From positions 1 to 64,000 of the forward strand of contig CANLXI010000023.1 in the NCBI GenBank assembly GCA_947495035.1: DNA of 64,000 nt, in the 5' to 3' direction. A program made the translations under genes and the position numbers. This stretch comes from an uncultured Granulosicoccus sp. GTDB lineage: Bacteria > Pseudomonadota > Gammaproteobacteria > Granulosicoccales > Granulosicoccaceae. Under the pieces are notes generated by a model. The model had not been told where the DNA came from. It saw only the letters and a program-made list of their open reading frames with translations, and did not search any database. This document shows positions 1 through 64,000 of the stretch, piece by piece; the stretch's first letter is position 1; each line of letters begins with the position of its first letter.

Positions 1-495
1 GAACAAGGCCCTGAAGGAGTTGCAGGCCCTCAGGGACCTCAAGGCGAGCCGGGAGCAGATGGAACGATTCTGGCAGATGGTTTTTCAGATGGTCAGGTAC
101 TGACATGGACCGATGACAACTGGGTTGCGGCGTTTTTACCTGTCGAGACGGTTGACAATATGCAGCCCTCACTCGGTTTGAACTACATCATTGCGTTGAC
201 TGGGACATACCCATCAAGAAACAGTATTACCAACCCGACACTCGGTGAAATCATGCTATTCGCTGGAAACTTTGCACCAAGAGGCTGGGCTCTTTGCGAT
301 GGGCAGCTTCTAGCTATCTCAGCGAATACAGCGTTGTTCTCAATATTGGGTACAACTTATGGAGGCGATGGCAGAACAACGTTTGCGCTGCCGGACCTTC
401 GAGGACGATCAGCTGTACATGCTGGTAATGGCCCCGGTTTGACACCAAGGCGTCTAGGGCAAAAATTCGGTGCAGAATCCACCATGCCACACTAG
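1..495 (+). CDS. Collagen-like / phage tail-collar domain protein (5' end outside window)
   Basis: The reading frame is open from base 1 and ends with TAG at 493-495, so the N-terminus lies upstream of the window. The first ~20 residues are Gly-X-Y collagen-like triplets (GPEGVAGPQGPQGEPGADG). A short linker and a Tail Collar-type domain follow: LGEIMLFAGNFAPRGWALCDGQ, then LFSILGTTYGGDG and FALPDLRGR, which are family hallmarks. Tail-collar domains occur in phage tail fibres and in bacterial MdpB-like surface proteins. The collagen repeat and the absence of other phage genes favour a secreted or surface protein, by inference. The C-terminus is short after the DLRGR motif, so the domain may be slightly truncated. 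A frameshifted collagen-like remnant near 12.8 kb suggests that a related gene once existed there. Confidence 0.8.
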   Translation, partial: EQGPEGVAGPQGPQGEPGADGTILADGFSDGQVLTWTDDNWVAAFLPVETVDNMQPSLGLNYIIALTGTYPSRNSITNPTLGEIMLFAGNFAPRGWALCDGQLLAISANTALFSILGTTYGGDGRTTFALPDLRGRSAVHAGNGPGLTPRRLGQKFGAESTMPH

Positions 496-519
496 AATCT
501 ACTCAGTCATTGGTGAAAT

Positions 520-2340
520 ATGAATCATTCAACGAGTGTTACTGTGATTCATGCAATACCTCGTACCGCGCGCATCCCGGCGCGCGGTACGGTAAAGAAT
601 TCCGTATTGCTTCTCATTCAATTCCTGATACTGCTTACTTCGTGCAAGCTAGTGGTTGCCAATCAGAGTAGCCCCTCTGGCGTAGACAGTTTGTATCATC
701 AGGCGGCCAACTTTTGGCCATTGGCTTTGGCTCACGAATCCAGCGAACAGCGCCCGATTGTCATTGCGATAGTTGACGACGGCGTTTTGACCAATCACAA
801 CGAGATTAAACCGTATCTCTGGCTGAACTCCAGGGAGATTCCCGGCAACAAGCTGGATGACGATTTGAATGGCTTTGTTGACGATATCAATGGTTGGGAC
901 GTAGCAGACAATGATAACGATCCAAGGCCTGTTCCTCACAGAAATGACAATAACGAGCACGGAACTCACCTGGCTGGCGTTCTGATCAATGCACTGAAGG
1001 CAGTCTATGGCAGCAAAGCTCGAGACAGATTTCGGATCATGCCGGTCAAAGTCAGATCTGATCGCGCACAGGGACACTATCTGAAATCCGCTTTCAAGGG
1101 AATAGAGTACGCAACGACTGCAGGTGCCGATATCATTCTAGCCGCTTGGGGAGTGGCTGCAATCTCCGAATCTGAAAGAGAGATAATAGAAAGCGCCTAC
1201 GAGAAAGATATCGTCTTGATCGCTTCAGCGGGAAACCTGTTGAATGAAAGTCAACAGTTTCCCGCAAGCCATCAGAATGTCATAGCCGTCGCCGGCACCA
1301 ACGCCGATAATGGTGTGCTCGCTGAATCCAACTATGGTCAGTTCGTCGACCTGAGTGCACCGGCTGAGGACATACTGGGGTTTTCCACATCGGGTCCCGA
1401 TGCGCAAACCAGGAAAAGCGGTACATCTCAAGCGGCTGGCCTGGTTGCTGCCGGCGCTGCATTGATCATGGACAAGCACTCTGAACTTTCAGCACGAGAA
1501 GTCAGAGCTTGCCTGGTAAATCACACGAGCAGTTTCCCCAGTATTCTCTATAAATATTTCGGGAAATTCGGGTCAGGAATACTCAACGCTGAAGCATCAG
1601 TGCGTTGCCGATCTCTATTTGATCCATACTTCCAACTTCGCCCCACCGCGACGCGTGGCTTCCTGGCACTTCAAGGTAGTGAAACTCATAGGAGTCTGAA
1701 GTTTGACTTCCAGGAAGAGTTTGCAGGAATAAAATTTGAATTCCTTACAGCCCAAAAATCGCCACTTGATGGAAAGCTGTTATTCAAGGGTGGCGATAGT
1801 GAGAAAGGTTCCGAAAATGAAGTGATCATTGATACCGCAGAATCTTGGCCTGCCACATCGTATCTGGTGCCAATGAGTTCCCAGGTTGATTTGCGGCTCT
1901 CCCATCCAGCAGTAACGAAACGGCAACTGGTTGCCTACGAATTAATCACTCACCATTTTCCAACCAGATACTGCTCCGGAACGGTCTATCTGGAACAGGA
2001 AGGCATTATCGAAGATGGTAGTGGGGAAAACGATTACTCATACTTTTCAAGTTGCAAATGGCAGATCATTGCTCCTTCGGGCAAACGAATTCGAATTGAG
2101 TTCACTGAACTGGATACAGAACCCAGAACGGATACCATTTACTTTTTCCAGGGGGAAGAGACGAACGACCCCATGATGGCAATCTTCAGTGGATCAGACA
2201 TTCCGCCCATTTTGACCAGCAATACCAACAAGGTCCTGGTCTGGTTTCTGAGTAATCATGAAAGGGAATACGGTGGATGGAAAGCGAACGTTCGTTTTCT
2301 TGATCAGGAAGTACGGCGTAGCTCATCTGACGGATCTTGA
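520..2340 (+). CDS. Subtilisin-like serine protease (S8) with C-terminal CUB domain
   Basis: A secreted peptidase of family S8. The catalytic triad is visible: Asp86 in IAIVDDGV, His147 in NEHGTHLAG and Ser303 in the GTSQAA motif. A hydrophobic stretch at residues ~28-42 ends in LLTSC, a plausible lipobox, so the enzyme may be a lipoprotein; otherwise this is an ordinary signal peptide. Residues ~485-600 (from the YCSGTVYL segment to GGWKANVRF) look like a CUB domain, an extracellular interaction module that is uncommon in bacterial subtilases. The N-terminal ~28 residues before the hydrophobic core are long, and a perfect hairpin lies in that stretch (563-590), so a TTG start at 607 is possible. 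The gene converges on the HupE-like gene. Substrate unknown. Confidence 0.85.
   Translation: MNHSTSVTVIHAIPRTARIPARGTVKNSVLLLIQFLILLTSCKLVVANQSSPSGVDSLYHQAANFWPLALAHESSEQRPIVIAIVDDGVLTNHNEIKPYLWLNSREIPGNKLDDDLNGFVDDINGWDVADNDNDPRPVPHRNDNNEHGTHLAGVLINALKAVYGSKARDRFRIMPVKVRSDRAQGHYLKSAFKGIEYATTAGADIILAAWGVAAISESEREIIESAYEKDIVLIASAGNLLNESQQFPASHQNVIAVAGTNADNGVLAESNYGQFVDLSAPAEDILGFSTSGPDAQTRKSGTSQAAGLVAAGAALIMDKHSELSAREVRACLVNHTSSFPSILYKYFGKFGSGILNAEASVRCRSLFDPYFQLRPTATRGFLALQGSETHRSLKFDFQEEFAGIKFEFLTAQKSPLDGKLLFKGGDSEKGSENEVIIDTAESWPATSYLVPMSSQVDLRLSHPAVTKRQLVAYELITHHFPTRYCSGTVYLEQEGIIEDGSGENDYSYFSSCKWQIIAPSGKRIRIEFTELDTEPRTDTIYFFQGEETNDPMMAIFSGSDIPPILTSNTNKVLVWFLSNHEREYGGWKANVRFLDQEVRRSSSDGS
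563..590. repeat. Perfect 11-bp inverted repeat at the 5' end of the subtilase gene
   Basis: The arms GTACCGCGCGC (563-573) and GCGCGCGGTAC (580-590) are perfectly complementary around a 6-base loop. The GC-rich stem would be very stable in RNA. No T-run follows, so it is not a typical intrinsic terminator for the upstream collar gene. It sits within codons ~15-24 of the subtilase as called, where it could hinder translation or mark a transcript processing site. Confidence 0.6.
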
Positions 2341-2482
2341 GCAATCGATATTTCGCGGATTACCTGGTGCACTACGTTCACCCGTTGAAACTCAAGGGCG
2401 AGATGAGAAGGCAAGCAGAAATTACAGAATGTCTGTTGTTTTAATCCGAGTCACGGGCAGGTTTTTCTGGTGCGGACAATGG

Positions 2483-3745
2483 CTACGACGAAATGACCGC
2501 AGGGATTCTTTGTATTATCATCAAACAACCTGCGACCCCCACTGAAATCAAGGAATATTTCTGCAGAGTGTCAGCTTGTCTGGGAATGAATTTCGCAAGA
2601 AAATAAAATGCCAGTAAGATCCCGCATATAATTGTGAGCTGGCCTATTTCTATGCCAATCATGAATGAGAAAAGCGCAGGCATGAGATCGGTAGCATCAA
2701 TCTGCAGCACGTTTTGCAAGACAAACGAGAATCCGAGGCCGTGCAATAGCCCAATGAATAGGTAGATCAGTAAGGAGCTTTTGCGTTTGAGTAAACCAGA
2801 GATAGACGCTGCTACAAGAGTCGCTGCGATAGACATTTCTACAAGAGGAATGAACCAGGAAAGTTGCGGAACGTAATTGAAGAAACCTGCAACGAGTGTG
2901 ATCGCATGTCCCACAGTGAAGGCGGTTACCGGCCCAATCAACCTCCACACTTTGTTCGTACCTAACGCCATGGCGAGAACCAACAAGATGTGGTCAACGC
3001 CAGCAAATATGTGTAGCACGCCCTGATAGACATACTCGCTCATTCTTTTTACAAGTGTTCGAGGAAATTTCAGGGGTCTGGTCAATTGGCCCTGCCGCGT
3101 ATATCGAATCCGATTGGCCGTATCACGTTCATCAACTATTTTGTTCTGAATAACGACACCATCAGGCAGTGTGACTTCGGGGAAGCCTGCACTAGCGGTC
3201 AGAGTACCTTCATATCGTGAAGTAGGTAGACTGATCAGCATGTCAATGTAGCCCGTACCAATGGGAACATCGATTGCGACGGAATTTTCAGAAAGAGATT
3301 CGCGAGCGGCAGAGCTTGTCAGAAGATGCAGTTCAGGCTCGTGCGCCAGTATTCTGTAAGAACGAACTCTGCCTGATATCGAATTATTGCCGACTTTCCA
3401 CTGAAGACTATCCGCCAGTCTTGCACTGAAGGAAGCCCTGGATGCGTCCACACTATTTACAGAAAGAAACAGGGGTGAATTGTTGATTTCATCCGGGTTT
3501 AATAGATATTTGTCGACATCCGGTGCTCCCGATAATATATCCCCAAAAATCAAGGCTATGGGAGTTCTGACGTAAACCTCTGTTTCGCCGTTTTCCTCCG
3601 TTACAATGAAGTACCGGTAGGTGGTACCTATTTCGAAGTGAGCCGCTACCGGTGATGACCCCATCAAGCACATGAAAGCAATCATGAAGCTCGACATGAG
3701 ATACCGACCGAGCAAGGTACGATTCGATGTCATCTGTTCATCCAT
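2483..3745 (-). CDS. HupE/UreJ-2 family membrane protein
   Basis: The N-terminus has a signal peptide (residues ~15-35, ending SSPVAAH). A ~200-residue extracytoplasmic region follows. The C-terminal half has about six membrane segments, with the family motif HIFAGVDHILLVLAMALG at its start and further conserved stretches FTVGHAITL and LLHGLGFSFVL. This layout matches the HupE/UreJ-2 group, whose shorter members are linked to nickel or cobalt entry. The long N-terminal ectodomain is common in environmental members of unknown function. No hydrogenase, urease or metallochaperone gene is nearby, so a metal-transport role is not supported by context. It is convergent with the subtilase. The last residues run into a region of no other coding. 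Confidence 0.8.
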   Translation of the reverse strand: MDEQMTSNRTLLGRYLMSSFMIAFMCLMGSSPVAAHFEIGTTYRYFIVTEENGETEVYVRTPIALIFGDILSGAPDVDKYLLNPDEINNSPLFLSVNSVDASRASFSARLADSLQWKVGNNSISGRVRSYRILAHEPELHLLTSSAARESLSENSVAIDVPIGTGYIDMLISLPTSRYEGTLTASAGFPEVTLPDGVVIQNKIVDERDTANRIRYTRQGQLTRPLKFPRTLVKRMSEYVYQGVLHIFAGVDHILLVLAMALGTNKVWRLIGPVTAFTVGHAITLVAGFFNYVPQLSWFIPLVEMSIAATLVAASISGLLKRKSSLLIYLFIGLLHGLGFSFVLQNVLQIDATDLMPALFSFMIGIEIGQLTIICGILLAFYFLAKFIPRQADTLQKYSLISVGVAGCLMIIQRIPAVISS

Positions 3746-4454
3746 GAAAAGTCAGTGTCGATACGGTAGTCGTTACGAAAAACCATATCGGAGAAAGAAT
3801 GTATTTCAAAGCCACCTGAGGAAGGTTTGATTCCTGTTCAGGCTATGGAATCTGTACCGGGCTGACCAACATGCTCGGCCATGAATTCGTAGTCATCCTG
3901 TTGGTCTGAGCGTGGTCAGGCTATTTTACACGTACTTTCACACTCTTCAGGTATTTATCGGGCAAGGATGTGATTATACGGAAGTGTGCTCAATTTGATT
4001 CGTAACGCTGATTCAACCTGAACTTATGGCTAGTATCGTCTCGTTGGTCGAATGGTCACTGCTTTTCATCAAATTATCTGCTTGAATCGTTCTCGGCAAT
4101 TTAGCGCACTATTATAGATATTTCGCAATTTATCTTGCGTGGCTTTGTGGTTCAGGTTTATGATCCACTGCCAGGACGCCTTGTTAGCAATAATGAATAT
4201 CTCGATGCTCGTGTTGAGCAGTCGTTATTGATGATAATGAGCTTGCTGAAAGCGTTTGGAACAGTCTGCATGGCGTGTCAGACATTGTTGATGGCGTTGG
4301 GGTGCGCGAACTGCAATAGCGTCTTGTCTCAGGTATCTGTATCGCTGTCAAATCTTTGCCTTTCAAACGCAAGATTGGCATCTTGTGCGAGCTGTTCAAA
4401 ACGTCAGAAAGTAATTGTGGGTGATTCGCCTTTACAACGGAGGTATTGAGTGAG
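3746..4454. other. Non-coding interval between divergent genes
   Basis: About 700 bases separate the HupE-like gene and the VWA metallopeptidase gene, which point away from each other. Both promoters must lie here. No convincing gene, repeat or RNA is visible; the one reading frame of ~100 codons (4135-4449) has no recognisable protein features and is probably chance. A strong ribosome-binding sequence CGGAGGT is present at 4438-4444 for the downstream gene. Confidence 0.5.
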
Positions 4455-7400
4455 ATGAGACAGATGAAATCCAAGATTGGGGTAAGTGTTCTTACTGCGA
4501 GCGTGTTTGGTGTAATTTCTCAGCCGATGTACGCCGGGTCAAGTTGGTTATCTTCAGTCACAACTGAAGAGGGTGGAGCAGTGGCTCTCGGGCCTGTAGT
4601 GCAAAGCGATTACGGTACGAGATCCGCAAAAACATCTGCGACATCAGTGTTTAACCTGACAATATCGCTTGAAGAGAATCCAACTGGAGATGACGATTAC
4701 TCGGCCGACTCAGGTTCTGGTGATGATGCTCAGAACGCGTTCGAGAGCAAGATAGAGGAGTTCGCTGACGCCGTTTTTCAGATGACGAATGGCAAGCACA
4801 AGATCGGCACGGTCACGATGTTCAGAGACGGCGATCAAGCTAATAATGCGGATGTTCAATGGATCGAAAATTGCTCGTTGAACAGTGGTCCGCGCGCGCA
4901 TCCGAGTGGATTCGGAGTTCCGGGAAAGCGAATTTACTTTTGTACTAACTGGACTGGTGCCCCCAACGCGATGGATACACCCAAAGGTGCTGGATTCACG
5001 TTGGCGCACGAGTGGGGACATTATTCCTATGGCGTATATGATGAATATATAGCTAGCGGCACTACTAACTGCGGATTGTTGGGTTTGTTTTGTCCACCTA
5101 TATGGTTGCCGCGGTCTACCGACACTGCGTCCATTCCCTCGATAATGAACAACCAATGGGCCGCTGCAAATGGTAGCGTTGATTATCTTGAGTTTTCCAC
5201 CTCAGGTGTTGAGCCCTACTTGAGTAATGCGGGGGGTGATGCTACCAACGCACATTTCCGCACATTTCAAGAGCCGGCCTGGGACACGCTGACTCGAGAT
5301 CCGGGTACAGATCCTCGACACAGCTTTCTTCCACCACGCACTCAGTATACGAACCTGGTGGCTCCAACAGGCAATCTGCTGGTCAATGACAACGAAAGTA
5401 CAGCACGAAGTGAGCTGGATATCGTGTGGGCTGGAGATCAGGTGGTCGAGCTGATGATCGACGTTTCCGGTTCAATGCTTGGTACTCCCATTGCCAACGC
5501 GAAATCGGCTGCCAGTCTGTTGGTGGGGCAGCTGACCGAAGGTCAGAGCGCAGTAGGTGTGGGCCAGTTCTCCAGCCTCGCGATACAATCATTCCCCATC
5601 ACTGATATACCGGACCCGGACACAGGTGTTCGTAGCGCAGCTCAATCGACCATTAACGGGTTTTCAGCTAATGGTGGCACCGACATCGAAGCGGCTGCCA
5701 TCACGGCATTGCAGCAGACGCAAAACTTTCAGGGCGGAGCGAGACCCTCGGTCGTTTTTCTGCTTACAGATGGGCAGAGTGGTGTCAACGTCTCCAACGT
5801 GGTTTCGCAATACACGGCTGCAAGTGTTCCGTTGATTACGTTCGGTTTCGGACCGGGTGTTGATGCAACATTGCTGCGAAATCTTGCAGATGGCACTGGC
5901 GGTAGCTATTTTTTCTCCCCGACCAGTCTTGCCGCAATACAGCAGGCCTTCATAGCAGCCAACGCTGCATTTTCTTCCAGTACAGTGGTATCTTCAGGCA
6001 CCGCGCTCGCATCAGGGGGGGCGACGGAGGTCAGAACCATACAGCTTGACAGCACACTTGGTGTTGTATCAATCAATGTCACCTATCAGCTGGCGGAATC
6101 TGATGTGGCACTGACTTTGATCGATAGTACAGGGAGCGATACTGGCGTAACGTTCAGCTGTACATCGTCTTCAGAAGTATCGTGTGAAACGCAGGTTGAC
6201 GTCCAGGCAATGGGAGCTGGTGAGTATGGGGTGCAGATCGACAATCTGACGGGTTCCGACAAGCAGGTATCGGTCCTCGTTTCCGGTTCACCTGATACTT
6301 TCGAAAGTTACGATGTGGCAGTCGATGTAGAAGATATCGCTTATCCGGAAAGTTTTACAGTCAGAGCGTTGGTCAGTAAGGGGTCGCCGCTGGCTGGTCT
6401 GGATGTCGTAGCAATGGTCACCAAACCCAATGGCGCTCAGGAATCCATTCAATTGCTGGATGATGGTCTGAATGCTGATTTGATACAGTCTGACGGAGTT
6501 TATTCGGCGGATATACCGTATGAACAGAATGGAAACCATACAATCGTCGTGACAGCGTCCAACGCATCAGGAAACGCGGTAAAGACGAACGAAGGGCTTG
6601 CCATATCCATATTGGAAGATGGTACGAGCCAACAGCCATCCAACACACCGGTTCCTGAAAACTTTACTCGAGTAGGGGTGGTGAACGCGGCTGTAACGAA
6701 TGTCAGTTCAGATGATCATGGGCAGGACGTTGGAGCTTGTACGTCGGTGAATGACGATAACCTGGATACGCTGGGACGAATCGATTTCGCTGGTGATGTG
6801 GATTGTTTTAGCTTCATTCCGAGTAATGCCTCTTCAGCAGTAGTTATCCGAGCAACCTCATTGAGAGACAATATCCAGCCTCTCGTGAAGCTGAAGGACA
6901 ATGCAGGAAATGCAACGCTGCTGAGCACTGACTTGTCAAGTAGTCCCAACCCATCTTCTGGGGTGATTGCTGTCGTACCCTCCACGCTACTGGACGCCAG
7001 TGGTCACGTTATTACCGTGGAGCATGAAGATGCTTCCGCTGACACAGGCGCCTATGCGCTGTCAGTCGGTGCCCTCCTGGCATCTGATGGGGTTGAAACC
7101 TTATCTGATGACACAGATGGTGACACTGTGTTGAATGAGGTTGACTTTTGTCCTGCAACTGCCTTTCCGGAGAATGGGGTGCCCGAGAGGAATCTGAGAA
7201 CGAATCGATTTGCATTGCTGGACGACCCGGAGACGTTTACCAGTACTTCGCGAAGACAGTTCACCATTGAGGACACCGGTGGCTGCTCTTGCGAACAGAT
7301 ATTGGAGCAACCCGGATATCAGAATCGCAATCAAGAGCTTTACGGTTGCACCAGCACGACATTGCTCCGGTGGGAGCGGCATGTCTCCGGTAGCCGTTGA
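4455..7400 (+). CDS. CLCA-like secreted zinc metallopeptidase / VWA protein with cysteine C-terminal domain
   Basis: Signal peptide at residues ~1-27 (cut near MYAGS). The N-terminal region carries a zincin motif HEWGH (His185-His189) followed by YGVYDEY, as in the peptidase domain of CLCA (calcium-activated chloride channel regulator) proteins. A von Willebrand A domain follows (~330-500) with an intact MIDAS motif DVSGS (Asp336). Next come beta-rich and Ig-like segments, an acidic thrombospondin-3-like stretch ([16 protein letters not shown]), and a C-terminal domain with CSCEQIL, four cysteines and a basic tail. CLCA proteins in animals are self-cleaving; whether this one is cannot be seen. 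The ATG at 4455 is preferred over TTG at 4446 because CGGAGGT (4438-4444) is correctly spaced only for it. A terminator hairpin follows at 7442-7470. Confidence 0.82.
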   Translation: MRQMKSKIGVSVLTASVFGVISQPMYAGSSWLSSVTTEEGGAVALGPVVQSDYGTRSAKTSATSVFNLTISLEENPTGDDDYSADSGSGDDAQNAFESKIEEFADAVFQMTNGKHKIGTVTMFRDGDQANNADVQWIENCSLNSGPRAHPSGFGVPGKRIYFCTNWTGAPNAMDTPKGAGFTLAHEWGHYSYGVYDEYIASGTTNCGLLGLFCPPIWLPRSTDTASIPSIMNNQWAAANGSVDYLEFSTSGVEPYLSNAGGDATNAHFRTFQEPAWDTLTRDPGTDPRHSFLPPRTQYTNLVAPTGNLLVNDNESTARSELDIVWAGDQVVELMIDVSGSMLGTPIANAKSAASLLVGQLTEGQSAVGVGQFSSLAIQSFPITDIPDPDTGVRSAAQSTINGFSANGGTDIEAAAITALQQTQNFQGGARPSVVFLLTDGQSGVNVSNVVSQYTAASVPLITFGFGPGVDATLLRNLADGTGGSYFFSPTSLAAIQQAFIAANAAFSSSTVVSSGTALASGGATEVRTIQLDSTLGVVSINVTYQLAESDVALTLIDSTGSDTGVTFSCTSSSEVSCETQVDVQAMGAGEYGVQIDNLTGSDKQVSVLVSGSPDTFESYDVAVDVEDIAYPESFTVRALVSKGSPLAGLDVVAMVTKPNGAQESIQLLDDGLNADLIQSDGVYSADIPYEQNGNHTIVVTASNASGNAVKTNEGLAISILEDGTSQQPSNTPVPENFTRVGVVNAAVTNVSSDDHGQDVGACTSVNDDNLDTLGRIDFAGDVDCFSFIPSNASSAVVIRATSLRDNIQPLVKLKDNAGNATLLSTDLSSSPNPSSGVIAVVPSTLLDASGHVITVEHEDASADTGAYALSVGALLASDGVETLSDDTDGDTVLNEVDFCPATAFPENGVPERNLRTNRFALLDDPETFTSTSRRQFTIEDTGGCSCEQILEQPGYQNRNQELYGCTSTTLLRWERHVSGSR

Positions 7401-7441
7401 TGGGTTGGTGAGGTTTTAACGCGCTGCTTGTCTTTTCGATT

Positions 7442-7470
7442 AACGCCCTACCTGTGTAGGGCGTTTCTTT
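7442..7470 (+). terminator. Rho-independent terminator after the VWA metallopeptidase gene
   Basis: Ten-base stem AACGCCCTAC / GTAGGGCGTT with a 4-base loop CTGT, followed by a T-rich tract (TCTTT). It lies 42 bases after the stop codon of the upstream gene and just before the small lipoprotein gene, so the two are likely separate transcripts. Confidence 0.85.
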
Positions 7471-7484
7471 ACTGATAGAGTATC

Positions 7485-8051
7485 GTGGGTATCGAACATT
7501 TCCGTACGAAATCTCCAATGGCTTTCAGGATGGGAACAATGATCATTTTCAGAATGTCAATGTGTCGGCTTGACTGGCGTCAATGGGTTTTTCTTTTGTG
7601 TGTTTGTAGTTTGAGCGGATGTAACAATGGGGCTGGTGATGGTGGAAATGACGCTGCCGATGAAGAGATTGCTACTGAAGATTCTGACGACGTGGTTGGA
7701 GAAGAGGTACAGGGTGAGTTTCGTGCCATAGAGGGATTTTGGAATATAGCCGAGCCAGGCAGTGGCTTCGAGTCCTATTTGCTGATTGGCGGCAATGGAG
7801 AGGCAATCAGCTACGTGGAGGATCCAGAGGGCAAGAACTGTTTCTACGCTGAGAATCGTGTATTCACGTCACTTGGCAATAGCATGTTTTCGATGAGTTC
7901 ACCGGACTCCGACACTGGAGACGCAGAACTCGAGTTGGTCAATATCGATGGGACATTGGAGGTGAGTGCAGAATCGGAACAGGTAGCTACCTGGATATCT
8001 GTTGACAACTTTTCTGCGGCAGATCTGCAAATTTGCGAATCTACAGTCTAG
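7485..8051 (+). CDS. Small putative lipoprotein, function unknown
   Basis: The protein has a hydrophobic leader WVFLLCVCSLSGC ending in a lipobox (LSGC), then an acidic, Gly/Asp/Glu-rich linker typical of an outer-membrane lipoprotein tether. The C-terminal ~115 residues (from the IEGFWNI segment onward) form a small beta-rich domain with two cysteines. No family was recognised. The GTG at 7485 gives a long N-terminus before the hydrophobic core; ATG codons at 7518, 7533 or 7557 are alternatives, and 7557 (MSMCRLDW) would give a leader of normal length. It is convergent with the Ig-like repeat protein; only 58 bases separate the two ends. Confidence 0.65.
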   Translation: MGIEHFRTKSPMAFRMGTMIIFRMSMCRLDWRQWVFLLCVCSLSGCNNGAGDGGNDAADEEIATEDSDDVVGEEVQGEFRAIEGFWNIAEPGSGFESYLLIGGNGEAISYVEDPEGKNCFYAENRVFTSLGNSMFSMSSPDSDTGDAELELVNIDGTLEVSAESEQVATWISVDNFSAADLQICESTV

Positions 8052-8109
8052 CCTGTCGAATGAATGTGACGGTGTGGCCCTGGAAGCCGAGTTGTACTTG
8101 CACAAGCCA

Positions 8110-9477
8110 TCAACAACCCACGCAGCGTGTTGACACGTCAAACTGAATGATGTTCCAGATACCGCCGTTGTCGTTCACAGAGCGATTGCCTGCATTGTCA
8201 ATAGCACGGTAACTGAGTCGGTAGCGTCCAGTGCGAAAGCCGTGAGCCTGCGCCACCCAGACGGTGTGACCATCATCGGAAGGGTAGAGCAAGGCTGATT
8301 CGATACCTCGGCTGTCGAGGCTGAATGTGTCTGTGTCTGGATCAAGCCAGAGGTTGGTTTCCATTTCCTTGACAGCAAATTCCACGCGCTCTATACCTGA
8401 ATCCGGATCCTCCGCGACACCTTCGAATCGTGGGCTGGAGCCGATAAAGACAGTGCGGGAATGAAGTGGGCGCGTTGACACAACCGTAGGCGGTACGGTG
8501 TCATTGCCGGTTATGCGAAAATGGCGCACGAATAGCACCGATGCTGTCGTGGGATCTTCTGCCCGGTTGCCCGCATTGTCATAGGCACGCAGCAAGAGGC
8601 GATATCGTCCCGCAGGCAGATGGGTGTCGAGAGACCACTGCTGCGCGCCACCAAGTGCTGGTGTCAGTTGTGTTGGCAGATTCACTCTCGTACTGGCAAA
8701 CGTGCCTTCGTCAGATGATAGCCAAAGATCGGAACTCAAGGATTTGATGGCAGCATCCACGCGAGCGATTCCGGAACCGCCAGCATCATTTGCCAAACCG
8801 GACAAGGTCGGTTTCAGTGGCAACAGGTCACCATCAAAGGCCGGATTCTCAAAGCTTATCTCTGGCCACTGAGTATCACTGCCCTCCACGAAAAACCGCT
8901 GCCGGTTCCAGGGGTGATTGTCCTTGTCACGGGATCGTATGCCATCCTGATTGATCGCACGAACATTCAGTTGGTAGCGACCCTGGGGTAAACCGGTGGT
9001 CAGGTTCCAGATGACATTACCTTCGTCATCGCTTGTGAGCTCTGCCTGTTCAGTCACCGGCACATCCGATGAGAAGCTGCTACTGGAAAAGTCGAGCCAT
9101 TGTCTGGAAACAATATTGAACAGTGCCGCCTCCACTTTTTCCAGTGAAGCGAGGCTGGTGTTGCTGACAGTACCACTGAATACCAATGGCTCACCAACGA
9201 GCAATTCATCGTGAGACGGTATGTTGATCCTGATAAGGGGGCGAAGTATGCTGTAGGCCTCCGTAGTCCTGGCATTCCCACTTACGTGGTCAGTCGGTTC
9301 GATACTCTGGATACCCGCTGGTACAGGCTCCTGTGCCAAGCTGATGGTCGAGCAGAGCAGACTCACCGCGGCCAGTAGAGCACTGGGGCTTTCCCGCTTG
9401 ATTCCGGACAGGATCAGTTCAACAGGGTGAGCAGACATGTTCATTCTCCCTCCAACCGATGCATCAGTATTACTCAA
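8110..9477 (-). CDS. Secreted protein with three Ig-like repeats
   Basis: The leader (around residues 30-49, ending TISLAQ) suggests export. The rest consists of three ~110-residue repeats, each built as a strand with FSG/LSG/FEG, then GI.RVEAAI/FAVK, LWL, a loop, a W-containing strand, and the ending GRYRLLLRAYDNAGNR. The ending resembles bacterial Ig-like domains that are appended to enzymes. The same module type forms the C-terminal half of the sulfatase at 28.1-31.3 kb. The C-terminus is RCVGC. No catalytic domain is present, so it may act as an adhesin or carbohydrate-binding scaffold (inference). It lies downstream of the lamin-tail nuclease gene on the same strand, with a hairpin between them. 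Confidence 0.7.
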   Translation of the reverse strand: MSNTDASVGGRMNMSAHPVELILSGIKRESPSALLAAVSLLCSTISLAQEPVPAGIQSIEPTDHVSGNARTTEAYSILRPLIRINIPSHDELLVGEPLVFSGTVSNTSLASLEKVEAALFNIVSRQWLDFSSSSFSSDVPVTEQAELTSDDEGNVIWNLTTGLPQGRYQLNVRAINQDGIRSRDKDNHPWNRQRFFVEGSDTQWPEISFENPAFDGDLLPLKPTLSGLANDAGGSGIARVDAAIKSLSSDLWLSSDEGTFASTRVNLPTQLTPALGGAQQWSLDTHLPAGRYRLLLRAYDNAGNRAEDPTTASVLFVRHFRITGNDTVPPTVVSTRPLHSRTVFIGSSPRFEGVAEDPDSGIERVEFAVKEMETNLWLDPDTDTFSLDSRGIESALLYPSDDGHTVWVAQAHGFRTGRYRLSYRAIDNAGNRSVNDNGGIWNIIQFDVSTRCVGC

Positions 9478-9571
9478 CTGCGGTAGGTCTTACAACCGCT
9501 GCGTTCAGCAGGTGCGCAGGAATCTTCCCTTCTGGTGTTGTCTGACAGTTGCTAGCTGCCTTGGGGTGAAA

Positions 9572-9600
9572 CAGCCAGCCACGTACAAAGTGACTGGCTG
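9572..9600 (-). terminator. Possible terminator after the lamin-tail nuclease gene
   Basis: Inverted repeat CAGCCAGCCAC / GTGACTGGCTG with one mismatch and a 7-base loop. On the minus strand it is followed by TTTC. It lies just past the stop codon of the minus-strand nuclease gene. The T-run is short, so termination is only a possibility. Confidence 0.4.
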
Positions 9601-9615
9601 CTCGGATCAGTGCGT

Positions 9616-12414
9616 CTAACGCACCCTCGGGTTGCTGCGTCGCGGCCGGGTAATTTCTCTTTGCCATCTCAATAAAGTGGATGCAGTGCAACCAAAGGAG
9701 AGCTGGTTAACGCTGTTGATTCCTGTCGATTCCAGTATCTGTTCACAGGAGCAGCCAGCCGTGTCGGCGAGATTGAGGTTGCGTCGAGAGGTGCTGGTGA
9801 ACTGGTAAGCATCTTCCTCGCTACCCGTCAACGCATATCGATTGCGACGCAGGCTGCGCGTCGGTACCAATTCCGGGATGTGTGTGAGGGGGCAGAAGTC
9901 CACCTCATTCAATTGCCCGTCTCCGTCTGCGTCATCGTCGCAAGCGTCACCGATAAGGTCTCCGTCGAAGTCATTCTGCTCGCCATTGGGTATCAGTGGA
10001 CAGTTGTCTATTGAGTCGGCAACCTGGTCAGCATCGGCGTCGCTACCCATGGCAAACCGGATGATCACCGGGTCATGGTCACTGGCACGCGCATCGGTTT
10101 CGGCAAATTCACTGTTCACATGTACGACATCCACCTCGACGGAATCGAATATGGAACTGCTGACCAGCACATGGTCCAGCTGCTGGGAATTGCCTTGGAA
10201 AATGAATGAATAACGCTCATCCGCGGCCAGCAATTCGGTCGAATTGAACAGTTCGTTACCGAGGATACTTGCCACAGGCGATACAAACTCGAATTCGTTC
10301 ATGTCGCCGAGGACAATGACTCGAGCATCATTATCTTCTTCCAGTAACTGAGATACCTTGTCAGCAATGGCCTCAGCCTGGCGCCTACGCTCATCCAGTG
10401 ATCCGTTCACCGCAACATCCTCCTGTCGTGCTTCGAAGGGTTGTGATGTTCCAAAAATGGGAGCGCTGCCTCCTTTGGAGGACAAGTGGTTGTTGATCAG
10501 TGTGATTGTTTCACCGTTAACAGCGAACCGCGCCAGCAATGACATTCTGCTGCCAAAGAACGGATTTTCAGGATTGTCAGCGTGATCGCTCAGCTCGGTC
10601 AGTGGCTCGGCGGGCGATACGAGTTGTACGCGATCCGGGTTATAAAGGTAGGCAACGCGAATTGTACCGAAGGGCTGTCCGCCGACCGACTCAGGCTCCA
10701 GACCAACGGTATCCTGAAACTCGTAGCGCGGGCCGCCCGCGGCTGCTATTTCATCCACCAGCAATAGCAGCGTCGCTTCGGCAGATGTGTCTGAGGAATC
10801 GAGTGAGCCATCGTTGTCCTGAATCTCTTGTAGAGCGACGATATCTGGTGCGTTCAATGCGTTGCTGATCTGCGCGGCCAGTGCGTTGAATCGGCCGTCA
10901 GCCACATCAGTGTCGCCATCACCGTCTTCCGGGTCGAGATTGAGTACGTTGTAGGTTGCTACGGTAACGTGTTCGCTGTCCGGGAACAGGTTTGAGATCT
11001 CAGGGGTCAGCAGTGACTCTGTCCAACTGAAATCCGTAGTTGGGTAAATTTCGAAATTGCCGAAGGAATAACCTACTACTCCCGATACATCGGAGAGCAA
11101 GGCGCCGGTATTGACCGTGGGGGTCGCAAACCCCGGCAGGATGCTTGAATCGATATCAATCTGAATTCTTTCAGGATTGAAATCGCTGGCATTGATATTC
11201 AACGTCTGCCGTGCGCCAAGACCAGAGGCCATGATTCCCAGATCTGCAACGGTAAAGATTTCACCGAATCGGTTGGTGGGTGCAACGACCAATGGATCAG
11301 GTACGATCACGCGCATGGATTCCACGGACTCGAAATAGTCGATGCCGTCGGTAGTGGCGTCGAAAGAGGTGAATGCATCATCGTCGATGACCTGATCCGG
11401 GGCGACTCGCCCGGCCAGTCCCAGAATGACAGGTGCTGGCAGTAGGGTCTGGCTCAGCACGGTGATCTGGGCATTGCTGATCTGGGTGGTTGACAGATTG
11501 CCACTGGATGTACCACCGGGAAAGAACTCGCCGACAGTTCCCTCGACGGTCACAGCGTCGCCCATTGACACAGTCGGTGCACTGCCGGTAAAGACAAACA
11601 GGGCATCTGACGTGGTGTCGTCCCCATCGCCGTGAGCATCCTGCAGAAAGAAGCCGTTGGAATCGACTGCGGTGACCACGCCATCGGTGATGACATTCTG
11701 CCCTTCCAGAGGAGAGCTGTGGCCCGCACCCTGAATTGCCATGATGCTGGCCACGACTGTGTCATCCACGGGTTGAGTGCCGAGGGCAGTCGGAGTTCCG
11801 GATGCGGCAGGAACCGGGCTGAATTCGAGAACAACGACATCACTGCTACCATCGGGTGATCGTGAAAAACCGGCAGGCAAGAAATTGCCATCCGGCCCCA
11901 CTACCAGAGCGGGAGAGATGGGAGTGCTCATGTCGTTGGCGCTGTCGTCTTCACCACCGTCCGTGATGAATACAGAGTCCACGATGTTGCCGAAGGCATC
12001 TTTCAGCAGAATGGTGTACGAACTGTTCTCGATGGCGTTGGCCGGCAAAGGCTGATCAGCGACAACGCTGAAAGCCGCTTCTGCCGTTGAATTGGCGAGC
12101 AGGTAATGAGCCTGAGCTGGCAGCAGGGCGCCCTTCATGAGGCTGTAGGGACTGTTCCCGTCACTGAGTCCGAAACTGCTGCCTTCGTCACTGTCCCAGA
12201 GCTCGATAGTCCAGCCCGTGAGGTCAACCTCGGACGGGCCTGTATTGTACAGCTCGATGAATTCGGTATCGGGGCCTGTTGTATTACCCAGAACTTCGTT
12301 GATGACGACAGATGCCTGCGTAGGCGCTGACGCAAGCAATATCACAGCAGAGACGCTGCTTCGGGGTGGAATATTCAATCGCATGAGACGGTTACCTTGG
12401 GTCCAGTGAAACAT
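9616..12414 (-). CDS. Extracellular lamin-tail / endonuclease-exonuclease-phosphatase protein (ExeM/NucH-like)
   Basis: After a signal peptide (cut near APTQA) comes a lamin-tail domain ([28 protein letters not shown]). An OB-like segment follows ([15 protein letters not shown]), then an endonuclease/exonuclease/phosphatase domain: [19 protein letters not shown] with the metal-binding Glu, [21 protein letters not shown] and ASDHDPVII. This order matches secreted ExeM/NucH-type nucleases, which degrade extracellular DNA in biofilms and for phosphate supply. The C-terminus has thrombospondin-3 repeats ([31 protein letters not shown] contains two units) and the cysteine domain (CSCEQIL) shared with the VWA metallopeptidase. 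Nuclease activity is expected from the family; no DNA-specific feature can be read directly. Confidence 0.85.
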
Positions 12415-12761
12415 CGACGGTTTGTATCCGGCTGAGGGACGCTAACACTCATACGCTAAAGTGATATGACGACGGTAGAGTGCGGGAATCGTCTCGAGGA
12501 CAGGTGTGTGTCTAGTAGAAAGTATAGTTGACCGTCCTGCATCAGGGAATCATTATCAAATTGACTGTTGGGTATTGTATTAATAGATGTTTGTATACTT
12601 GCGAGGGTTGCGGTTGTCTCTGGTGCGCAAGCAATTGAGGAGCTGGCCCGGTATATGGTGGGATAAATATCTGTGTGAGTCGTACGGGAAGGCTCTTCAA
12701 TATCGTGCAACACGGTGAGGGCTGCAGGCGCAGTTGCGAAGCCATTGCCATCGGCATGACT

Positions 12762-12904
12762 GGGCCAGTGAGTCTTCCGGGACCTGGAGGAGCGGCTGGC
12801 CACAGGGGGCTGAGGGTGAAGCCGGACCTCCAGGGCCGTCTGGTGGCGTCGGGTCTGCTGGAGCGCAGGTGCAACCAGGGCCTATGGGGGTTACGGGGAC
12901 TGAC
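12762..12904 (+). pseudogene. Frameshifted collagen-like (Gly-X-Y) remnant
   Basis: One frame (12762-12809) reads GPVSLPGPGGAAGHRG. The next frame takes over at 12806 and reads GAEGEAGPPGPSGGVGSAG followed by QPGPMGVTGTD up to 12904. Both pieces keep Gly at nearly every third residue, so a single frameshift near 12807 explains the break. There is no start codon or downstream collar domain, so this is a gene fragment. It resembles the collagen-like part of the protein at the window start. Confidence 0.55.
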
Positions 12905-13370
12905 TCAATAGGCGAGATTCTCAGTGGTCCTTGCGTTTGGCAAGATTGAGAAAAGGCATTTGTCAGAACTCCGTAACTCGTTGATGCCCTGGAATTGCTA
13001 CGTGTCAAAGAACTGCCGAATCGCAATTGCTTTCCGGAGCATTGTTCTGTGTTGTAGCGATTGTTTTTTGGCAAGTCGTAGAGCAGCATCACTGGTACAG
13101 AATTTCTTTTCGCTTGAGTGCTCTGAACTCAAATGCCAAACGGACTCCATGGTTTTGAATCTCTGTCAATCGAAGCAGTTGTTCTGACAAGTCCCCGTTT
13201 CATCGTTGGGGGGGGGCGGGGTGATCATCCGATGGCACGTGAAAGTATGCGGAGCATCTGTAGGCACTATTTGTTCTTCATGGTTGTTGACGTTTTGACA
13301 ATTGCTCAACTGTTGGGGGTAGGCTCGCACGTTCGCTACATATTCTGGCGCCTTGAAACCGCCGGTTGAT

Positions 13371-13460
13371 CCGGCAGGCGAAGTGGCGAAACCGGGTCTT
13401 GGCGGCGATATCGGGTTCAGGATCGGGAGCTGGTTCGAGAGACTCAGATGGCCCCTGTCA
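13371..13460 (+). pseudogene. Second possible collagen-like remnant
   Basis: The plus strand reads PAGEVAKPGLGGDIGFRIGS (13371-13430), with Gly at most third positions. An adjacent frame continues with [15 protein letters not shown]. It is short and may be chance, but its position ~500 bases after the first remnant fits a decayed longer gene. Confidence 0.3.
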
Positions 13461-14135
13461 TACGGATGCAAGTACGTCAGTCAGGCGCGATCGTGTCCAT
13501 ATGTTGTTGAATTGCAACAATCTACTTTCAGTCCCCCCAATAAGGAATCTTATAGGTATCATGGTGCGCGGTACGGACTCCAAGAGCTGACAAGACGGAT
13601 AGCACTACTTTTCGGCTGCTGATATGAATGCCATGCATCAAGGCAACATGTTGGTTGCGGAAGGTTTTTTCGATCAAGTAGAAGTTGGAAGCCAATGCTG
13701 CCTGTTCCTCATGAATTCCATCCCAAGCCCGCGTTTGTGGACCCCTCGAAGACAATCCGATTCTGCGAAATGATCGGCTGTAGATCGACTCTGAGTGCAA
13801 ATGACTTGTGCTCGCTTGGATCGTTGTCTCTTGCCGAAGAGAGGTATGGGATGACATATCATGATCTATGAGGCGTACAGTTTGGATGTGCCCTTTGTTT
13901 GTGGTTCTCGATCTGTCTTGTGCGCGAGAAATCATCGAGGGCTCGACAATTGAATTCAAAGTTTGATGAACCATATGACTGCCAAAGCCCTTACTGAGGT
14001 GTGGAACTCAGTAAATAAAGGAGAAATTAGAGAACATCGTATGTCAGACGGTCATTGCAGTTCAGTGGCCCCGTGGTGGACGTTGGCCAGCGAGCATGTC
14101 AATAAACCTGGTTTGGTTTGTAATGAGGTAGTGGA

Positions 14136-15707
14136 ATGAGCAAAAGCGGTATGGTTCTCGAGAAGAGAAGGGCCAGCGAACAAAAGAAAAGGTCCGCTCC
14201 TGTCGTGGAACTGACTGAGCATCGAAGGGACAACAGCCTGTTCTCTCGTTCTGTCACGCTGATCCAGAATAAAGACCATTTCGCGAAATCCACATTCGTT
14301 CGTTCCGGGGTGCTGGTATGTACTGACATCATCGCAACGATGGTGGCCTTGTCTTTGGCATATTTCCTTGTGCCAGCAATTCGCGTTTTTATCGGGATCG
14401 AGCCACAACCCACGATAGCGTCGTCTTCGTCGGTAATCCTGGCCTTTGCCGTTCCGTTGTGCGCGATATTGTGGTTCTCGTACAGTTGGGGGCACTACAC
14501 CCGCGTGAAGTCGTTTTGGGATGAAACTCGCGACCTGTTGAAAATGTTGATCTACTCAGCCGTGATCGTAGTCTTTCTCCTTTATCTGCAAAAGGCTCAC
14601 GCGTCTCGCCTCTGGGTAGGATCATCATATCTGATGCTGGCACTTTTCTGCCCAATTGCCAGGCTGTGTGCAAAGAGAATCTTGCAACGGCTGAAATTAC
14701 TACATGTACCACTGATTGTCGTTGGGCATAGGCATCGTGTTGACAGTTGTGTAGAGGCTATCAATAGCGACTATTCGCTCGGGTACAGGGTTGCAGCCTT
14801 GATTGATATGGACTCACTGAAACTCATAGAAGATTCAGATGAGGGTGGTGCGGTGGAAAATTGTTATGCACTTATCAACGCGTTGCAAATGAGATTTCCA
14901 ACCGCGCATTTGCTGCTTGCACTTAGCGACGAAGACAGCACGACAAATACAGGTCGACTGGTGGATAACATCGTCAGAAGTTTCAGCTACGTGGTCATTG
15001 CAAGGCCGATGCACGGCTTGTCGACAGTCAACTCCGAAATTCTTACTGTAGAGAAATTCGATACTCTGTTCGTGCGACTCGCGAATTTCAACAAGCCAGT
15101 CGCCAGAGTCTACAAGCGGCTGTTTGATATATCCTTGGCAAGTATGTTGCTCCTTGTGCTCTCGCCTGTTCTACTTCTCGTTGCAGGAATCTCAAAACTG
15201 GACGGCGGTTCGGTTTTCTATGGCTCTGCCAGAATAGGGAAAGGCGGGAGAACATTCAAATGCTACAAATTCCGGTCGATGTATGAAGATGCTGACGATA
15301 GACTGAAGAAGCTGATCGCCACCGATCGTGAGGTCAGAAACGAGTGGCTAACGAGCTTCAAACTGAAAAACGACCCAAGAATCAGTAAATTTGGCCAGCT
15401 ACTCCGACGAACAAGCCTTGATGAGTTGCCGCAACTGTGGAATGTCGTATTGGGAGACATGAGTCTTGTGGGGCCACGTCCAATTTTGCCAGACGAGAGA
15501 GAACAGTATGGCGATAGTCTCGTGGACTACGAGAGGGTAAGGCCTGGGCTGACCGGATTGTGGCAAGTAAGCGGACGAAGCTCGCTCAGCTACCAGAAGC
15601 GCGCACAGCTGAACCTTTGGTATCTGAGGAACTGGTCACTTTGGCTGGATTTTGTCATTCTGCTGAAAACGGTGCCTGCTGTCTTGAGTTCGAAAGACGC
15701 GCATTAG
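14136..15707 (+). CDS. wbaP: WbaP-type undecaprenyl-phosphate sugar phosphotransferase (cluster I initiation)
   Basis: This polyprenyl-phosphate hexose-1-phosphate transferase should start polysaccharide repeat-unit assembly on the inner membrane. The N-terminal half has about four membrane helices (residues ~55-190) and a central nucleotide-binding-like region. The C-terminal ~200 residues are the catalytic domain: membrane hairpin after KRLFDISLA, then KCYKFRSMY, LRRTSLDELPQLWNV, MSLVGPRP and PGLTGLWQVSGRSSLSY. The 523-residue length fits the large five-helix class (WbaP/WcaJ) rather than the small PglC class. The sugar is probably galactose or glucose by family, but it cannot be read from sequence. 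First gene of cluster I, followed closely by the polymerase. TGAGGTAGTGGA before the ATG can serve as a ribosome-binding site. Confidence 0.88.
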   Translation: MSKSGMVLEKRRASEQKKRSAPVVELTEHRRDNSLFSRSVTLIQNKDHFAKSTFVRSGVLVCTDIIATMVALSLAYFLVPAIRVFIGIEPQPTIASSSSVILAFAVPLCAILWFSYSWGHYTRVKSFWDETRDLLKMLIYSAVIVVFLLYLQKAHASRLWVGSSYLMLALFCPIARLCAKRILQRLKLLHVPLIVVGHRHRVDSCVEAINSDYSLGYRVAALIDMDSLKLIEDSDEGGAVENCYALINALQMRFPTAHLLLALSDEDSTTNTGRLVDNIVRSFSYVVIARPMHGLSTVNSEILTVEKFDTLFVRLANFNKPVARVYKRLFDISLASMLLLVLSPVLLLVAGISKLDGGSVFYGSARIGKGGRTFKCYKFRSMYEDADDRLKKLIATDREVRNEWLTSFKLKNDPRISKFGQLLRRTSLDELPQLWNVVLGDMSLVGPRPILPDEREQYGDSLVDYERVRPGLTGLWQVSGRSSLSYQKRAQLNLWYLRNWSLWLDFVILLKTVPAVLSSKDAH

Positions 15708-15746
15708 AATATTTCTGTCTTTCGTAACGATTGAGTAGCCTTTCAA

Positions 15747-17030
15747 ATGTCACAGTCCAACACCAGAAACAGATTCCGGTTGGCATCACTTTGCTTGCTC
15801 ATCGCATTTGTACCTTTGCAGTGGGGCCGTATCAGCTTTCCTGGTGGCAGCATCAACATCAGAGATGCGGGCAGTATTCTCTATATCTTGCTCGCCTTCG
15901 CGATATTTTTTACCGACAGGCGAAGTCTGGATAGAAGATTCAAGACCATCCTGATCGCCTATCTGCTGGTGGCCGTTACGTCTGCTGTAGCTTTCCTTTC
16001 ACACGCTACCTTCAATGGTTTCGATCTGATTCAGCAGTGCATGTTGTATTCAGCAGTTATTTATCTGGTTGTCGTTAATGGAGTCAAGTCTACGGACTTG
16101 GTTGTGCTGGGACGTATAGGAGCTTTGAGTACAGCTGTATTTCTTGTGTTGTCAGCGAACTCAATGGGAATGAACTTCATCTCCGAGTTTGTTGCCTGGC
16201 TGACGCACTACGAATATCGAACCATGTTGTCGTCATTTTACAGGCCGATATTCAATGCATTTTCACCTGAGAGTGATGATTTGCTGATTTCAGGTAGCAA
16301 GCGCAACGCCTTCAGCATGAGCCTGTTGCTGATCATGTACCTGTTGGCTTTCGGGTTTTTTCAACTCAATCAGAAGAAATACGCTGTTCTTGATTTCATG
16401 CTTTTTCTGTTCCTGCTTCTTCTTGTCATGACAATGTTCGCAAGATCAGCAATCCTAATCATGTTCCTGTCTGTTGTCATCTACATACTTGTACGGCGAG
16501 ATGTAACGCGTGGTGCAATCATACGTCTCGTTATTTACGGCTCCCTGGGGGCTGGACTCTTGCTCCTGCTCATGACGAACACGGACTTCGGGGAAATAAT
16601 CTATGAACGAATATTTCTGGATTCATATTCCTACGAATATCGACTTGGCCAGATTGACGAGTTTTTTGATGCTATATCGGGTAACTACCTGACTGGCGTC
16701 GGGTTCTATATCTCGTATTCGGGCAATACACTCCACAATTTCTTTCTGGGAAACTGGGCCCATGCAGGAATTCTCGGGCTCCTGGCAGTCTGCTTGATGT
16801 ACTGGTTTGTTTTCCTGCAGTTTCTGTCGGTAATAACGGCACCTCGTCTCAAGATCCTTGCGATGTTGTTTCTCCCGTTTTTCATCAAGTCGCTGGTTGG
16901 TGGTAATGCCGGGTTTCCCGAGTTGTCCGTATTGTTGGCTATGGCCATTGCCCTGGCTGTTCAATCAAATACACTGCGGGCGGAGGGGTTGGTCAGTCGT
17001 AGCAGAACAATCAAGAGGCGAAGTCTTTGA
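15747..17030 (+). CDS. wzy: O-antigen polymerase / ligase-like membrane protein (Wzy, cluster I)
   Basis: A polytopic membrane protein of 427 residues with about eleven hydrophobic segments. A large periplasmic loop contains GNYLTGVGFYISYSGNTLHNFFLGNWAHAG (a typical Wzy_C-like pattern: a Gly-rich piece followed by His-Asn and an aromatic helix). This pattern and the place directly after a WbaP-type transferase point to the polymerase of a Wzx/Wzy-dependent polysaccharide. Wzy proteins diverge strongly, so identity rests on topology, the loop pattern and context. Its stop codon overlaps the TTG start of the sulfotransferase gene, which indicates co-translation. Confidence 0.75.
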   Translation: MSQSNTRNRFRLASLCLLIAFVPLQWGRISFPGGSINIRDAGSILYILLAFAIFFTDRRSLDRRFKTILIAYLLVAVTSAVAFLSHATFNGFDLIQQCMLYSAVIYLVVVNGVKSTDLVVLGRIGALSTAVFLVLSANSMGMNFISEFVAWLTHYEYRTMLSSFYRPIFNAFSPESDDLLISGSKRNAFSMSLLLIMYLLAFGFFQLNQKKYAVLDFMLFLFLLLLVMTMFARSAILIMFLSVVIYILVRRDVTRGAIIRLVIYGSLGAGLLLLLMTNTDFGEIIYERIFLDSYSYEYRLGQIDEFFDAISGNYLTGVGFYISYSGNTLHNFFLGNWAHAGILGLLAVCLMYWFVFLQFLSVITAPRLKILAMLFLPFFIKSLVGGNAGFPELSVLLAMAIALAVQSNTLRAEGLVSRSRTIKRRSL

Positions 17031-17938
17031 ACACAGCGGCTAGCTCACCCAACCTGTTGTTGATCGGATTTCCGAGGTGCGGCACGACAGCTCTCGTGAA
17101 GGCATTGAATCAGCATGCCGAAATAAGGTTCTGTGAGCCGAAAGAGCCGCATTTTCTGGCACTTGGGACAAAAGAGACCATAATCAAAGGTCCAGGCTCT
17201 GAAGCGTTCGATGATGAGCATGTTTATGATCGTATCCGTTGGCAGGCGTTGTTCGGGGCTGAAAGTGGCAGCAGATATATAGGTGATGCATCCGTCACTA
17301 CGGTCAGCTACAGTGACATGGCCATCAAGAATATCGACAAATACTGTGACGATGACTGTCGTTTCATCGTGATGCTCCGACACCCGGTAGATCGTGCATT
17401 TTCCAGTTACCTGTATTGTCTGTCCAGAGGTTGGATTGCTGGAAGTTTCGAGCAAGGTCTGGAGGAGGAAGCTCAGCGGAGAGCTTCAAATTGGCAACAT
17501 CTCTGGTTTTTTTCGTGGTTGAGTTTATACCGCCAACGGTTGGCACCGTTTATCGATCACTACGGGCGAGAGCGTTTTCACTTCATTGTCTCCGAGGAGT
17601 TCACGGAAAGCCCTGATGCGGTACTTTCAGATTTGTTCGAGTTTCTTGAATTGGAGAATATGGCCATTGATACTCAGCAAAAGATCAATGTGGGAGGTAA
17701 TCCGCGTTCAAAGGTTCTCGCGCAAACCATGTCATTTCTACGCAAGAACGGGTTCATCAGGGAACTGATCAAATCGACTACGTCGCAATCTTTCAGAGAG
17801 TCGATTCGTAAAAAGAATCTGACTTCCATAGATATGCTGCCTGAAACCAGGAGCCGGCTGGAGTCTGAATTCCAGAGCACGATAGATTGGACCGAAAGTC
17901 TCCTTGGCAGGGAATTACCGTGTTGGAAGAAAAATTGA
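17027..17938 (+). CDS. PAPS-dependent sulfotransferase (cluster I)
   Basis: The N-terminus has the 5'-phosphosulfate-binding loop LLLIGFPRCGTTALVKAL. The 3'-phosphate-binding segment is FIVMLRHPVDRAFSSYLY. Both are diagnostic of the sulfotransferase family that moves sulfate from PAPS to sugars or other acceptors in the cytoplasm. The length of 303 residues is normal. The TTG start at 17027 overlaps the stop of the polymerase gene, and GAGG in the preceding AAGAGGCGAAG gives a ribosome-binding site. The context suggests sulfation of the cluster I polysaccharide or its lipid-linked repeat unit (inference). The acceptor is unknown. Confidence 0.85.
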   Translation: MNTAASSPNLLLIGFPRCGTTALVKALNQHAEIRFCEPKEPHFLALGTKETIIKGPGSEAFDDEHVYDRIRWQALFGAESGSRYIGDASVTTVSYSDMAIKNIDKYCDDDCRFIVMLRHPVDRAFSSYLYCLSRGWIAGSFEQGLEEEAQRRASNWQHLWFFSWLSLYRQRLAPFIDHYGRERFHFIVSEEFTESPDAVLSDLFEFLELENMAIDTQQKINVGGNPRSKVLAQTMSFLRKNGFIRELIKSTTSQSFRESIRKKNLTSIDMLPETRSRLESEFQSTIDWTESLLGRELPCWKKN

Positions 17939-17951
17939 ATAACTGTATGGA

Positions 17952-19091
17952 GTGGTTGATAGCTTGAGAATCCTTCACATTGTAGAGGCCTCCTTTGCGG
18001 GTGTTGGTCGGCATGTTCAGGATCTGGCCGAATGGCAGCAGAAATCTCACGAAGTCACGGTGATTTACGGAAGTAATCGGTGTAGTTCGGGGTTTCTCGC
18101 TCGGACCCTCGAAATGCCAGCTGTAAACTGGGTCCCTGTAGAGACATCCCGGTTTGTTAGTGCCAAGGATTGGAAGTCTTTTCAATTGTGCAGAAAGAAG
18201 ATAGCTGACTTCAAGCCTGATGTCGTGCATGGACACAGCAGCAAGGGAGGCGTTCTGGCACGACTATGTGCCAATCCTGATCAAAGCAGAATAATCTACA
18301 CGCCTAATGCCATTTATACGATGAATCCGGAGTTGTCTACCTTTATGCGGTTTGCCGTTTCAACTGTGGAAACAAGGTTGAGTAAGCGCACGCATTGTAT
18401 TATTGCCGTTTCCCCTGAAGAGCGAAGTCACCTGCTAAAGCTCACAATTGATCCGTCCAGAATCGCAATGGTTCCCAACGGCATTGGTGAGATAGGTGAA
18501 TTCAGGAAAAACCAGGTAAGGAACGATCTGGGCTTGCCTCCAGATAATCTTGTAATGGGGTTTGTAGGGCGGCTGGACCGTCAGAAATCACCAGATGCAC
18601 TGATCGACGTCTACACGAAACTGTCGTCTGAGGTCAAGCAGCCCGTGACACTCGCCATTGTGGGAGAAGGGCCTATGGGAGATGAGATGCGAGAGGCTGT
18701 GCGCGAGAATGGTTTCAATCAAGATCAGATCAGATTCCTGGGATACCAGGATGGACCCAAGTCTATGGCGGCCTTCGATATGTTTGTGCTGCCAAGCCGA
18801 TACGAAGGATTTCCTTATGTCTTGATCGAAGCTGCTGCAACTGGATTGCCGATTGTGACAACTGTGGAAGCCAATGCCAGTCAGATCGTTCTCGACGGCA
18901 AAAACGGATTTGTGCGCGCTTTCGGGGATTCAGAGGGGCTGGCGATGGCGATCTCAAAGTTGCTTTGCGATGTCGAGTTGCGAGATCTTTTTTCTGTGAA
19001 CGCACGGGATATTGCGAAGAGTTTCACATTGGATAACATGTGCAGGAAAACTCAAGATGTATATCAGAAACAGGGCGGATTGCTGAATTGA
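17952..19091 (+). CDS. Glycosyltransferase family 4 (cluster I)
   Basis: A cytoplasmic GT-B-fold glycosyltransferase expected to add one sugar of the cluster I repeat unit. The N-terminal domain has HIVEASFAGVGRHVQDLAEW, a donor/acceptor-loop pattern common in GT4. The C-terminal domain has MGFVGRLDRQKSP, IVGEGPMGDEM and the EX7E motif in SRYEGFPYVLIEAAATG. The GTG start lies 13 bases after the sulfotransferase stop codon. The sugar donor cannot be inferred. Confidence 0.85.
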   Translation: MVDSLRILHIVEASFAGVGRHVQDLAEWQQKSHEVTVIYGSNRCSSGFLARTLEMPAVNWVPVETSRFVSAKDWKSFQLCRKKIADFKPDVVHGHSSKGGVLARLCANPDQSRIIYTPNAIYTMNPELSTFMRFAVSTVETRLSKRTHCIIAVSPEERSHLLKLTIDPSRIAMVPNGIGEIGEFRKNQVRNDLGLPPDNLVMGFVGRLDRQKSPDALIDVYTKLSSEVKQPVTLAIVGEGPMGDEMREAVRENGFNQDQIRFLGYQDGPKSMAAFDMFVLPSRYEGFPYVLIEAAATGLPIVTTVEANASQIVLDGKNGFVRAFGDSEGLAMAISKLLCDVELRDLFSVNARDIAKSFTLDNMCRKTQDVYQKQGGLLN

Positions 19092-19118
19092 TGTGTATAT
19101 CTACAAAGGGCGACTCGT

Positions 19119-20441
19119 ATGAATAGAAGGAGAGTTGCCGTCCTTGGGGCCGGGCCTGCAGGTCTTTCTGCGGCCAGATATCTTTCTGATCACGAACACA
19201 TTGATGTCACCGTGTTCGAGCAATCAGAGAATGTAGGAGGGCTCCACCAGAGTTTCGAAGTGCAGGGTCAGGAAGGCAGAGAGTTTGATGTCGGAACCAT
19301 CCTGTTCAATGAAAAGCATGGGCTGTTGGCTGCGTTTCCACATCTTGCGGAGCAAATGATCGCTGTCAGATATGCTCCGCGGGCGATCAATCCTCAATAT
19401 AGTATTGATCGATACCCGTTTTCGATCGGTCGCTTTGTCAAGGATAATGGTGTTTTCAGAACTGGAATCGCTGTCGCAGATCTTCTCTTCAGCAAGTTGA
19501 GGTATCGATCCCGCCAAAGCGTGCCGGATTATTGCAAATACTACATGGGGGGCACCGTATACAAGCGAAGTGGCTTGCAGAATTACATCAAGCGCTTGCA
19601 CAATGTCGATGATATCGAACTGGACGTGGAATTCGCTATCAGAAGATTGCCGCAGATACGAAACAACTCTCTCAGAAATCTGATTGTTTCAAAGTTGCCG
19701 GGAAGGCAGTTGCCTATCAAGCCTGTCAGTGGTCTACGATTGGTTCGTTCCGTGGAAGGGTTCGGTTCAATGTACGAGACGATCAGGGAAGTGCTTGAAG
19801 CCAAGGGCGTGTCTATATTGAATGGGCAGAAGCTCGAGTCATTGGTGAGAGTAGACGATACCTTTGAATTGACATCGAACGAGAAGAAATATCAATTTGA
19901 TGACGTGATATCGACTATTCCGATTCCCGATGCAATGGCATTGATTGGAGAAGTGCCCTCATCTGCCGTAGAGACAAGGAATCTGGTATCGCTGTTCTAT
20001 GTCGGGAATATTGCGAAGCCAGGCAATACCTTCTTCAACTTTACCTATGATGCTTCGTGGAAACGAATTACCGTGTTTTCCCGGTTTTATGAAACCGGCT
20101 CGGATGCACGAGAGGACGATTACTTCACCGTCGAGATTACAGTGGACGATGATGTACAGGAAGACGATATTTCTGTTATCGCGGATGACTTTGAGAAACA
20201 TATTGAAAGAACTGGATTGACGTTAAAAAAGCCTGAGTTGGTGGGTCATTATCTGACCGTAGATGCCTACCCCGTCTATCGAAATAGTCAGTCTGAAACG
20301 GTCGCGCATGAAAAAGCAGTGCTGAAAGAGTTTGGAATCGAGTTGTTGGGTCGACAAGGAAATTTCGAGTACGAGATTTCAAACATAGTTGCCAAACAAG
20401 CCCTCTTTCTCACAGAGAAAATGCTGGCAGAAAATGAATAA
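19119..20441 (+). CDS. FAD/NAD(P)-binding oxidoreductase, amine-oxidase-like
   Basis: The N-terminal dinucleotide-binding motif is VAVLGAGPAGLSAARYL, followed by VTVFEQSENVGGLHQSF, in which the Gly-Gly pair contacts FAD in the amine oxidase/protoporphyrinogen oxidase/UDP-galactopyranose mutase superfamily. The length of 440 residues fits. Genes of this kind are often found in polysaccharide clusters, where they may form a furanose or oxidise a sugar. True UDP-galactopyranose mutase motifs were not identified, so the substrate is open. The last codons overlap the start of the next glycosyltransferase (ATGAATAA), which implies translational coupling. Confidence 0.72.
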   Translation: MNRRRVAVLGAGPAGLSAARYLSDHEHIDVTVFEQSENVGGLHQSFEVQGQEGREFDVGTILFNEKHGLLAAFPHLAEQMIAVRYAPRAINPQYSIDRYPFSIGRFVKDNGVFRTGIAVADLLFSKLRYRSRQSVPDYCKYYMGGTVYKRSGLQNYIKRLHNVDDIELDVEFAIRRLPQIRNNSLRNLIVSKLPGRQLPIKPVSGLRLVRSVEGFGSMYETIREVLEAKGVSILNGQKLESLVRVDDTFELTSNEKKYQFDDVISTIPIPDAMALIGEVPSSAVETRNLVSLFYVGNIAKPGNTFFNFTYDASWKRITVFSRFYETGSDAREDDYFTVEITVDDDVQEDDISVIADDFEKHIERTGLTLKKPELVGHYLTVDAYPVYRNSQSETVAHEKAVLKEFGIELLGRQGNFEYEISNIVAKQALFLTEKMLAENE

Positions 20442-21684
20442 GCCCGTATCAGGAAGCGAAGCAGATAATTGTCGAACGATGGCTACGGGTGTCGATGCGC
20501 GTGATTTGCGTTGTCTATTTACCCTGCGAACACCTGATAATACCGGCGGTTCAAGAGTAGCGCTGGAGTACGCCTCGAGTATTGTTGCCAACGGAGGCAG
20601 AGTTCTTGTAGTTCACGGACCAATCGATAACTTTCGCGAGCGGGGAGAGTTGTATCTGGAAGAATTGCGAGAAGCTGGTGTCGAGTTGCTGGAGGACAAA
20701 TCACTTGATCAGCCCTTCGGAACGAGAATCGTCTCCAGACTGGTCAGGGAGGTCCAACACAGGAAAATTAATATCGTGGTCGGAATCAATCAGCGTGACC
20801 GCCCGGTAGCAGTTGCGGTTGCCTGCAAGGCAGGAGTCAAGAGTGTTGTATGTGGGCTGAACCAGTTAGCATTTCATGGCCCACTAATTCTGCCTGCGAT
20901 CAAACGCAGACTGTACGCGCATTGGGTAAACAAGACAGATTTGATTGTCAGTAGCTCGCAATTTGTTACTCAAGAATATCTTGTTGAGTTTGGCGTTCCT
21001 GAAGATAAATTGGTTGAGCTGGTTCACGGTATAGAACTCGAAGACGTGAAGGAATCATCTGGCTTGGTTCGTCAGGTAACGCGAGAAGATTTGGGAATTG
21101 ACGATAAGACTACGCTATACGTAAATATCGGCCGATTGGAGCGGCAGAAGGGACAGGATATGCTTGTGCAGGCGTTTGCAGATTCGCACTTCAAGAGTAC
21201 TTCGAAACTGCTGATTGTTGGGTCGTTGGACAATGCAGATCAGGTGCATGTAAGCGAAGTCAAGAAGCTTGTAGGCGAGTTGGGCTTGGAAAAGAGAGTC
21301 ATTTTTACGGGCTGGCGGAACGATTTCATTGAGTTGCTTTCGGCCGCTGACGTGTTTGTGCATTCTGCAAGATTCGAGGGCTTGCCTTTGGTAGTTCTTA
21401 CGGCTCTTGCATTGGGAAAATACTCTATTCTTCCGGACAATGCATCGCGACCTCCTGGCTATGTTGATGGCTGTCATGGTTTGCTGTTCGAGAGTGAAAA
21501 TGTGCGCGCTCTCACCGATTGTATCGACAAGTCGTATTCAGAAGCGCCGGAACGAAAGAGCCAGATGGGTAAGTCAGCAGCGAATTTGATTCGTTCCAGG
21601 TACGATATGCAAGTGATCAGGCTGCAGTTTGTCGAACTGTTGCTGGGCGTGCTACAAGGCAAGAAAATGAATATTGCAGCCTGA
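20434..21684 (+). CDS. Glycosyltransferase family 4 with variant EX7E motif
   Basis: A GT-B glycosyltransferase with the C-terminal signatures YVNIGRLERQKGQDMLV, LIVGSLDN and SARFEGLPLVVLTALALG. The usual EX7E pair appears as E...T: the second glutamate, which normally touches the donor diphosphate, is replaced by threonine. The N-terminal part has NTGGSRVALEYA, a GT4-type glycine loop. I chose the ATG at 20434, which overlaps the previous stop codon, over an upstream in-frame ATG at 20389 inside the preceding gene. It probably transfers a sugar of the cluster I repeat. Confidence 0.82.
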   Translation: MNKPVSGSEADNCRTMATGVDARDLRCLFTLRTPDNTGGSRVALEYASSIVANGGRVLVVHGPIDNFRERGELYLEELREAGVELLEDKSLDQPFGTRIVSRLVREVQHRKINIVVGINQRDRPVAVAVACKAGVKSVVCGLNQLAFHGPLILPAIKRRLYAHWVNKTDLIVSSSQFVTQEYLVEFGVPEDKLVELVHGIELEDVKESSGLVRQVTREDLGIDDKTTLYVNIGRLERQKGQDMLVQAFADSHFKSTSKLLIVGSLDNADQVHVSEVKKLVGELGLEKRVIFTGWRNDFIELLSAADVFVHSARFEGLPLVVLTALALGKYSILPDNASRPPGYVDGCHGLLFESENVRALTDCIDKSYSEAPERKSQMGKSAANLIRSRYDMQVIRLQFVELLLGVLQGKKMNIAA

Positions 21685-21769
21685 TGTGTACTCGACTTCC
21701 GGCATTGATCCTCTTTTTTGATCCTCGAAAAACTCGGTGGTAGAGAGCGAATAATATGCAGGTATCACA

Positions 21770-23134
21770 TTGAAAAGTTGGTTTTCTCTATTGTTGATAG
21801 TCGTCGCGTTGACTACTCATACCTCAGTTGCATTTGCCTCTAGAAAGCCGCTTGCAATATTTCTGAACACGCACATTCATCCGGAAGGTGTTGACAGGAT
21901 AGTGCAACTGCAACCAGGTCTGATTCGATTGTTCCTGGGTGATTGGAAAAGCGAAAAACAGGTAGACCGTCTAATTTCGACCATTGAAGCGTTGGATTCA
22001 CTGGACGCCAGAATACTGGTCCAGATCAATCTTTTCGAATATCCCGAGGAGACTGAATTTCTCGCCGAAGTACGATCCCTCGCCTCTAGACTTGATGGGC
22101 GTGTAGATTACTGGCAGCTGGGAAATGAGTCGGATAGTGCATCCAGGCGATACTTCCCGTATGCAGAGACTGATATGGTCTCATTCGCCAAACTGCTATC
22201 CAGCTATTCTCGTGCGATCAAGAGTATTTCGCCGGGGGCAAGGACAGGCGTGTCAGTCAGCACTCGAGTATTCGAGCAGAAGGCCAGGACAAGGATGTTC
22301 GAAACTTTGGTGGAAGCAATTCATGGGAACGCGAAAGAGGACGTTCAAACCATTGACATACACTGGCATCGAGAATATGCAGATGCAGAAAAACTCGTGG
22401 ATCACATTGCACGCGTGAAGTCTTACTTCAAGGGAAGTGAAATTGAATTCCTGATGACCGAAAGTAATACCTACACTCAAGTAGCGCGTATTCGTAAGCA
22501 GAATGGCGAAGTCGCCAGAGAGTTGGGGTTCCAGTCAGAGGAAATGCAGGCCTCTTACGGTATTCGCTCTGTTCTTTTAGGCTGTGCGGGTGGCGTTTCC
22601 TATACGGCGTTTGGTTACCCTGTAGAAAGAGAGAGTTTTGGGGCAAAAAAAGCTTTCTCGGATCATCCTTTTGCATTGAATGGACTCTGGTACTCGGAGA
22701 AAAAACAATACGACAGAAAACAAGTATTCAGTGGGCCCAAGAAGTCTGCATTCAGCTATTTCCTGCTGTCCAGGCTGTTCTCCGTAGCACCGGTAGACCA
22801 GTGTATATTTGTCGAGGAAGATGGTCTTTTCAAGGTGCTTGTAGAAGGTCCTGCGGGAAACTACATGTTTGTCTGGAGTATGAGAAAAGAGGCTTACGGG
22901 GCTGAGCGCGAGATAACTCTGGAGGTTCCAGAGTTTGCAGGTACGGTTTACAGCATCGACACCATCGTCGCCGAGAAAGAGGAATGGCCACCTGCAAACC
23001 TGGATTCATTTCATTTGGAAAAAATCAATATCAGTCCAGGCGCAGGTACGCTGAATGCGACCGTTAAGGAGGGCAAACCGCTTTTGTTGCTGAATGAAGA
23101 AATTTTGAGGAAGCTGGAGGAATCAATGCGTTAA
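21770..23134 (+). CDS. Secreted clan-A-type glycoside hydrolase (GH39/PslG-like fold)
   Basis: Signal peptide at residues 1-24 (cut VAFAS). The mature part reads as a TIM-barrel glycosidase: WQLGNESD places the likely acid/base Glu120 after Asn, and EFLMTESNTY places the likely nucleophile Glu231 at the end of a strand. This is the layout of retaining clan GH-A enzymes. A C-terminal beta domain follows. A glycosidase inside an exopolysaccharide operon parallels PslG of the Pseudomonas Psl locus, which trims polymer in the periplasm. The start is TTG at 21770; its first T overlaps the end of a five-codon leader frame (ATG at 21756 to TGA at 21771). The exact GH family is not certain. Confidence 0.65.
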   Translation: MKSWFSLLLIVVALTTHTSVAFASRKPLAIFLNTHIHPEGVDRIVQLQPGLIRLFLGDWKSEKQVDRLISTIEALDSLDARILVQINLFEYPEETEFLAEVRSLASRLDGRVDYWQLGNESDSASRRYFPYAETDMVSFAKLLSSYSRAIKSISPGARTGVSVSTRVFEQKARTRMFETLVEAIHGNAKEDVQTIDIHWHREYADAEKLVDHIARVKSYFKGSEIEFLMTESNTYTQVARIRKQNGEVARELGFQSEEMQASYGIRSVLLGCAGGVSYTAFGYPVERESFGAKKAFSDHPFALNGLWYSEKKQYDRKQVFSGPKKSAFSYFLLSRLFSVAPVDQCIFVEEDGLFKVLVEGPAGNYMFVWSMRKEAYGAEREITLEVPEFAGTVYSIDTIVAEKEEWPPANLDSFHLEKINISPGAGTLNATVKEGKPLLLLNEEILRKLEESMR

Positions 23135-23150
23135 GTAGACGCATTCTATT
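23125..23150 (+). terminator. Weak terminator-like hairpin after the glycosidase gene
   Basis: Seven-base stem AATGCGT (23125-23131) / ACGCATT (23139-23145), overlapping the stop codon and followed by CTATTTATT. The next gene is on the opposite strand, so a terminator is expected here. The stem is short. Confidence 0.4.
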
Positions 23151-23245
23151 TATTCGCCTGTTGGTTGTTGGGATGGACCTGGATTCGTTTGGTGATCATG
23201 CGCAAATAAACAAGCTTGCGCATGATCTTACTCTGGAAGATGATG

Positions 23246-24739
23246 CTACTTCAGGTTTTTGAATGCCTGGACCGGTGAGAGAGTCGGATGAGTCCATACT
23301 CCGACGAGCAACTTGGCCAGGTACCAGATGACAATGGAACGCAGTGAGATCGTGAAAGAAGTTGATATCGCCAGTCCCAGTGCACCGAAATTGTTGGCTG
23401 CATACCAGCCCAGAGCCAGTTGTACGATTGCGCTGATGGCATTGACCGTCATGTTGACTTTTTCCTTGCCAGCCATGACTAGTGCCTGGCCACTGTTTCC
23501 AGTCAAGCAGTTGAAAAGCTGGCCAATCGCCAGTGCGACCAGCAGCGGGGCACCTGCTGCATAGAAGTCGCCGTATATCGTACTCAGAACCGGACCAGCG
23601 AGTAGGCACAAGAATATGAGGAAGGTTATAGTAATTGTTGAATAGACAGTGGCTGTTGTTCTGAGCATGTGTTCAAGATCGCTGAGTCTTGATTCAGAAT
23701 ACAACTGTGCTGTTGATGGGGAGATCGCAATGGCTAAAATTTGCAAGGGTGCTATGGTCTGCAATATCAGCCAGGTGACACTGGCATAAATTGCGGTATC
23801 GTCGGGTGGCAATGCTGCGCCTGCGATCCAGACGTCCATTCTAAGCGTCAGAAAGATGAGAATGCTGGAGACTAGAATGCTGCCTGATGAGGCAGCTATT
23901 GTTTTGTAGCCCAGTATCTCCATTTGGGTAGACGATGGCTTCGTATCATCTGAAGGTGTCGATACTTCGCTGGTAGCAACTTCTTTGTTCTTCGAGATAC
24001 GGACGCCTTCTTTTCTGACTTTTGAAACCAAAGCCAACCCCGCTATGGAGCTAACTAACAAGCAGCCACAAAAATAGAACAACGCTGTCGATGTGGAAAC
24101 TTCCTGTCCGGCGATTACAAGAACCAAGCTGACCATAAGCCAAAGAAATTTGCTGAGAACACCGCCGGTACGTCCATTCAAGAGAGAGGAATCCAACATC
24201 TTGTGAAAACCTCTCAATACGGCAGAAAGGTTTTGCTCCATTGATAGGAGTGCGCCCAGTATGATGATGAAAGGTACCACCTGAGGACTCAAATTCAGCC
24301 AGTCAGAAAGTCCCAATCTTGAAAGTGTCAGTAAAAGAATGGTTGTTGCGGTAGTAGCCAACGCCCAGATGACTGCCATTCGCTTTATCAATTGTGAGCG
24401 ATCACTTTCGTTTGATGATCCATATTTGCCTGCGAGGAATCGCACTGATGATTGGTCAAGGCCGAATATGCAGAGAATGCTGACGAAGATCACTGTGTTC
24501 AGCGCGACGATCAGCTGACCGTAGGAAGAAGGGTCCAGTGTGCGAGCCAGCAAGGCATGCAGAGCCATATTAACGACAATCGCAGCAATTCTGGTCAACA
24601 TGACCGTCGCACTTCCGCTCAGCAGACGGCGTTGTAGCTGAGATAAGGTTTTCATCGGTGTTTGTTCAATTGAGTCAACAAGAGTGGTGGCTCCGACTTG
24701 TTCTGGGTGGGTAGGAAGGATGCCGAGATAGGCTGCCAC
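23246..24739 (-). CDS. wzx: Polysaccharide flippase, Wzx/MATE-like (cluster I)
   Basis: A membrane protein with about twelve to fourteen hydrophobic segments. The N-terminal pattern is LLSGSATVMLTRIAAIVVNMALHALLARTLDPSSYGQL, typical of the Polysacc_synt/Wzx superfamily: an Arg-flanked first helix followed by a loop with Tyr-Gly. Wzx flips the undecaprenyl-linked repeat unit to the periplasm. A ~30-residue soluble loop in the middle (rich in Ser, Thr and Glu) is longer than usual. The GTG at 24739 is preceded by AGGA ten bases upstream; an ATG at 24655 starts directly before the conserved region and is an alternative. Divergent from the SDR gene. Confidence 0.8.
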   Translation of the reverse strand: MAAYLGILPTHPEQVGATTLVDSIEQTPMKTLSQLQRRLLSGSATVMLTRIAAIVVNMALHALLARTLDPSSYGQLIVALNTVIFVSILCIFGLDQSSVRFLAGKYGSSNESDRSQLIKRMAVIWALATTATTILLLTLSRLGLSDWLNLSPQVVPFIIILGALLSMEQNLSAVLRGFHKMLDSSLLNGRTGGVLSKFLWLMVSLVLVIAGQEVSTSTALFYFCGCLLVSSIAGLALVSKVRKEGVRISKNKEVATSEVSTPSDDTKPSSTQMEILGYKTIAASSGSILVSSILIFLTLRMDVWIAGAALPPDDTAIYASVTWLILQTIAPLQILAIAISPSTAQLYSESRLSDLEHMLRTTATVYSTITITFLIFLCLLAGPVLSTIYGDFYAAGAPLLVALAIGQLFNCLTGNSGQALVMAGKEKVNMTVNAISAIVQLALGWYAANNFGALGLAISTSFTISLRSIVIWYLAKLLVGVWTHPTLSPVQAFKNLK

Positions 24740-25049
24740 TGTTCACAATTCCTGACACAAGGCGCAGATTTTTCTTGCAAGCGTTGTCATATGCTGGCGC
24801 CAGTTCAACAGAGCCACGTCAGGTTCAGTGAGTTTTCGTGCGAGCCGGTTCACGTAGATTCTATTCCATTGCTATTGACTCTACATACTTTCGGATTCCG
24901 TTATGTGACCTTTTTTCGTTGGGTTACAATGGTGATGTCTCTTCTGACAGGACGTCAACCTGGTGGTCGACCCTCGAAGGGTGAAGTCGTGCTTCACTCC
25001 GCACCAAGATGCTCGGCTTGAACAAATTGCGTACTCTGGAACGTGGTTA
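24740..25049. other. Divergent intergenic region between flippase and SDR genes
   Basis: About 310 bases that must hold the promoters of the two divergent transcripts. TACAAT at 24925-24930 could serve as a -10 element for the SDR gene. No matched -35 box at normal spacing was found; TTGACT at 24875 is too far away. No gene or repeat is visible. Confidence 0.35.
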
Positions 25050-26039
25050 ATGAAGTTATTAGAAAGCTATAAGGGAAAGTCAGTATTGGTTACTGGTGGA
25101 CTCGGGATGATAGGAAGTTTTGCTGCTACCAAGGCTGCCGACATGGGAGCAAGTGTAAAGGTAATGGACTGTCTTCTGCCTCACCACGGCGGCAATCTGT
25201 TCAACTTGAAAGGCTATGAAGATTCAATCGAAATCATGAATGGCGACATTCGTGATCGTGAGAAGATGAAGCAGGTTGTTGAGGGTGTTGATCTGATAGT
25301 TCACTGCGCAGCGCATGTTGTATATCCACACAGCATGTCGGATCCGTTTCTTGATCTTGAAATAAACGGCTTCGGCCACTTGTCGGTTCTTGAAGCATGC
25401 AGGCACGTCAATCCAGGTGCTCGAGTTGTATTTACCAGTTCCAGAATGAAGTATGGAAACATATCCGAGCTGCCAGTCAACGAGAACCACCCAGCGAATC
25501 CACTGGTTATTTATGGGGCCCATAAACTACTTGGTGAAAACTATCAGAATATATATCACAAGCACTTCGGCATAGAGTATACGAATGTTGTCATTCCAAA
25601 TCCGTATGGCCCTCGACAACATATGCAGCATCATCACTACGGCCTGGTCAACTGGTTCATTCGCCAATGCATGGAAAATAATCCCATAAGTATATTTGGC
25701 GATGGCCTGCAACTACGTGATTATATTTATGTGGAAGATATCGTTACCGCCATTCTTCTTGCAGGTGCTTCCGATTCTACCGTTGGTGAAACACTGAATC
25801 TCGGCAATGAAAAGGGAATCACGTTCAAGTACATGGTGGAAACCGTGGTAGGTACAGTCGGACAAGGTTCATACGAGCATGTTGATTGGCCGGACAACTA
25901 CAAGGCAATCGAGACCGGTGGCTATGTTGCTGACATTAGCAAAGCGCGGTCGTTAGGATATGAGCCTGCCTTTACATTTGAGGAGGGTGTTGCAAGGACT
26001 CATGAATTCTACAAGAGCAACTGGAAGAATTACTGGTAA
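25050..26039 (+). CDS. NAD-dependent nucleotide-sugar epimerase/dehydratase (SDR)
   Basis: An extended short-chain dehydrogenase: the NAD motif is [15 protein letters not shown], the catalytic Tyr-Lys pair lies in YGAHKLLGE, and the substrate-side segment is [10 protein letters not shown]. The enzyme should modify a nucleotide sugar (4-epimerisation or dehydration) for cluster I. The ATG at 25050 is used: it begins 11 codons before the glycine motif and follows GGAACG. A longer in-frame start at 24963 has no conserved features. The gene is 41 bases before rmlA, so the substrate could be a dTDP-sugar (inference). Confidence 0.85.
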
Positions 26040-26080
26040 CGGGATGCGGGTTCGTTTTCAGGGGTTCTGGAGAAAAAATT

Positions 26081-27001
26081 ATGTCTTGTAGCAAGGGTAT
26101 TATTCTGGCCGGCGGGACCGGTAGTCGTTTGTTCCCTGTAACAAAAGGGATGAACAAGCATCTTCTACCGGTGTACGACAAGCCAATGATATATTTTCCG
26201 GTTTCCACATTGATGCTTGCTGGCATAAGAAAAATCCTGTTGATCACCAACGAGTGTGACCTGGATAACTTCAAACGCCTGCTGGGTGATGGTTCCTGGC
26301 TTGGTATTTCAATAGAATATGCAATTCAGGACTCCCCAAATGGTCTGGCTGAGGCGTTTCTCATCGGGCGTGAGTTCATTGGTGAGGACTCGGTTGCACT
26401 ACACCTTGGTGACAATGTGTTTTATGGTCAGGGCTTTCATTCCCTTCTGGAAGCTGCAGCAAAGAAAGAAGATGGTGCTTCGATATTCGCCTATCATGTG
26501 AAGGATCCCAAGCGGTTCGGAATAGTAGAATTTGATGAAGAAGGCAGGGTGATTTCGCTAGAGGAAAAACCTGAGAATCCGCGTTCGAGTTGTGCTGTCG
26601 TGGGCTTGTACTTCTACGATAATGATGTAGTGAGTATGGCCGAGTCGATAAAGCCATCAAGCCGAGGGGAATTGGAAATCACCGATATAAACCGCCTTTA
26701 TCTGGAAATGGGTAAGCTATCGTGTCACTGGATGGGGCGAGGCTTTGCATGGTTGGACACCGGTACGCATGAATCGTTGATGCAAGCCTCCAACTTCATA
26801 CATACCATTGAGGAGAGGCAGGGTTTGAAGGTTGCATGTCTGGAGGAGATCGCCTGTCTCAAAGGCTTTATATCGAAAAGTCAGGCAAAGGATCTTGCTT
26901 CTCGTCTACCTGAGTCAACTCGTGATTATCTGTTTGAGCGTATTGATGCCCTGGACGGGGAATCGCGTCATCTGTTCGAGCACGCATTGTCAAAGATGTA
27001 G
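26081..27001 (+). CDS. rmlA: Glucose-1-phosphate thymidylyltransferase
   Basis: The enzyme makes dTDP-glucose from dTTP and glucose-1-phosphate. The signature [30 protein letters not shown] is the nucleotide-binding and catalytic loop of RmlA/RfbA, and [13 protein letters not shown] and [10 protein letters not shown] are also characteristic. The length of 306 residues is slightly above the usual ~290. The usual partners rmlB, rmlC and rmlD are not in this window, so dTDP-rhamnose synthesis would need genes elsewhere, or the neighbouring SDR acts on dTDP-glucose. Confidence 0.92.
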
Positions 27002-27040
27002 CTATCGGAAAGGCAGTTTCCTCGTTCTGGTTGGTCGGTA

Positions 27041-27952
27041 CTATCGATAGCCAAGAGATTCAAGGTTCAAGCCTGTCTGATCGCTGAGTCGCTGGTTGTC
27101 TTCTTCGAAAAAGGAACCGACTCTTTCGCGTATGAGGTCAAGGTGTTTCGACTTGATATTGGACTCGAAATTTTCCGGGGAAGCCCGCTTTACCACGGCT
27201 GATGTCTTGTTCAATAACTTGCGCGGTATCTCAGAGCGAATGAGTCCGGAGTCTGAGATGGAAGTTCTGACGAGTAAGCGGTTAAGCCACTTGTGACAGG
27301 CAAGTTCCGCATAGGCGCGAGAAGTATTGACCTTCTTGGCAGGGTCACATGTACTGAGCTCAATCTGAAGTCGATTTTCCATTAGTGTTCGCCATTGTGG
27401 GAAATCGTGACGAAAAAGTTCATAGGGTACGATGACGACCGACTCACTCCCGAATAGGGAACGATAGATGTCTGCCAGGAAGGAGTATTGAAAGTATCTG
27501 AGGTCGAATGTGGACGTTCGATTGTTGGCAAATAAACCTTCTGGGGATAGAAAGTCCTGCAGGCTCAGACTTCCCCCATCATGAAGGTACTGATAATAAT
27601 ATGACTGTATGACTGAAACCTGCTCGCGTATGACGATAAGTATGGATGCGTCAGGGAATGCGCTGTGTATGTTTTCTGCGATTTCCCGTCGGCCGAGAAG
27701 TCCCAACATGGGGTATCCAGACAGCCTTTCCGCACTTATTCCGGTAGTTTGGCCAAGTGTTGCCTTTTTTCTGAGGTTGATGATCCAGTCTGGCTCGGCA
27801 ATATTCGTAGTTCGTGGCGGCACCAGAAATTGCAGGATTTCGCTTATCTTGACATCCTCACAGTGGACTGGGCCATCAGGTGTGAATACCTGGTCTTGTA
27901 GCCAACTCGACAAGGCCTTGTGAACTCCAATGTGAATGATAGGGGGGCGCAT
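27041..27952 (-). CDS. Sulfotransferase-like protein with degenerate P-loop
   Basis: The N-terminus is IIHIGVHKALSSWLQDQVF, corresponding to the HKTGTTWLQ loop that binds the PAPS 5'-phosphosulfate; the Thr-Gly-Thr core is replaced by Ala-Leu-Ser, while Lys and the following Ser-Trp-Leu-Gln remain. The 3'-phosphate segment is ILIVIREQVSVIQSYYYQY, with Arg present and the usual Pro replaced. The overall plan and the 303-residue length fit the sulfotransferase superfamily. It faces the rmlA gene end to end. It probably adds sulfate to a glycan, but the altered loop lowers certainty. Confidence 0.68.
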   Translation of the reverse strand: MRPPIIHIGVHKALSSWLQDQVFTPDGPVHCEDVKISEILQFLVPPRTTNIAEPDWIINLRKKATLGQTTGISAERLSGYPMLGLLGRREIAENIHSAFPDASILIVIREQVSVIQSYYYQYLHDGGSLSLQDFLSPEGLFANNRTSTFDLRYFQYSFLADIYRSLFGSESVVIVPYELFRHDFPQWRTLMENRLQIELSTCDPAKKVNTSRAYAELACHKWLNRLLVRTSISDSGLIRSEIPRKLLNKTSAVVKRASPENFESNIKSKHLDLIRERVGSFFEEDNQRLSDQTGLNLESLGYR

Positions 27953-28057
27953 TGATCGATTGTTTCAAGAGATGGTTGAGGGCAAGTGATCTTGACCTTG
28001 ATCTCTGCTATTTTCCCACAACATCGAGCTATCAAGTGGGACATGAGCCATTGTTTA

Positions 28058-31000
28058 TCATTCGGTTATTGTGAATGAGTCTGAATTCAACGACCTCAAC
28101 CCGTCCCCATCGTAGGCCCACATTCCAAGGTAGTAGTCATCTGCAGGTAACCTTGAAACAGCGTACGACCAGCCAGTGGTAGGGCGGAATGGCCCCAGTG
28201 GCGCTAAAACTCTCGTGTACTCCTCTTGAAATGATGAGCCATTCCAGTAAAGCTGTGTTGTGCTCGATCGCAAGGTAAGTTCCAGTCGTGTCGCACCGAC
28301 ATCGTCCAGCACTTCACCTCTCAGCCGGTATGGCGGAGCGTTCGGTGAGCTTGCAGGTCTGAGAAACGCAGCTGGAGGAACTTCGTTGTCTGGCCCCACG
28401 CCGAGTTCGAGCGTTTCTGTTGTTTCATTGAATGAAGTATCATAGCTGTCGACAGTGAGTATGTATCTCGACGAATGTAGAGAGAACGGCCCATACCGCC
28501 AATTCAAGTGCTGCTCAGACTCGTTCGCAAGAATGGTGGGTTCAAAGTGCGTCGCTGTGCTCTGAAAGCCGGATCCGTTCCAGAAGCGTCGTGTTCCAAG
28601 ATCGCGTATCGCAATGCGCACATGAGATATTCCGGATTCGTCGCTGGTACTGCCATTTATCTGAAAGGTATTTGAAGTTATTCGATTCGATTCAGGCTCG
28701 GATATGCTGAGAGCTGGAGGGGATTGGTCAGCGCTGAGTAATGCGAATCGATGCCCGACAACTGTGTTATTGCCAGCATTGTCTTGAAGTTGCAGGCCAG
28801 CGAAATAGTCTCCGGAACCCAGTGAAATTGGAAAATCGTAGTACCAGGAAATCTGGCGGTTGGGCCCCGTGATGACAGGTTGCAGAACTACTCTGTCGTT
28901 CTGGAAGCTGATTCCGTTCCAGTATCGTTTGGAGGTCAAGTCGCGAACTACAAGTCCGACCTGCTGTAGACCGGAACCAAAGTCTTCTGCAGTTCCGGAA
29001 ATCCTGGGAGGATTGGACTGGCTACCAGTTTGTTCGGGAGTTGCGAAAACACCTGTGGGGGCTGTATTGTCTGGTCCGGTGCCTTCTGTAATGTTTGTCA
29101 ATATGTCGGTTGCTGACCTGTTGCCAGCTTTGTCGAACGCCCAGATGCCGAGTCGATGTGAGCCGGCTTCCAGAGAAAGGGTGGGAGACGTCCAGACTAG
29201 CGATTGGTTGGAAGTGTATTCACTGTCCACCAATATCCGTGTGTAGTCTGGTTGATAATCCAGTCCGTTGAAATAGTGTCCGCTATCGGTGTTCCTGATG
29301 GCGAGTTCGACCCTGTCGATTTCTATGTTGTCGAACGCTTCTCCGGAGAGGGTGGTGGGTGTACCCATATTGTTGGTGTCGGCAGGATATTCGACGGTCG
29401 CGACTGGCTTGCTCTTGTCAAGTGGCAAATCGACGGTGAAAAACGCTGTGGCAGCTAACGGATCCTGCAAGCCAGCGGAATCCGTGGTTCTAGCAGATAC
29501 CCAGTAAGCTTGTCCTTCTGGTGGAAGTTGGGTTGCGTATGACCATCTATATCGGTTGTTTTCCAGCTCTTCCAGCGTGGATTGATTGACGGAATAATCA
29601 TCGACAAAGTGATCCCCTTGCCAGTACTTTCTGTCATGAACGCGCCTGATGACTATTTCCACTTTGTCTACGGGGACGTTGCTACGGGAGTTGCCACGCA
29701 AGACGATATTATTGCTGTCGAATCCTGTGTCATTTGAATGCCGAATTGTGGTAACGAGTCGAGAGTTGTTTGGCGCTGTGTTTCCATCATCCAGGCATTC
29801 GGTTCCACTGCAGTCAATGAACTCATCAAGTTTTACATTGAGTGCTTGTTGTTCACTGGATGGCAGATTCGCGTATTGATTGCTTAGTTGCCATGGGTCG
29901 CTCGAAAGATCGTAGTACTCGTTTTCACCATTGGCCCAGCGCACGAAGATATCGTCATATCTTCTTAGTGCGACGTAGTTCAGATCAAGATCGACATACG
30001 AATTTTTTTTGCGCTCCGTGTTCTCTATAAGCAGACTTTCGCGCCATTGAGCTTCTGGAACAGAGTCGGGTTGCATCAGCAAAGGCATGAATGACTTCCC
30101 ATCAAGGTAGTGTGGTGCGGGGGCATTTGCTATTGACAGGAATGTCGGCGCCAAGTCGATATGCCCCAACAGATGGTTGTACTGAGTATCAGGTGTGATC
30201 CCGGGGCCGGCTACCAGTAGTTCGACTCGAGTAGTTCGATCAAATGGATCCTTCTTTCCGAAGTCTCTGTGATGTCCTTGTTGGAAGCCATTGTCTGAAG
30301 TAAGAAAGATGTAGGTATTGTCGAGTTGCCCTTTGTTGTTCAGCGCGTCAACAACGTCACCAAGTAGCTCATCAACGGCTGCGATCGATCTGAGCCTTTC
30401 ACGAAACCTTTCGTCTTCTGCCCTGATTTCTGCCGCTGATCGCAAGGACAAAGAGGCGTACTGCTGCGTCTTGTCGCTTACATCGGCTTCGTTCAAGCTG
30501 GGTACACGTGGCAGACGTACTGACGAAAACAAATCAGCATGACGCGGGTGTGACATCGGGTCTCGGCTGCTGGGAGCATAGTGGGGCGCGAACGGTGCGA
30601 TATACAGAAACAGGGGACTCGAATAGTCGTGCTGGTTCACTATTTCCGTGGCAGTTTGACTCTCCATGTCTGTGCGGTAATCGAGAGGGAATGGGCGGGT
30701 GCGAGAACGATCACCATTGGAAACTCTGGGTAGATCGAAGTAGTCACCGCCAAGACTCGCATGAAACTCGTCCCAGCCGGGTGGGTGGTAGGCTGGGTCT
30801 CGGCTGGCAACCGGGTATTCTTCATGGCAGTACTTGCCGACAAGAGCGGTTGTGTATCCGGCTTCTCGCATCCACATGCCCATCTCCGCATCAGTGTAGC
30901 CATTGTCGTGGAATATTTTCCACCCAAGAGCGTTCACTTTAACGCCGCTATTGTGCGGATATTGTCCCCGGAACAGCGAAGCTCTGGCAGGCCCGCACAA

Positions 31001-31255
31001 TGGTGCAATAGAATGGAAATTGGTAAAACGCACTCCCTTGTCCTGTACGTATTTCTTCATGTTCGGGAAATACCGTGCGATCGGCAAGCTGCCTAGCTCG
31101 TCGTATGTGGCGTCATCCAGGAAGAGAAAGAGGATATTCGGTCGGTCCGCTGCGCCTGCTTTGGTCGGGATGGTGACGAACGTCAGCAGTGTCGACGCGA
31201 TTATCGAGAACAGCCAGAGTGTAAGAAATCTTACTGCTTTGGAATGACGCATCAT
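28058..31255 (-). CDS. Secreted formylglycine sulfatase with C-terminal Ig-like repeats
   Basis: Type I sulfatase (S1 superfamily). Signal peptide at residues 1-35 (cut near TKAGA). The catalytic cysteine is Cys87 in LCGPARASLFRGQ, the C-x-P-x-R motif that formylglycine-generating enzyme converts to formylglycine. Metal ligands are in FLFLDDATYDEL (Asp47, Asp48) and TSDNGFQQGHH. After ~470 catalytic residues come five ~110-residue Ig-like modules (motifs LSGEAFDNIEIDRVELAI, YWNG, W..., GDYFAGLQLQDNAGN), related to those in the protein at 8.1-9.5 kb. The frame is open to 31441, but the ATG at 31255 directly precedes a standard signal peptide. With sulfotransferases next door, it may remove sulfate from the cell's own polymer or from foreign algal polysaccharide. 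Confidence 0.85.
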   Translation of the reverse strand: MMRHSKAVRFLTLWLFSIIASTLLTFVTIPTKAGAADRPNILFLFLDDATYDELGSLPIARYFPNMKKYVQDKGVRFTNFHSIAPLCGPARASLFRGQYPHNSGVKVNALGWKIFHDNGYTDAEMGMWMREAGYTTALVGKYCHEEYPVASRDPAYHPPGWDEFHASLGGDYFDLPRVSNGDRSRTRPFPLDYRTDMESQTATEIVNQHDYSSPLFLYIAPFAPHYAPSSRDPMSHPRHADLFSSVRLPRVPSLNEADVSDKTQQYASLSLRSAAEIRAEDERFRERLRSIAAVDELLGDVVDALNNKGQLDNTYIFLTSDNGFQQGHHRDFGKKDPFDRTTRVELLVAGPGITPDTQYNHLLGHIDLAPTFLSIANAPAPHYLDGKSFMPLLMQPDSVPEAQWRESLLIENTERKKNSYVDLDLNYVALRRYDDIFVRWANGENEYYDLSSDPWQLSNQYANLPSSEQQALNVKLDEFIDCSGTECLDDGNTAPNNSRLVTTIRHSNDTGFDSNNIVLRGNSRSNVPVDKVEIVIRRVHDRKYWQGDHFVDDYSVNQSTLEELENNRYRWSYATQLPPEGQAYWVSARTTDSAGLQDPLAATAFFTVDLPLDKSKPVATVEYPADTNNMGTPTTLSGEAFDNIEIDRVELAIRNTDSGHYFNGLDYQPDYTRILVDSEYTSNQSLVWTSPTLSLEAGSHRLGIWAFDKAGNRSATDILTNITEGTGPDNTAPTGVFATPEQTGSQSNPPRISGTAEDFGSGLQQVGLVVRDLTSKRYWNGISFQNDRVVLQPVITGPNRQISWYYDFPISLGSGDYFAGLQLQDNAGNNTVVGHRFALLSADQSPPALSISEPESNRITSNTFQINGSTSDESGISHVRIAIRDLGTRRFWNGSGFQSTATHFEPTILANESEQHLNWRYGPFSLHSSRYILTVDSYDTSFNETTETLELGVGPDNEVPPAAFLRPASSPNAPPYRLRGEVLDDVGATRLELTLRSSTTQLYWNGSSFQEEYTRVLAPLGPFRPTTGWSYAVSRLPADDYYLGMWAYDGDGLRSLNSDSFTITE

Positions 31256-31772
31256 GGAAAACGGATTTGTATTATTTGACTGTTCGGTCGCGTGGTGATA
31301 AGGGAAATATTGATTCATTGAAATCATGTGAAGCAATGAAGTCCTTGAGTCGCAAGGCGACGTCTTTGCAATGGTTGGGAAGACTGCCTCGGTAACCGAT
31401 AATGCATGGCTGGTTGTCGGCAATGGCTTACTGGCAGGCATTCATTGAAGGCCTTGGAAACATTACCATAGTGAGGTTCCATCAAACATGCGACACAGTC
31501 ACAGCCAGTCGTTCTCTGGAACCACCCAAATGGGTTATTCATGAGAAACCGAAAATGGTGTAGGTGGTTGTACATGTGTGACCCGCATACAAGCTTGAGG
31601 CAGCGGTAGCTCTAACTGGAGGTTTCTCCCTGTACAGCTCGTAATAACTATGTGTAGAATCCTGAGCCATTCGTAGCGCAGTTGACAGCAGCCAGCGCAA
31701 GCTGAGCTATTCAGGAAATCTAATCAGCTATGCTGACCTTGCTCAGGCTGAATTCAAACATGGCACAGGATC
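31256..31772. other. Divergent intergenic region between sulfatase and csgG
   Basis: About 515 bases between divergently transcribed genes. The left ~190 bases extend the sulfatase reading frame but show no conserved protein features. No gene, RNA or repeat could be identified in the rest. Promoters for both genes are expected here; no strong -35/-10 pair was recognised. Confidence 0.4.
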
Positions 31773-33470
31773 GTGATCATAGATAAATACCCATTCAACA
31801 TCGATGCATTATGCATCAGGTCGGATTTACTACCTGTTTTCCAGCGAGTTTTTGGCCAGATTTCCGCCAATGTGAACAAGGTTTTTTGTCTGAGTGTTCT
31901 GTCAATCTTGTTTCTTAACGGTTGCGCCAGTTACGGGCCTGTTCCGGAGCCATTTGATGGGATTCGTTCAAGAGCTGCACCACCCGAGGATAGTCCTACT
32001 CACAAGGATTTGATCAGCTTGCCAAAACCGGCGGGAGCAGTGACAGCCGCAGTTTATTCTTTCAGCGATCTGACCGGTCAGAACAAGCCAGCTCCTTCCA
32101 GTGGCTTATCGACCGCTGTGACACAAGGAGCAGTGAATCTTCTCATCAAGGCGCTACTCGATTCAAAATGGTTCTTGCCTCTGGAACGCAATGGGTTCCA
32201 GAATATCCTCACCGAGCGCAGTCTATGGGATCAACGACTGGCATTGAGTGGTGATGGAACAAGGAGGCTTGCTCCTCTTCCGCCTGCAGGATTGATTATC
32301 GAGGGGGGAGTGATTGCCTATGAATTCAACATCCGTTCCGGGGGGGCGGGAGCTAAATACCTGGGAATTGGAGGTTTCAAGAACTATCGAGAAGATGTTC
32401 TGACCATCAGTCTGAGAGCCGTCAACGCGCAAACAGGCACGATATTGCACAGCGTCAACAGCATGAAGACTATCTATTCCAGAGAAGTCAATTTGGGTCT
32501 GTTCGGTTACGTTGATTTTGATGTCATTGCTGAGGTCGAAAACGGGTTCGCAGTGAATGAACCCGTTCAAAGAGGAGTGGAAGAAGCAATTGAATCGGCT
32601 CTGATCGATCTGATTGTTCAAGGAGTGCTGAGTGGAACCTGGAGGTTGGAAAACCCTGCAGATATTGAACATCCAGCGTTTTCCAGATTCCTGAGCGAGG
32701 CGGATCTGCAAGCGTACAAGATTCGTGTCAGCTCCGCTCCTGAAATGCTACTTGAGGAGGCTGCAATAGAGCCGGTGGTCAGCAGGGCTCAGGCTGATGA
32801 TGTCATCAATGGTGCGGGCGAGTCAGTGCCGCCTGCTGAGGCTGCGTCGTCGTCGGGCGATGAGCCCGCGGATAGAGAAGGCATTCCTCGGCCAATACGT
32901 CCTGATCCTGGCCCTCAAACTGTCTCTGATGGCATAGCGAGACCAAGAGCGAGTATCGATGAGATTTCCGATGACAGGTTGCCTCGAGTACAGGGTGCAG
33001 TTACATCCGCGGGTAGGCAAGAGGAAGACGATGCTTCTGAGTGGACAGCAGTGCAGCCGTCTGATGTTTCAGAGAATGACAATGACGAAGTCACCGAGCT
33101 GGTGGAAGAGGTTGCATCGCCAGGATTGACCAGTAGCACCACAGAGGCGGGCCAAGACGCGTCGGTAGATGCCGGGTTGTCGGATGCGGATGGGTCGCTG
33201 CCAGCCCCGGGTCAATCAGTGGCGAATGAAAGTGTGCAGGATTCGGTTTTGATTGTGTTTGGTTACGTTGCAGACGCGGAAGAGGCGCGTAAGTTTCACG
33301 CCGCTATGGATGAACGGTATGACGGGGTAGATGTGATGCTTCTGAAAGATGATGAAGTCAATGGCTACAGGGTTGGCGTAGGCCCAGTGGAGGATAGTGA
33401 AGATGTCCAGGCCATACTCGCTGATCTTGAGCAGTTGGGATTCGAGTCTGTTCAGGTTCGGCCGTTCTAG
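31773..33470 (+). CDS. csgG: CsgG-like curli secretion channel with C-terminal SPOR-like extension
   Basis: CsgG forms the nonameric outer-membrane pore that exports curli subunits. The lipoprotein leader NKVFCLSVLSILFLNGC ends in a lipobox (Cys acylated). The CsgG domain follows: AVYSFSDLTGQNKPAPSSG, KALLDSKWFLPLERNGFQNILTERS, LIIEGGVIAYEFNIRSGG and FVDFDVI-like GYVDFDVIAEV segments. E. coli CsgG is 277 residues; this protein is 565. An acidic, low-complexity linker (~320-485) and a C-terminal ~75-residue alpha/beta unit (LIVFGYVADAEEARKFHAAM, YRVGVGPVEDSEDVQAI) resemble a SPOR peptidoglycan-binding domain. GTG at 31773 is the longest start; GTG at 31872 would give a leader of normal length. 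Confidence 0.88.
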   Translation: MIIDKYPFNIDALCIRSDLLPVFQRVFGQISANVNKVFCLSVLSILFLNGCASYGPVPEPFDGIRSRAAPPEDSPTHKDLISLPKPAGAVTAAVYSFSDLTGQNKPAPSSGLSTAVTQGAVNLLIKALLDSKWFLPLERNGFQNILTERSLWDQRLALSGDGTRRLAPLPPAGLIIEGGVIAYEFNIRSGGAGAKYLGIGGFKNYREDVLTISLRAVNAQTGTILHSVNSMKTIYSREVNLGLFGYVDFDVIAEVENGFAVNEPVQRGVEEAIESALIDLIVQGVLSGTWRLENPADIEHPAFSRFLSEADLQAYKIRVSSAPEMLLEEAAIEPVVSRAQADDVINGAGESVPPAEAASSSGDEPADREGIPRPIRPDPGPQTVSDGIARPRASIDEISDDRLPRVQGAVTSAGRQEEDDASEWTAVQPSDVSENDNDEVTELVEEVASPGLTSSTTEAGQDASVDAGLSDADGSLPAPGQSVANESVQDSVLIVFGYVADAEEARKFHAAMDERYDGVDVMLLKDDEVNGYRVGVGPVEDSEDVQAILADLEQLGFESVQVRPF

Positions 33471-33939
33471 GAAAAACGGATCCTTCAAGATTTAGGCCGA
33501 CAGGGAGATTTGCACCGATTGTACATCACGACATATCGATACTATTAAATTGCGAGCTACTTCGCAAACTATCTATTGGTATAGGAAGTGATTATCTGTC
33601 GTTTATGGCTCTGTTAGATGTAGTTGTTAATGATAAAAAGGACGGGAGATTCGTTGGATTGATCTGATGCAATTTACCGTTGCATGGTGATGATTATTCG
33701 CATAGACTCATCAAAAAATTGACGCATATTCGGTTCGGTTGAAAATGGATTTGATTTTTTCCGTTCGTGGAGAGGTGATGCAAGTCATATAAGTGAGATT
33801 ATTGAATGCCACAGTATCTCGGTGTAGAAGGAATCTTGATCAACGATGTCTTTCAAGGCACGTGAAAGTTTCGTAAATCAAGGTATGCAGCAATCCGCTG
33901 CAAGAGCGACGTAAATATGGATAACTACGAGGAATACAC
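33471..33939. other. Region upstream of the curlin-repeat gene
   Basis: 469 bases, AT-rich compared with the flanks, with no reading frame of note. It probably carries the promoter for the major curlin gene. TTGTAC at 33519-33524 and TATTAA at 33543-33548, 18 bases apart, are a weak possible pair. No terminator was seen directly after csgG, so read-through from csgG is also possible. Confidence 0.4.
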
Positions 33940-36060
33940 ATGAAGCGAACAAAAATAGCGGCGGCAGTAGCGTTGATGGTTGCTGCACCGGGAGTCTCTC
34001 TCGCGGCTGTTACCATCAACCAGAGTGGCGCAACGCATGTCACGAACTGGACTCAGAATGGTGGTGCGAATGCAGATATTCTGGTCAATCAGGCTGGTGA
34101 CGTAGCACATAATGTTGACATAATACAAGCAGGAACACCTGCGGCGTTCAATATCGAGGTCAATCAAGACGGCGACTTCATCGGTAACAACGTAAACATA
34201 CGACAGATCAAGACGAATCCGACTGACAACAACATTCTCGTCAATCAGGACGGAAACGATCTCGATGTCAACATTCAGGCAATCGGAAACACAGCCTCTG
34301 CTAACAATCCCAACGACTACATGGTCGATCAGTCCGGTGAGTCACAAGAAGTGGATATCATTTCGCAGCGGAGTAGTGGGGATCTGGTTAGCGTCACCCA
34401 ATCGGGTATCGGGCAAAAGGGTACGGTGAGGTTGGTTGAGGCCGAGTCTGCAACTGTCACGATTGATCAGGGTGGTGCCGACAACCAGGCAGAAGCTGAT
34501 ATTTCGGATTCACAGACGACAGGTGGCGCGGGTACGACTACAGCCACTATTGGTCAAACAGGTACTTCAAACTTTGCCAAGTTGACAAGCGTTCTTGACA
34601 AGGGAAGTTCCGTAACCATAGAGCAGAGTGATGATTCCAACGATGGTCGTGTATTTCTCAACAATACAGATGGTGCCACTGTAGCAATATCGCAGAATGT
34701 TGAAGGTGATGGCAACACAGCGACCTTGACAGTCAGGAACTCAACTGGCAGCAACGTGTCCGCCACACAGCAGGGTGACTTTAATGAAGCGGTATCATTG
34801 GTGCAAGGTGATGACAGTAGCATTATATCGATCAATCAGGCTGATACAGGCAACACTGCTCGTGCGAATGCTCTCAACAATACTGCTGCGACTGTTTCCA
34901 TTGATCAGTCTGCAGATGGTGACCTGAACGATGCGATAGTTGTCGTACGAGAGAGCAACGGTAGTAATGTCAGCGTTGTCCAGGAGGGCAATGAGCATGT
35001 GGCAGATGTGTTCTTGAAAGACGATGACGGTAGTATGTTGTCCATTACACAGTCGCTCGGTCAGAATCAGGCAGATGTGGAAGTTATAGGTGCCTTGAAC
35101 AGTATGGTGACCGTGGATCAAGCAGGCCGCCTCGGCCTGGTCGATATTCAGGGCAATGATCTCGATACAGCGAGTATCTCAGTTTCCCAGGACGTCAGTA
35201 GTTTCGAGAACGAAGCCTTCGTCAGCCTCGATGGGGCAACAGGAACAGCGGCTACGATCACGCAAAGCGGTGAGGTGAACTCGGCGACGATAAACGGAAG
35301 CATTTCGGACACTAATAGTACACTGGGTATCCTTCAGGCAGACGATGCCAACGTGGCAGAAATCGATCTGCAGGAGTCTGCAAACCTGGTAGTAGATGTT
35401 TCCCAGGGGGCATTGGGCGGTGATCAAAACACGGTCTTGGTCGACTTGATTGAGTCCAACAGGACCAATCTGACCATCGTTCAGAATGGCGATGAAAATG
35501 ACGTAGGTGGAGGCGCAGCATTCGAGTTCCTGGGAGATCGTGGCTCGGTCGTGGCTTTCAATCAGGCTGATGATGCGAACGTGATCGACGGGTCCATCGT
35601 GGAGTCAAGGTTCGAATTGAATGTGAATCAGGGATTGGCCGGTGGTGATGAAAATGTCGCATCGCTGACTATCGACAATGCGAATCAGACTATCGTCAAT
35701 ATCAATCAGAACGATAATATGAATGTCGCGATGTTGGACATTCAGAATGACTTCGACAGTGTTGTCAGTATCACTCAATCCAATCTCGGTGTTAGCCATC
35801 AAGCTTCAATTTCCATGAACGACACACAGGATGGAAACTTCTCGATTGATCAAAGTGGTTTGGGACACATGGCGATGATTGACGCTACTGACGTTCTTGG
35901 TGCATCAGCTTCGATCGTGCAATCAGGAGGCAGCGGAAACACCGCTACGGCTACTTTGGTGAATGGTGATGATGGTGTAGCGCTGTCCATAAACCAGATT
36001 GACTGCTTCCAGTGCACCGCCACTGCCGATTCTGGTAACCCTACTGTCAATCAACCTTGA
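33940..36060 (+). CDS. Giant curlin-repeat amyloid subunit (CsgA-like)
   Basis: Signal peptide at residues ~1-23 (AAPGVSLA-A). The mature protein is built almost entirely from curlin-type repeats of about 22-24 residues with the pattern V-x-I-x-Q-x-G-x-x-N-x-A-x-V, for example INQSGATHVTNWTQNG and VVQEGNEHVADV. I estimate about two dozen units, against five in E. coli CsgA (151 residues). Gln and Asn ladders in stacked beta-strand-loop-strand units are what build curli amyloid. Many loops carry acidic Asp-Asp pairs, which may keep the fibre soluble or bind cations (inference). The C-terminus has the only cysteine pair (IDCFQCTA). A terminator follows at 36115, so this gene could be expressed at a higher level than the genes behind it. 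Confidence 0.85.
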   Translation: MKRTKIAAAVALMVAAPGVSLAAVTINQSGATHVTNWTQNGGANADILVNQAGDVAHNVDIIQAGTPAAFNIEVNQDGDFIGNNVNIRQIKTNPTDNNILVNQDGNDLDVNIQAIGNTASANNPNDYMVDQSGESQEVDIISQRSSGDLVSVTQSGIGQKGTVRLVEAESATVTIDQGGADNQAEADISDSQTTGGAGTTTATIGQTGTSNFAKLTSVLDKGSSVTIEQSDDSNDGRVFLNNTDGATVAISQNVEGDGNTATLTVRNSTGSNVSATQQGDFNEAVSLVQGDDSSIISINQADTGNTARANALNNTAATVSIDQSADGDLNDAIVVVRESNGSNVSVVQEGNEHVADVFLKDDDGSMLSITQSLGQNQADVEVIGALNSMVTVDQAGRLGLVDIQGNDLDTASISVSQDVSSFENEAFVSLDGATGTAATITQSGEVNSATINGSISDTNSTLGILQADDANVAEIDLQESANLVVDVSQGALGGDQNTVLVDLIESNRTNLTIVQNGDENDVGGGAAFEFLGDRGSVVAFNQADDANVIDGSIVESRFELNVNQGLAGGDENVASLTIDNANQTIVNINQNDNMNVAMLDIQNDFDSVVSITQSNLGVSHQASISMNDTQDGNFSIDQSGLGHMAMIDATDVLGASASIVQSGGSGNTATATLVNGDDGVALSINQIDCFQCTATADSGNPTVNQP

Positions 36061-36114
36061 TTGGTTGACTAGCGTTTGACTCCTGCGCATTTTCAACCGC
36101 GGGATTGGTAGAGG

Positions 36115-36146
36115 CCCCCGGTCTGCAAGGCAGGCTGGGGGTTTTT
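36115..36146 (+). terminator. Intrinsic terminator/attenuator between the two curlin genes
   Basis: Stem CCCCCGGTCTGC (36115-36126) / GCAGGCTGGGGG (36130-36141) with a 3-base loop and two G-T pairs, then five T (36142-36146). The stem is long and GC-rich. Located 55 bases after the major curlin stop codon, it should lower transcription into the minor subunit and accessory genes. Confidence 0.8.
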
Positions 36147-36264
36147 CGAGGCAGTTGGCAAAAATTACAGGTGGCCGATCTTGTACGTTACGGATTGCGA
36201 GGCTTGTGAGTCAGGTCGATTGCAAAGTGGATTGGTGACTCACCGAAGGATCAATGGTAAAAGC

Positions 36265-36873
36265 ATGACTACAAACAACGGGTTCGGCAACAGTAAACTA
36301 CTGCTGCTCTCATCGATAGTGACTTCTTTTCTACCTGCCACAATGGTTAGTGCAGGTGAGTTGATTATCGACCAGAACTCCAGATTCAGTTCTTTGATCA
36401 TCGATGTGGTGACAGAGAGCAAGGAATTCGCTATCGAGTTGGAGCAGGGTGGAGTAGCGAATAATCTGGAAATGGTTATCGATAGTGCATTGGCAGGAAG
36501 CATATCTCAAGTTGGACAGCAAGGTTCTATCGATCTGAATAGTGCTGGCGAGGCACAAAGTCTGAGCGTATCGCAGGCAGGTATTGCCAATACCATGGGT
36601 ATGGAGCTCATCGGCTCGGTTATCGATGTTGTGATTGAACAATCAGGCAGCAATAACAGTATTGATTACTCTGCAAATGGTGACAACAACACCGGTACCA
36701 TCGCTCAGTCCGGTAGCGACAATAAGCTGGTGCTCAATCAGCTTGGTTCTTCGAACTTGGCAAATCTGGTGCAGGCTGGTAGCAACAACTCCATGGATAT
36801 CTCCCAGTACGGTGGTGGCTTATCGCTCGACATTACTCAGATCGGCAACGGTGATACCTTGATTATTGAATAG
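36265..36873 (+). CDS. csgB: Curlin-repeat protein, likely minor subunit/nucleator (CsgB-like)
   Basis: Signal peptide at residues ~1-30 (ATMVSAG). The mature ~170 residues hold about seven curlin-like repeats, such as VSQAGIANTMGMEL, IEQSGSNNSIDYSANGDNN and LVQAGSNNSMDISQYG. The small size and its position after the large curlin point to the nucleator role that CsgB has in E. coli, where it anchors and seeds CsgA; this is inferred. The ATG at 36265 is chosen over a start at 36181 because the signal peptide begins there. A four-codon frame (ATG 36254 to TGA 36268) overlaps the start, with AAGGA just upstream of it. The next gene follows directly. Confidence 0.75.
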   Translation: MTTNNGFGNSKLLLLSSIVTSFLPATMVSAGELIIDQNSRFSSLIIDVVTESKEFAIELEQGGVANNLEMVIDSALAGSISQVGQQGSIDLNSAGEAQSLSVSQAGIANTMGMELIGSVIDVVIEQSGSNNSIDYSANGDNNTGTIAQSGSDNKLVLNQLGSSNLANLVQAGSNNSMDISQYGGGLSLDITQIGNGDTLIIE

Positions 36874-36891
36874 TTGATTGATAACTCCGCT

Positions 36892-37239
36892 ATGAGAAAG
36901 CTGTTCGCCATGCTTCTCCTGACATTTCTATTGATGGGGGTGGCGCACCCGCAGAATTTCATGGTAGGGCAAGTTAGTACAGCTTATGCCCTTGGTGTGC
37001 AACGTCAGATGGTGCAACGTTTTGTTGTCGGAAATTATCGATTGACGCGCGGAATTGAATTGCGAGAGAGGCGTAACAATAACGGAAACTGGACACTTTC
37101 GCTCTATGTAAATGGACGGCAGAGATTCAACTACAGTTATAATGTCTCCCGATTGAATCTATTTCTTGACGAAGCTACGCTCGCACGAATTTTGGTGGAG
37201 CATCTTGAGCGCGAGAAACGCATAGTCTCATCAAGCTGA
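36892..37239 (+). CDS. csgE: CsgE-like curli accessory protein (candidate)
   Basis: A small exported protein: signal peptide at residues ~1-21 (LLMGVAHPQ). The body has GIELRERRNNNGNWTLSLYVNG, then RFNYSYNVSR and a C-terminal helix LDEATLARILVEHLER. E. coli CsgE has the comparable order [21 protein letters not shown]..., a Phe-rich strand and a C-terminal helix, and is the periplasmic cap of the CsgG pore. The match is a pattern-level similarity seen by eye, supported by its place between curlin and csgF. I use ATG at 36892; a TTG at 36874 directly follows the previous stop codon and is an alternative. Confidence 0.6.
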   Translation: MRKLFAMLLLTFLLMGVAHPQNFMVGQVSTAYALGVQRQMVQRFVVGNYRLTRGIELRERRNNNGNWTLSLYVNGRQRFNYSYNVSRLNLFLDEATLARILVEHLEREKRIVSSS

Positions 37240-37309
37240 GCGATATGTCATGAGATTTGCAAAGCTTCTGATTTTTAATATTCAGAGTATTTGATTCAGG
37301 TGAACCCGA

Positions 37310-37738
37310 ATGTTCGAAAAAGGAAAGATGATGAAGACCCTGTTATCGATAGGCTTCGCCTGTGCAGTGCTGGTTCCAGCCCATGCTTCGGAAATGGTAT
37401 ATACACCGCAAAATCCGTCATTTGGGGGTAATCCAAATAATGGCGGATATTTGCTCGGGATCGCTGCCGCTCAAAAGCAGTTTGAGCAGGAGCGTGAGGA
37501 ATCTACTCCGCTGGAAGACTTCAATGAAAGGTTGGAGCGCTCACTATTGAGTCGAATCACCAGTGCAGTCACCAGGGATATAGTGGATGTAAATGGAAAT
37601 ATAACGCCTGGAACTTTCGAAACCACAGATTTTCTCATTGAGATCATCGATGAAGGTACGGGCTTTATAACCATAATTACCACTGATAGGATTACGGGTG
37701 AGCAGTCAATTATTCAGGTTCAGAATAATGAAGGGTAA
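37310..37738 (+). CDS. csgF: CsgF curli assembly factor
   Basis: Signal peptide at residues 1-26 (VLVPAHAS). The mature N-terminus reads [27 protein letters not shown], the diagnostic CsgF segment (in E. coli: [23 protein letters not shown]) that inserts into the CsgG pore. The C-terminal part [13 protein letters not shown]...[12 protein letters not shown] matches the E. coli order as well. CsgF couples secretion to surface nucleation. The length of 142 residues is normal. An ATG at 37328 (MMKTLL) is an alternative start that removes a charged prefix. Last gene of the curli locus; no csgD or csgC is seen. Confidence 0.92.
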   Translation: [142 protein letters not shown]

Positions 37739-37913
37739 GATTGGCGTTTGCGTGACAAGTTGCAGAGGCTTATACACGATTTAACGCCTCGCCATCAGAC
37801 CAGGCTCGAAGTTTAACTGGAGGTGTGACAGTCGTCAGTTAAGATTGAAGTGTGAACGTCAGTCCAGGCGATGTATGTCCATCGCACTGTGGTCAGTCGG
37901 ATACCGAATACAA

Positions 37914-37922
37914 GGGTAAAGT
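37914..37922 (+). repeat. Target-site duplication, left copy
   Basis: GGGTAAAGT directly before the left inverted repeat of the IS, identical to the right copy. Confidence 0.9.
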
Positions 37923-37939
37923 CACCTCATTGCACACAA
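37923..37939 (+). repeat. Terminal inverted repeat, left end of IS
   Basis: CACCTCATTGCACACAA, exact inverse complement of the right end; 17 matching bases. Confidence 0.93.
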
Positions 37940-38001
37940 GTCTGACATTCCACTGGCGTTCTGCTGAGGCTTGACTACGTTCAAGGTGTTGATGCTACGG
38001 G

Positions 38002-39351
38002 TTGTTGTGGACGATGGGTTGGGCAAGTGAGGAGTTCGAAACGATTGATCTGGGTGACAAGCATCTGGACAAGCGCGCCGTGTTGCTGGCCGAGCAGTTC
38101 TCTGCCAATGCCACAAAGAGCATTCCGGATGCGTGTGGTGGCTGGGCTGAAACGCGCGCTGCGTATCGGTTTGTCGACAACCCCTCGGTTGATTTCTGGA
38201 AGATTCTCGGCCCGCATATTGAGGCTACCGAACAACGCATGAGAGCCTGCCCGGTCGTATTGTGCTTGCAGGACACGACGACGCTGGACTTCAATGGCAA
38301 GGATATCGACGGGCTTGGGCCGCTGCAGTACGAACCGCAGCGAGGCCTTCTTCTGCATCCCACCTATGTGGTCACACCTCAGCGCGAGCCACTGGGACTG
38401 ACCGATTCGTGGCACTGGGCCCGGGAGTTTCGCCAAAGCGATGGGGCACGGCCGAGCGAGATCTGTGAAAGCCAGCGCTGGATTGATGGGTATGAGCGTA
38501 TCGCTGAGAGTGCCGCTTCGATGCCCGATACGCGCTGTATCTACGTGGGCGATCGTGAATCGGACATGATGCCGTTGATGCGTCGAGCAGCCGAACTCGG
38601 AGAGCCTGTCGACTGGTTGGTACGCGCCAAGCACGATAGGGCGTTGCCTGATGGGCAGAAGCTGTTCAGCTCGGTCAGTGCCGAGAAACCGATTGGCCAG
38701 GCGCGCTTTCATTTCCGGCCCCGACGCGGTGTGAAGGCTCGTGACGTAATCCAACAGCTGTATGTGAAACGCGTTGTACTGGCCAAGGAGACGGAGAAGT
38801 TGGCGCCACTGGAAGCCACTTGTCTGATCTGCCGCGAAATCAATACAACAGAAGGGGTCAAGCCAATCGAATGGCGACTGTTGACCAATCGCTCGCTCAG
38901 TAGTGCAGCAGAAGCTGCCGAGCTGGTTGACTGGTATCGAGCCCGCTGGGAAATCGAAATGTATTTTGACGTGCTGAAGAATGGTTGCAAGGTAGAGTCT
39001 CTGCAGCTGAGAACCCTGCCGAGATTGGAAGTGGCTCTGGCGCTGTTCATGATCGTCGCCTGGCGTATCAATCGACTGATGCGCCTGGGTCGCAACCTGC
39101 CCGATGTCGATGCCAGCCTGCTTTTTGAACAGGATGAGATTGTGGCAGCCCATATTCTGAACAAGAAATCCCAACCAGAGAAGCCACCGACGCTCAACCA
39201 GGTGGTCAGGCTGGTGGCGATGGCGGGAGGGTTTCTCGGACGAAAGAGCGATGGTGAGCCTGGCGCGAAAACCATCTGGCAAGGGATGGAGCGCGTCCTG
39301 TCGTTCACAGAGGGGATGAGATACATTCGAGCTCAGCCGGAAACCGGCTGA
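38002..39351 (+). CDS. IS4-family transposase (Tn5-like)
   Basis: DDE transposase of the IS50 group. The first catalytic Asp is in VVLCLQDTTTLDF, the second in CIYVGDRESDMM, and the C-terminal signature is YRARWEIEMYFDVLKNG, which fits the IS4 Y(2)R(3)E(6)K pattern and carries the catalytic Glu. The N-terminus has DLGDKHLDKRAVLLAEQFS and a WAETRAAYRF stretch as in Tn5-like enzymes that bind the IS ends. ATG at 38014 (MGWASEEF) is a likely real start; the frame opens at 38002. The frame is intact over 449 codons, so the element may be active. Confidence 0.93.
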   Translation: MLWTMGWASEEFETIDLGDKHLDKRAVLLAEQFSANATKSIPDACGGWAETRAAYRFVDNPSVDFWKILGPHIEATEQRMRACPVVLCLQDTTTLDFNGKDIDGLGPLQYEPQRGLLLHPTYVVTPQREPLGLTDSWHWAREFRQSDGARPSEICESQRWIDGYERIAESAASMPDTRCIYVGDRESDMMPLMRRAAELGEPVDWLVRAKHDRALPDGQKLFSSVSAEKPIGQARFHFRPRRGVKARDVIQQLYVKRVVLAKETEKLAPLEATCLICREINTTEGVKPIEWRLLTNRSLSSAAEAAELVDWYRARWEIEMYFDVLKNGCKVESLQLRTLPRLEVALALFMIVAWRINRLMRLGRNLPDVDASLLFEQDEIVAAHILNKKSQPEKPPTLNQVVRLVAMAGGFLGRKSDGEPGAKTIWQGMERVLSFTEGMRYIRAQPETG

Positions 39352-39353
39352 TT

Positions 39354-39370
39354 TTGTGTGCAATGAGGTG
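39354..39370 (-). repeat. Terminal inverted repeat, right end of IS
   Basis: Read on the minus strand: CACCTCATTGCACACAA, identical to the left end. Three bases separate the transposase stop codon and the repeat. Confidence 0.93.
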
Positions 39371-39379
39371 GGGTAAAGT
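39371..39379 (+). repeat. Target-site duplication, right copy
   Basis: GGGTAAAGT directly after the right inverted repeat. Confidence 0.9.
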
Positions 39380-39389
39380 AGTGTGAGAC

Positions 39390-39710
39390 CTTGCTGAACG
39401 CGATCCATGCTCACTCGCGCCTCGCAGTGGCCAAGAGGAAGTCGCGCGATCTCTGCCGAGCAACACGCGACATGGAAAGATAGGGTTGCTCCAGGAGAAA
39501 ATCGACCAGACACTGACCTACTGTCGATTCTCCGTCAGTCACTGAATGTGTATCAGGTCCAGGAATCCGCTGGAGCGGCTGATGCTCGACATGCGGCGAC
39601 GTGTTCATTTCGTCGGTGCTTTCCCCGACGGTCAATCAGTACTGTGATGCTGACAGCGGCAAGGCACGTGGCGAGCGGTAAATGGAGCATTCGCTGGAGT
39701 TTAACCTCTA
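39390..39710 (+). pseudogene. Decayed IS256 (mutator)-family transposase, C-terminal part
   Basis: One frame gives LNAIHAHSRLAVAKRKSRDL, then another TLTYCRFSVSH, a TGA stop where a Trp codon is expected, and NPLERLMLDMRRR followed by VHFVGAFPDGQSVL. A further frameshift leads to MLTAARHVASGKW. This order matches the IS256/mutator C-terminus (TLTYYRFP-EHW-...-NPLER-...-RRRT-VVG-FP). At least one nonsense change and frameshifts show it is dead. The N-terminal half is missing. Residues after 39710 are not recognisable. Confidence 0.75.
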
Positions 39711-40002
39711 TGAGGCGAAACGCGGCCAGGCTCTGACGCTGGATGAGTACGTGAAGAGCCCCTGTCAAGTGTTATTCTTGGGCTACCAGGCTCATGAATG
39801 CCACTTCCGATTGTTGGAGCGCTCGGTGGGAATGTACTTGCCGGGTGAGGAAGCCTACGCTTCAAGCTTCCGAATCTTATGGGTGACCATGCGTGCCATA
39901 TCACATACAATCCTGACTCCAATTGGCACTGCGCATCTCCTGATGCTGGCAGCGCGTCGTCCATATCATTGATATTTACAGGTCTCACAAGGTAAGTCAA
40001 CT
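39711..40002. other. Unassigned interval before the cluster II aminotransferase
   Basis: About 290 bases with an open frame (39682-39972, plus strand, ~96 codons) that overlaps the end of the IS256 remnant and has no recognisable features. It is probably eroded sequence. A ribosome-binding site AAGGTAAG at 39989-39996 belongs to the next gene. Confidence 0.4.
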
Positions 40003-41238
40003 TTGCTCAATACCAATTTCCCACCATGGCCGTCTTTCACGGAGGAAGAGGCCGATGCAATTCATCGCGTCCTGCTGTCGAATAAAGTCAACTACTGGAC
40101 GGGAGAAGAGACGCGCAAGTTCGAGCAGGAGTTTGCAGCGTTCGCCGATTGCGAGCATGCGGTCGCACTGGCTAACGGGACTCTGGCACTGGATCTGGCT
40201 TTGAAGGCTCTTGAAATAGGCCCTGGTGATGAAGTCATTGTGACCCCCAGGACATTTATTGCTTCGATTTCCAGTGTGGTGACAGCCGGCGCCAGGCCCG
40301 TTTTCGCCGATGTAGATCAGGATAGCCAGAACCTTTCAGCATCCACTATTGAAGCTGTCATCACACCGGCCACACGTGCTGTCATCGTTGTACATCTGGC
40401 AGGCATGCCTGCTGACATGGATCCGATTCTGGCATTGGCCAAGTCGCATGGTTTGCACGTGATCGAAGATTGCGCGCAAGCTCATGGGGCTCGGTACAAG
40501 GGGCGGTCGGTTGGGAGTATGGGGGACATCGCTGCGTGGTCCTTCTGTCAAGACAAGATAATGACGACTGGCGGTGAAGGTGGAATGGTGACCACCAACA
40601 ATCGAGAGTTGTGGTCCCGAATGTGGTCATACAAGGATCACGGAAAGTCCTGGGAAGCTGTTTATGAGCGTCAGCACCCTCCTGGTTATCGATGGTTGCA
40701 TGATTCATTCGGTACAAATTGGAGGATGACAGAGCTCCAAGGCGTGTTAGGCCGGATTCAGCTATTGCGGATGACAAAATGGGGGGCTGTACGGCGGGCG
40801 AATGCTGAACGAATCTGGGCCACTTGTGGCAAGATGTCGTGGTTGAGGGTGCCGGAAATTCCAGAACATGTAGTCCACGGCGCATATAAGGCCTATGTTT
40901 TCGTACGACCGGAAAAGCTGCCAGCAGGCTGGAATCGTGACGAAATCCTCCTTTTTTTGAATGAACGAGGCGTTCCGGCGTTTTCCGGCTCCTGTTCCGA
41001 GGTGTATCTCGAGAAAGCATTCGAGGGTACAGGTTTTCGTCCCGCGAATCGATTGCCAGTCGCGAAAGCGTTGGGCGAAACCAGCGTGATGTTTCTGGTC
41101 CACCCAACCCTTGAAGAGTCACACATGACCAAGACTTGTGAGGCAATGGAGGCATTGAATGAGCAGGTCAAGAGTTTTATTATTGGCCGCTCCGCAACGC
41201 CTTGTCTACGAGAGTCGTCCAGTAGCCCTCGGGCCTGA
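40003..41238 (+). CDS. DegT/DnrJ/EryC1/StrS-type sugar aminotransferase
   Basis: A PLP-dependent enzyme that aminates a keto nucleotide sugar. The fold-type I signatures are NGTLALDLALKALEIGPGDEVIV, VIEDCAQAHGARYKG and WSFCQDKIMTTGGEGGM, in which the Lys binds PLP. The length of 411 residues is slightly longer than usual because of a C-terminal tail. The start is TTG at 40003, supported by AAGGTAAG 8 bases upstream. The first gene of cluster II; a ~270-base gap follows before the dehydratase gene, whose keto-sugar product would be a suitable substrate (inference). Confidence 0.88.
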   Translation: MLNTNFPPWPSFTEEEADAIHRVLLSNKVNYWTGEETRKFEQEFAAFADCEHAVALANGTLALDLALKALEIGPGDEVIVTPRTFIASISSVVTAGARPVFADVDQDSQNLSASTIEAVITPATRAVIVVHLAGMPADMDPILALAKSHGLHVIEDCAQAHGARYKGRSVGSMGDIAAWSFCQDKIMTTGGEGGMVTTNNRELWSRMWSYKDHGKSWEAVYERQHPPGYRWLHDSFGTNWRMTELQGVLGRIQLLRMTKWGAVRRANAERIWATCGKMSWLRVPEIPEHVVHGAYKAYVFVRPEKLPAGWNRDEILLFLNERGVPAFSGSCSEVYLEKAFEGTGFRPANRLPVAKALGETSVMFLVHPTLEESHMTKTCEAMEALNEQVKSFIIGRSATPCLRESSSSPRA

Positions 41239-41509
41239 TAAGTTTCGAGCAATATCTGGAAGTTGCGTGCGTTGTATCACAACCTATCCGAATGATTAAG
41301 CAGATTCGTCAGTTTTTTGCCGGTACAATAGGGAGATGCAAGGTAATCGGTCGATGGCGGCACTTTTACCAAATGATTTCGTTGTAGTGGGGCGGTTGAC
41401 GGTCTAAACTCACTGGCTTTCCAAGCGTGTTCTTCATCGCTGATTTCATTGCGCACTTCACTCGTGACAGAGACTTCGGGAACCAAGGAAAGCTGGAAGC
41501 AAAGAACTG

Positions 41510-43501
41510 GTGATGCAACAAAAAGTCAAGCAAGATAGTTATGTGCCCACGTTTGTACAGGTGATTGCGCGTAATCTGTCGGCAACCGGTCGTGGGAAGA
41601 AGCAGGCAATCAGCATGTTGCTGGATGCCTTCATGGTGATTGTGTCGCTATGGGCTGCCTATGCACTGCGATTTGGCTCTTTTGATGTCGACATTGCACA
41701 CCTGTCCTGGCATTTCATCTTGTTGACACCGTTAACCGTATTGATATTTACAGGGTTAGGAATCTATCGCTGGGTAGTTCGTACGTCAACCTTTGGTTTG
41801 TATCTGCAATTGCTGAAAGGAGCCTGTGCATCGTCGGCGGCCTTACTGGCCATGTTTTACCTCATGCCCGCTGACGGGGTCCAGCCACGCTCAGCATTTC
41901 TTATCTACGGGCTTGTGCTCGCCATGTTGTGCGTGGGAACAAGGCTAACCTGGAAAGGCTTGTTCAATTCGGACGGAAAGGGGGCGCCGGTGGCGATCTA
42001 CGGTGCCGGAAGCGCCGGTACGCAACTGGCCGGCATTCTGAAAAATGGTGACGAATACAGTCCGGTTTGCTTCATCGATGACAATCCGGGCTTGTCAGGG
42101 TCAACGGTCATGGGGCGACCGGTTCTGAATGGCGTGGGCTCGAACCTGGCGGCGCAGTTGGCCAAGTACGAAGTATCGGAGATCATCATTGCCATCCCGT
42201 CGGTTAATTCAGCTCAGTACTCACGCATTTATGATCGAGTCGAAGATCTGGGATTTCCGTTCAAGACATCTCCGAGTTTTGTTGAACTGGTCAGCGGACA
42301 GGCGGCTATCAGCGAAATTCGAGAAGTTTCCGTAACAGACATTCTCGGGCGTAATGAAGTGGTGCCTGATCCGATCCTGCTGGCGGCGGCCATCAGGGGC
42401 AAATCGATTCTGGTGACAGGGGGGGGCGGATCAATCGGATCAGAATTGTGTCGTCAGATCATCAAGCATCGCCCGGCGAGATTGACTGTCCTGGATAACA
42501 GTGAAGCAAACCTGTATCACATCGAGGAAGAACTCACGGAACTGCGAAGGGAGTCTGGTGATCTTTCGGAGATGGAATTCGATACAGTCTTGTGTTCGGT
42601 GACGGACCAACGTCGTATCGATCGGTTGTTCGAATCTCTGCACTTCGACACTGTTTACCACGCGGCAGCCTACAAACACGTGCCCATGGTAGAAAATTTC
42701 CCCGAGCAGGGAATCGAGGTCAATGTTTTCGGCACGCTCAATCTGGTCAATGCGGCCATGCGTACCAAAGTCGACAGATTTGTATTCATTTCTACGGACA
42801 AGGCAGTTCGACCAACGAGCGCCATGGGGGCAACAAAACGAGTGGCAGAACTCGTGTTGCAAGCCAAGGCCAACATGTCGGATCACACCCTCATATCCAT
42901 GGTTCGTTTCGGCAACGTGCTTGCCTCGAATGGCTCAGTCGTACCAAAGTTCAGGAAGCAGATTGCCGCGGGTGGCCCAGTGACCTTGACTCATCGGAAC
43001 ATCACTCGTTACTTCATGACGATCCCTGAGGCATCTCAGCTGGTCATACAGGCTAGTGCAATATCCAGTAGTGGTGATGTCTTTGTGCTCGATATGGGGG
43101 AGCCCATCATGATCTCTCATCTGGCAGAGACCATGATCAGATTGCATTGTCAACAAGTGGAGCAGGCGGGGGGGACTCGTCCTGATATACGCATAGAGGT
43201 CACGGGGCTGAGGCCGGGCGAGAAAATGTACGAGGAGTTGTTTCTTGATGACAGTTGCGAGCAGACATCCATCGACAAGGTCATGAGTGCGCACGAGCAA
43301 TGTCTCGCTTGGAGCGAGTTGGAGAGCGATCTGACTACGCTGCAGGAAGGGCTTCTTGATGACAAGGCCGATGCCCTCAGAACGCAGCTCTTCAGTATCG
43401 TGTTTCGTGGAGCACAAGCAGTTGAGACATTGGCTTCGCCCAAAGACAAAGCTGGCGATACTCGACAAACCAGCGCTGGTGTGGCAGCGATGCAGCACTA
43501 A
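41510..43501 (+). CDS. Nucleotide-sugar 4,6-dehydratase, FlaA1/CapD/WbpM-like
   Basis: The N-terminal ~140 residues hold four membrane helices. A first Rossmann unit (VAIYGAGSAGTQLA) follows, then the catalytic SDR unit with SILVTGGGGSIGSELCRQI and STDKAVRPTSAMGATKR. This is the arrangement of long membrane-bound WbpM/CapD enzymes (about 650 residues) that turn UDP-GlcNAc into a 4-keto-6-deoxy sugar, a step toward QuiNAc, FucNAc or bacillosamine. In these SDRs the Met in the SAMGATKR segment takes the place of Tyr. The GTG at 41510 and ATG at 41513 are both possible. Neighbours are consistent with amino-sugar synthesis. Confidence 0.9.
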   Translation: MMQQKVKQDSYVPTFVQVIARNLSATGRGKKQAISMLLDAFMVIVSLWAAYALRFGSFDVDIAHLSWHFILLTPLTVLIFTGLGIYRWVVRTSTFGLYLQLLKGACASSAALLAMFYLMPADGVQPRSAFLIYGLVLAMLCVGTRLTWKGLFNSDGKGAPVAIYGAGSAGTQLAGILKNGDEYSPVCFIDDNPGLSGSTVMGRPVLNGVGSNLAAQLAKYEVSEIIIAIPSVNSAQYSRIYDRVEDLGFPFKTSPSFVELVSGQAAISEIREVSVTDILGRNEVVPDPILLAAAIRGKSILVTGGGGSIGSELCRQIIKHRPARLTVLDNSEANLYHIEEELTELRRESGDLSEMEFDTVLCSVTDQRRIDRLFESLHFDTVYHAAAYKHVPMVENFPEQGIEVNVFGTLNLVNAAMRTKVDRFVFISTDKAVRPTSAMGATKRVAELVLQAKANMSDHTLISMVRFGNVLASNGSVVPKFRKQIAAGGPVTLTHRNITRYFMTIPEASQLVIQASAISSSGDVFVLDMGEPIMISHLAETMIRLHCQQVEQAGGTRPDIRIEVTGLRPGEKMYEELFLDDSCEQTSIDKVMSAHEQCLAWSELESDLTTLQEGLLDDKADALRTQLFSIVFRGAQAVETLASPKDKAGDTRQTSAGVAAMQH

Positions 43502-43589
43502 GGACGCTTTTCTTGCGTTAGTAGCCATACCCATTGAAATGAGTTGCCGCCGTGAATCCTGTTCATCCGATGGAGCGGATGTTCGCTGA

Positions 43590-44609
<1,020 letters not shown>

Positions 44610-44631
44610 AAACTATCAGAGGAGCTTTGGA

Positions 44632-45210
44632 GTGAACTACCAGAAGCACGAGACCGCCATAGTCGACGATGGGGCAACTATTGGTGCCAACTCTCGTATA
44701 TGGCATTTTGCGCATGTCTGCAGTGGCGCAACTATTGGCGAGGGTGTGTCGCTTGGGCAAAATGTTTTCGTGGGAAACCGGGTTGTTATCGGAGACAAAT
44801 GCAAGGTGCAGAATAATGTGTCTGTCTACGACAACGTCGTACTTGAGGAAGGGGTATTCTGCGGTCCCAGTATGGTATTCACCAATGTCTACAACCCGCG
44901 TTCGATGATTGAACGCAAGCATGAGTATCGCGATACCTTGGTAAGGAAGGGGGCCACGCTCGGGGCCAACTGTACGATTGTTTGCGGCACAACGATCGGC
45001 CGCTACGCTTTTGTCGGTGCCGGAGCTGTCATCAACTCGGATATTCCAGACTACGCATTGGTTGTGGGTGTTCCTGGTAGGCAGATTGGCTGGATGAGTG
45101 AATTTGGAGAAAAGCTGGACCTCCCTGTTTCAGGCGATGGCGTAGCGGTGTGCCCATCATCAGGAGAGCGTTATGAGTTGTCGGGTTCGGTTTGTAGCCG
45201 AATAGATTGA
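44632..45210 (+). CDS. wbpD: WbpD/WlbB-like N-acetyltransferase (left-handed beta helix)
   Basis: Hexapeptide repeats run through the whole protein: [36 protein letters not shown] and [15 protein letters not shown]. The FTNVYNPRS segment with an [10 protein letters not shown] loop is typical of WbpD/WlbB, which acetylates the 3-amino group of UDP-GlcNAc(3N)A using acetyl-CoA. The GTG at 44632 is supported by AGGAG at 44620-44624. The gene lies between the WbpB-like and WbpE-like genes. The C-terminal ~30 residues after KLDLPV are an extra tail. Confidence 0.87.
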
Positions 45211-45242
45211 ATGATCCCTGGAAAGTAAAAGGACGGTATCAC

Positions 45243-46370
45243 GTGACACGGCAGATCCCATTCATAGACCTGAAAACCGCCAGCACGGCGCTTCAGGCCT
45301 CCCTGCAGGCCCGTATGAATGCGGTTCTGGATCACGGTCAGTACATCATGGGGCCAGAGGTGGCTGAGCTTGAGAACAGCCTGCAAGCTCTTACCGGTTC
45401 TCCTTATTGCATTACTGTGTCCAGCGGAACGGAAGCGTTGCTCATCAGCCTGATGGCATTGGGGGTTGGTCCTGGTGATGAGGTGATCACAACGCCTTTT
45501 ACCTTCATTGCGACTGTGGAGGTAATTGTACTGTTGGGTGCAACTCCGGTATTTGTCGATGTGGAAGCGGATACCTGCAACATTGATGCAACGCTTGTAG
45601 AGGCGGCGATTACCGAAAGAACGCGTGCGATCATTCCTGTGAGTCTATATGGTCAGGTGCCTGACATGACGGAAATCAATCAGCTGGCGCACACGCATGG
45701 GTTGAAAGTCATTGAAGATGCCGCTCAAAGTTTCGGCGCCACATATCAGGGCAAAAAAAGTTGCAACGTATCAGGCATTGCCTGCACTTCTTTCTTTCCC
45801 AGTAAACCCTTGGGTTGTTTCGGTGATGGCGGTGCCATTTTCACGGATGACGAGGTTATTGCCAACGCATGTCGTGAAATACGTGTACACGGCCAGAGCC
45901 AGCGATATGTACACACGCGCGTAGGCGTTGGCGGCAGAATGGACACGCTGCAGTGTGCTGTTGTGCTTGCCAAGTTGGAACGGTTTGAGTGGGAAGTAGG
46001 GCAGCGGCTTTTATTGGGCGAGAGCTACAATGCTCGAATGGACGAGATTGGTATCATGCGGGTACAGCAAAAGCCAGACAGGGACAGCGTGTTTGCTCAG
46101 TACACGATATTTGTCGATCAACGGGATAGAGTACAGGCTGAGCTTGAGTCGCGCGGCATTCCAACCGCTGTTCATTACCCGGTGCCGTTGAACGAACAAC
46201 CTGCCTACCGGCACCTGGGCGATTCAAAAAGAACTCCGGTATCGGCGACGATAGCGAAACGTGTCATGAGTCTCCCCATGAGTCCTGATCTTGCGCTGGA
46301 AGATCAGGCGTACATTGTCGATAAACTGGGTGAGGTGGTAGCCAGGTTTTCAGAACCGCTTGAGGTCTGA
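45243..46370 (+). CDS. wbpE: WbpE/WlbC-like PLP aminotransferase
   Basis: A DegT-family aminotransferase: IPFIDLKTA at the N-terminus, SSGTEALLISLMALGVGPGDEVI, VIEDAAQSFGATYQG and TSFFPSKPLGCFGDGGAIF, in which the Lys holds PLP. This N-terminal and PLP motif set is typical of WbpE/WlbC, which makes UDP-GlcNAc(3N)A. The GTG at 45243 is preceded by AAGGAC and is preferred over a TTG at 45207. Together with the two previous genes it forms three enzymes of the UDP-GlcNAc(3NAc)A route. The initial 6-dehydrogenase (WbpA) is not in this window. Confidence 0.88.
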   Translation: MTRQIPFIDLKTASTALQASLQARMNAVLDHGQYIMGPEVAELENSLQALTGSPYCITVSSGTEALLISLMALGVGPGDEVITTPFTFIATVEVIVLLGATPVFVDVEADTCNIDATLVEAAITERTRAIIPVSLYGQVPDMTEINQLAHTHGLKVIEDAAQSFGATYQGKKSCNVSGIACTSFFPSKPLGCFGDGGAIFTDDEVIANACREIRVHGQSQRYVHTRVGVGGRMDTLQCAVVLAKLERFEWEVGQRLLLGESYNARMDEIGIMRVQQKPDRDSVFAQYTIFVDQRDRVQAELESRGIPTAVHYPVPLNEQPAYRHLGDSKRTPVSATIAKRVMSLPMSPDLALEDQAYIVDKLGEVVARFSEPLEV

Positions 46371-46426
46371 GTTTGTGTGCTTTCGCATTAGGCGAGAGCG
46401 TATTCCAAAGCATAGAATTGTGAGAA

Positions 46427-47863
46427 TTGAAAGTGATCAAATCATCTGAACTCATGGTGCCCGTTGTGCTGGCTGGGGGCTCCGGTACTCGACTGTGGCC
46501 GCTGTCGCGAACGGACTACCCGAAGCAGTTTCTGTCTCTGGGTGGAGAACTGTCATTGCTTCAGCAGACTGTAGCAAGATTCGACGAGTCGGATGTGGCT
46601 GCACCTTTGGTTGTCTGCTCCGAGAAGCATCGTTTTCTCACTGCAGAACAGCTTCAGGCCTTGGAGGGTCAAAATGCCACGATCATGCTGGAACCCTGCG
46701 CTCGCAATACAGCTCCTGCCATTGCCGTTGCAGCATGGCAGTTGCTCAAGGACCATTCCGATGCGGTCATGGTCGTTCTGCCGGCAGATCATTTGATCGC
46801 GGACAACAACAGGTTTATTGAAACTGTGTTCCAGGCGAGTCAAATGGCTCAGGAAGGTCATCTGGTAACATTGGGTATCACTCCGACAGCCCCGGAAACC
46901 GGCTATGGCTATATCGAGTCTGGCGAGGAGACCGGCGAGGTCGGTGGCGGTCGCAAGGTAGACAAATTCATCGAGAAGCCGGATGTGTGCACGGCTGAGT
47001 CGTTGATCGCCGCTGGTAACTGCTACTGGAATGCGGGCATCTTTGTATTCAAGGCCTCGGTGTTCCTTGAAACTTTGCAGCAGTTGCAACCAGACATGCA
47101 CGAATTTACTCGCCAATCAGTTGACAAGGCCAGTGTGGATCTCGATTTTCTACGCATTGAAGAATCCTCATTTTCGCAATGCGTCAACCTCTCTGTCGAT
47201 TACGCGGTCATGGAGAAAGCCGACAACGTTGTCGTCATGCCTTATGACTCCGGTTGGTCCGATATTGGCAGCTGGGACGCAGTACACAAGGCTAGCGAGC
47301 GGGACGCAAATGGAAACTCGGGAACAGGCGATGTTCTTCATCACGGTGCCAAAGACACTTACCTGCATGCCGGTTCCCGGCTTGTTGTGGCCTTGGGAAC
47401 CAACAACATATCCGTGATAGAAACTTCAGACGCCGTGCTGGTTATTGATAATACCAATGCTCAAAGCATCAAGGAAGCTATTGCGATCCTGAGCAAGCAA
47501 GGGCGCAAGGAGTTGTCAGAACATACAACTTGCTACCGACCATGGGGACACTATGAAAGCCTCAAGCTACATCCTCGTTTCCAGGTCAAACGCATCAGTG
47601 TAAAGCCCGGTGCCAAGTTGTCGCTGCAGAAACACTTTCATCGCTCGGAGCATTGGGTTGTGGTGAAAGGTACGGCGATAGTGACCAACGGCGATGAAGA
47701 GATTCTGCTGACTGAAAACGAGTCCACATACATTCCTTTGGGTACCATGCACCGACTTTACAACCCCGGCAGCATTCCTCTGGAGTTGATAGAGGTGCAA
47801 TCAGGATCCTACCTGGGAGAAGATGACATCGTGCGCGTCGGAGATGAATACGGTCGAGCATGA
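46427..47863 (+). CDS. manC: Mannose-1-phosphate guanylyltransferase / mannose-6-phosphate isomerase
   Basis: A bifunctional type II PMI/GMP (ManC/AlgA) for GDP-mannose synthesis. The N-terminal nucleotidyltransferase has VPVVLAGGSGTRLWPLSRTDYPKQFL, with FIEKPD and GNCYWNAGIF further on. The C-terminal cupin has YRPWGHYESL, KPGAKLSLQKHFHRSEHWVVV and HRLYNPG, the zinc-binding isomerase motifs. The length of 478 residues is standard. The start is TTG at 46427, GTG at 46433 or ATG at 46454; the conserved region begins with the last. Its stop codon overlaps the start of the next gene (ATGA), so the two are coupled. GDP-mannose would feed a mannose or derived sugar in the cluster II polymer. Confidence 0.93.
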   Translation: MKVIKSSELMVPVVLAGGSGTRLWPLSRTDYPKQFLSLGGELSLLQQTVARFDESDVAAPLVVCSEKHRFLTAEQLQALEGQNATIMLEPCARNTAPAIAVAAWQLLKDHSDAVMVVLPADHLIADNNRFIETVFQASQMAQEGHLVTLGITPTAPETGYGYIESGEETGEVGGGRKVDKFIEKPDVCTAESLIAAGNCYWNAGIFVFKASVFLETLQQLQPDMHEFTRQSVDKASVDLDFLRIEESSFSQCVNLSVDYAVMEKADNVVVMPYDSGWSDIGSWDAVHKASERDANGNSGTGDVLHHGAKDTYLHAGSRLVVALGTNNISVIETSDAVLVIDNTNAQSIKEAIAILSKQGRKELSEHTTCYRPWGHYESLKLHPRFQVKRISVKPGAKLSLQKHFHRSEHWVVVKGTAIVTNGDEEILLTENESTYIPLGTMHRLYNPGSIPLELIEVQSGSYLGEDDIVRVGDEYGRA

Positions 47864-48486
47864 TCCAGATTCTGAACAAGGCCTTCAAGCGAGTTCTGGA
47901 TTTTCTCGTCGCGACGTTCCTTCTGATTGTGTTGTCTCCAGTCATTGCATTGGCGGCGATTCTGGTGCGGATACGCTTGGGTTCGCCGGTGCTGTTCCGG
48001 CAGACGCGTGTTGGTAAGCATGAGAAGCAGTTCGAATTGATGAAGTTCAGGTCAATGCTGGGCGAGAGAAGTTCCGAGGGTGAGCTGATTCCGGAAAACG
48101 ACCGTCTTACGCCCTTTGGTCGTGCTCTGAGAGCCACCAGTGTTGACGAGCTACCGACACTCTGGCTTGTATTGAAGGGGGAGATGAGTCTGGTCGGGCC
48201 AAGACCTTTACTGGTCAGGTATCTGCCGCTCTATAATGACCACCAGCGTCGACGACACGCCGTGAAGCCAGGCATTACGGGTTGGGCTCAGGTCAATGGC
48301 CGAAATGCCATATCGTGGGAAGAGAAGTTCGATCTGGATGTCTGGTATGTGGAAAACCAGTCATTATTTCTCGATATGAGAATTTTATTGCTGACTGTGA
48401 AGAAAGTGTTGTGGCGAGAAGACATCGACTCTCCAACTCACGGCATAATGGAAGAGTTCAAAGGGTCTGGCAGTTCTATTGATTAG
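47860..48486 (+). CDS. Small PglC/WcaJ-C-type sugar-phosphate transferase (cluster II initiation)
   Basis: A 208-residue monotopic phosphoglycosyl transferase that corresponds to the C-terminal domain of WbaP alone. Membrane hairpin: KRVLDFLVATFLLIVLSPVIAL. Catalytic segments: LFRQTRVGKHEKQFELMKFRSM, LRATSVDELPTLW, MSLVGPRPLLVRYLPLY and KPGITGWAQVNGRNAISWEEK. The VRYLPLY and QVNGRN patterns are typical of PglC-like enzymes that use a UDP-diNAcBac- or GlcNAc-type sugar. It starts repeat-unit assembly for cluster II and is translationally coupled with manC. Confidence 0.9.
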   Translation: MIQILNKAFKRVLDFLVATFLLIVLSPVIALAAILVRIRLGSPVLFRQTRVGKHEKQFELMKFRSMLGERSSEGELIPENDRLTPFGRALRATSVDELPTLWLVLKGEMSLVGPRPLLVRYLPLYNDHQRRRHAVKPGITGWAQVNGRNAISWEEKFDLDVWYVENQSLFLDMRILLLTVKKVLWREDIDSPTHGIMEEFKGSGSSID

Positions 48487-48562
48487 TCGTCAGGCTGAAA
48501 GCTTCATGCATTTTTCAGACATTCGCTGAGATGCACCAACGCAACATATTCGTGAATACAGA

Positions 48563-49666
48563 ATGGAAAATGCAAGCTCGGGACCTGCCAGACAAAAACT
48601 GTTGCGACTGGAGGCAGTTCGCGGACTGGCTGCGTTCTATGTGGTAATGCATCACACTTTGCCGCACACATATCTGGTTGGCGGATTCAATATCGGCTAC
48701 TTTGCCAGGTTTGGGCAGGAAGCCGTAATTCTGTTTTTTCTTCTGTCCGGGTTTGTCATCAACTATTCATATCGACTCGGTAAGGACAAGACGTTCAATC
48801 GCTATTTTCAAAACCGTTTTTACCGAATCTATATCCCGCTATTCTTTGCCTTTATCATCAGCTATATCAGTTTCTCCTACAACGCAGTAAGTTTGCAGAA
48901 TATCGACCTGAAGACTCTTGTCGGAAATATCTTCATGCTGCAGGATTGGGCGTTTGCACGACCCAATGTCATCGTCGACTCCTACATGGACAACGGGCCG
49001 CTATGGTCCTTGTCGTACGAGTGGTGGTTCTACATGCTGTACTTCCCCATCGTGAACCTCAGGATGTCAACGACTGCGCGAGATCGCATTGTATTTGGTA
49101 CGGCTATCGGCTTTGCTTTGCTGTATCTCGTGCTCCCGCAGTATTTTGTTCGAATCGGTATGTATCTGGCTATTTGGTGGGCCGGTGTGCGCCTGGCTGA
49201 CGCCTATCTGGATGGTGTCATTGATGACTACAAGCGACACATCCTTCCTGTCTGCACATTGGCATTGATTGTTGTCGTGTTAGGCGTCAATGTGGTTTTG
49301 CAACGTGCCGACGGCGTGAGGTTGTTGCTGGGTACCCACCCGATAATAGAGATGCGGCATTTTGTCTTCGCATTCGTTGCGCTGGTAGGAGCGTTGATTA
49401 TCAACCGACTCAGTTGGGCGCCATTCGACATTGTTACGCGTCCATTTCTGATTTTTGCCCCTATTTCCTATGCCTTGTATATTGTGCATGTGCCGCTGGC
49501 TCGAAATGGTGAATACCTGGGTTTTTTCAATAATGTGTACGCCGAGTGGGTTGGTTACCTCGTTGTGAGCCTGGTAGTGTCCTATGTGATAGAAATCTGG
49601 ATCTACCCTTACCTCAAAGCCAGATTTACGCGGGGCAGCAAACGCGCCGCCATGGACCCGCATTGA
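48563..49666 (+). CDS. Acyltransferase 3 family membrane protein (OafA-like)
   Basis: About ten membrane helices. The N-terminal LEAVRGLAAFYVVMHHTLPH segment has the Arg and the His pair used by acyltransferase 3 enzymes, and GQEAVILFFLLSGFVINYSY with FQNRFYRIYIPL follows as in OafA/YrhL proteins. They move acetyl or other acyl groups to sugars at the membrane. The 367-residue length is usual for a protein with only the membrane domain. Located in cluster II, so O-acetylation of the polysaccharide is likely (inference). Confidence 0.88.
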   Translation: MENASSGPARQKLLRLEAVRGLAAFYVVMHHTLPHTYLVGGFNIGYFARFGQEAVILFFLLSGFVINYSYRLGKDKTFNRYFQNRFYRIYIPLFFAFIISYISFSYNAVSLQNIDLKTLVGNIFMLQDWAFARPNVIVDSYMDNGPLWSLSYEWWFYMLYFPIVNLRMSTTARDRIVFGTAIGFALLYLVLPQYFVRIGMYLAIWWAGVRLADAYLDGVIDDYKRHILPVCTLALIVVVLGVNVVLQRADGVRLLLGTHPIIEMRHFVFAFVALVGALIINRLSWAPFDIVTRPFLIFAPISYALYIVHVPLARNGEYLGFFNNVYAEWVGYLVVSLVVSYVIEIWIYPYLKARFTRGSKRAAMDPH

Positions 49667-50042
49667 TTCGCAAGAGAGACTGCCAGTATCCGTGCAGAAA
49701 GTTCATACATTCAGTGTTCTGTTCACAAACAGCTTGCTGATCGATATCGAGCAGATCATGTTTTAAGTAGGAAAGAGTTGCGAACTTCTACAGGGAAGCG
49801 TCTCTATTTCACTTAGGTTCTGTGAAGTGGATTCACAAGATGTGGTGTAAGTCGAGTTATTTTGTTAGGTAATGCCAGTTTTTGTTCATCAGAACAAGTT
49901 CTTCATGGCTGTGTGGATAACACACTTGCTCGAAGCGGTAACAATACCGAATACTGTGCTGCTACCGTCTGTCCCATCTGTCAAGCCTTGGCCTGACTCG
50001 GGTATAATTCAGAGTTCTAATCTGAAATTGGCGCGTGAGCGA
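49667..50042. other. Intergenic region before the outer-membrane barrel gene
   Basis: About 375 bases. The barrel frame is open from 49872, but residues coded before 50043 show no conserved features. A perfect TATAAT at 50003-50008 lies inside that stretch. Nothing else is recognisable. Confidence 0.45.
50003..50008 (+). promoter_or_regulatory. Possible -10 promoter element for the barrel-wza-wzc genes
   Basis: TATAAT, 35 bases before the GTG at 50043. The -35 region (TGTCAA at 49979-49984, spacing 18) is a poor match. Placement between the acyltransferase gene and the barrel/Wza/Wzc genes fits a secondary promoter. Confidence 0.35.
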
Positions 50043-51308
50043 GTGAATCATTTCTTGTGTACAAATTTCAAGCTGGCAAAGGTCTGTCAACTCGGACGCC
50101 CCTTTGCCGATAGACGTATGGCGTCGCTGGCTTTTTCCGGGGCCATGATCATCTCTGCTGACGCACTTTCACAAGAGGCGGCTTCCTTCAAGCTGGGCGA
50201 AACGAATCTCACACCCGCAGTCAGAGTGGACTATGTCTCCATTGATAACGTTTATCGCAAGGCTTCGGATGAGGTCTCTGGCACTGGTGTACATGTCAAG
50301 CCGGAGCTGGTATGGAGTGCGGATCGTCGACTTCTGACCTTCGATGCGCTGTATAGCGGCGATTATGCGTCCTTTTCAGAAGACGGCCTGGATTACGACA
50401 ATCACTACCTCAGATTGAGAGGCATCGGTGATATCTCCAGCAGGCAACGTTTTCTGGCTAGTCTTTCAGTAACGAACTTTGCAGAGGAACAAGGAACTGG
50501 TCAGGCCAGTGGAGTGCTGGATGTTCTGGACGAACAGGTTGAGGTAACTGGAGTATTCGGTCGAGCGGAGTACACGTATGGTGCCAGAAACAGCCGTGGT
50601 AACCTGACTGGCGGAGTGATTCTCGGATCTTTGAGTTATTCGAACCTTGAAGCATTCACAGACGGTGACGACTACACATTTGTCCGTCCTTATGGTGTTT
50701 TCTCTCTGCGTCTCTCGCCAGATACTCGTTTTCTCACAGAGCTGAGGTTCACGGCATTTGATTACGACGATGATGCTCGCGACCGTGATGAGGTCGCTCT
50801 TTTGACAGGGGTGGAAATGAGTGCGTCCTCCAAGCTCAGTGGAGATGCCCGTATTGGTGTGGCCAAAGCCAGCTTTGATCAGGACAGTGACAATGACACG
50901 ACAGAGTTGATTGCTGAAGTTGGATTGCAGTACTCACCAGTGTCTTATAGTCGGTTTGATATCAGTTTTGACAGATCATTCGAGACTGAGGACAACAATG
51001 TCGACAACATAGGTCGCGCAATCGATGATACCGCCGGTATTGTCTGGACACATGACTGGTCCAGTCGATTCCAGACACGGACAACCTTGAGCCTTGATAA
51101 CTCCGATAGAGAGTGTCCCAATGTTGATGATCAGACCGTTGCGTTCGAAATCGAACTGAATTATCAGGTTCGTCGCTGGTTGCAATTTGGTATCAGCGGT
51201 ACCCAGGAAAGTCGTTCGATCACGGATTGTGTTGATACTCCAGCTGTCCTGGAAGCGCTTGATTACGACAGATCCGTAGTGGGCGCCCATGTCAGGGCTA
51301 CCTTGTAG
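50043..51308 (+). CDS. Outer-membrane beta-barrel protein of the exopolysaccharide cluster
   Basis: A basic N-terminal region (residues ~1-26, ending RPFADRR) precedes a short hydrophobic stretch and a likely cleavage site (ADALSQ-E). The rest alternates polar and hydrophobic residues with many Asp, Gly, Tyr and Arg, and ends in a strand with a C-terminal Leu (VVGAHVRATL), as expected for an outer-membrane barrel of about sixteen strands. Barrel proteins of this kind are placed next to wza/wzc in many exopolysaccharide clusters. The function is not known here; transport or secretion of polymer is an inference. The start is uncertain: the GTG at 50043 is chosen because a TATAAT lies upstream of it inside the longer frame. 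Confidence 0.6.
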   Translation: MNHFLCTNFKLAKVCQLGRPFADRRMASLAFSGAMIISADALSQEAASFKLGETNLTPAVRVDYVSIDNVYRKASDEVSGTGVHVKPELVWSADRRLLTFDALYSGDYASFSEDGLDYDNHYLRLRGIGDISSRQRFLASLSVTNFAEEQGTGQASGVLDVLDEQVEVTGVFGRAEYTYGARNSRGNLTGGVILGSLSYSNLEAFTDGDDYTFVRPYGVFSLRLSPDTRFLTELRFTAFDYDDDARDRDEVALLTGVEMSASSKLSGDARIGVAKASFDQDSDNDTTELIAEVGLQYSPVSYSRFDISFDRSFETEDNNVDNIGRAIDDTAGIVWTHDWSSRFQTRTTLSLDNSDRECPNVDDQTVAFEIELNYQVRRWLQFGISGTQESRSITDCVDTPAVLEALDYDRSVVGAHVRATL

Positions 51309-51518
51309 ATTGCTGTATCTGTTGTTCAGTCGTGGCTGTCAGTCGTTTGTCGTTGCACGAGTATAGTGCCAATGCCTCGTTACTTGAACATTTTGCGATC
51401 GGTCTGGCTTGTCTGGTATACCGGGCATTTGTCGTTAGTAGTTTTTGAGAACCCTGTTAGGTCTATCGGATCCCGACCCTAGTAGTCTTGCCACCAACAA
51501 TCCTTTGAGCTTTTTTAG

Positions 51519-52136
51519 ATGAGAATTCTTCACCTACCAGCCATATTTCTCCTCTGCCTGACAGCAGTCGGTTGTGGTACGGCAACGTCCATCCCCGACG
51601 AGGTTGAATCAACTGTAGATGCAGCTGCCAGTGCCGAAACAGGATCTGACGCCGACAACTTCGTCATTCAGAATGATTACATTCTGGGCCAGGGCGATAC
51701 CATTTCCATTCAGGTTTTTGATGAGCCTGATCTGACGTTGAGTACAGCCGTTGGAACCAGCGGAAGCATCAACTACTCCTATCTGGGAGACATTCAGGTA
51801 GCTGGCAAGTCGCCGGTGCAACTGGAACGTCACATAGCGGGTCTGTTGAAGAACGGCTACCTGGTAAATCCATCGGTCAATGTCACCGTGCTGGAATACA
51901 GACCGTTCTATATCAATGGCGAAGTTCGCACACCGGGTAGTTATCCCTACCAGCCGGGGTTGACACTGGACAAGGCGATAGCTTTGGCTGGTGGGCTGAC
52001 AGATCGGGCATCGACTCGGAAAATGTTCGTGACCAGAGGTCAGAACGGGGGCGCATCGGAAGAAGGCTCCAGGGTATTTCTCAATTCCAGGATCGGTCCT
52101 GGGGATATCATTACAATTAAAGAAGGGTTCTTCTAA
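51519..52136 (+). CDS. wza: Polysaccharide export lipoprotein (Wza-like, short)
   Basis: The lipoprotein leader IFLLCLTAVGC ends in a lipobox at Cys19. A Poly_export domain follows (YILGQGDTISIQVFDEPDL, YLGDIQVAGKSPVQLE), then a SLBB-type unit (FYINGEVRTPGSYPYQPGLTLDKAIALAGGLTDRA). E. coli Wza has 379 residues; this short form of 205 has one SLBB unit and probably relies on other proteins to cross the outer membrane, perhaps the barrel protein encoded just upstream (inference). The stop overlaps the ATG of the next gene (TAATG), so export lipoprotein and kinase are co-translated. Confidence 0.92.
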   Translation: MRILHLPAIFLLCLTAVGCGTATSIPDEVESTVDAAASAETGSDADNFVIQNDYILGQGDTISIQVFDEPDLTLSTAVGTSGSINYSYLGDIQVAGKSPVQLERHIAGLLKNGYLVNPSVNVTVLEYRPFYINGEVRTPGSYPYQPGLTLDKAIALAGGLTDRASTRKMFVTRGQNGGASEEGSRVFLNSRIGPGDIITIKEGFF

Positions 52137-54841
52137 TGGCGCGTTCAATGGATGTAAATCCAGGCGGCGACAGCTTCGACTCGGATTACCGGGATGAAGC
52201 TGACGGCGGGCTGGATCAGATCGATCTTCAGCATTATGTGCGGATCTTGCGGAAGCACAAATTGCCTATCATGCTGTTTACGGCAGCCATTACGGGATTG
52301 GCGGGCTACTATGCCTACACGGCCACTCCGGTTTTTCGGGCTACCTCTACCTTGCTCATCGAGTCTCAGGCAAATACGTCTATCTCGTTTGAAGAACTGG
52401 TAGGCGCACAAGCCGAAGGTCAGGACTATTACGAGACACAGTATGAGCTGTTGAAGTCCCTGGGGCTGGCCAAGCGAGTGGTCGATGTGATGGATCTGTG
52501 GAACGATCCTGAGCTGGCTGTTGCCTCTGAAGAGGGCGAACAAGGTCAATCCGAATCGGCATCTACCGGTCTTTCTGGAATGGTCGATGGCGTCAAGAAC
52601 TCACTGGGGCTGGATAGTTCGAGCGATTCCGACACTGGCGTCATAGTCGATCTTGACAATCCTGCCGCTTCGTCGGGTGATGGCGCCTCCGGCACGCAGA
52701 TCTCTGCTGCCGATGCTGCCGAAATCGATCGTCGAGTGCTTTCGGGCACTGATGGGCCGAAATTTTCGGTAGAGCTCAACGAAGAGTCATTCGGGGATGC
52801 CGGAAAGTTGACTCAGGACCAGCAGATTGTCCTCGGCAGGTTCATGGGACGCTTGTCCATTGATCCGGTCAGAAAGACCAAACTGGTCAAGATTTCCTAT
52901 GAGTCCACGGATCCACAGCATGCTGCAGCGGTCGCGAACACGGTCAGCGAGCAGTACATCGACAGCTACCTTGACGCGAAGCTTGAGCTGACGACGCGCG
53001 CGTCATCATGGTTGAACGAGCGGTTGACTCAGTTGAAGGCTGTCCTCGATGAGTCAGAGGATCGTCTGATCGCATTCAAGCAGGAAAATGGCCTGGTCGA
53101 TGTGGGCGGTAGTGTCGGGCGATTGAACGAGCAGGAGCTGTTGTTGGTGACTGCCGAGCTGGCACAAGCTCGAAGTGAGTTGTCAGCGAAGTCAGATGTC
53201 TACCGTGAGGTTCAGGCCTTGCAGGGACAACCGGATCTGCTGCAATCCATCCCCGCTTTCCAGGCCGACCCATTGGTGCAGGGCGTCAAGGTAGACCAGG
53301 GGCAGGCTCAGCGGCAGCTGGATGAACTGCGAAATCGTTACGGTGACAGACATCCACGGGTTGTCGATGCGATGTCGCAACTCGAAACACTGAATGCAAC
53401 GCTTGAAGGTCATATTGCGCGTGTTGTGGGGAGCGTGGCCAAGGATTTCCAACTGGCCCAACAGCGGGTAGCTTCCATTGAAGCGAAGTTGAATTCCGGC
53501 AAGAGTGAAATTCAGGCAATCGGTACGAAGAAATTCGAACTGGACGCATTGGAGCGTGAAGTTGCTACCAACCGCACGATATACGACACTTTCTTCAGCC
53601 GTATCACAGAAGCGAAATCTGCTGATGGCCTCGAATCTGCCAATGCGCGTGTTGCTGATTACGCTCAAACACCCGTGACACCTGTCAAACCGAAGAAGCA
53701 GCTGATCATCGCACTGGCGGCACTCGGTTCACTGGTGTTGTCGATGTTGATGGCTTTCCTGTACGAGCAAATGGATGACACCGTCAAGGGAACCAGTGAT
53801 GTCGAGAGGACATTGGGACTGAAGTTGCTCGGAATTCTTCCCTTGATCAAGGGGGGATTGTTCAACACAAAGCAGGATTTACCGTTGAGCCCACTGGAGA
53901 TTCCGGAAAAGAACAGAACCTTCGCCGAGTCGGTCAATACGGCCAGAACCGCAATCTGTCTGGGAGATAACGAATCTGTTCGCAAGGTGATCACGATCAC
54001 ATCCTCAATTCCTGGAGAGGGTAAATCTACTGCAGCGATCAATCTGGCCTATTCGTTGTCACAACTCGAACGCGTACTGTTGATCGACTGTGACATGCGT
54101 CGACCGACAGTTGCCAAGGCAGCAGGGCTGGATCGAAACATTGCGGGTTTGAGTAATCTGATTGCCAATACGGCGGCCGCCAAGGACTGCATCATCCGTG
54201 GAGTCTTTGAAGGCGCGTTCGATATACTGCCTTCCGGCCCATTGGCAGAGCAGCCTCTGGAGTTGTTGTCCTCAAAACGATTCGAGAAGATTCTGCAGCA
54301 ATTGGGTAATCACTATGATCGCATCGTCATAGATAGCGCGCCAACTCAGGCAGTATCAGATGCGTTGGTTCTGGGGCGTATGAGCGATGCAGTAGTCTAC
54401 GTTGTCAAATCTCATGAAACGTCCATGGAATTGGTCAAGCGTGGTATCCAGCGTTTGCACCAGGTCAATGCGCCATTGGCTGGCGTGCTGATAACGCAAG
54501 TGGATATTCACAAGATCACGGCTTATGGTGGTGATTACTACTATCAGGGATATTACGATTACTACGGATACACAGAGAAGGGCAAGGCTGGCGGAAAATC
54601 GGAGCGAGTAAACAGCAAGCTCAAGTTGACTCAACAGGAGTTGATGGATATCCGTACCGATGACAGTGATGTGGACCTGGGTCTGGACTATGGCGCGGGT
54701 AGTCGCGCCAATCGCTCAGCAAACACTGACGAGTTTGATTTTACGGCCAGAATCGAGCGTCCTGATACGGCGCCTGCGCAACGAGACTCCAGGCGTAAGA
54801 CATCAGCAGATCTGCTGGACGACGATCTGGATATCGTATGA
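52136..54841 (+). CDS. wzc: Polysaccharide co-polymerase / bacterial tyrosine kinase (Wzc-like)
   Basis: Membrane-bound chain-length regulator with a fused BY-kinase. A Wzz domain begins at ~residue 30 with one membrane helix (IMLFTAAITGLAGYYAY). An acidic Ser/Gly/Asp-rich insert (~125-200) interrupts the periplasmic part, followed by the coiled-coil arm and the second membrane helix (LIIALAALGSLVLSMLMAFLYEQ). The kinase has Walker A (SSIPGEGKSTAAINLAYSL, ~622), Walker A' (LLIDCDMRRP) and Walker B (IVIDSAPTQA). A tyrosine cluster (GGDYYYQGYYDYYGY, ~798-812) is the autophosphorylation site. It is followed by ~85 extra residues, unusual because the Tyr cluster is normally at the very end. Confidence 0.93.
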   Translation: MARSMDVNPGGDSFDSDYRDEADGGLDQIDLQHYVRILRKHKLPIMLFTAAITGLAGYYAYTATPVFRATSTLLIESQANTSISFEELVGAQAEGQDYYETQYELLKSLGLAKRVVDVMDLWNDPELAVASEEGEQGQSESASTGLSGMVDGVKNSLGLDSSSDSDTGVIVDLDNPAASSGDGASGTQISAADAAEIDRRVLSGTDGPKFSVELNEESFGDAGKLTQDQQIVLGRFMGRLSIDPVRKTKLVKISYESTDPQHAAAVANTVSEQYIDSYLDAKLELTTRASSWLNERLTQLKAVLDESEDRLIAFKQENGLVDVGGSVGRLNEQELLLVTAELAQARSELSAKSDVYREVQALQGQPDLLQSIPAFQADPLVQGVKVDQGQAQRQLDELRNRYGDRHPRVVDAMSQLETLNATLEGHIARVVGSVAKDFQLAQQRVASIEAKLNSGKSEIQAIGTKKFELDALEREVATNRTIYDTFFSRITEAKSADGLESANARVADYAQTPVTPVKPKKQLIIALAALGSLVLSMLMAFLYEQMDDTVKGTSDVERTLGLKLLGILPLIKGGLFNTKQDLPLSPLEIPEKNRTFAESVNTARTAICLGDNESVRKVITITSSIPGEGKSTAAINLAYSLSQLERVLLIDCDMRRPTVAKAAGLDRNIAGLSNLIANTAAAKDCIIRGVFEGAFDILPSGPLAEQPLELLSSKRFEKILQQLGNHYDRIVIDSAPTQAVSDALVLGRMSDAVVYVVKSHETSMELVKRGIQRLHQVNAPLAGVLITQVDIHKITAYGGDYYYQGYYDYYGYTEKGKAGGKSERVNSKLKLTQQELMDIRTDDSDVDLGLDYGAGSRANRSANTDEFDFTARIERPDTAPAQRDSRRKTSADLLDDDLDIV

Positions 54842-54891
54842 CCAGATAGGAGGGTAGTCTGTCGCTGATTCAGGACAACAAGCCCATCAAT

Positions 54892-54932
54892 AAAGCCCGG
54901 TACCGCTGATCAGGTGGTACCGGGCTTTTTTT
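54892..54932 (+). terminator. Strong intrinsic terminator after wzc
   Basis: A 13-base stem AAAGCCCGGTACC (54892-54904) / GGTACCGGGCTTT (54916-54928), perfect, with an 11-base loop, and a T-run that extends to 54932. It ends the wza-wzc transcript. The next gene comes from the opposite strand. Confidence 0.93.
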
Positions 54933-54980
54933 GCGCAGGGTCATGGGCAAAGCGTATGAAACGTCTGTTGCCAGAGGGTG

Positions 54981-56051
54981 TCAGGAAAGAGCGTTGCAGA
55001 AATTCCGAGCCATGTTCTCGAGGCTGTAGAGTTCGTTACTGTTGCGGCAACCTTGCATCAGCTTTTGTTGCAATTCCGGGTCGCCAAGATAGTGGATGAT
55101 CAAGTCAGCATAGCTGGCAGCGGTAACCTTGCCAGTGTCGATCAGACAGTTTTCTCCATTTGTCAGATAGGCAATTTCAGGGCTGTGCTCTCCTGCATCG
55201 GAGGTGATCAACGGTCTGGAAAACTGGAACGAATCAATGGCTATCAGGCCGACAAGACCTGGCATGAGAATGGCGCACGATTGGGCCAGCATCTTGTCTC
55301 GATCGAGTCCATACAGGGAGCCGTGAACATGTAGCCAGGGGCGTGATCGAGCGGCTTCATCCATCGCAGCTCGTTCGGGGCCATCGCCGACCAGATGCAG
55401 CTGGAAGTCACTGACTTTGGACGCGACGATGTCTGAAGCGTCCAGTAGTAACGGCAGGAATTTCAGATCATACATGCCACCAACGAATACACAGGAATTG
55501 GGTGATGGTGGGTTGTTGCCCAAATGAGCGTTTGTTGATTGTTCGAGAGTGTTGTTGACGACCGTGATTCTGTTGTCATCCACAGATTGTTTCAACAGAC
55601 TGCTTCTGGATACCTCGGTGTATGCAAACCATCGGTCGACATTCAGCATGACCTTTTTCAACCAGGCAGACAATCGGTATTCAGTAGTTGCCTGGAAATT
55701 TTCTCCGTGTCCGAAATAACCCATTTTGAGGTAGCCGAACTGTCGCGCGGCAAAGATCACGTAGTTGTCCAGCAGTTTGGCCGCATGCTCGACCACGACG
55801 AAGTCGCCTCGTTTCAGATGTCTGGCGACACCTGTCCAGTAGAGATATCGGCCTGCCAGGGAAAAATGCCGGGTTCTCAGGTTGATTCCCCATTCTGGCT
55901 GCACCATGCGAACCTTTGAAGCCTCATAGGGGTCAGGGTCAGCATACAGGAGGACGAATTCGATATTGCGCTCAGCCAGAATCTCTTTCACCCGCTCGAA
56001 AAATGGTAACCGGTAGTGCGGAACAAATTTCTGAACGAACACAACGCGCAT
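54981..56051 (-). CDS. Glycosyltransferase family 4 (cluster II)
   Basis: A GT-B glycosyltransferase. N-terminal FVQKFVPHYRLPFFERV is typical of GT4 enzymes, with YFGHGENFQ later and FVGGMYDLKFLPLLLDA at the start of the donor domain. LVGDGPERAAM and GLVGLIAIDSFQFSRPLI mark the nucleotide-sugar site; the second Glu of EX7E appears as Asp. The ATG at 56051 is used: AGGA lies 9 bases upstream of it. The donor sugar is not known. It is divergent from the SDR gene. Confidence 0.82.
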   Translation of the reverse strand: MRVVFVQKFVPHYRLPFFERVKEILAERNIEFVLLYADPDPYEASKVRMVQPEWGINLRTRHFSLAGRYLYWTGVARHLKRGDFVVVEHAAKLLDNYVIFAARQFGYLKMGYFGHGENFQATTEYRLSAWLKKVMLNVDRWFAYTEVSRSSLLKQSVDDNRITVVNNTLEQSTNAHLGNNPPSPNSCVFVGGMYDLKFLPLLLDASDIVASKVSDFQLHLVGDGPERAAMDEAARSRPWLHVHGSLYGLDRDKMLAQSCAILMPGLVGLIAIDSFQFSRPLITSDAGEHSPEIAYLTNGENCLIDTGKVTAASYADLIIHYLGDPELQQKLMQGCRNSNELYSLENMARNFCNALS

Positions 56052-56279
56052 GCTGGTGTTTCCTGAGGCTGTTTGGTGCAACTACTGAGTTCTCGGATCT
56101 TACATTGTTTATCAAGGAAATCGCATGAGTTATGGCTTCTTAGACACTATGGCTATTGCCAACTACGGTAAGATTCTCCTCTGTTACCGAGCTGTGGAAA
56201 GGCGGTCTGCCAGTTCACGTGAGGATTGAATTCGGAAGGTGTCAATGCTGCCCTTCTGCACGAGGTCGTTTCCAGATAA

Positions 56280-57335
56280 ATGAAAAAGAAGTTGTTGGTT
56301 ACAGGAGCTGCTGGCTTGATCGGCAGTGAGGTGGTTGCCTGGTTCTCACGTTTTGGTTGGGAAGTCATTGGCGTGGACAACAATATGCGTGCCGATTTTT
56401 TCGGTCCGAAGGGTGACACCACGTGGAACACGCGGCGCATGGAAGCCGAATTTGCCGACTATCGTTGCGAAGCGGTCGATATCAGGAATCGTGATGCCTT
56501 ACGCGCATTGGTAGCAAGTGTCAAACCGGATGCTGTGGTTCATACGGCAGCTCAGCCCAGTCACGATCTGGCTGCCAGTCGGCCTTACGATGATTTTGAT
56601 GTCAATGCCGTAGGTACCATGAATCTGCTTGAAGCGGTTCGTCAATACTCAACGGAGATACCGTTCGTACACCTGTCGACCAACAAGGTCTATGGTGATG
56701 CCCCCAACAACCTTGAGCTCATCGAGACAGAAACACGCTGGGACTATGCCGATGAGGCATATGCAAATGGCATATCCGAATCGTTCACGATTGACCAGAG
56801 CAAACACTCCATTTTTGGTGCGAGCAAGGTTGCTGCGGATGTCATGGTGCAGGAATACGGTCGCTATTTCGGCATGCCAACCTGTTGTCTGCGGGGAGGG
56901 TGTCTCACAGGCCCGAATCATTCTGGCGTGGAATTGCATGGATTCCTCAGCTATCTCATCCAATGCAATCTCGAAGAGCGTGAGTACACGGTATTCGGGT
57001 ACAAGGGCAAGCAGGTTCGTGACAATATCCATTCTCACGATGTTGCTGCGTTTGTCCATGCTTTCATAGAAGCGCCTCGAGTTGCAGAGGTTTACAACAT
57101 CGGTGGTGGACGTAACAATTCAGTCTCGATACTGGAAGCGTTCGAATTGGTGTCTGCCATTTCGGGCAAGCCGATGAAGTATCGTTACGATGAACAGAAC
57201 AGGAGCGGCGATCACATGTGTTATATCTCTGATCTTGGCAAGATGCGCTCGCATTTTCCTGCCTGGGATATCACGAAGGATCTGAAGACCACGTTTCAGG
57301 AAATACATGATGCGTGGATCTTGCGAGCTGCATGA
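56280..57335 (+). CDS. NAD-dependent nucleotide-sugar epimerase (SDR, CDP-tyvelose/paratose epimerase-like)
   Basis: The NAD motif is [56 protein letters not shown] and [11 protein letters not shown] follow, with a [11 protein letters not shown] segment in which Lys is present and the usual catalytic Tyr is replaced by Phe. [21 protein letters not shown] is typical of the RfbE/CDP-tyvelose-2-epimerase branch. The substrate in this organism is not known. The Phe replacement in the YxxxK motif reads SIFGASK in the sequence and deserves attention. Next gene is a Wzy homolog, 22 bases downstream. Confidence 0.8.
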
Positions 57336-57357
57336 TTAATACCGCTCAACCAGCACA

Positions 57358-58896
57358 ATGAACAGCGATCTCGCCACCAGGGAAGTCGAAGAGCACGGCC
57401 GTCGCTCTTCCCGGTCTCGAGGCTCACGAAGTACCGGAAGCCGGAAAAAAAGCGCGTTATCCCGTTATTTGAGACGGATACGCTCAGGTCTGATTGAACC
57501 GTTTCTGCATTGGCTCCGAGAATCGGCCTGGATCTGCGCAGTACCGCTGTTACTTCTGCTTGGTATCACTGCCACGGACTTCCTGATTCTCACGAACGTT
57601 TCCGATGCATCCAGAAGTCTGTTTTTCGAAGAATTGCCGGTACCGTACAACGATTCGCGACGGGATGCGGCGGAGACTCTGAAGGCTGATACGCTTCAGT
57701 ACGTCTATCTTCTGCTGTTGTTCCTTTGCGCTTTCCGTTGGCGCAAGATTGTCGGTTATCTGATGGAGTGGCCGCATCTGGTATTGATCGTTGCCTATTT
57801 GCTGGTAGGCGTCCTCTACAGTATGGACCCCGTCAAGGTGGTTACCAACAGTATTCTGATATTCATCGGTTTTCTGGCGGCCATATTGTTTGCGACTGCC
57901 TATTCAAGTCCGGGGCGTTATGACGGCTTCTTTCACGTCGTCTTCTGGCCATTGGTGCTATTGCACCTGGCAAGTCTTTTCATACTGAATCTGTATGATG
58001 TCGACCTCCTGAGCTTTCTCGCCTCGACTCAGCGGTACGGGGGCTTGGCAGGAAACCCGAATTCCCTGGGTTCCACGGCGGTGCTGGGTGTGTGGGCAGG
58101 CGCCAGTATTCTATTGTCGGCGCATAGCAGCCGAGCGGTACGTGTCCTGGCGCTTCTGGGATTGCTGTTGTTGTTTTTCAATACGGCCTTGTCAGGCAGC
58201 GGCACCTCGACGGCTGCCATTCTGCTGGTCTTGTTTGCACTGGCCTGGCTGAGAATTCTGGCAGCCTTCCAGCCGAAAATACGTCTGATTCTCAATGGTT
58301 CTCTGATATTGATTGCCGTTTTCGTGTTCATGTACGGCATGTTGTTTACAACGCCTGCGGAGCTCTATCTATCCATTACGGGCAGTATGGGAAAGGATGC
58401 CACCTTGTCCGGCAGAACAGAATTGTGGGCGATTGCAAGTGACGCGATCAATCTGAAACCCTGGTTGGGCTGGGGGTTCGACTCCCACCAGTCGGTAATG
58501 GCTGAACGAACATTTTCCGTGCGATTCAACCACTACCACAATGGTTTTCTGGATACCGTTGTCGCAGGCGGTGTCGTGTTGCTGGCATTGGTCGGCTACA
58601 ACCTGGTCAGATTCTGTCAGGTTTTTCTACGTACATTCCGAAAGGACGCAAATGCGTTTCCCTTGTTGTTGCCGTTGTTGATATTGCTGGCGTTGAACAT
58701 GAGTGAATACTCGTTGCTCAGACCCAACAGTCAGCTTTGGCTGGTGTACATGATCTCCTTCACCATGCTGACTTACAGCCCGGCGGTCAGCGTCTCCTTG
58801 CAATTCAGTCTGGGCAGCAAGGAGCGCAAAAGCCGTCGTTTCAGTGGCGCTCGTTCTGGCCGCAGAAAAAGAGGTGAGAAACTTCGCTGGGGCTGA
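57358..58896 (+). CDS. wzy: O-antigen polymerase/ligase-like membrane protein (Wzy, cluster II)
   Basis: A basic, Ser/Arg-rich N-terminus (~40 residues) precedes about eleven membrane helices. Conserved Wzy_C segments are GGLAGNPNSLGSTAVLG, LSGSGTSTAAILL, LSGRTELWAIASDAINLKPWLGWGFDSH and FNHYHNGFLDTVVAGG; the Arg, Gly-Trp-Gly and His-Asn positions are family marks. Probably the polymerase of the cluster II repeat unit. The C-terminus is highly basic (RRFSGARSGRRKRGEK). It is convergent with the PL14-like lipoprotein gene, with 15 bases between the stop codons. Confidence 0.83.
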   Translation: MNSDLATREVEEHGRRSSRSRGSRSTGSRKKSALSRYLRRIRSGLIEPFLHWLRESAWICAVPLLLLLGITATDFLILTNVSDASRSLFFEELPVPYNDSRRDAAETLKADTLQYVYLLLLFLCAFRWRKIVGYLMEWPHLVLIVAYLLVGVLYSMDPVKVVTNSILIFIGFLAAILFATAYSSPGRYDGFFHVVFWPLVLLHLASLFILNLYDVDLLSFLASTQRYGGLAGNPNSLGSTAVLGVWAGASILLSAHSSRAVRVLALLGLLLLFFNTALSGSGTSTAAILLVLFALAWLRILAAFQPKIRLILNGSLILIAVFVFMYGMLFTTPAELYLSITGSMGKDATLSGRTELWAIASDAINLKPWLGWGFDSHQSVMAERTFSVRFNHYHNGFLDTVVAGGVVLLALVGYNLVRFCQVFLRTFRKDANAFPLLLPLLILLALNMSEYSLLRPNSQLWLVYMISFTMLTYSPAVSVSLQFSLGSKERKSRRFSGARSGRRKRGEKLRWG

Positions 58897-58911
58897 TCAT
58901 GTGTAATCTGG

Positions 58912-61338
58912 TCAAAGGGAACCTGAGCCTTTGGTTACATTGGTCCAGGCTCTGTTGATCAGGCTGATCTGGTCCTGATGGCTCAAACCTTCCTGGTTGG
59001 ATAACCTGAGCCAGTTGTCTGCCTGATCGAGTTGCATGAAGGCATCTGAGCAGAAATTCGAGCTGCCGTAAGGTGTACAGCCCTGCATATTCAGCTTCTC
59101 TTCAACGTGCAGGCGAGAATTCTCTGTCAGCGAGTAGGCGGAATAGACCAGTAGATTTCCATTACGGTCGGATTGCTGTCTTACGTGTTCGGCTTCATTA
59201 CTGTCATTTGCCAGTATTTCCAGTTCGATGACCGCCTGGCTCAACTCGTCAACAGTCCTGGAGTTCAGTTTCACGCTGTCATTGGTCAACCATTGGTCTG
59301 TTGCCAATGACCGATTGATGGCATCAAGGGCATTGTAGAGAGTAGCGTTGGATTCTGCACTGTCTATGGGCAACAGCACTTCCAGGTCGCTGATTGTCTG
59401 GATGATGCGACCACGAGCTGTCTGCACGGCATCTTCCAGCAAGACGGCTGGGATCTGAATAGAGGATGAAGGGTCACTTTGCATCGAGTCGCTGAGTACG
59501 GGGGCCCAGCAGATATCGGCAAAACGAATATAGGTTGTATGAGAAGGTGACCAGGAAGTATCGTTGCCACCGTAAAACGTGGTGAAAACGAGCTTCTGTA
59601 CAGCGGGTTGATTGCCCGAGGTTTGCCAGCCTATATTGTCACGCTGCAGACTCAGTTGTCCGTTTGCCCAGGCTCTGAGTGATCCGTCTCTGGCATTGAT
59701 GCTGGAATTGGTTTTTACCTCCAGAGTGATATCGAACCATTCACCAATGGGTATCTCGAAACCTTCCAACGGATAGTCGTCACCATATGGCAGATGTTGA
59801 CCTCGGTCAGCGGCATAGGAGTAAGCAACCATCTTGGCAGTACCGTCCTTGTTCCCGCGCCACATCAGTCTGAGGGTGTATCCGTCCGTCTGAAGTGCAC
59901 CACCGCTGGGTGAAGAGCCACCGCCAAAACCGAAGCCAACCTTTCCACCTTCATTTTTCCCTCCCCAGTCGAAGCCGGGTTCGAAATAAAGTGACTGCGT
60001 TATTCGGTAAGTTCGTGCGGAACTCAGATTGCTTCCTGCTTGTACATGGTGTGATCCGATGCTTGTCGGAATAAGCTTTTGACGAAAGAATGCGCGCTCT
60101 CCATCGATACCCGTGTCGAGATACTCAGGTCTCAGTGAGTAAGTGTAATTGCTAAGCCAGCTACGCCAGTCATTCGCGCTTACCTCTCCGTAGCTCTTGC
60201 TGGTATCTGTGATGTTGATGCACTCGGCACTGCCGAGCACTTCGTTGAGTCCCATGTCGCCACTGAACACGCCCTGCCGCTTTGCGCTTGGTTCAGTCTC
60301 TGTTGTCGTTTCGCCCCCATTCGCTGAACCGTTATCGAACGCCTTGTACTGAAACTCCAGTGTCTTCATGTGTGCCATGGAGTACTCGGAATCTGGCCAC
60401 TGGTAGAGCACAGCGAAGCGATCACCGCCATCTGAGGGATCATGGCTGAACGTATGGCTGGTGGCTGTACCAATACTTCGCGTATCAAATTGAGTGCCGT
60501 CAGTTCCCATGACTTTCACCTTGTGGTCCTTGTCGGCAAAGATCTGCAAGTCGTAAACCGCGTCCGGTTGGTCAGGGTCGGACCACGAGAAAGATACCGA
60601 TGCGGAATCTGCCACGAAACCATGGGCAGGCGACAGTATTCTGAGGCCTGTGTCTTCGGTCGCACCTGAATCTGGCTCCGGAGTCGGTTCCGGCTCGGGG
60701 GCAGGCTCTGGCTCGGGGGCAGGTTCCGGTTCGGGAGCAGGTTCCGGTTCGGGAGCAGGTTCGGGAGCAGGTTCCGGTTCGGGAGCAGGTTCCGGTTCGG
60801 GAACAGGTTCTGGCTCGGGGGCAGGTTCTGGCTCGGGGGCAGGTTCCGGTTCGGGAGCTGGCTCTGGTTCGGGAGCAGGTTCCGGTTCGGGGGCAGGCTC
60901 TGGCTCGGGAACAGGTTCCGGTTCGGGAGCAGGCTCCGGCTCGGGGGCAGGTTCCGGCTCGGGGGCGGGCTCATTGTCTGTTCTGTCACTGCTCCCTGAG
61001 TGAGGGGCGGGGAGAACCTCGGCAACGATGTTGTTCGTGACAACGACAACGACCTGGTCCCCGGAATCTGCAGGTGGGATGAAACCGGGTAGGTCGCCGC
61101 CTACTGCAGCGCCAAGGTCTGGGGGGAGAGCTGAATCGGTGGAATCCACCGAACTGTTTGTGTCTATGCTGATGCCAGCGGTGGAAACATCGCTATCGAT
61201 CTCTGACGATGCTTCCTCCTCGGTTGCATTGATGTTCTCCAGATACTCCTCGCCGGCTCCGCAACCGATCATGCTGGCGGACAGTATGATCATGCAGACC
61301 AGACTGATCGTATGTGACAGTTTGCGAGTATTCATCAA
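58912..61338 (-). CDS. Lipoprotein with Glu-Pro repeat linker and PL14-like polysaccharide lyase domain
   Basis: The lipoprotein leader ILSASMIGC has a lipobox at Cys26. A repeat linker of (EPEPAP)n follows (~residues 123-225), which probably spans the cell surface. Then a Fn3/Ig-like domain ([11 protein letters not shown]...SFSWSD) and a ~230-residue domain starting near VFSGDMG. The last is rich in beta strands with [51 protein letters not shown] and [16 protein letters not shown], which match the pattern of polysaccharide lyase family 14 enzymes (alginate/glucuronate lyases). The C-terminal ~170 residues are helical, of unknown role. The target may be the cluster's own acidic polymer (inference). 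Confidence 0.7.
60670..60972. repeat. 18-bp tandem repeat array coding Glu-Pro linker
   Basis: About sixteen 18-base units (GGTTCCGGTTCGGGAGCA and close variants on the plus strand), coding EPEPAP or EPEPVP on the minus strand. One unit is shortened to 12 bases. Variation is mostly at third positions, so the amino-acid repeat is under selection and expansion by slippage is plausible. All unit changes are in multiples of three, so the frame is kept. Confidence 0.85.
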
Positions 61339-61383
61339 ATTAGTGCTACCGATATGATTTCTAACGAATCATTTATTGACAGA

Positions 61384-61409
61384 AGCCACATTTCTTCAGT
61401 GATGTGGCT
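61384..61409 (-). terminator. Possible hairpin terminator after the GT2 gene
   Basis: Perfect 8-base stem AGCCACAT / ATGTGGCT with a 10-base loop between the GT2 gene (minus strand) and the lyase gene. The T-run on either side is poor, so it is only a candidate. Confidence 0.4.
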
Positions 61410-61524
61410 ATTCCCTGTCACACGTATCGGTTTGTCAGAGCGCTAATTGAATATCTGGGTCACACCACAGAAGTATTGCAGCTCGTGCGTTGTGTGAATT
61501 GATCAGTGATCGTCGTAATGGTCT

Positions 61525-62430
61525 TCAAGAGGCGTAGAGCTGCTTTTTGGGAGAATGCAATTTTCCATAATTGGAGAACGCACGCTTCACCCAGTCGCCG
61601 GCCTGCGGGCGTTTGGTCAACACCATCAACGCGGCAATCGGCATGGATATCAGTACAACAGCGATGGCCTTCGAGCTGAACAACAGTGGGGAGCTTGCGT
61701 TGTCTCGTTCTGAACTGATACGTCGATAATTTTCACCTTGCTTGATGAAGCGGTGAATCAGATAGGATGCACTGGATCGCGTTTCCGGAATGTCCTCATA
61801 AGCGATGGCATCATTGGCCCAGTAGATCAAGCCACCATTCTCGCGTACACGAATGAAGAAATCGGTATCGGATCCACCGGATTTGCCGAAACTTTCATCG
61901 AAGCGCAAACCGCCTATACGAGTCTTGTTGATCAGAACGTTCCCGGTGCCTGTATGTTCGATAATCTGTGCATTTTCACGTCCACGCGTGTTGTGCAGAT
62001 CCACGGTGTGCACCCAGGAGGGGGCGGATTCATGGAAGACAGCGGGAACCGGACCAGCGACAACGGTAGCATCGCAGGTATTCATCATATGTAGAAGGCT
62101 ATCCAGCCATTGAACAACCGGGTACTCATCGTCATCGAGGAAGGCCAGCAGATCGTGCCGAGAATGATCCAGTAACAGATTTCTGGCGACAGCAATATTG
62201 TTTTCTGGCGAATCGACAAGATTCACAGGGCAGACTCTGGCGATGCCACTGCCGTCAATTGTTCCTGAGATTTCCGAGTGTGCTGACTGGCCACTGTTGT
62301 TGACAATGACTATCTCGATGTCACCCTGGTGATTTTCCGCAATCGGGATCAGATGCTTCAGCAGCTTGGTGAGTCCGGCAGTACGCTGTTGCAGAGTGAT
62401 GACACCGATCGAAATGGCAGAGTCGTTCAT
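61525..62430 (-). CDS. Glycosyltransferase family 2 (cluster II)
   Basis: A GT-A glycosyltransferase with SIGVITLQQRTAGLTKLL, IVIVNNSGQSAHSE and the metal-binding LLAFLDDDEYPVVQWLD segment (Asp-Asp-Asp). A second part has GKSGGSDTDFFIRVRENGG and the IYWANDAIAYEDIPE acceptor segment. A C-terminal membrane segment (SSKAIAVVLISMPIAALMVL) anchors it. This plan resembles ExoM/ExoO-like enzymes that extend lipid-linked repeat units. It lies 13 bases after the flippase gene on the same strand, so both are one transcript. Confidence 0.87.
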   Translation of the reverse strand: MNDSAISIGVITLQQRTAGLTKLLKHLIPIAENHQGDIEIVIVNNSGQSAHSEISGTIDGSGIARVCPVNLVDSPENNIAVARNLLLDHSRHDLLAFLDDDEYPVVQWLDSLLHMMNTCDATVVAGPVPAVFHESAPSWVHTVDLHNTRGRENAQIIEHTGTGNVLINKTRIGGLRFDESFGKSGGSDTDFFIRVRENGGLIYWANDAIAYEDIPETRSSASYLIHRFIKQGENYRRISSERDNASSPLLFSSKAIAVVLISMPIAALMVLTKRPQAGDWVKRAFSNYGKLHSPKKQLYAS

Positions 62431-62443
62431 GAAGGGATCTGAT

Positions 62444-63727
62444 TCAATGAAGTGATTTCAGCAGCGCTGACTGCTTTCTGTTGTAGATCACGAGCGCTAC
62501 CAGTTCTCCGGCAATGACTGAAAGAAGAGCCAACTGTATCGACTTGAAGCCAACTCCGAACATCAGCATACCGGTGGCCGTGACGACCAGGGAGATGATA
62601 CTGACTCGCATCAGAAAACGAAATTCCATGGAGACAACGAAGAACTGACCATGCCAGAAGCGCACAATACTGCAAGAGGCCAGTATGATCCATACCAGAA
62701 GGAACCACTGTACCTGTTGATAATCCGGGACATGACGTTGAAGCAGTCCAGAGAAGTGTGCCAATGCGAGTGTGCTGATGTACAGGGCGGAAAACAATGT
62801 TGTCTTCACAAGGTAGGTATGTATGCGAGGCATCAGTCTGGTGATACCGCTTTCATGATACAGGCGTCGCAGTGTCGGCGTGGAGCTGTTGACCAGACCC
62901 TGGCTGACGACTGCCATCGGCATGATCAGTAATCTGCCAAGACTGAAATAACCGGCAACGGTCGGTCCGCTGATCAGCATGAGAAAGGGGTTCATGCTTT
63001 GGTTCTGCGCCCAGGTAATCCCCATGCCGAGCAGGCTGAATCGACCTTGCTTGAAAAAACCGGATAGCACCTGTATGACGTAATGTCTGCCTTGCCATTG
63101 AGCATCTCGGAGGGATCGCAGGCATAGCATATTGCTCGAAAGGCTGATAATGAGGCTGACGGACAATGCGGCATAGGCAGCCTCGACAACATGAGCTCCG
63201 TCGTAGAAGAGCACTATGGCGCCGAGAAGCAGGATCTGCATGCAGACGTAAATGAAAGTGCAGCGCAACGAATAGATCTGGTTGCCAGTGGTATAGGCAA
63301 ATTGCTTGAAGGCATCGAACACGATATTCAGGGTCATGTATGCGCTTCCTGCCAAAACGATTCCGATGGGAACGCGAAGGTCGGATACCGAAGGCAGAAT
63401 GCCGGCCAGGACAGCTACGGTGCCCATGAAGGCGATCAGGCCGGTTATTTCAATAGCCATGGTGGCAAGGAAGACCCGCCGTCGCACGGTATCGTTCTCC
63501 GATGCGATTTCGAGCATCATCTGACGGTGCAGTAGCGTACCGAAGATCCCGGCAACAAGCGTGCTCAAGACAAATATGAAGCTGTAAATGCCGAATTGCG
63601 CAACATCAGCGACCTTGAGCACGACAATGGAGGCCAGCATGTTCGACCCGCTCATCAGAACCTGTTCCATGACACTGGCGTATTGCTTGAGCAGGTCTCG
63701 CTGAGTCAGTTTTTGCAGAAGACTCAT
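62444..63727 (-). CDS. wzx: Polysaccharide flippase, Wzx-like (cluster II)
   Basis: A membrane protein with about twelve helices. N-terminal QYASVMEQVLMSGSNMLASIVVLKVADVAQFGIYSFIF is typical of the Wzx/polysaccharide transporter superfamily, with a Tyr/Phe-Gly turn after the first helix. It should flip the cluster II lipid-linked unit. The length is 427 residues, similar to Wzx. The start ATG at 63727 is 62 bases after the upstream VanZ-like gene. It forms an operon with the GT2 gene. Confidence 0.83.
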   Translation of the reverse strand: MSLLQKLTQRDLLKQYASVMEQVLMSGSNMLASIVVLKVADVAQFGIYSFIFVLSTLVAGIFGTLLHRQMMLEIASENDTVRRRVFLATMAIEITGLIAFMGTVAVLAGILPSVSDLRVPIGIVLAGSAYMTLNIVFDAFKQFAYTTGNQIYSLRCTFIYVCMQILLLGAIVLFYDGAHVVEAAYAALSVSLIISLSSNMLCLRSLRDAQWQGRHYVIQVLSGFFKQGRFSLLGMGITWAQNQSMNPFLMLISGPTVAGYFSLGRLLIMPMAVVSQGLVNSSTPTLRRLYHESGITRLMPRIHTYLVKTTLFSALYISTLALAHFSGLLQRHVPDYQQVQWFLLVWIILASCSIVRFWHGQFFVVSMEFRFLMRVSIISLVVTATGMLMFGVGFKSIQLALLSVIAGELVALVIYNRKQSALLKSLH

Positions 63728-63789
63728 CGTGGGGCAAGCGAATCCATCATCAGGAGAAGGATGGCTCTCAAACGTTGTGTCATATGAAG

Positions 63790-64000
63790 TCAGTTTCTAC
63801 TCATGCGCACGGCAGTCGTTGCCAGTAACCAGCCCAGCAAGATTCCAGCGCCGTCTATACCGAGGTCAGAGAGTCGAGTGGTGCGATTGAACAGATGCAG
63901 TTGCATCCCTTCGCTGGCAATGGCCAGCAGAAACAGTAGTAATACAAGAATAACCCCACTTGCAGGCAAGGACCTGGCATGCCAGCCGAGGACCAGTGAT
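63790..64000 (-). CDS. VanZ-like membrane protein (5' end outside window)
   Basis: Only the C-terminal ~70 residues are in the window. They read as a hydrophobic helix (GVILVLLLFLLAIASEG), then MQLHLFNRTTRLSDLGIDGAG and a last helix (ILLGWLLATTAVRM). The order Glu-Gly-Met-Gln, Arg-x-x-x-x-x-Asp-x-x-x-Asp-Gly-x-Gly is the VanZ-family pattern (E..Q...P.R..s..D...N..G). VanZ-like proteins often lie in polysaccharide clusters; the function is not known. Same direction as wzx and GT2. Confidence 0.7.
   Translation of the reverse strand, partial: SLVLGWHARSLPASGVILVLLLFLLAIASEGMQLHLFNRTTRLSDLGIDGAGILLGWLLATTAVRMSRN

Follow-up and report, generated by a model that had tools for sequence, protein, structure and literature searches.

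A curli locus of an uncultured Granulosicoccus with a giant CsgA and a CsgG that ends in a SPOR-like domain

Does a set of curli-like genes with a giant curlin and an extended pore protein form a separate branch of functional amyloid secretion, or is it a curli system with an altered pore, and what would the extension be for? The question is raised by a locus on contig CANLXI010000023.1 of an uncultured Granulosicoccus sp., of which we analysed the first 64,000 nucleotides (hereafter the window). A first-pass annotation had listed five curli ORFs on one strand, and this was borne out: csgG, a giant csgA, a csgB-like gene, a csgE-like gene and csgF follow one another in that order on the + strand between 31773 and 37738 (ORF list). 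The call of a clear CsgF stood, as csgF (37310..37738, +) matched PF10614 with E = 1.9e-29 and its product matched the solved CsgF 6l7a with E = 1.3e-12. The smaller curlin was also found to be one by PF07012 (E = 3.5e-9). This csgB-like minor curlin gene (36181..36873, +) probably starts at ATG 36265, which gives about 202 aa, and of the NCBIfam models CsgB scored best (42.3 bits; cut-off 165), ahead of CsgA (32.6 bits), both under their cut-offs. The CsgE candidate (36874..37239, +; probable start ATG 36892) had no match in Pfam or NCBIfam, and a search of PDB sequences with its profile found nothing. In a profile-profile comparison its mature part scored 26.6 against a profile of 18 CsgEs, with 18.4 as the best of 200 column shuffles (0/200 as high). 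We take the fourth gene as a putative diverged csgE, and it is at the profile-profile level only that the earlier call holds. Judged by its predicted products, the locus belongs to curli (type VIII secretion).

The pore gene csgG (31773..33470, +) is an ORF of 565 aa, the length that had at first been given to the protein. Its identity as CsgG was upheld by PF03783 (E = 3.3e-54) and by profile comparison with the solved CsgG 3x2r (E = 1.2e-57). The length was not, since the start is probably GTG 31872, giving 532 aa; read from there, the sequence has a normal signal peptide that ends with the lipobox LNGC. The pore domain lies at 32019..32648 (+; PF03783 match) and the constriction loop, by alignment with E. 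coli CsgG, at 32091..32108 (+). The E. coli constriction residues Tyr66, Asn70 and Phe71, as given in the available text of PMC7304575, correspond to Ala, Gly and Leu in the window. Reading the Phe position in the alignment of 91 CsgGs, we found Phe in 76, Leu in 6, Tyr in 5 and Ile in 3, with one sequence not alignable. All three CsgGs of the window's family have Leu; besides that of the window, these are from G006 (Chromatiales bacterium ex Bugula neritina AB1, MDLA01000077.1) and G018 (uncultured Granulosicoccaceae bacterium, CALIHW010000069.1). HfaB, a holdfast-anchoring relative of CsgG, resembles the window protein in its CsgG-type domain and gave a weak NCBIfam match. HfaB identity was rejected, as the match reached 39 bits, far under the equivalog cut-off of 300; the window also differs in that its curli genes are complete.

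The pore domain is followed by an acidic low-complexity linker of 187 aa (32673..33233, +; 39 D/E and 12 K/R by composition) and by a C-terminal domain of 76 residues (33240..33467, +). AF2 predicted for this domain a beta-alpha-beta-beta-alpha-beta fold, with a pLDDT of 88.2 for the best of five models (range 77.7-88.2). When compared by hhalign with 20 reference SPOR domains, hand-chosen from matches over the Pfam cut-off, the domain gave a probability of 96.9, reached by 0/100 shuffles. Taken in pairs with domains from other CsgG fusions, window and G006 alone gave 92.4, and the fusions from loci L014 and L038 alone gave 96.4. Pfam SPOR scores were 14.6 bits for the window tail (E = 0.042), 15.6-19 bits for L014 and 15.6 bits for L038, all under the curated cut-off of 21, and the G006 tail (locus L009) had no Pfam SPOR match. 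A sequence-profile search of PDB with the window tail returned no SPOR, its best hit being another protein at E = 0.2, and Foldseek of the model against PDB gave no match at E <= 0.001. By E-value, circular permutants of ribosomal S6 ranked first in Foldseek. By query TM-score, the best among the 50 matches listed was the SPOR domain of RlpA (0.67), followed by CwlC (0.65, tied with one acetohydroxyacid synthase chain) and FtsN (0.62). Model and profile comparison together point to a CsgG tail that ends in a SPOR-like domain.

The first-pass annotation had suggested that the CsgG extension may anchor the pore to peptidoglycan, and the tail domain does resemble SPOR, a peptidoglycan-binding family. 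According to the available part of PMC6895207, a Gln in strand beta-1 of SPOR domains meets the lactyl group of NAM and contacts the sugar. In our alignments L014 and L038 keep this conserved Gln, whereas the window and G006, whose SPOR-like domains have the motif DxRYDGVDV in common, carry Val instead. Because the Gln is missing, we call the window domain SPOR-like and not a proven SPOR domain. Its replacement by Val in window and G006 weakens the case for peptidoglycan anchoring of the window pore; binding of the wall by the domain is no more than plausible. The lipoprotein RlpA is similar, as it joins a SPOR domain to a lipid anchor in the outer membrane (PMC6895207, available part), whereas in the window the predicted domain sits on a secretion pore and is without the conserved Gln. 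In a literature search that had most subscription journals outside its coverage, we found no account of a CsgG with a SPOR domain, of a C-terminal extension of CsgG in curli, or of curli in Granulosicoccus, and CsgG with a SPOR-like tail is a pore architecture for which we have found no description.

The giant csgA (33940..36060, +) encodes 706 aa. Its product did not match PF07012, and the NCBIfam CsgA model matched in six stretches with E = 1.5e-25, under the model cut-off. A profile of this curlin and its G006 relative matched the solved curlins 8c50 (whole-chain E = 7.5e-8, with none of its stretches significant by itself) and 8enq (E = 9.2e-5). From a two-sequence alignment, AF2 gave a best model with pLDDT 79.4 and pTM 0.72 (pLDDT of the five models 59.9-79.4), in which 57 strands form an uninterrupted predicted beta-solenoid of 28 rungs of 24.4 +/- 2.2 residues and one short leftover strand. 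This model had no significant Foldseek match in PDB. The protein had been described as a 706-residue curlin of about two dozen repeats, with structure prediction proposed as a check; the prediction did return stacked curlin repeats, and the curlin and its length stand, with the repeat number revised to 28 rungs in the model.

A Gln is present in the first strand of 28/28 rungs, and Q-x10-Q occurs only six times. Repeats without the second Gln are classed as 'degenerate' in PMC10192328, as far as its available text goes, and the predicted one-sided Gln ladder of the giant CsgA fits that class. The same text describes curlins with 4-62 repeats, and on this ground we rejected the size of the giant curlin as a novelty. 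Long subunits and repeats without the second Gln are thus common to the window CsgA and the curlins described there; the window CsgA differs in having the first-strand Gln in all 28 rungs and a CxxC at its C-terminus. A net charge of -78 makes the mature protein strongly acidic.

Three further giant CsgAs were available for comparison. The G006 protein has 752 aa and is 38.5% identical to that of the window, and the G015 protein, counted from ATG L145:983, has 716 aa and is 36.8% identical. A second intact giant csgA (707 aa, 80.6% identical) was found on contig C75 of the window's own assembly (159 contigs, 7.16 Mb in all, contamination 6.89%). Between the window and C75 genes, dN/dS was about 0.07, at a dS of 1.76, near saturation. 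The rung that best matched each window rung was its positional partner in 28/28 cases for C75, 19/28 for G006 and 11/28 for G015, and in 9/28 when G006 was compared with G015. In just 14/28 cases (G006) and 15/28 (G015) did the partner rung score higher than every other rung of that protein. A recent expansion of repeats is disfavoured by the length kept in four proteins, by rungs that match by position and by the dN/dS of 0.07; from these sequence comparisons we read the length of the giant CsgA as old and kept, not as a fresh expansion. In G015 a further giant gene stands in tandem and is cut by the contig end.

When the locus is set beside E. coli curli (csgBAC/csgDEFG), counterparts of CsgG, CsgF, CsgE, CsgA and CsgB are all found. 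The window differs in a CsgG with linker and SPOR-like tail, in csgG standing first, in a divergent CsgE, in a CsgA with 28 predicted rungs against 5 repeats, and in CsgC, for which PF10610 had no match in a search of the whole genome. The first-pass annotation had likewise not seen csgC. This absence is not defining here, because among Gammaproteobacteria only Enterobacteriales and Aeromonadales have csgC according to the available part of PMC3521004, which also describes several groups without csgD. The single csgBAEFG operons of Alteromonas and Pseudoalteromonas, described in the same part, share with the window csg genes on one strand and no csgC; csgG follows csgF in these operons, whereas in the window it lies upstream of csgA. 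The distinct branch of amyloid secretion that had been proposed did not survive these comparisons: all parts are curli parts, the subunit size falls within the published 4-62 repeats, and absence of csgC or csgD is known elsewhere (PMC10192328 and PMC3521004, available parts). The locus is better described as a variant of curli secretion, possibly with a wall-addressed pore, than as a separate branch.

The position of csgG is peculiar to the window. Among 90 distinct CsgGs with a csgF in the same locus, csgG comes after csgF in 89, with a gap of -83 to 298 nt, and only in the window does it stand in front. We found no support for the idea that a neighbouring insertion sequence had moved csgG, since a clean target duplication of 9 bp flanks the element. 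The gap between csgA and csgB holds an RNA hairpin with a U tract (36110..36146, +), which folds at -30.6 kcal/mol (z = -2.88), with 2/200 shuffles folding equally well; a separate terminator scan did not list it. We regard it as a probable attenuating terminator, which is what would be expected after csgA if CsgA is made in excess. Promoter-like sites (6, with 8.4 in shuffles) and terminator-like sites (5, with 4.6) were about equal in number to those of shuffles. A LuxR-type gene adjoins the curli locus of G018.

Curli are rare in this group, since CsgF was found in 3/48 genomes of the family, the window's genome among the three, and in 7/369 sampled genomes of the class. Across the phylum, 37/398 genomes had a curli-type CsgG match, and the CsgG frames measured 261-350 aa except in the window (572), G535 (481-483) and G564 (473); the G564 match is weak, with no curlin motif in the 6 kb around it. 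In the family of G791, a CsgG match was found in 51/144 genomes, and CsgG frames of more than 330 aa were limited to G791 and G792, the genomes from which L038 and L014 come. A tail of more than 150 residues was found in 5/91 distinct CsgGs gathered, a set biased to relatives of the query, and four of these five (window, G006, L014 and L038) are predicted to end in a SPOR-like domain. The four fusions are spread over two gammaproteobacterial groups, and the hypothesis that they form a single clade was rejected (AU p = 0.002, with 40 of the 91 CsgG rows, the tested group defined by the domain, and a quick tree seen before the test), so that either two gains or one gain with several losses would be needed. 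The CsgGs of the window, G006, G056, G318 and G018 form one clade of five (support 98 in the quick tree, 100/99 in a second tree).

We propose, with a probability of about 0.6, that this is a curli locus whose CsgG subunits carry a linker and a SPOR-like domain that tether or position the pore at the wall, and that the pore exports the giant CsgA. The CsgG subunits would form the usual outer-membrane pore, taken to be a nonamer. The C-terminus of CsgG is periplasmic, and each subunit would extend its long flexible acidic linker and SPOR-like domain most likely into the periplasm. The unfolded, very long and acidic CsgA would be exported via the CsgG-CsgF pore and would fold at the surface into 28-rung solenoid units, each about 13-14 nm long at the solenoid rise of 4.8 A per rung, which would stack into the fibre. 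The CsgB-like protein would be the nucleator, CsgF the extracellular adaptor, and the diverged CsgE would act at the periplasmic side; passage of unfolded CsgA through a CsgG-CsgF pore and nucleation by CsgB are described for curli in the available text of PMC7304575. Nine SPOR-like domains on long linkers could then fasten the pore to the wall, or draw it to places where denuded glycan, the peptide-stripped form that SPOR domains usually bind (PMC6895207, available part), is plentiful. Tethering of this kind would anchor the fibre mechanically or place it at particular sites. For the window itself wall tethering is uncertain, because the conserved Gln is missing.

In the main rival, the tail acts in the periplasm as a chaperone or as a filter of substrate: long charged linkers beneath the pore would prevent the giant acidic CsgA from folding and from reaching the vestibule, and the SPOR-like fold would be reused for a non-glycan ligand. 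The absence of the SPOR Gln in window and G006 agrees with such a role, as does the acidic linker of the window beside a CsgA of net -78, and the two loci also share a CsgE missed by Pfam and a Leu for the constriction Phe. These last two features are not tied to the tail, however, because G018 has both with a CsgG that lacks the SPOR-like domain. Moreover, the linkers of L014 (37 K/R and 3 D/E of 165) and L038 (29 K/R and 17 D/E of 143) are basic or mixed, their CsgAs are only 289-290 aa long with 16 QxGxxN motifs, and their Gln is kept. We consider the filter or chaperone role unlikely, if the best of the alternatives. L014 and L038, tailed with CsgAs of this length, also show that the giant subunit is not a general cause of CsgG extension. 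In the available part of PMC3521004, CsgG size is stated to be unaffected by CsgA size; the variation in CsgG size found here qualifies that statement, yet in L014 and L038 a long CsgG is paired with an ordinary CsgA.

Somewhat less likely again is a tail that arose by chance gene fusion and does little, in an otherwise ordinary long-subunit curli system. The G535 CsgG, whose tail has another composition with a Pro-rich end and no SPOR seen by eye, could be taken in that sense, and so could the G018 CsgG, which belongs to the same family and has 381 aa without the domain; against this, the SPOR-like domain is kept between genera, as the motif common to window and G006 indicates, and is present in two separate clades. 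That the domain is another ferredoxin-like fold, not derived from SPOR, was already disfavoured and is improbable, since the S6 permutants leading the Foldseek E-value ranking and the Pfam score under cut-off are outweighed by the TM-scores, led by RlpA, and by the hhalign probability with none of the shuffles reaching it.

Returning to a pore tethered or positioned at the wall, we tentatively suggest a wider role, which we think possible but doubtful: SPOR-type domains on CsgG, invented more than once, may direct amyloid secretion to division sites or cell poles or gate it there, giving a localised, wall-anchored, holdfast-like fibre to which the giant CxxC-capped subunit would be matched. 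Curli would in that case no longer be an all-over coat but a localised fibre anchored in the wall. In our view, the placement of curli pores and the hold of the fibre on the cell have been little tested outside E. coli, and a pore with its own cell-wall-type domain, in two groups, would offer a direct genetic handle on where the fibre is placed and how it grips.

In the giant CsgA the CxxC (36004..36015, +) falls, by sequence and model, in the turn of the final rung; one guess is that it would clip the end of the subunit through a disulphide or a metal. The main text of PMC10192328 has 0 occurrences of CxxC. We found the motif near the C-terminus of the CsgAs of the window, G006, G056 and G318, and within the last 40 residues in 5/110 curlin-like ORF rows: the window, L009, L080, L081 and L004, the last an incomplete further copy of the window gene. 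The giant CsgAs of C75 and G015, which are not represented by a CsgG in the tree, also have a C-terminal CxxC. The G018 CsgA is without it, though the G018 CsgG belongs to the clade of five. One CsgB-like ORF, L043, has an internal CxxC.

Giant curlin genes were also found outside the curli locus of the window. C75, a 5.5-kb contig of the window's own assembly, carries on its minus strand (209-2332) a second giant csgA, an intact paralogue of 707 aa with 80.6% identity to the window csgA, together with an IS1595-type transposase and further transposase-like ORFs. No csg genes besides this paralogue were seen among the C75 ORFs inspected. In the genome of a relative that carries a giant curlin of similar length (G015), two giant curlins were found in tandem (contig C52, 983-4717), one of 716 aa and the other cut by the contig end. 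CsgF was sought in the G015 genome and not found; the contig with the tandem curlins is only 4.7 kb long.

The window locus itself is followed, 184 bp after csgF, by an intact Tn5-type insertion sequence (37923-39370; listed span 37914-39379), with perfect 17-bp inverted repeats; its 9-bp target duplication reads gggtaaagt. One partial 92% copy of this element was found elsewhere in the genome. Two apparent exopolysaccharide gene clusters (14136-27001 and 40003-54841), in which glycosyltransferases, sugar-nucleotide enzymes, an exporter and a Wzc-like kinase were named by eye, flank the curli locus, and therefore genes for an apparent polysaccharide matrix and for the fibre lie side by side. 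Directly adjoining the curli genes, both in the window and in G006 of the same family, are secreted proteins whose Ig-like repeats are related and bear a YWNG/WWNG motif: a sulfatase (window 28058-31441) and a GDSL lipase (G006 locus L009, 7492-9681), both on the minus strand. If proteins of this kind are widespread in the family, the arrangement may be coincidental.

An extended CsgG of 481 aa was also found in G535 (locus L078, 2352-3797). Its tail is Pro-rich, and inspection by eye revealed no visible SPOR (peptidoglycan-binding) domain. In the curli locus of G018 (L008), another member of the window's family, a LuxR-type regulator adjoins csgG (6434-6742, plus strand) and a secreted-looking 95-aa protein is encoded upstream of csgA (10960-11247, minus strand); a Pfam search with the latter gave no family above cut-off. 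No similar gene was noticed next to the curli locus of the window.

Elsewhere in the window, a VWA protein (4446-7400, plus strand) and an ExeM/NucH-like nuclease (9616-12414, minus strand; score under the model's cut-off), otherwise unrelated, have a C-terminal module in common. It spans about 92 residues, is 57% identical between the two and contains the motifs GCSCEQIL and LLRW; it is possibly a surface-sorting tail.
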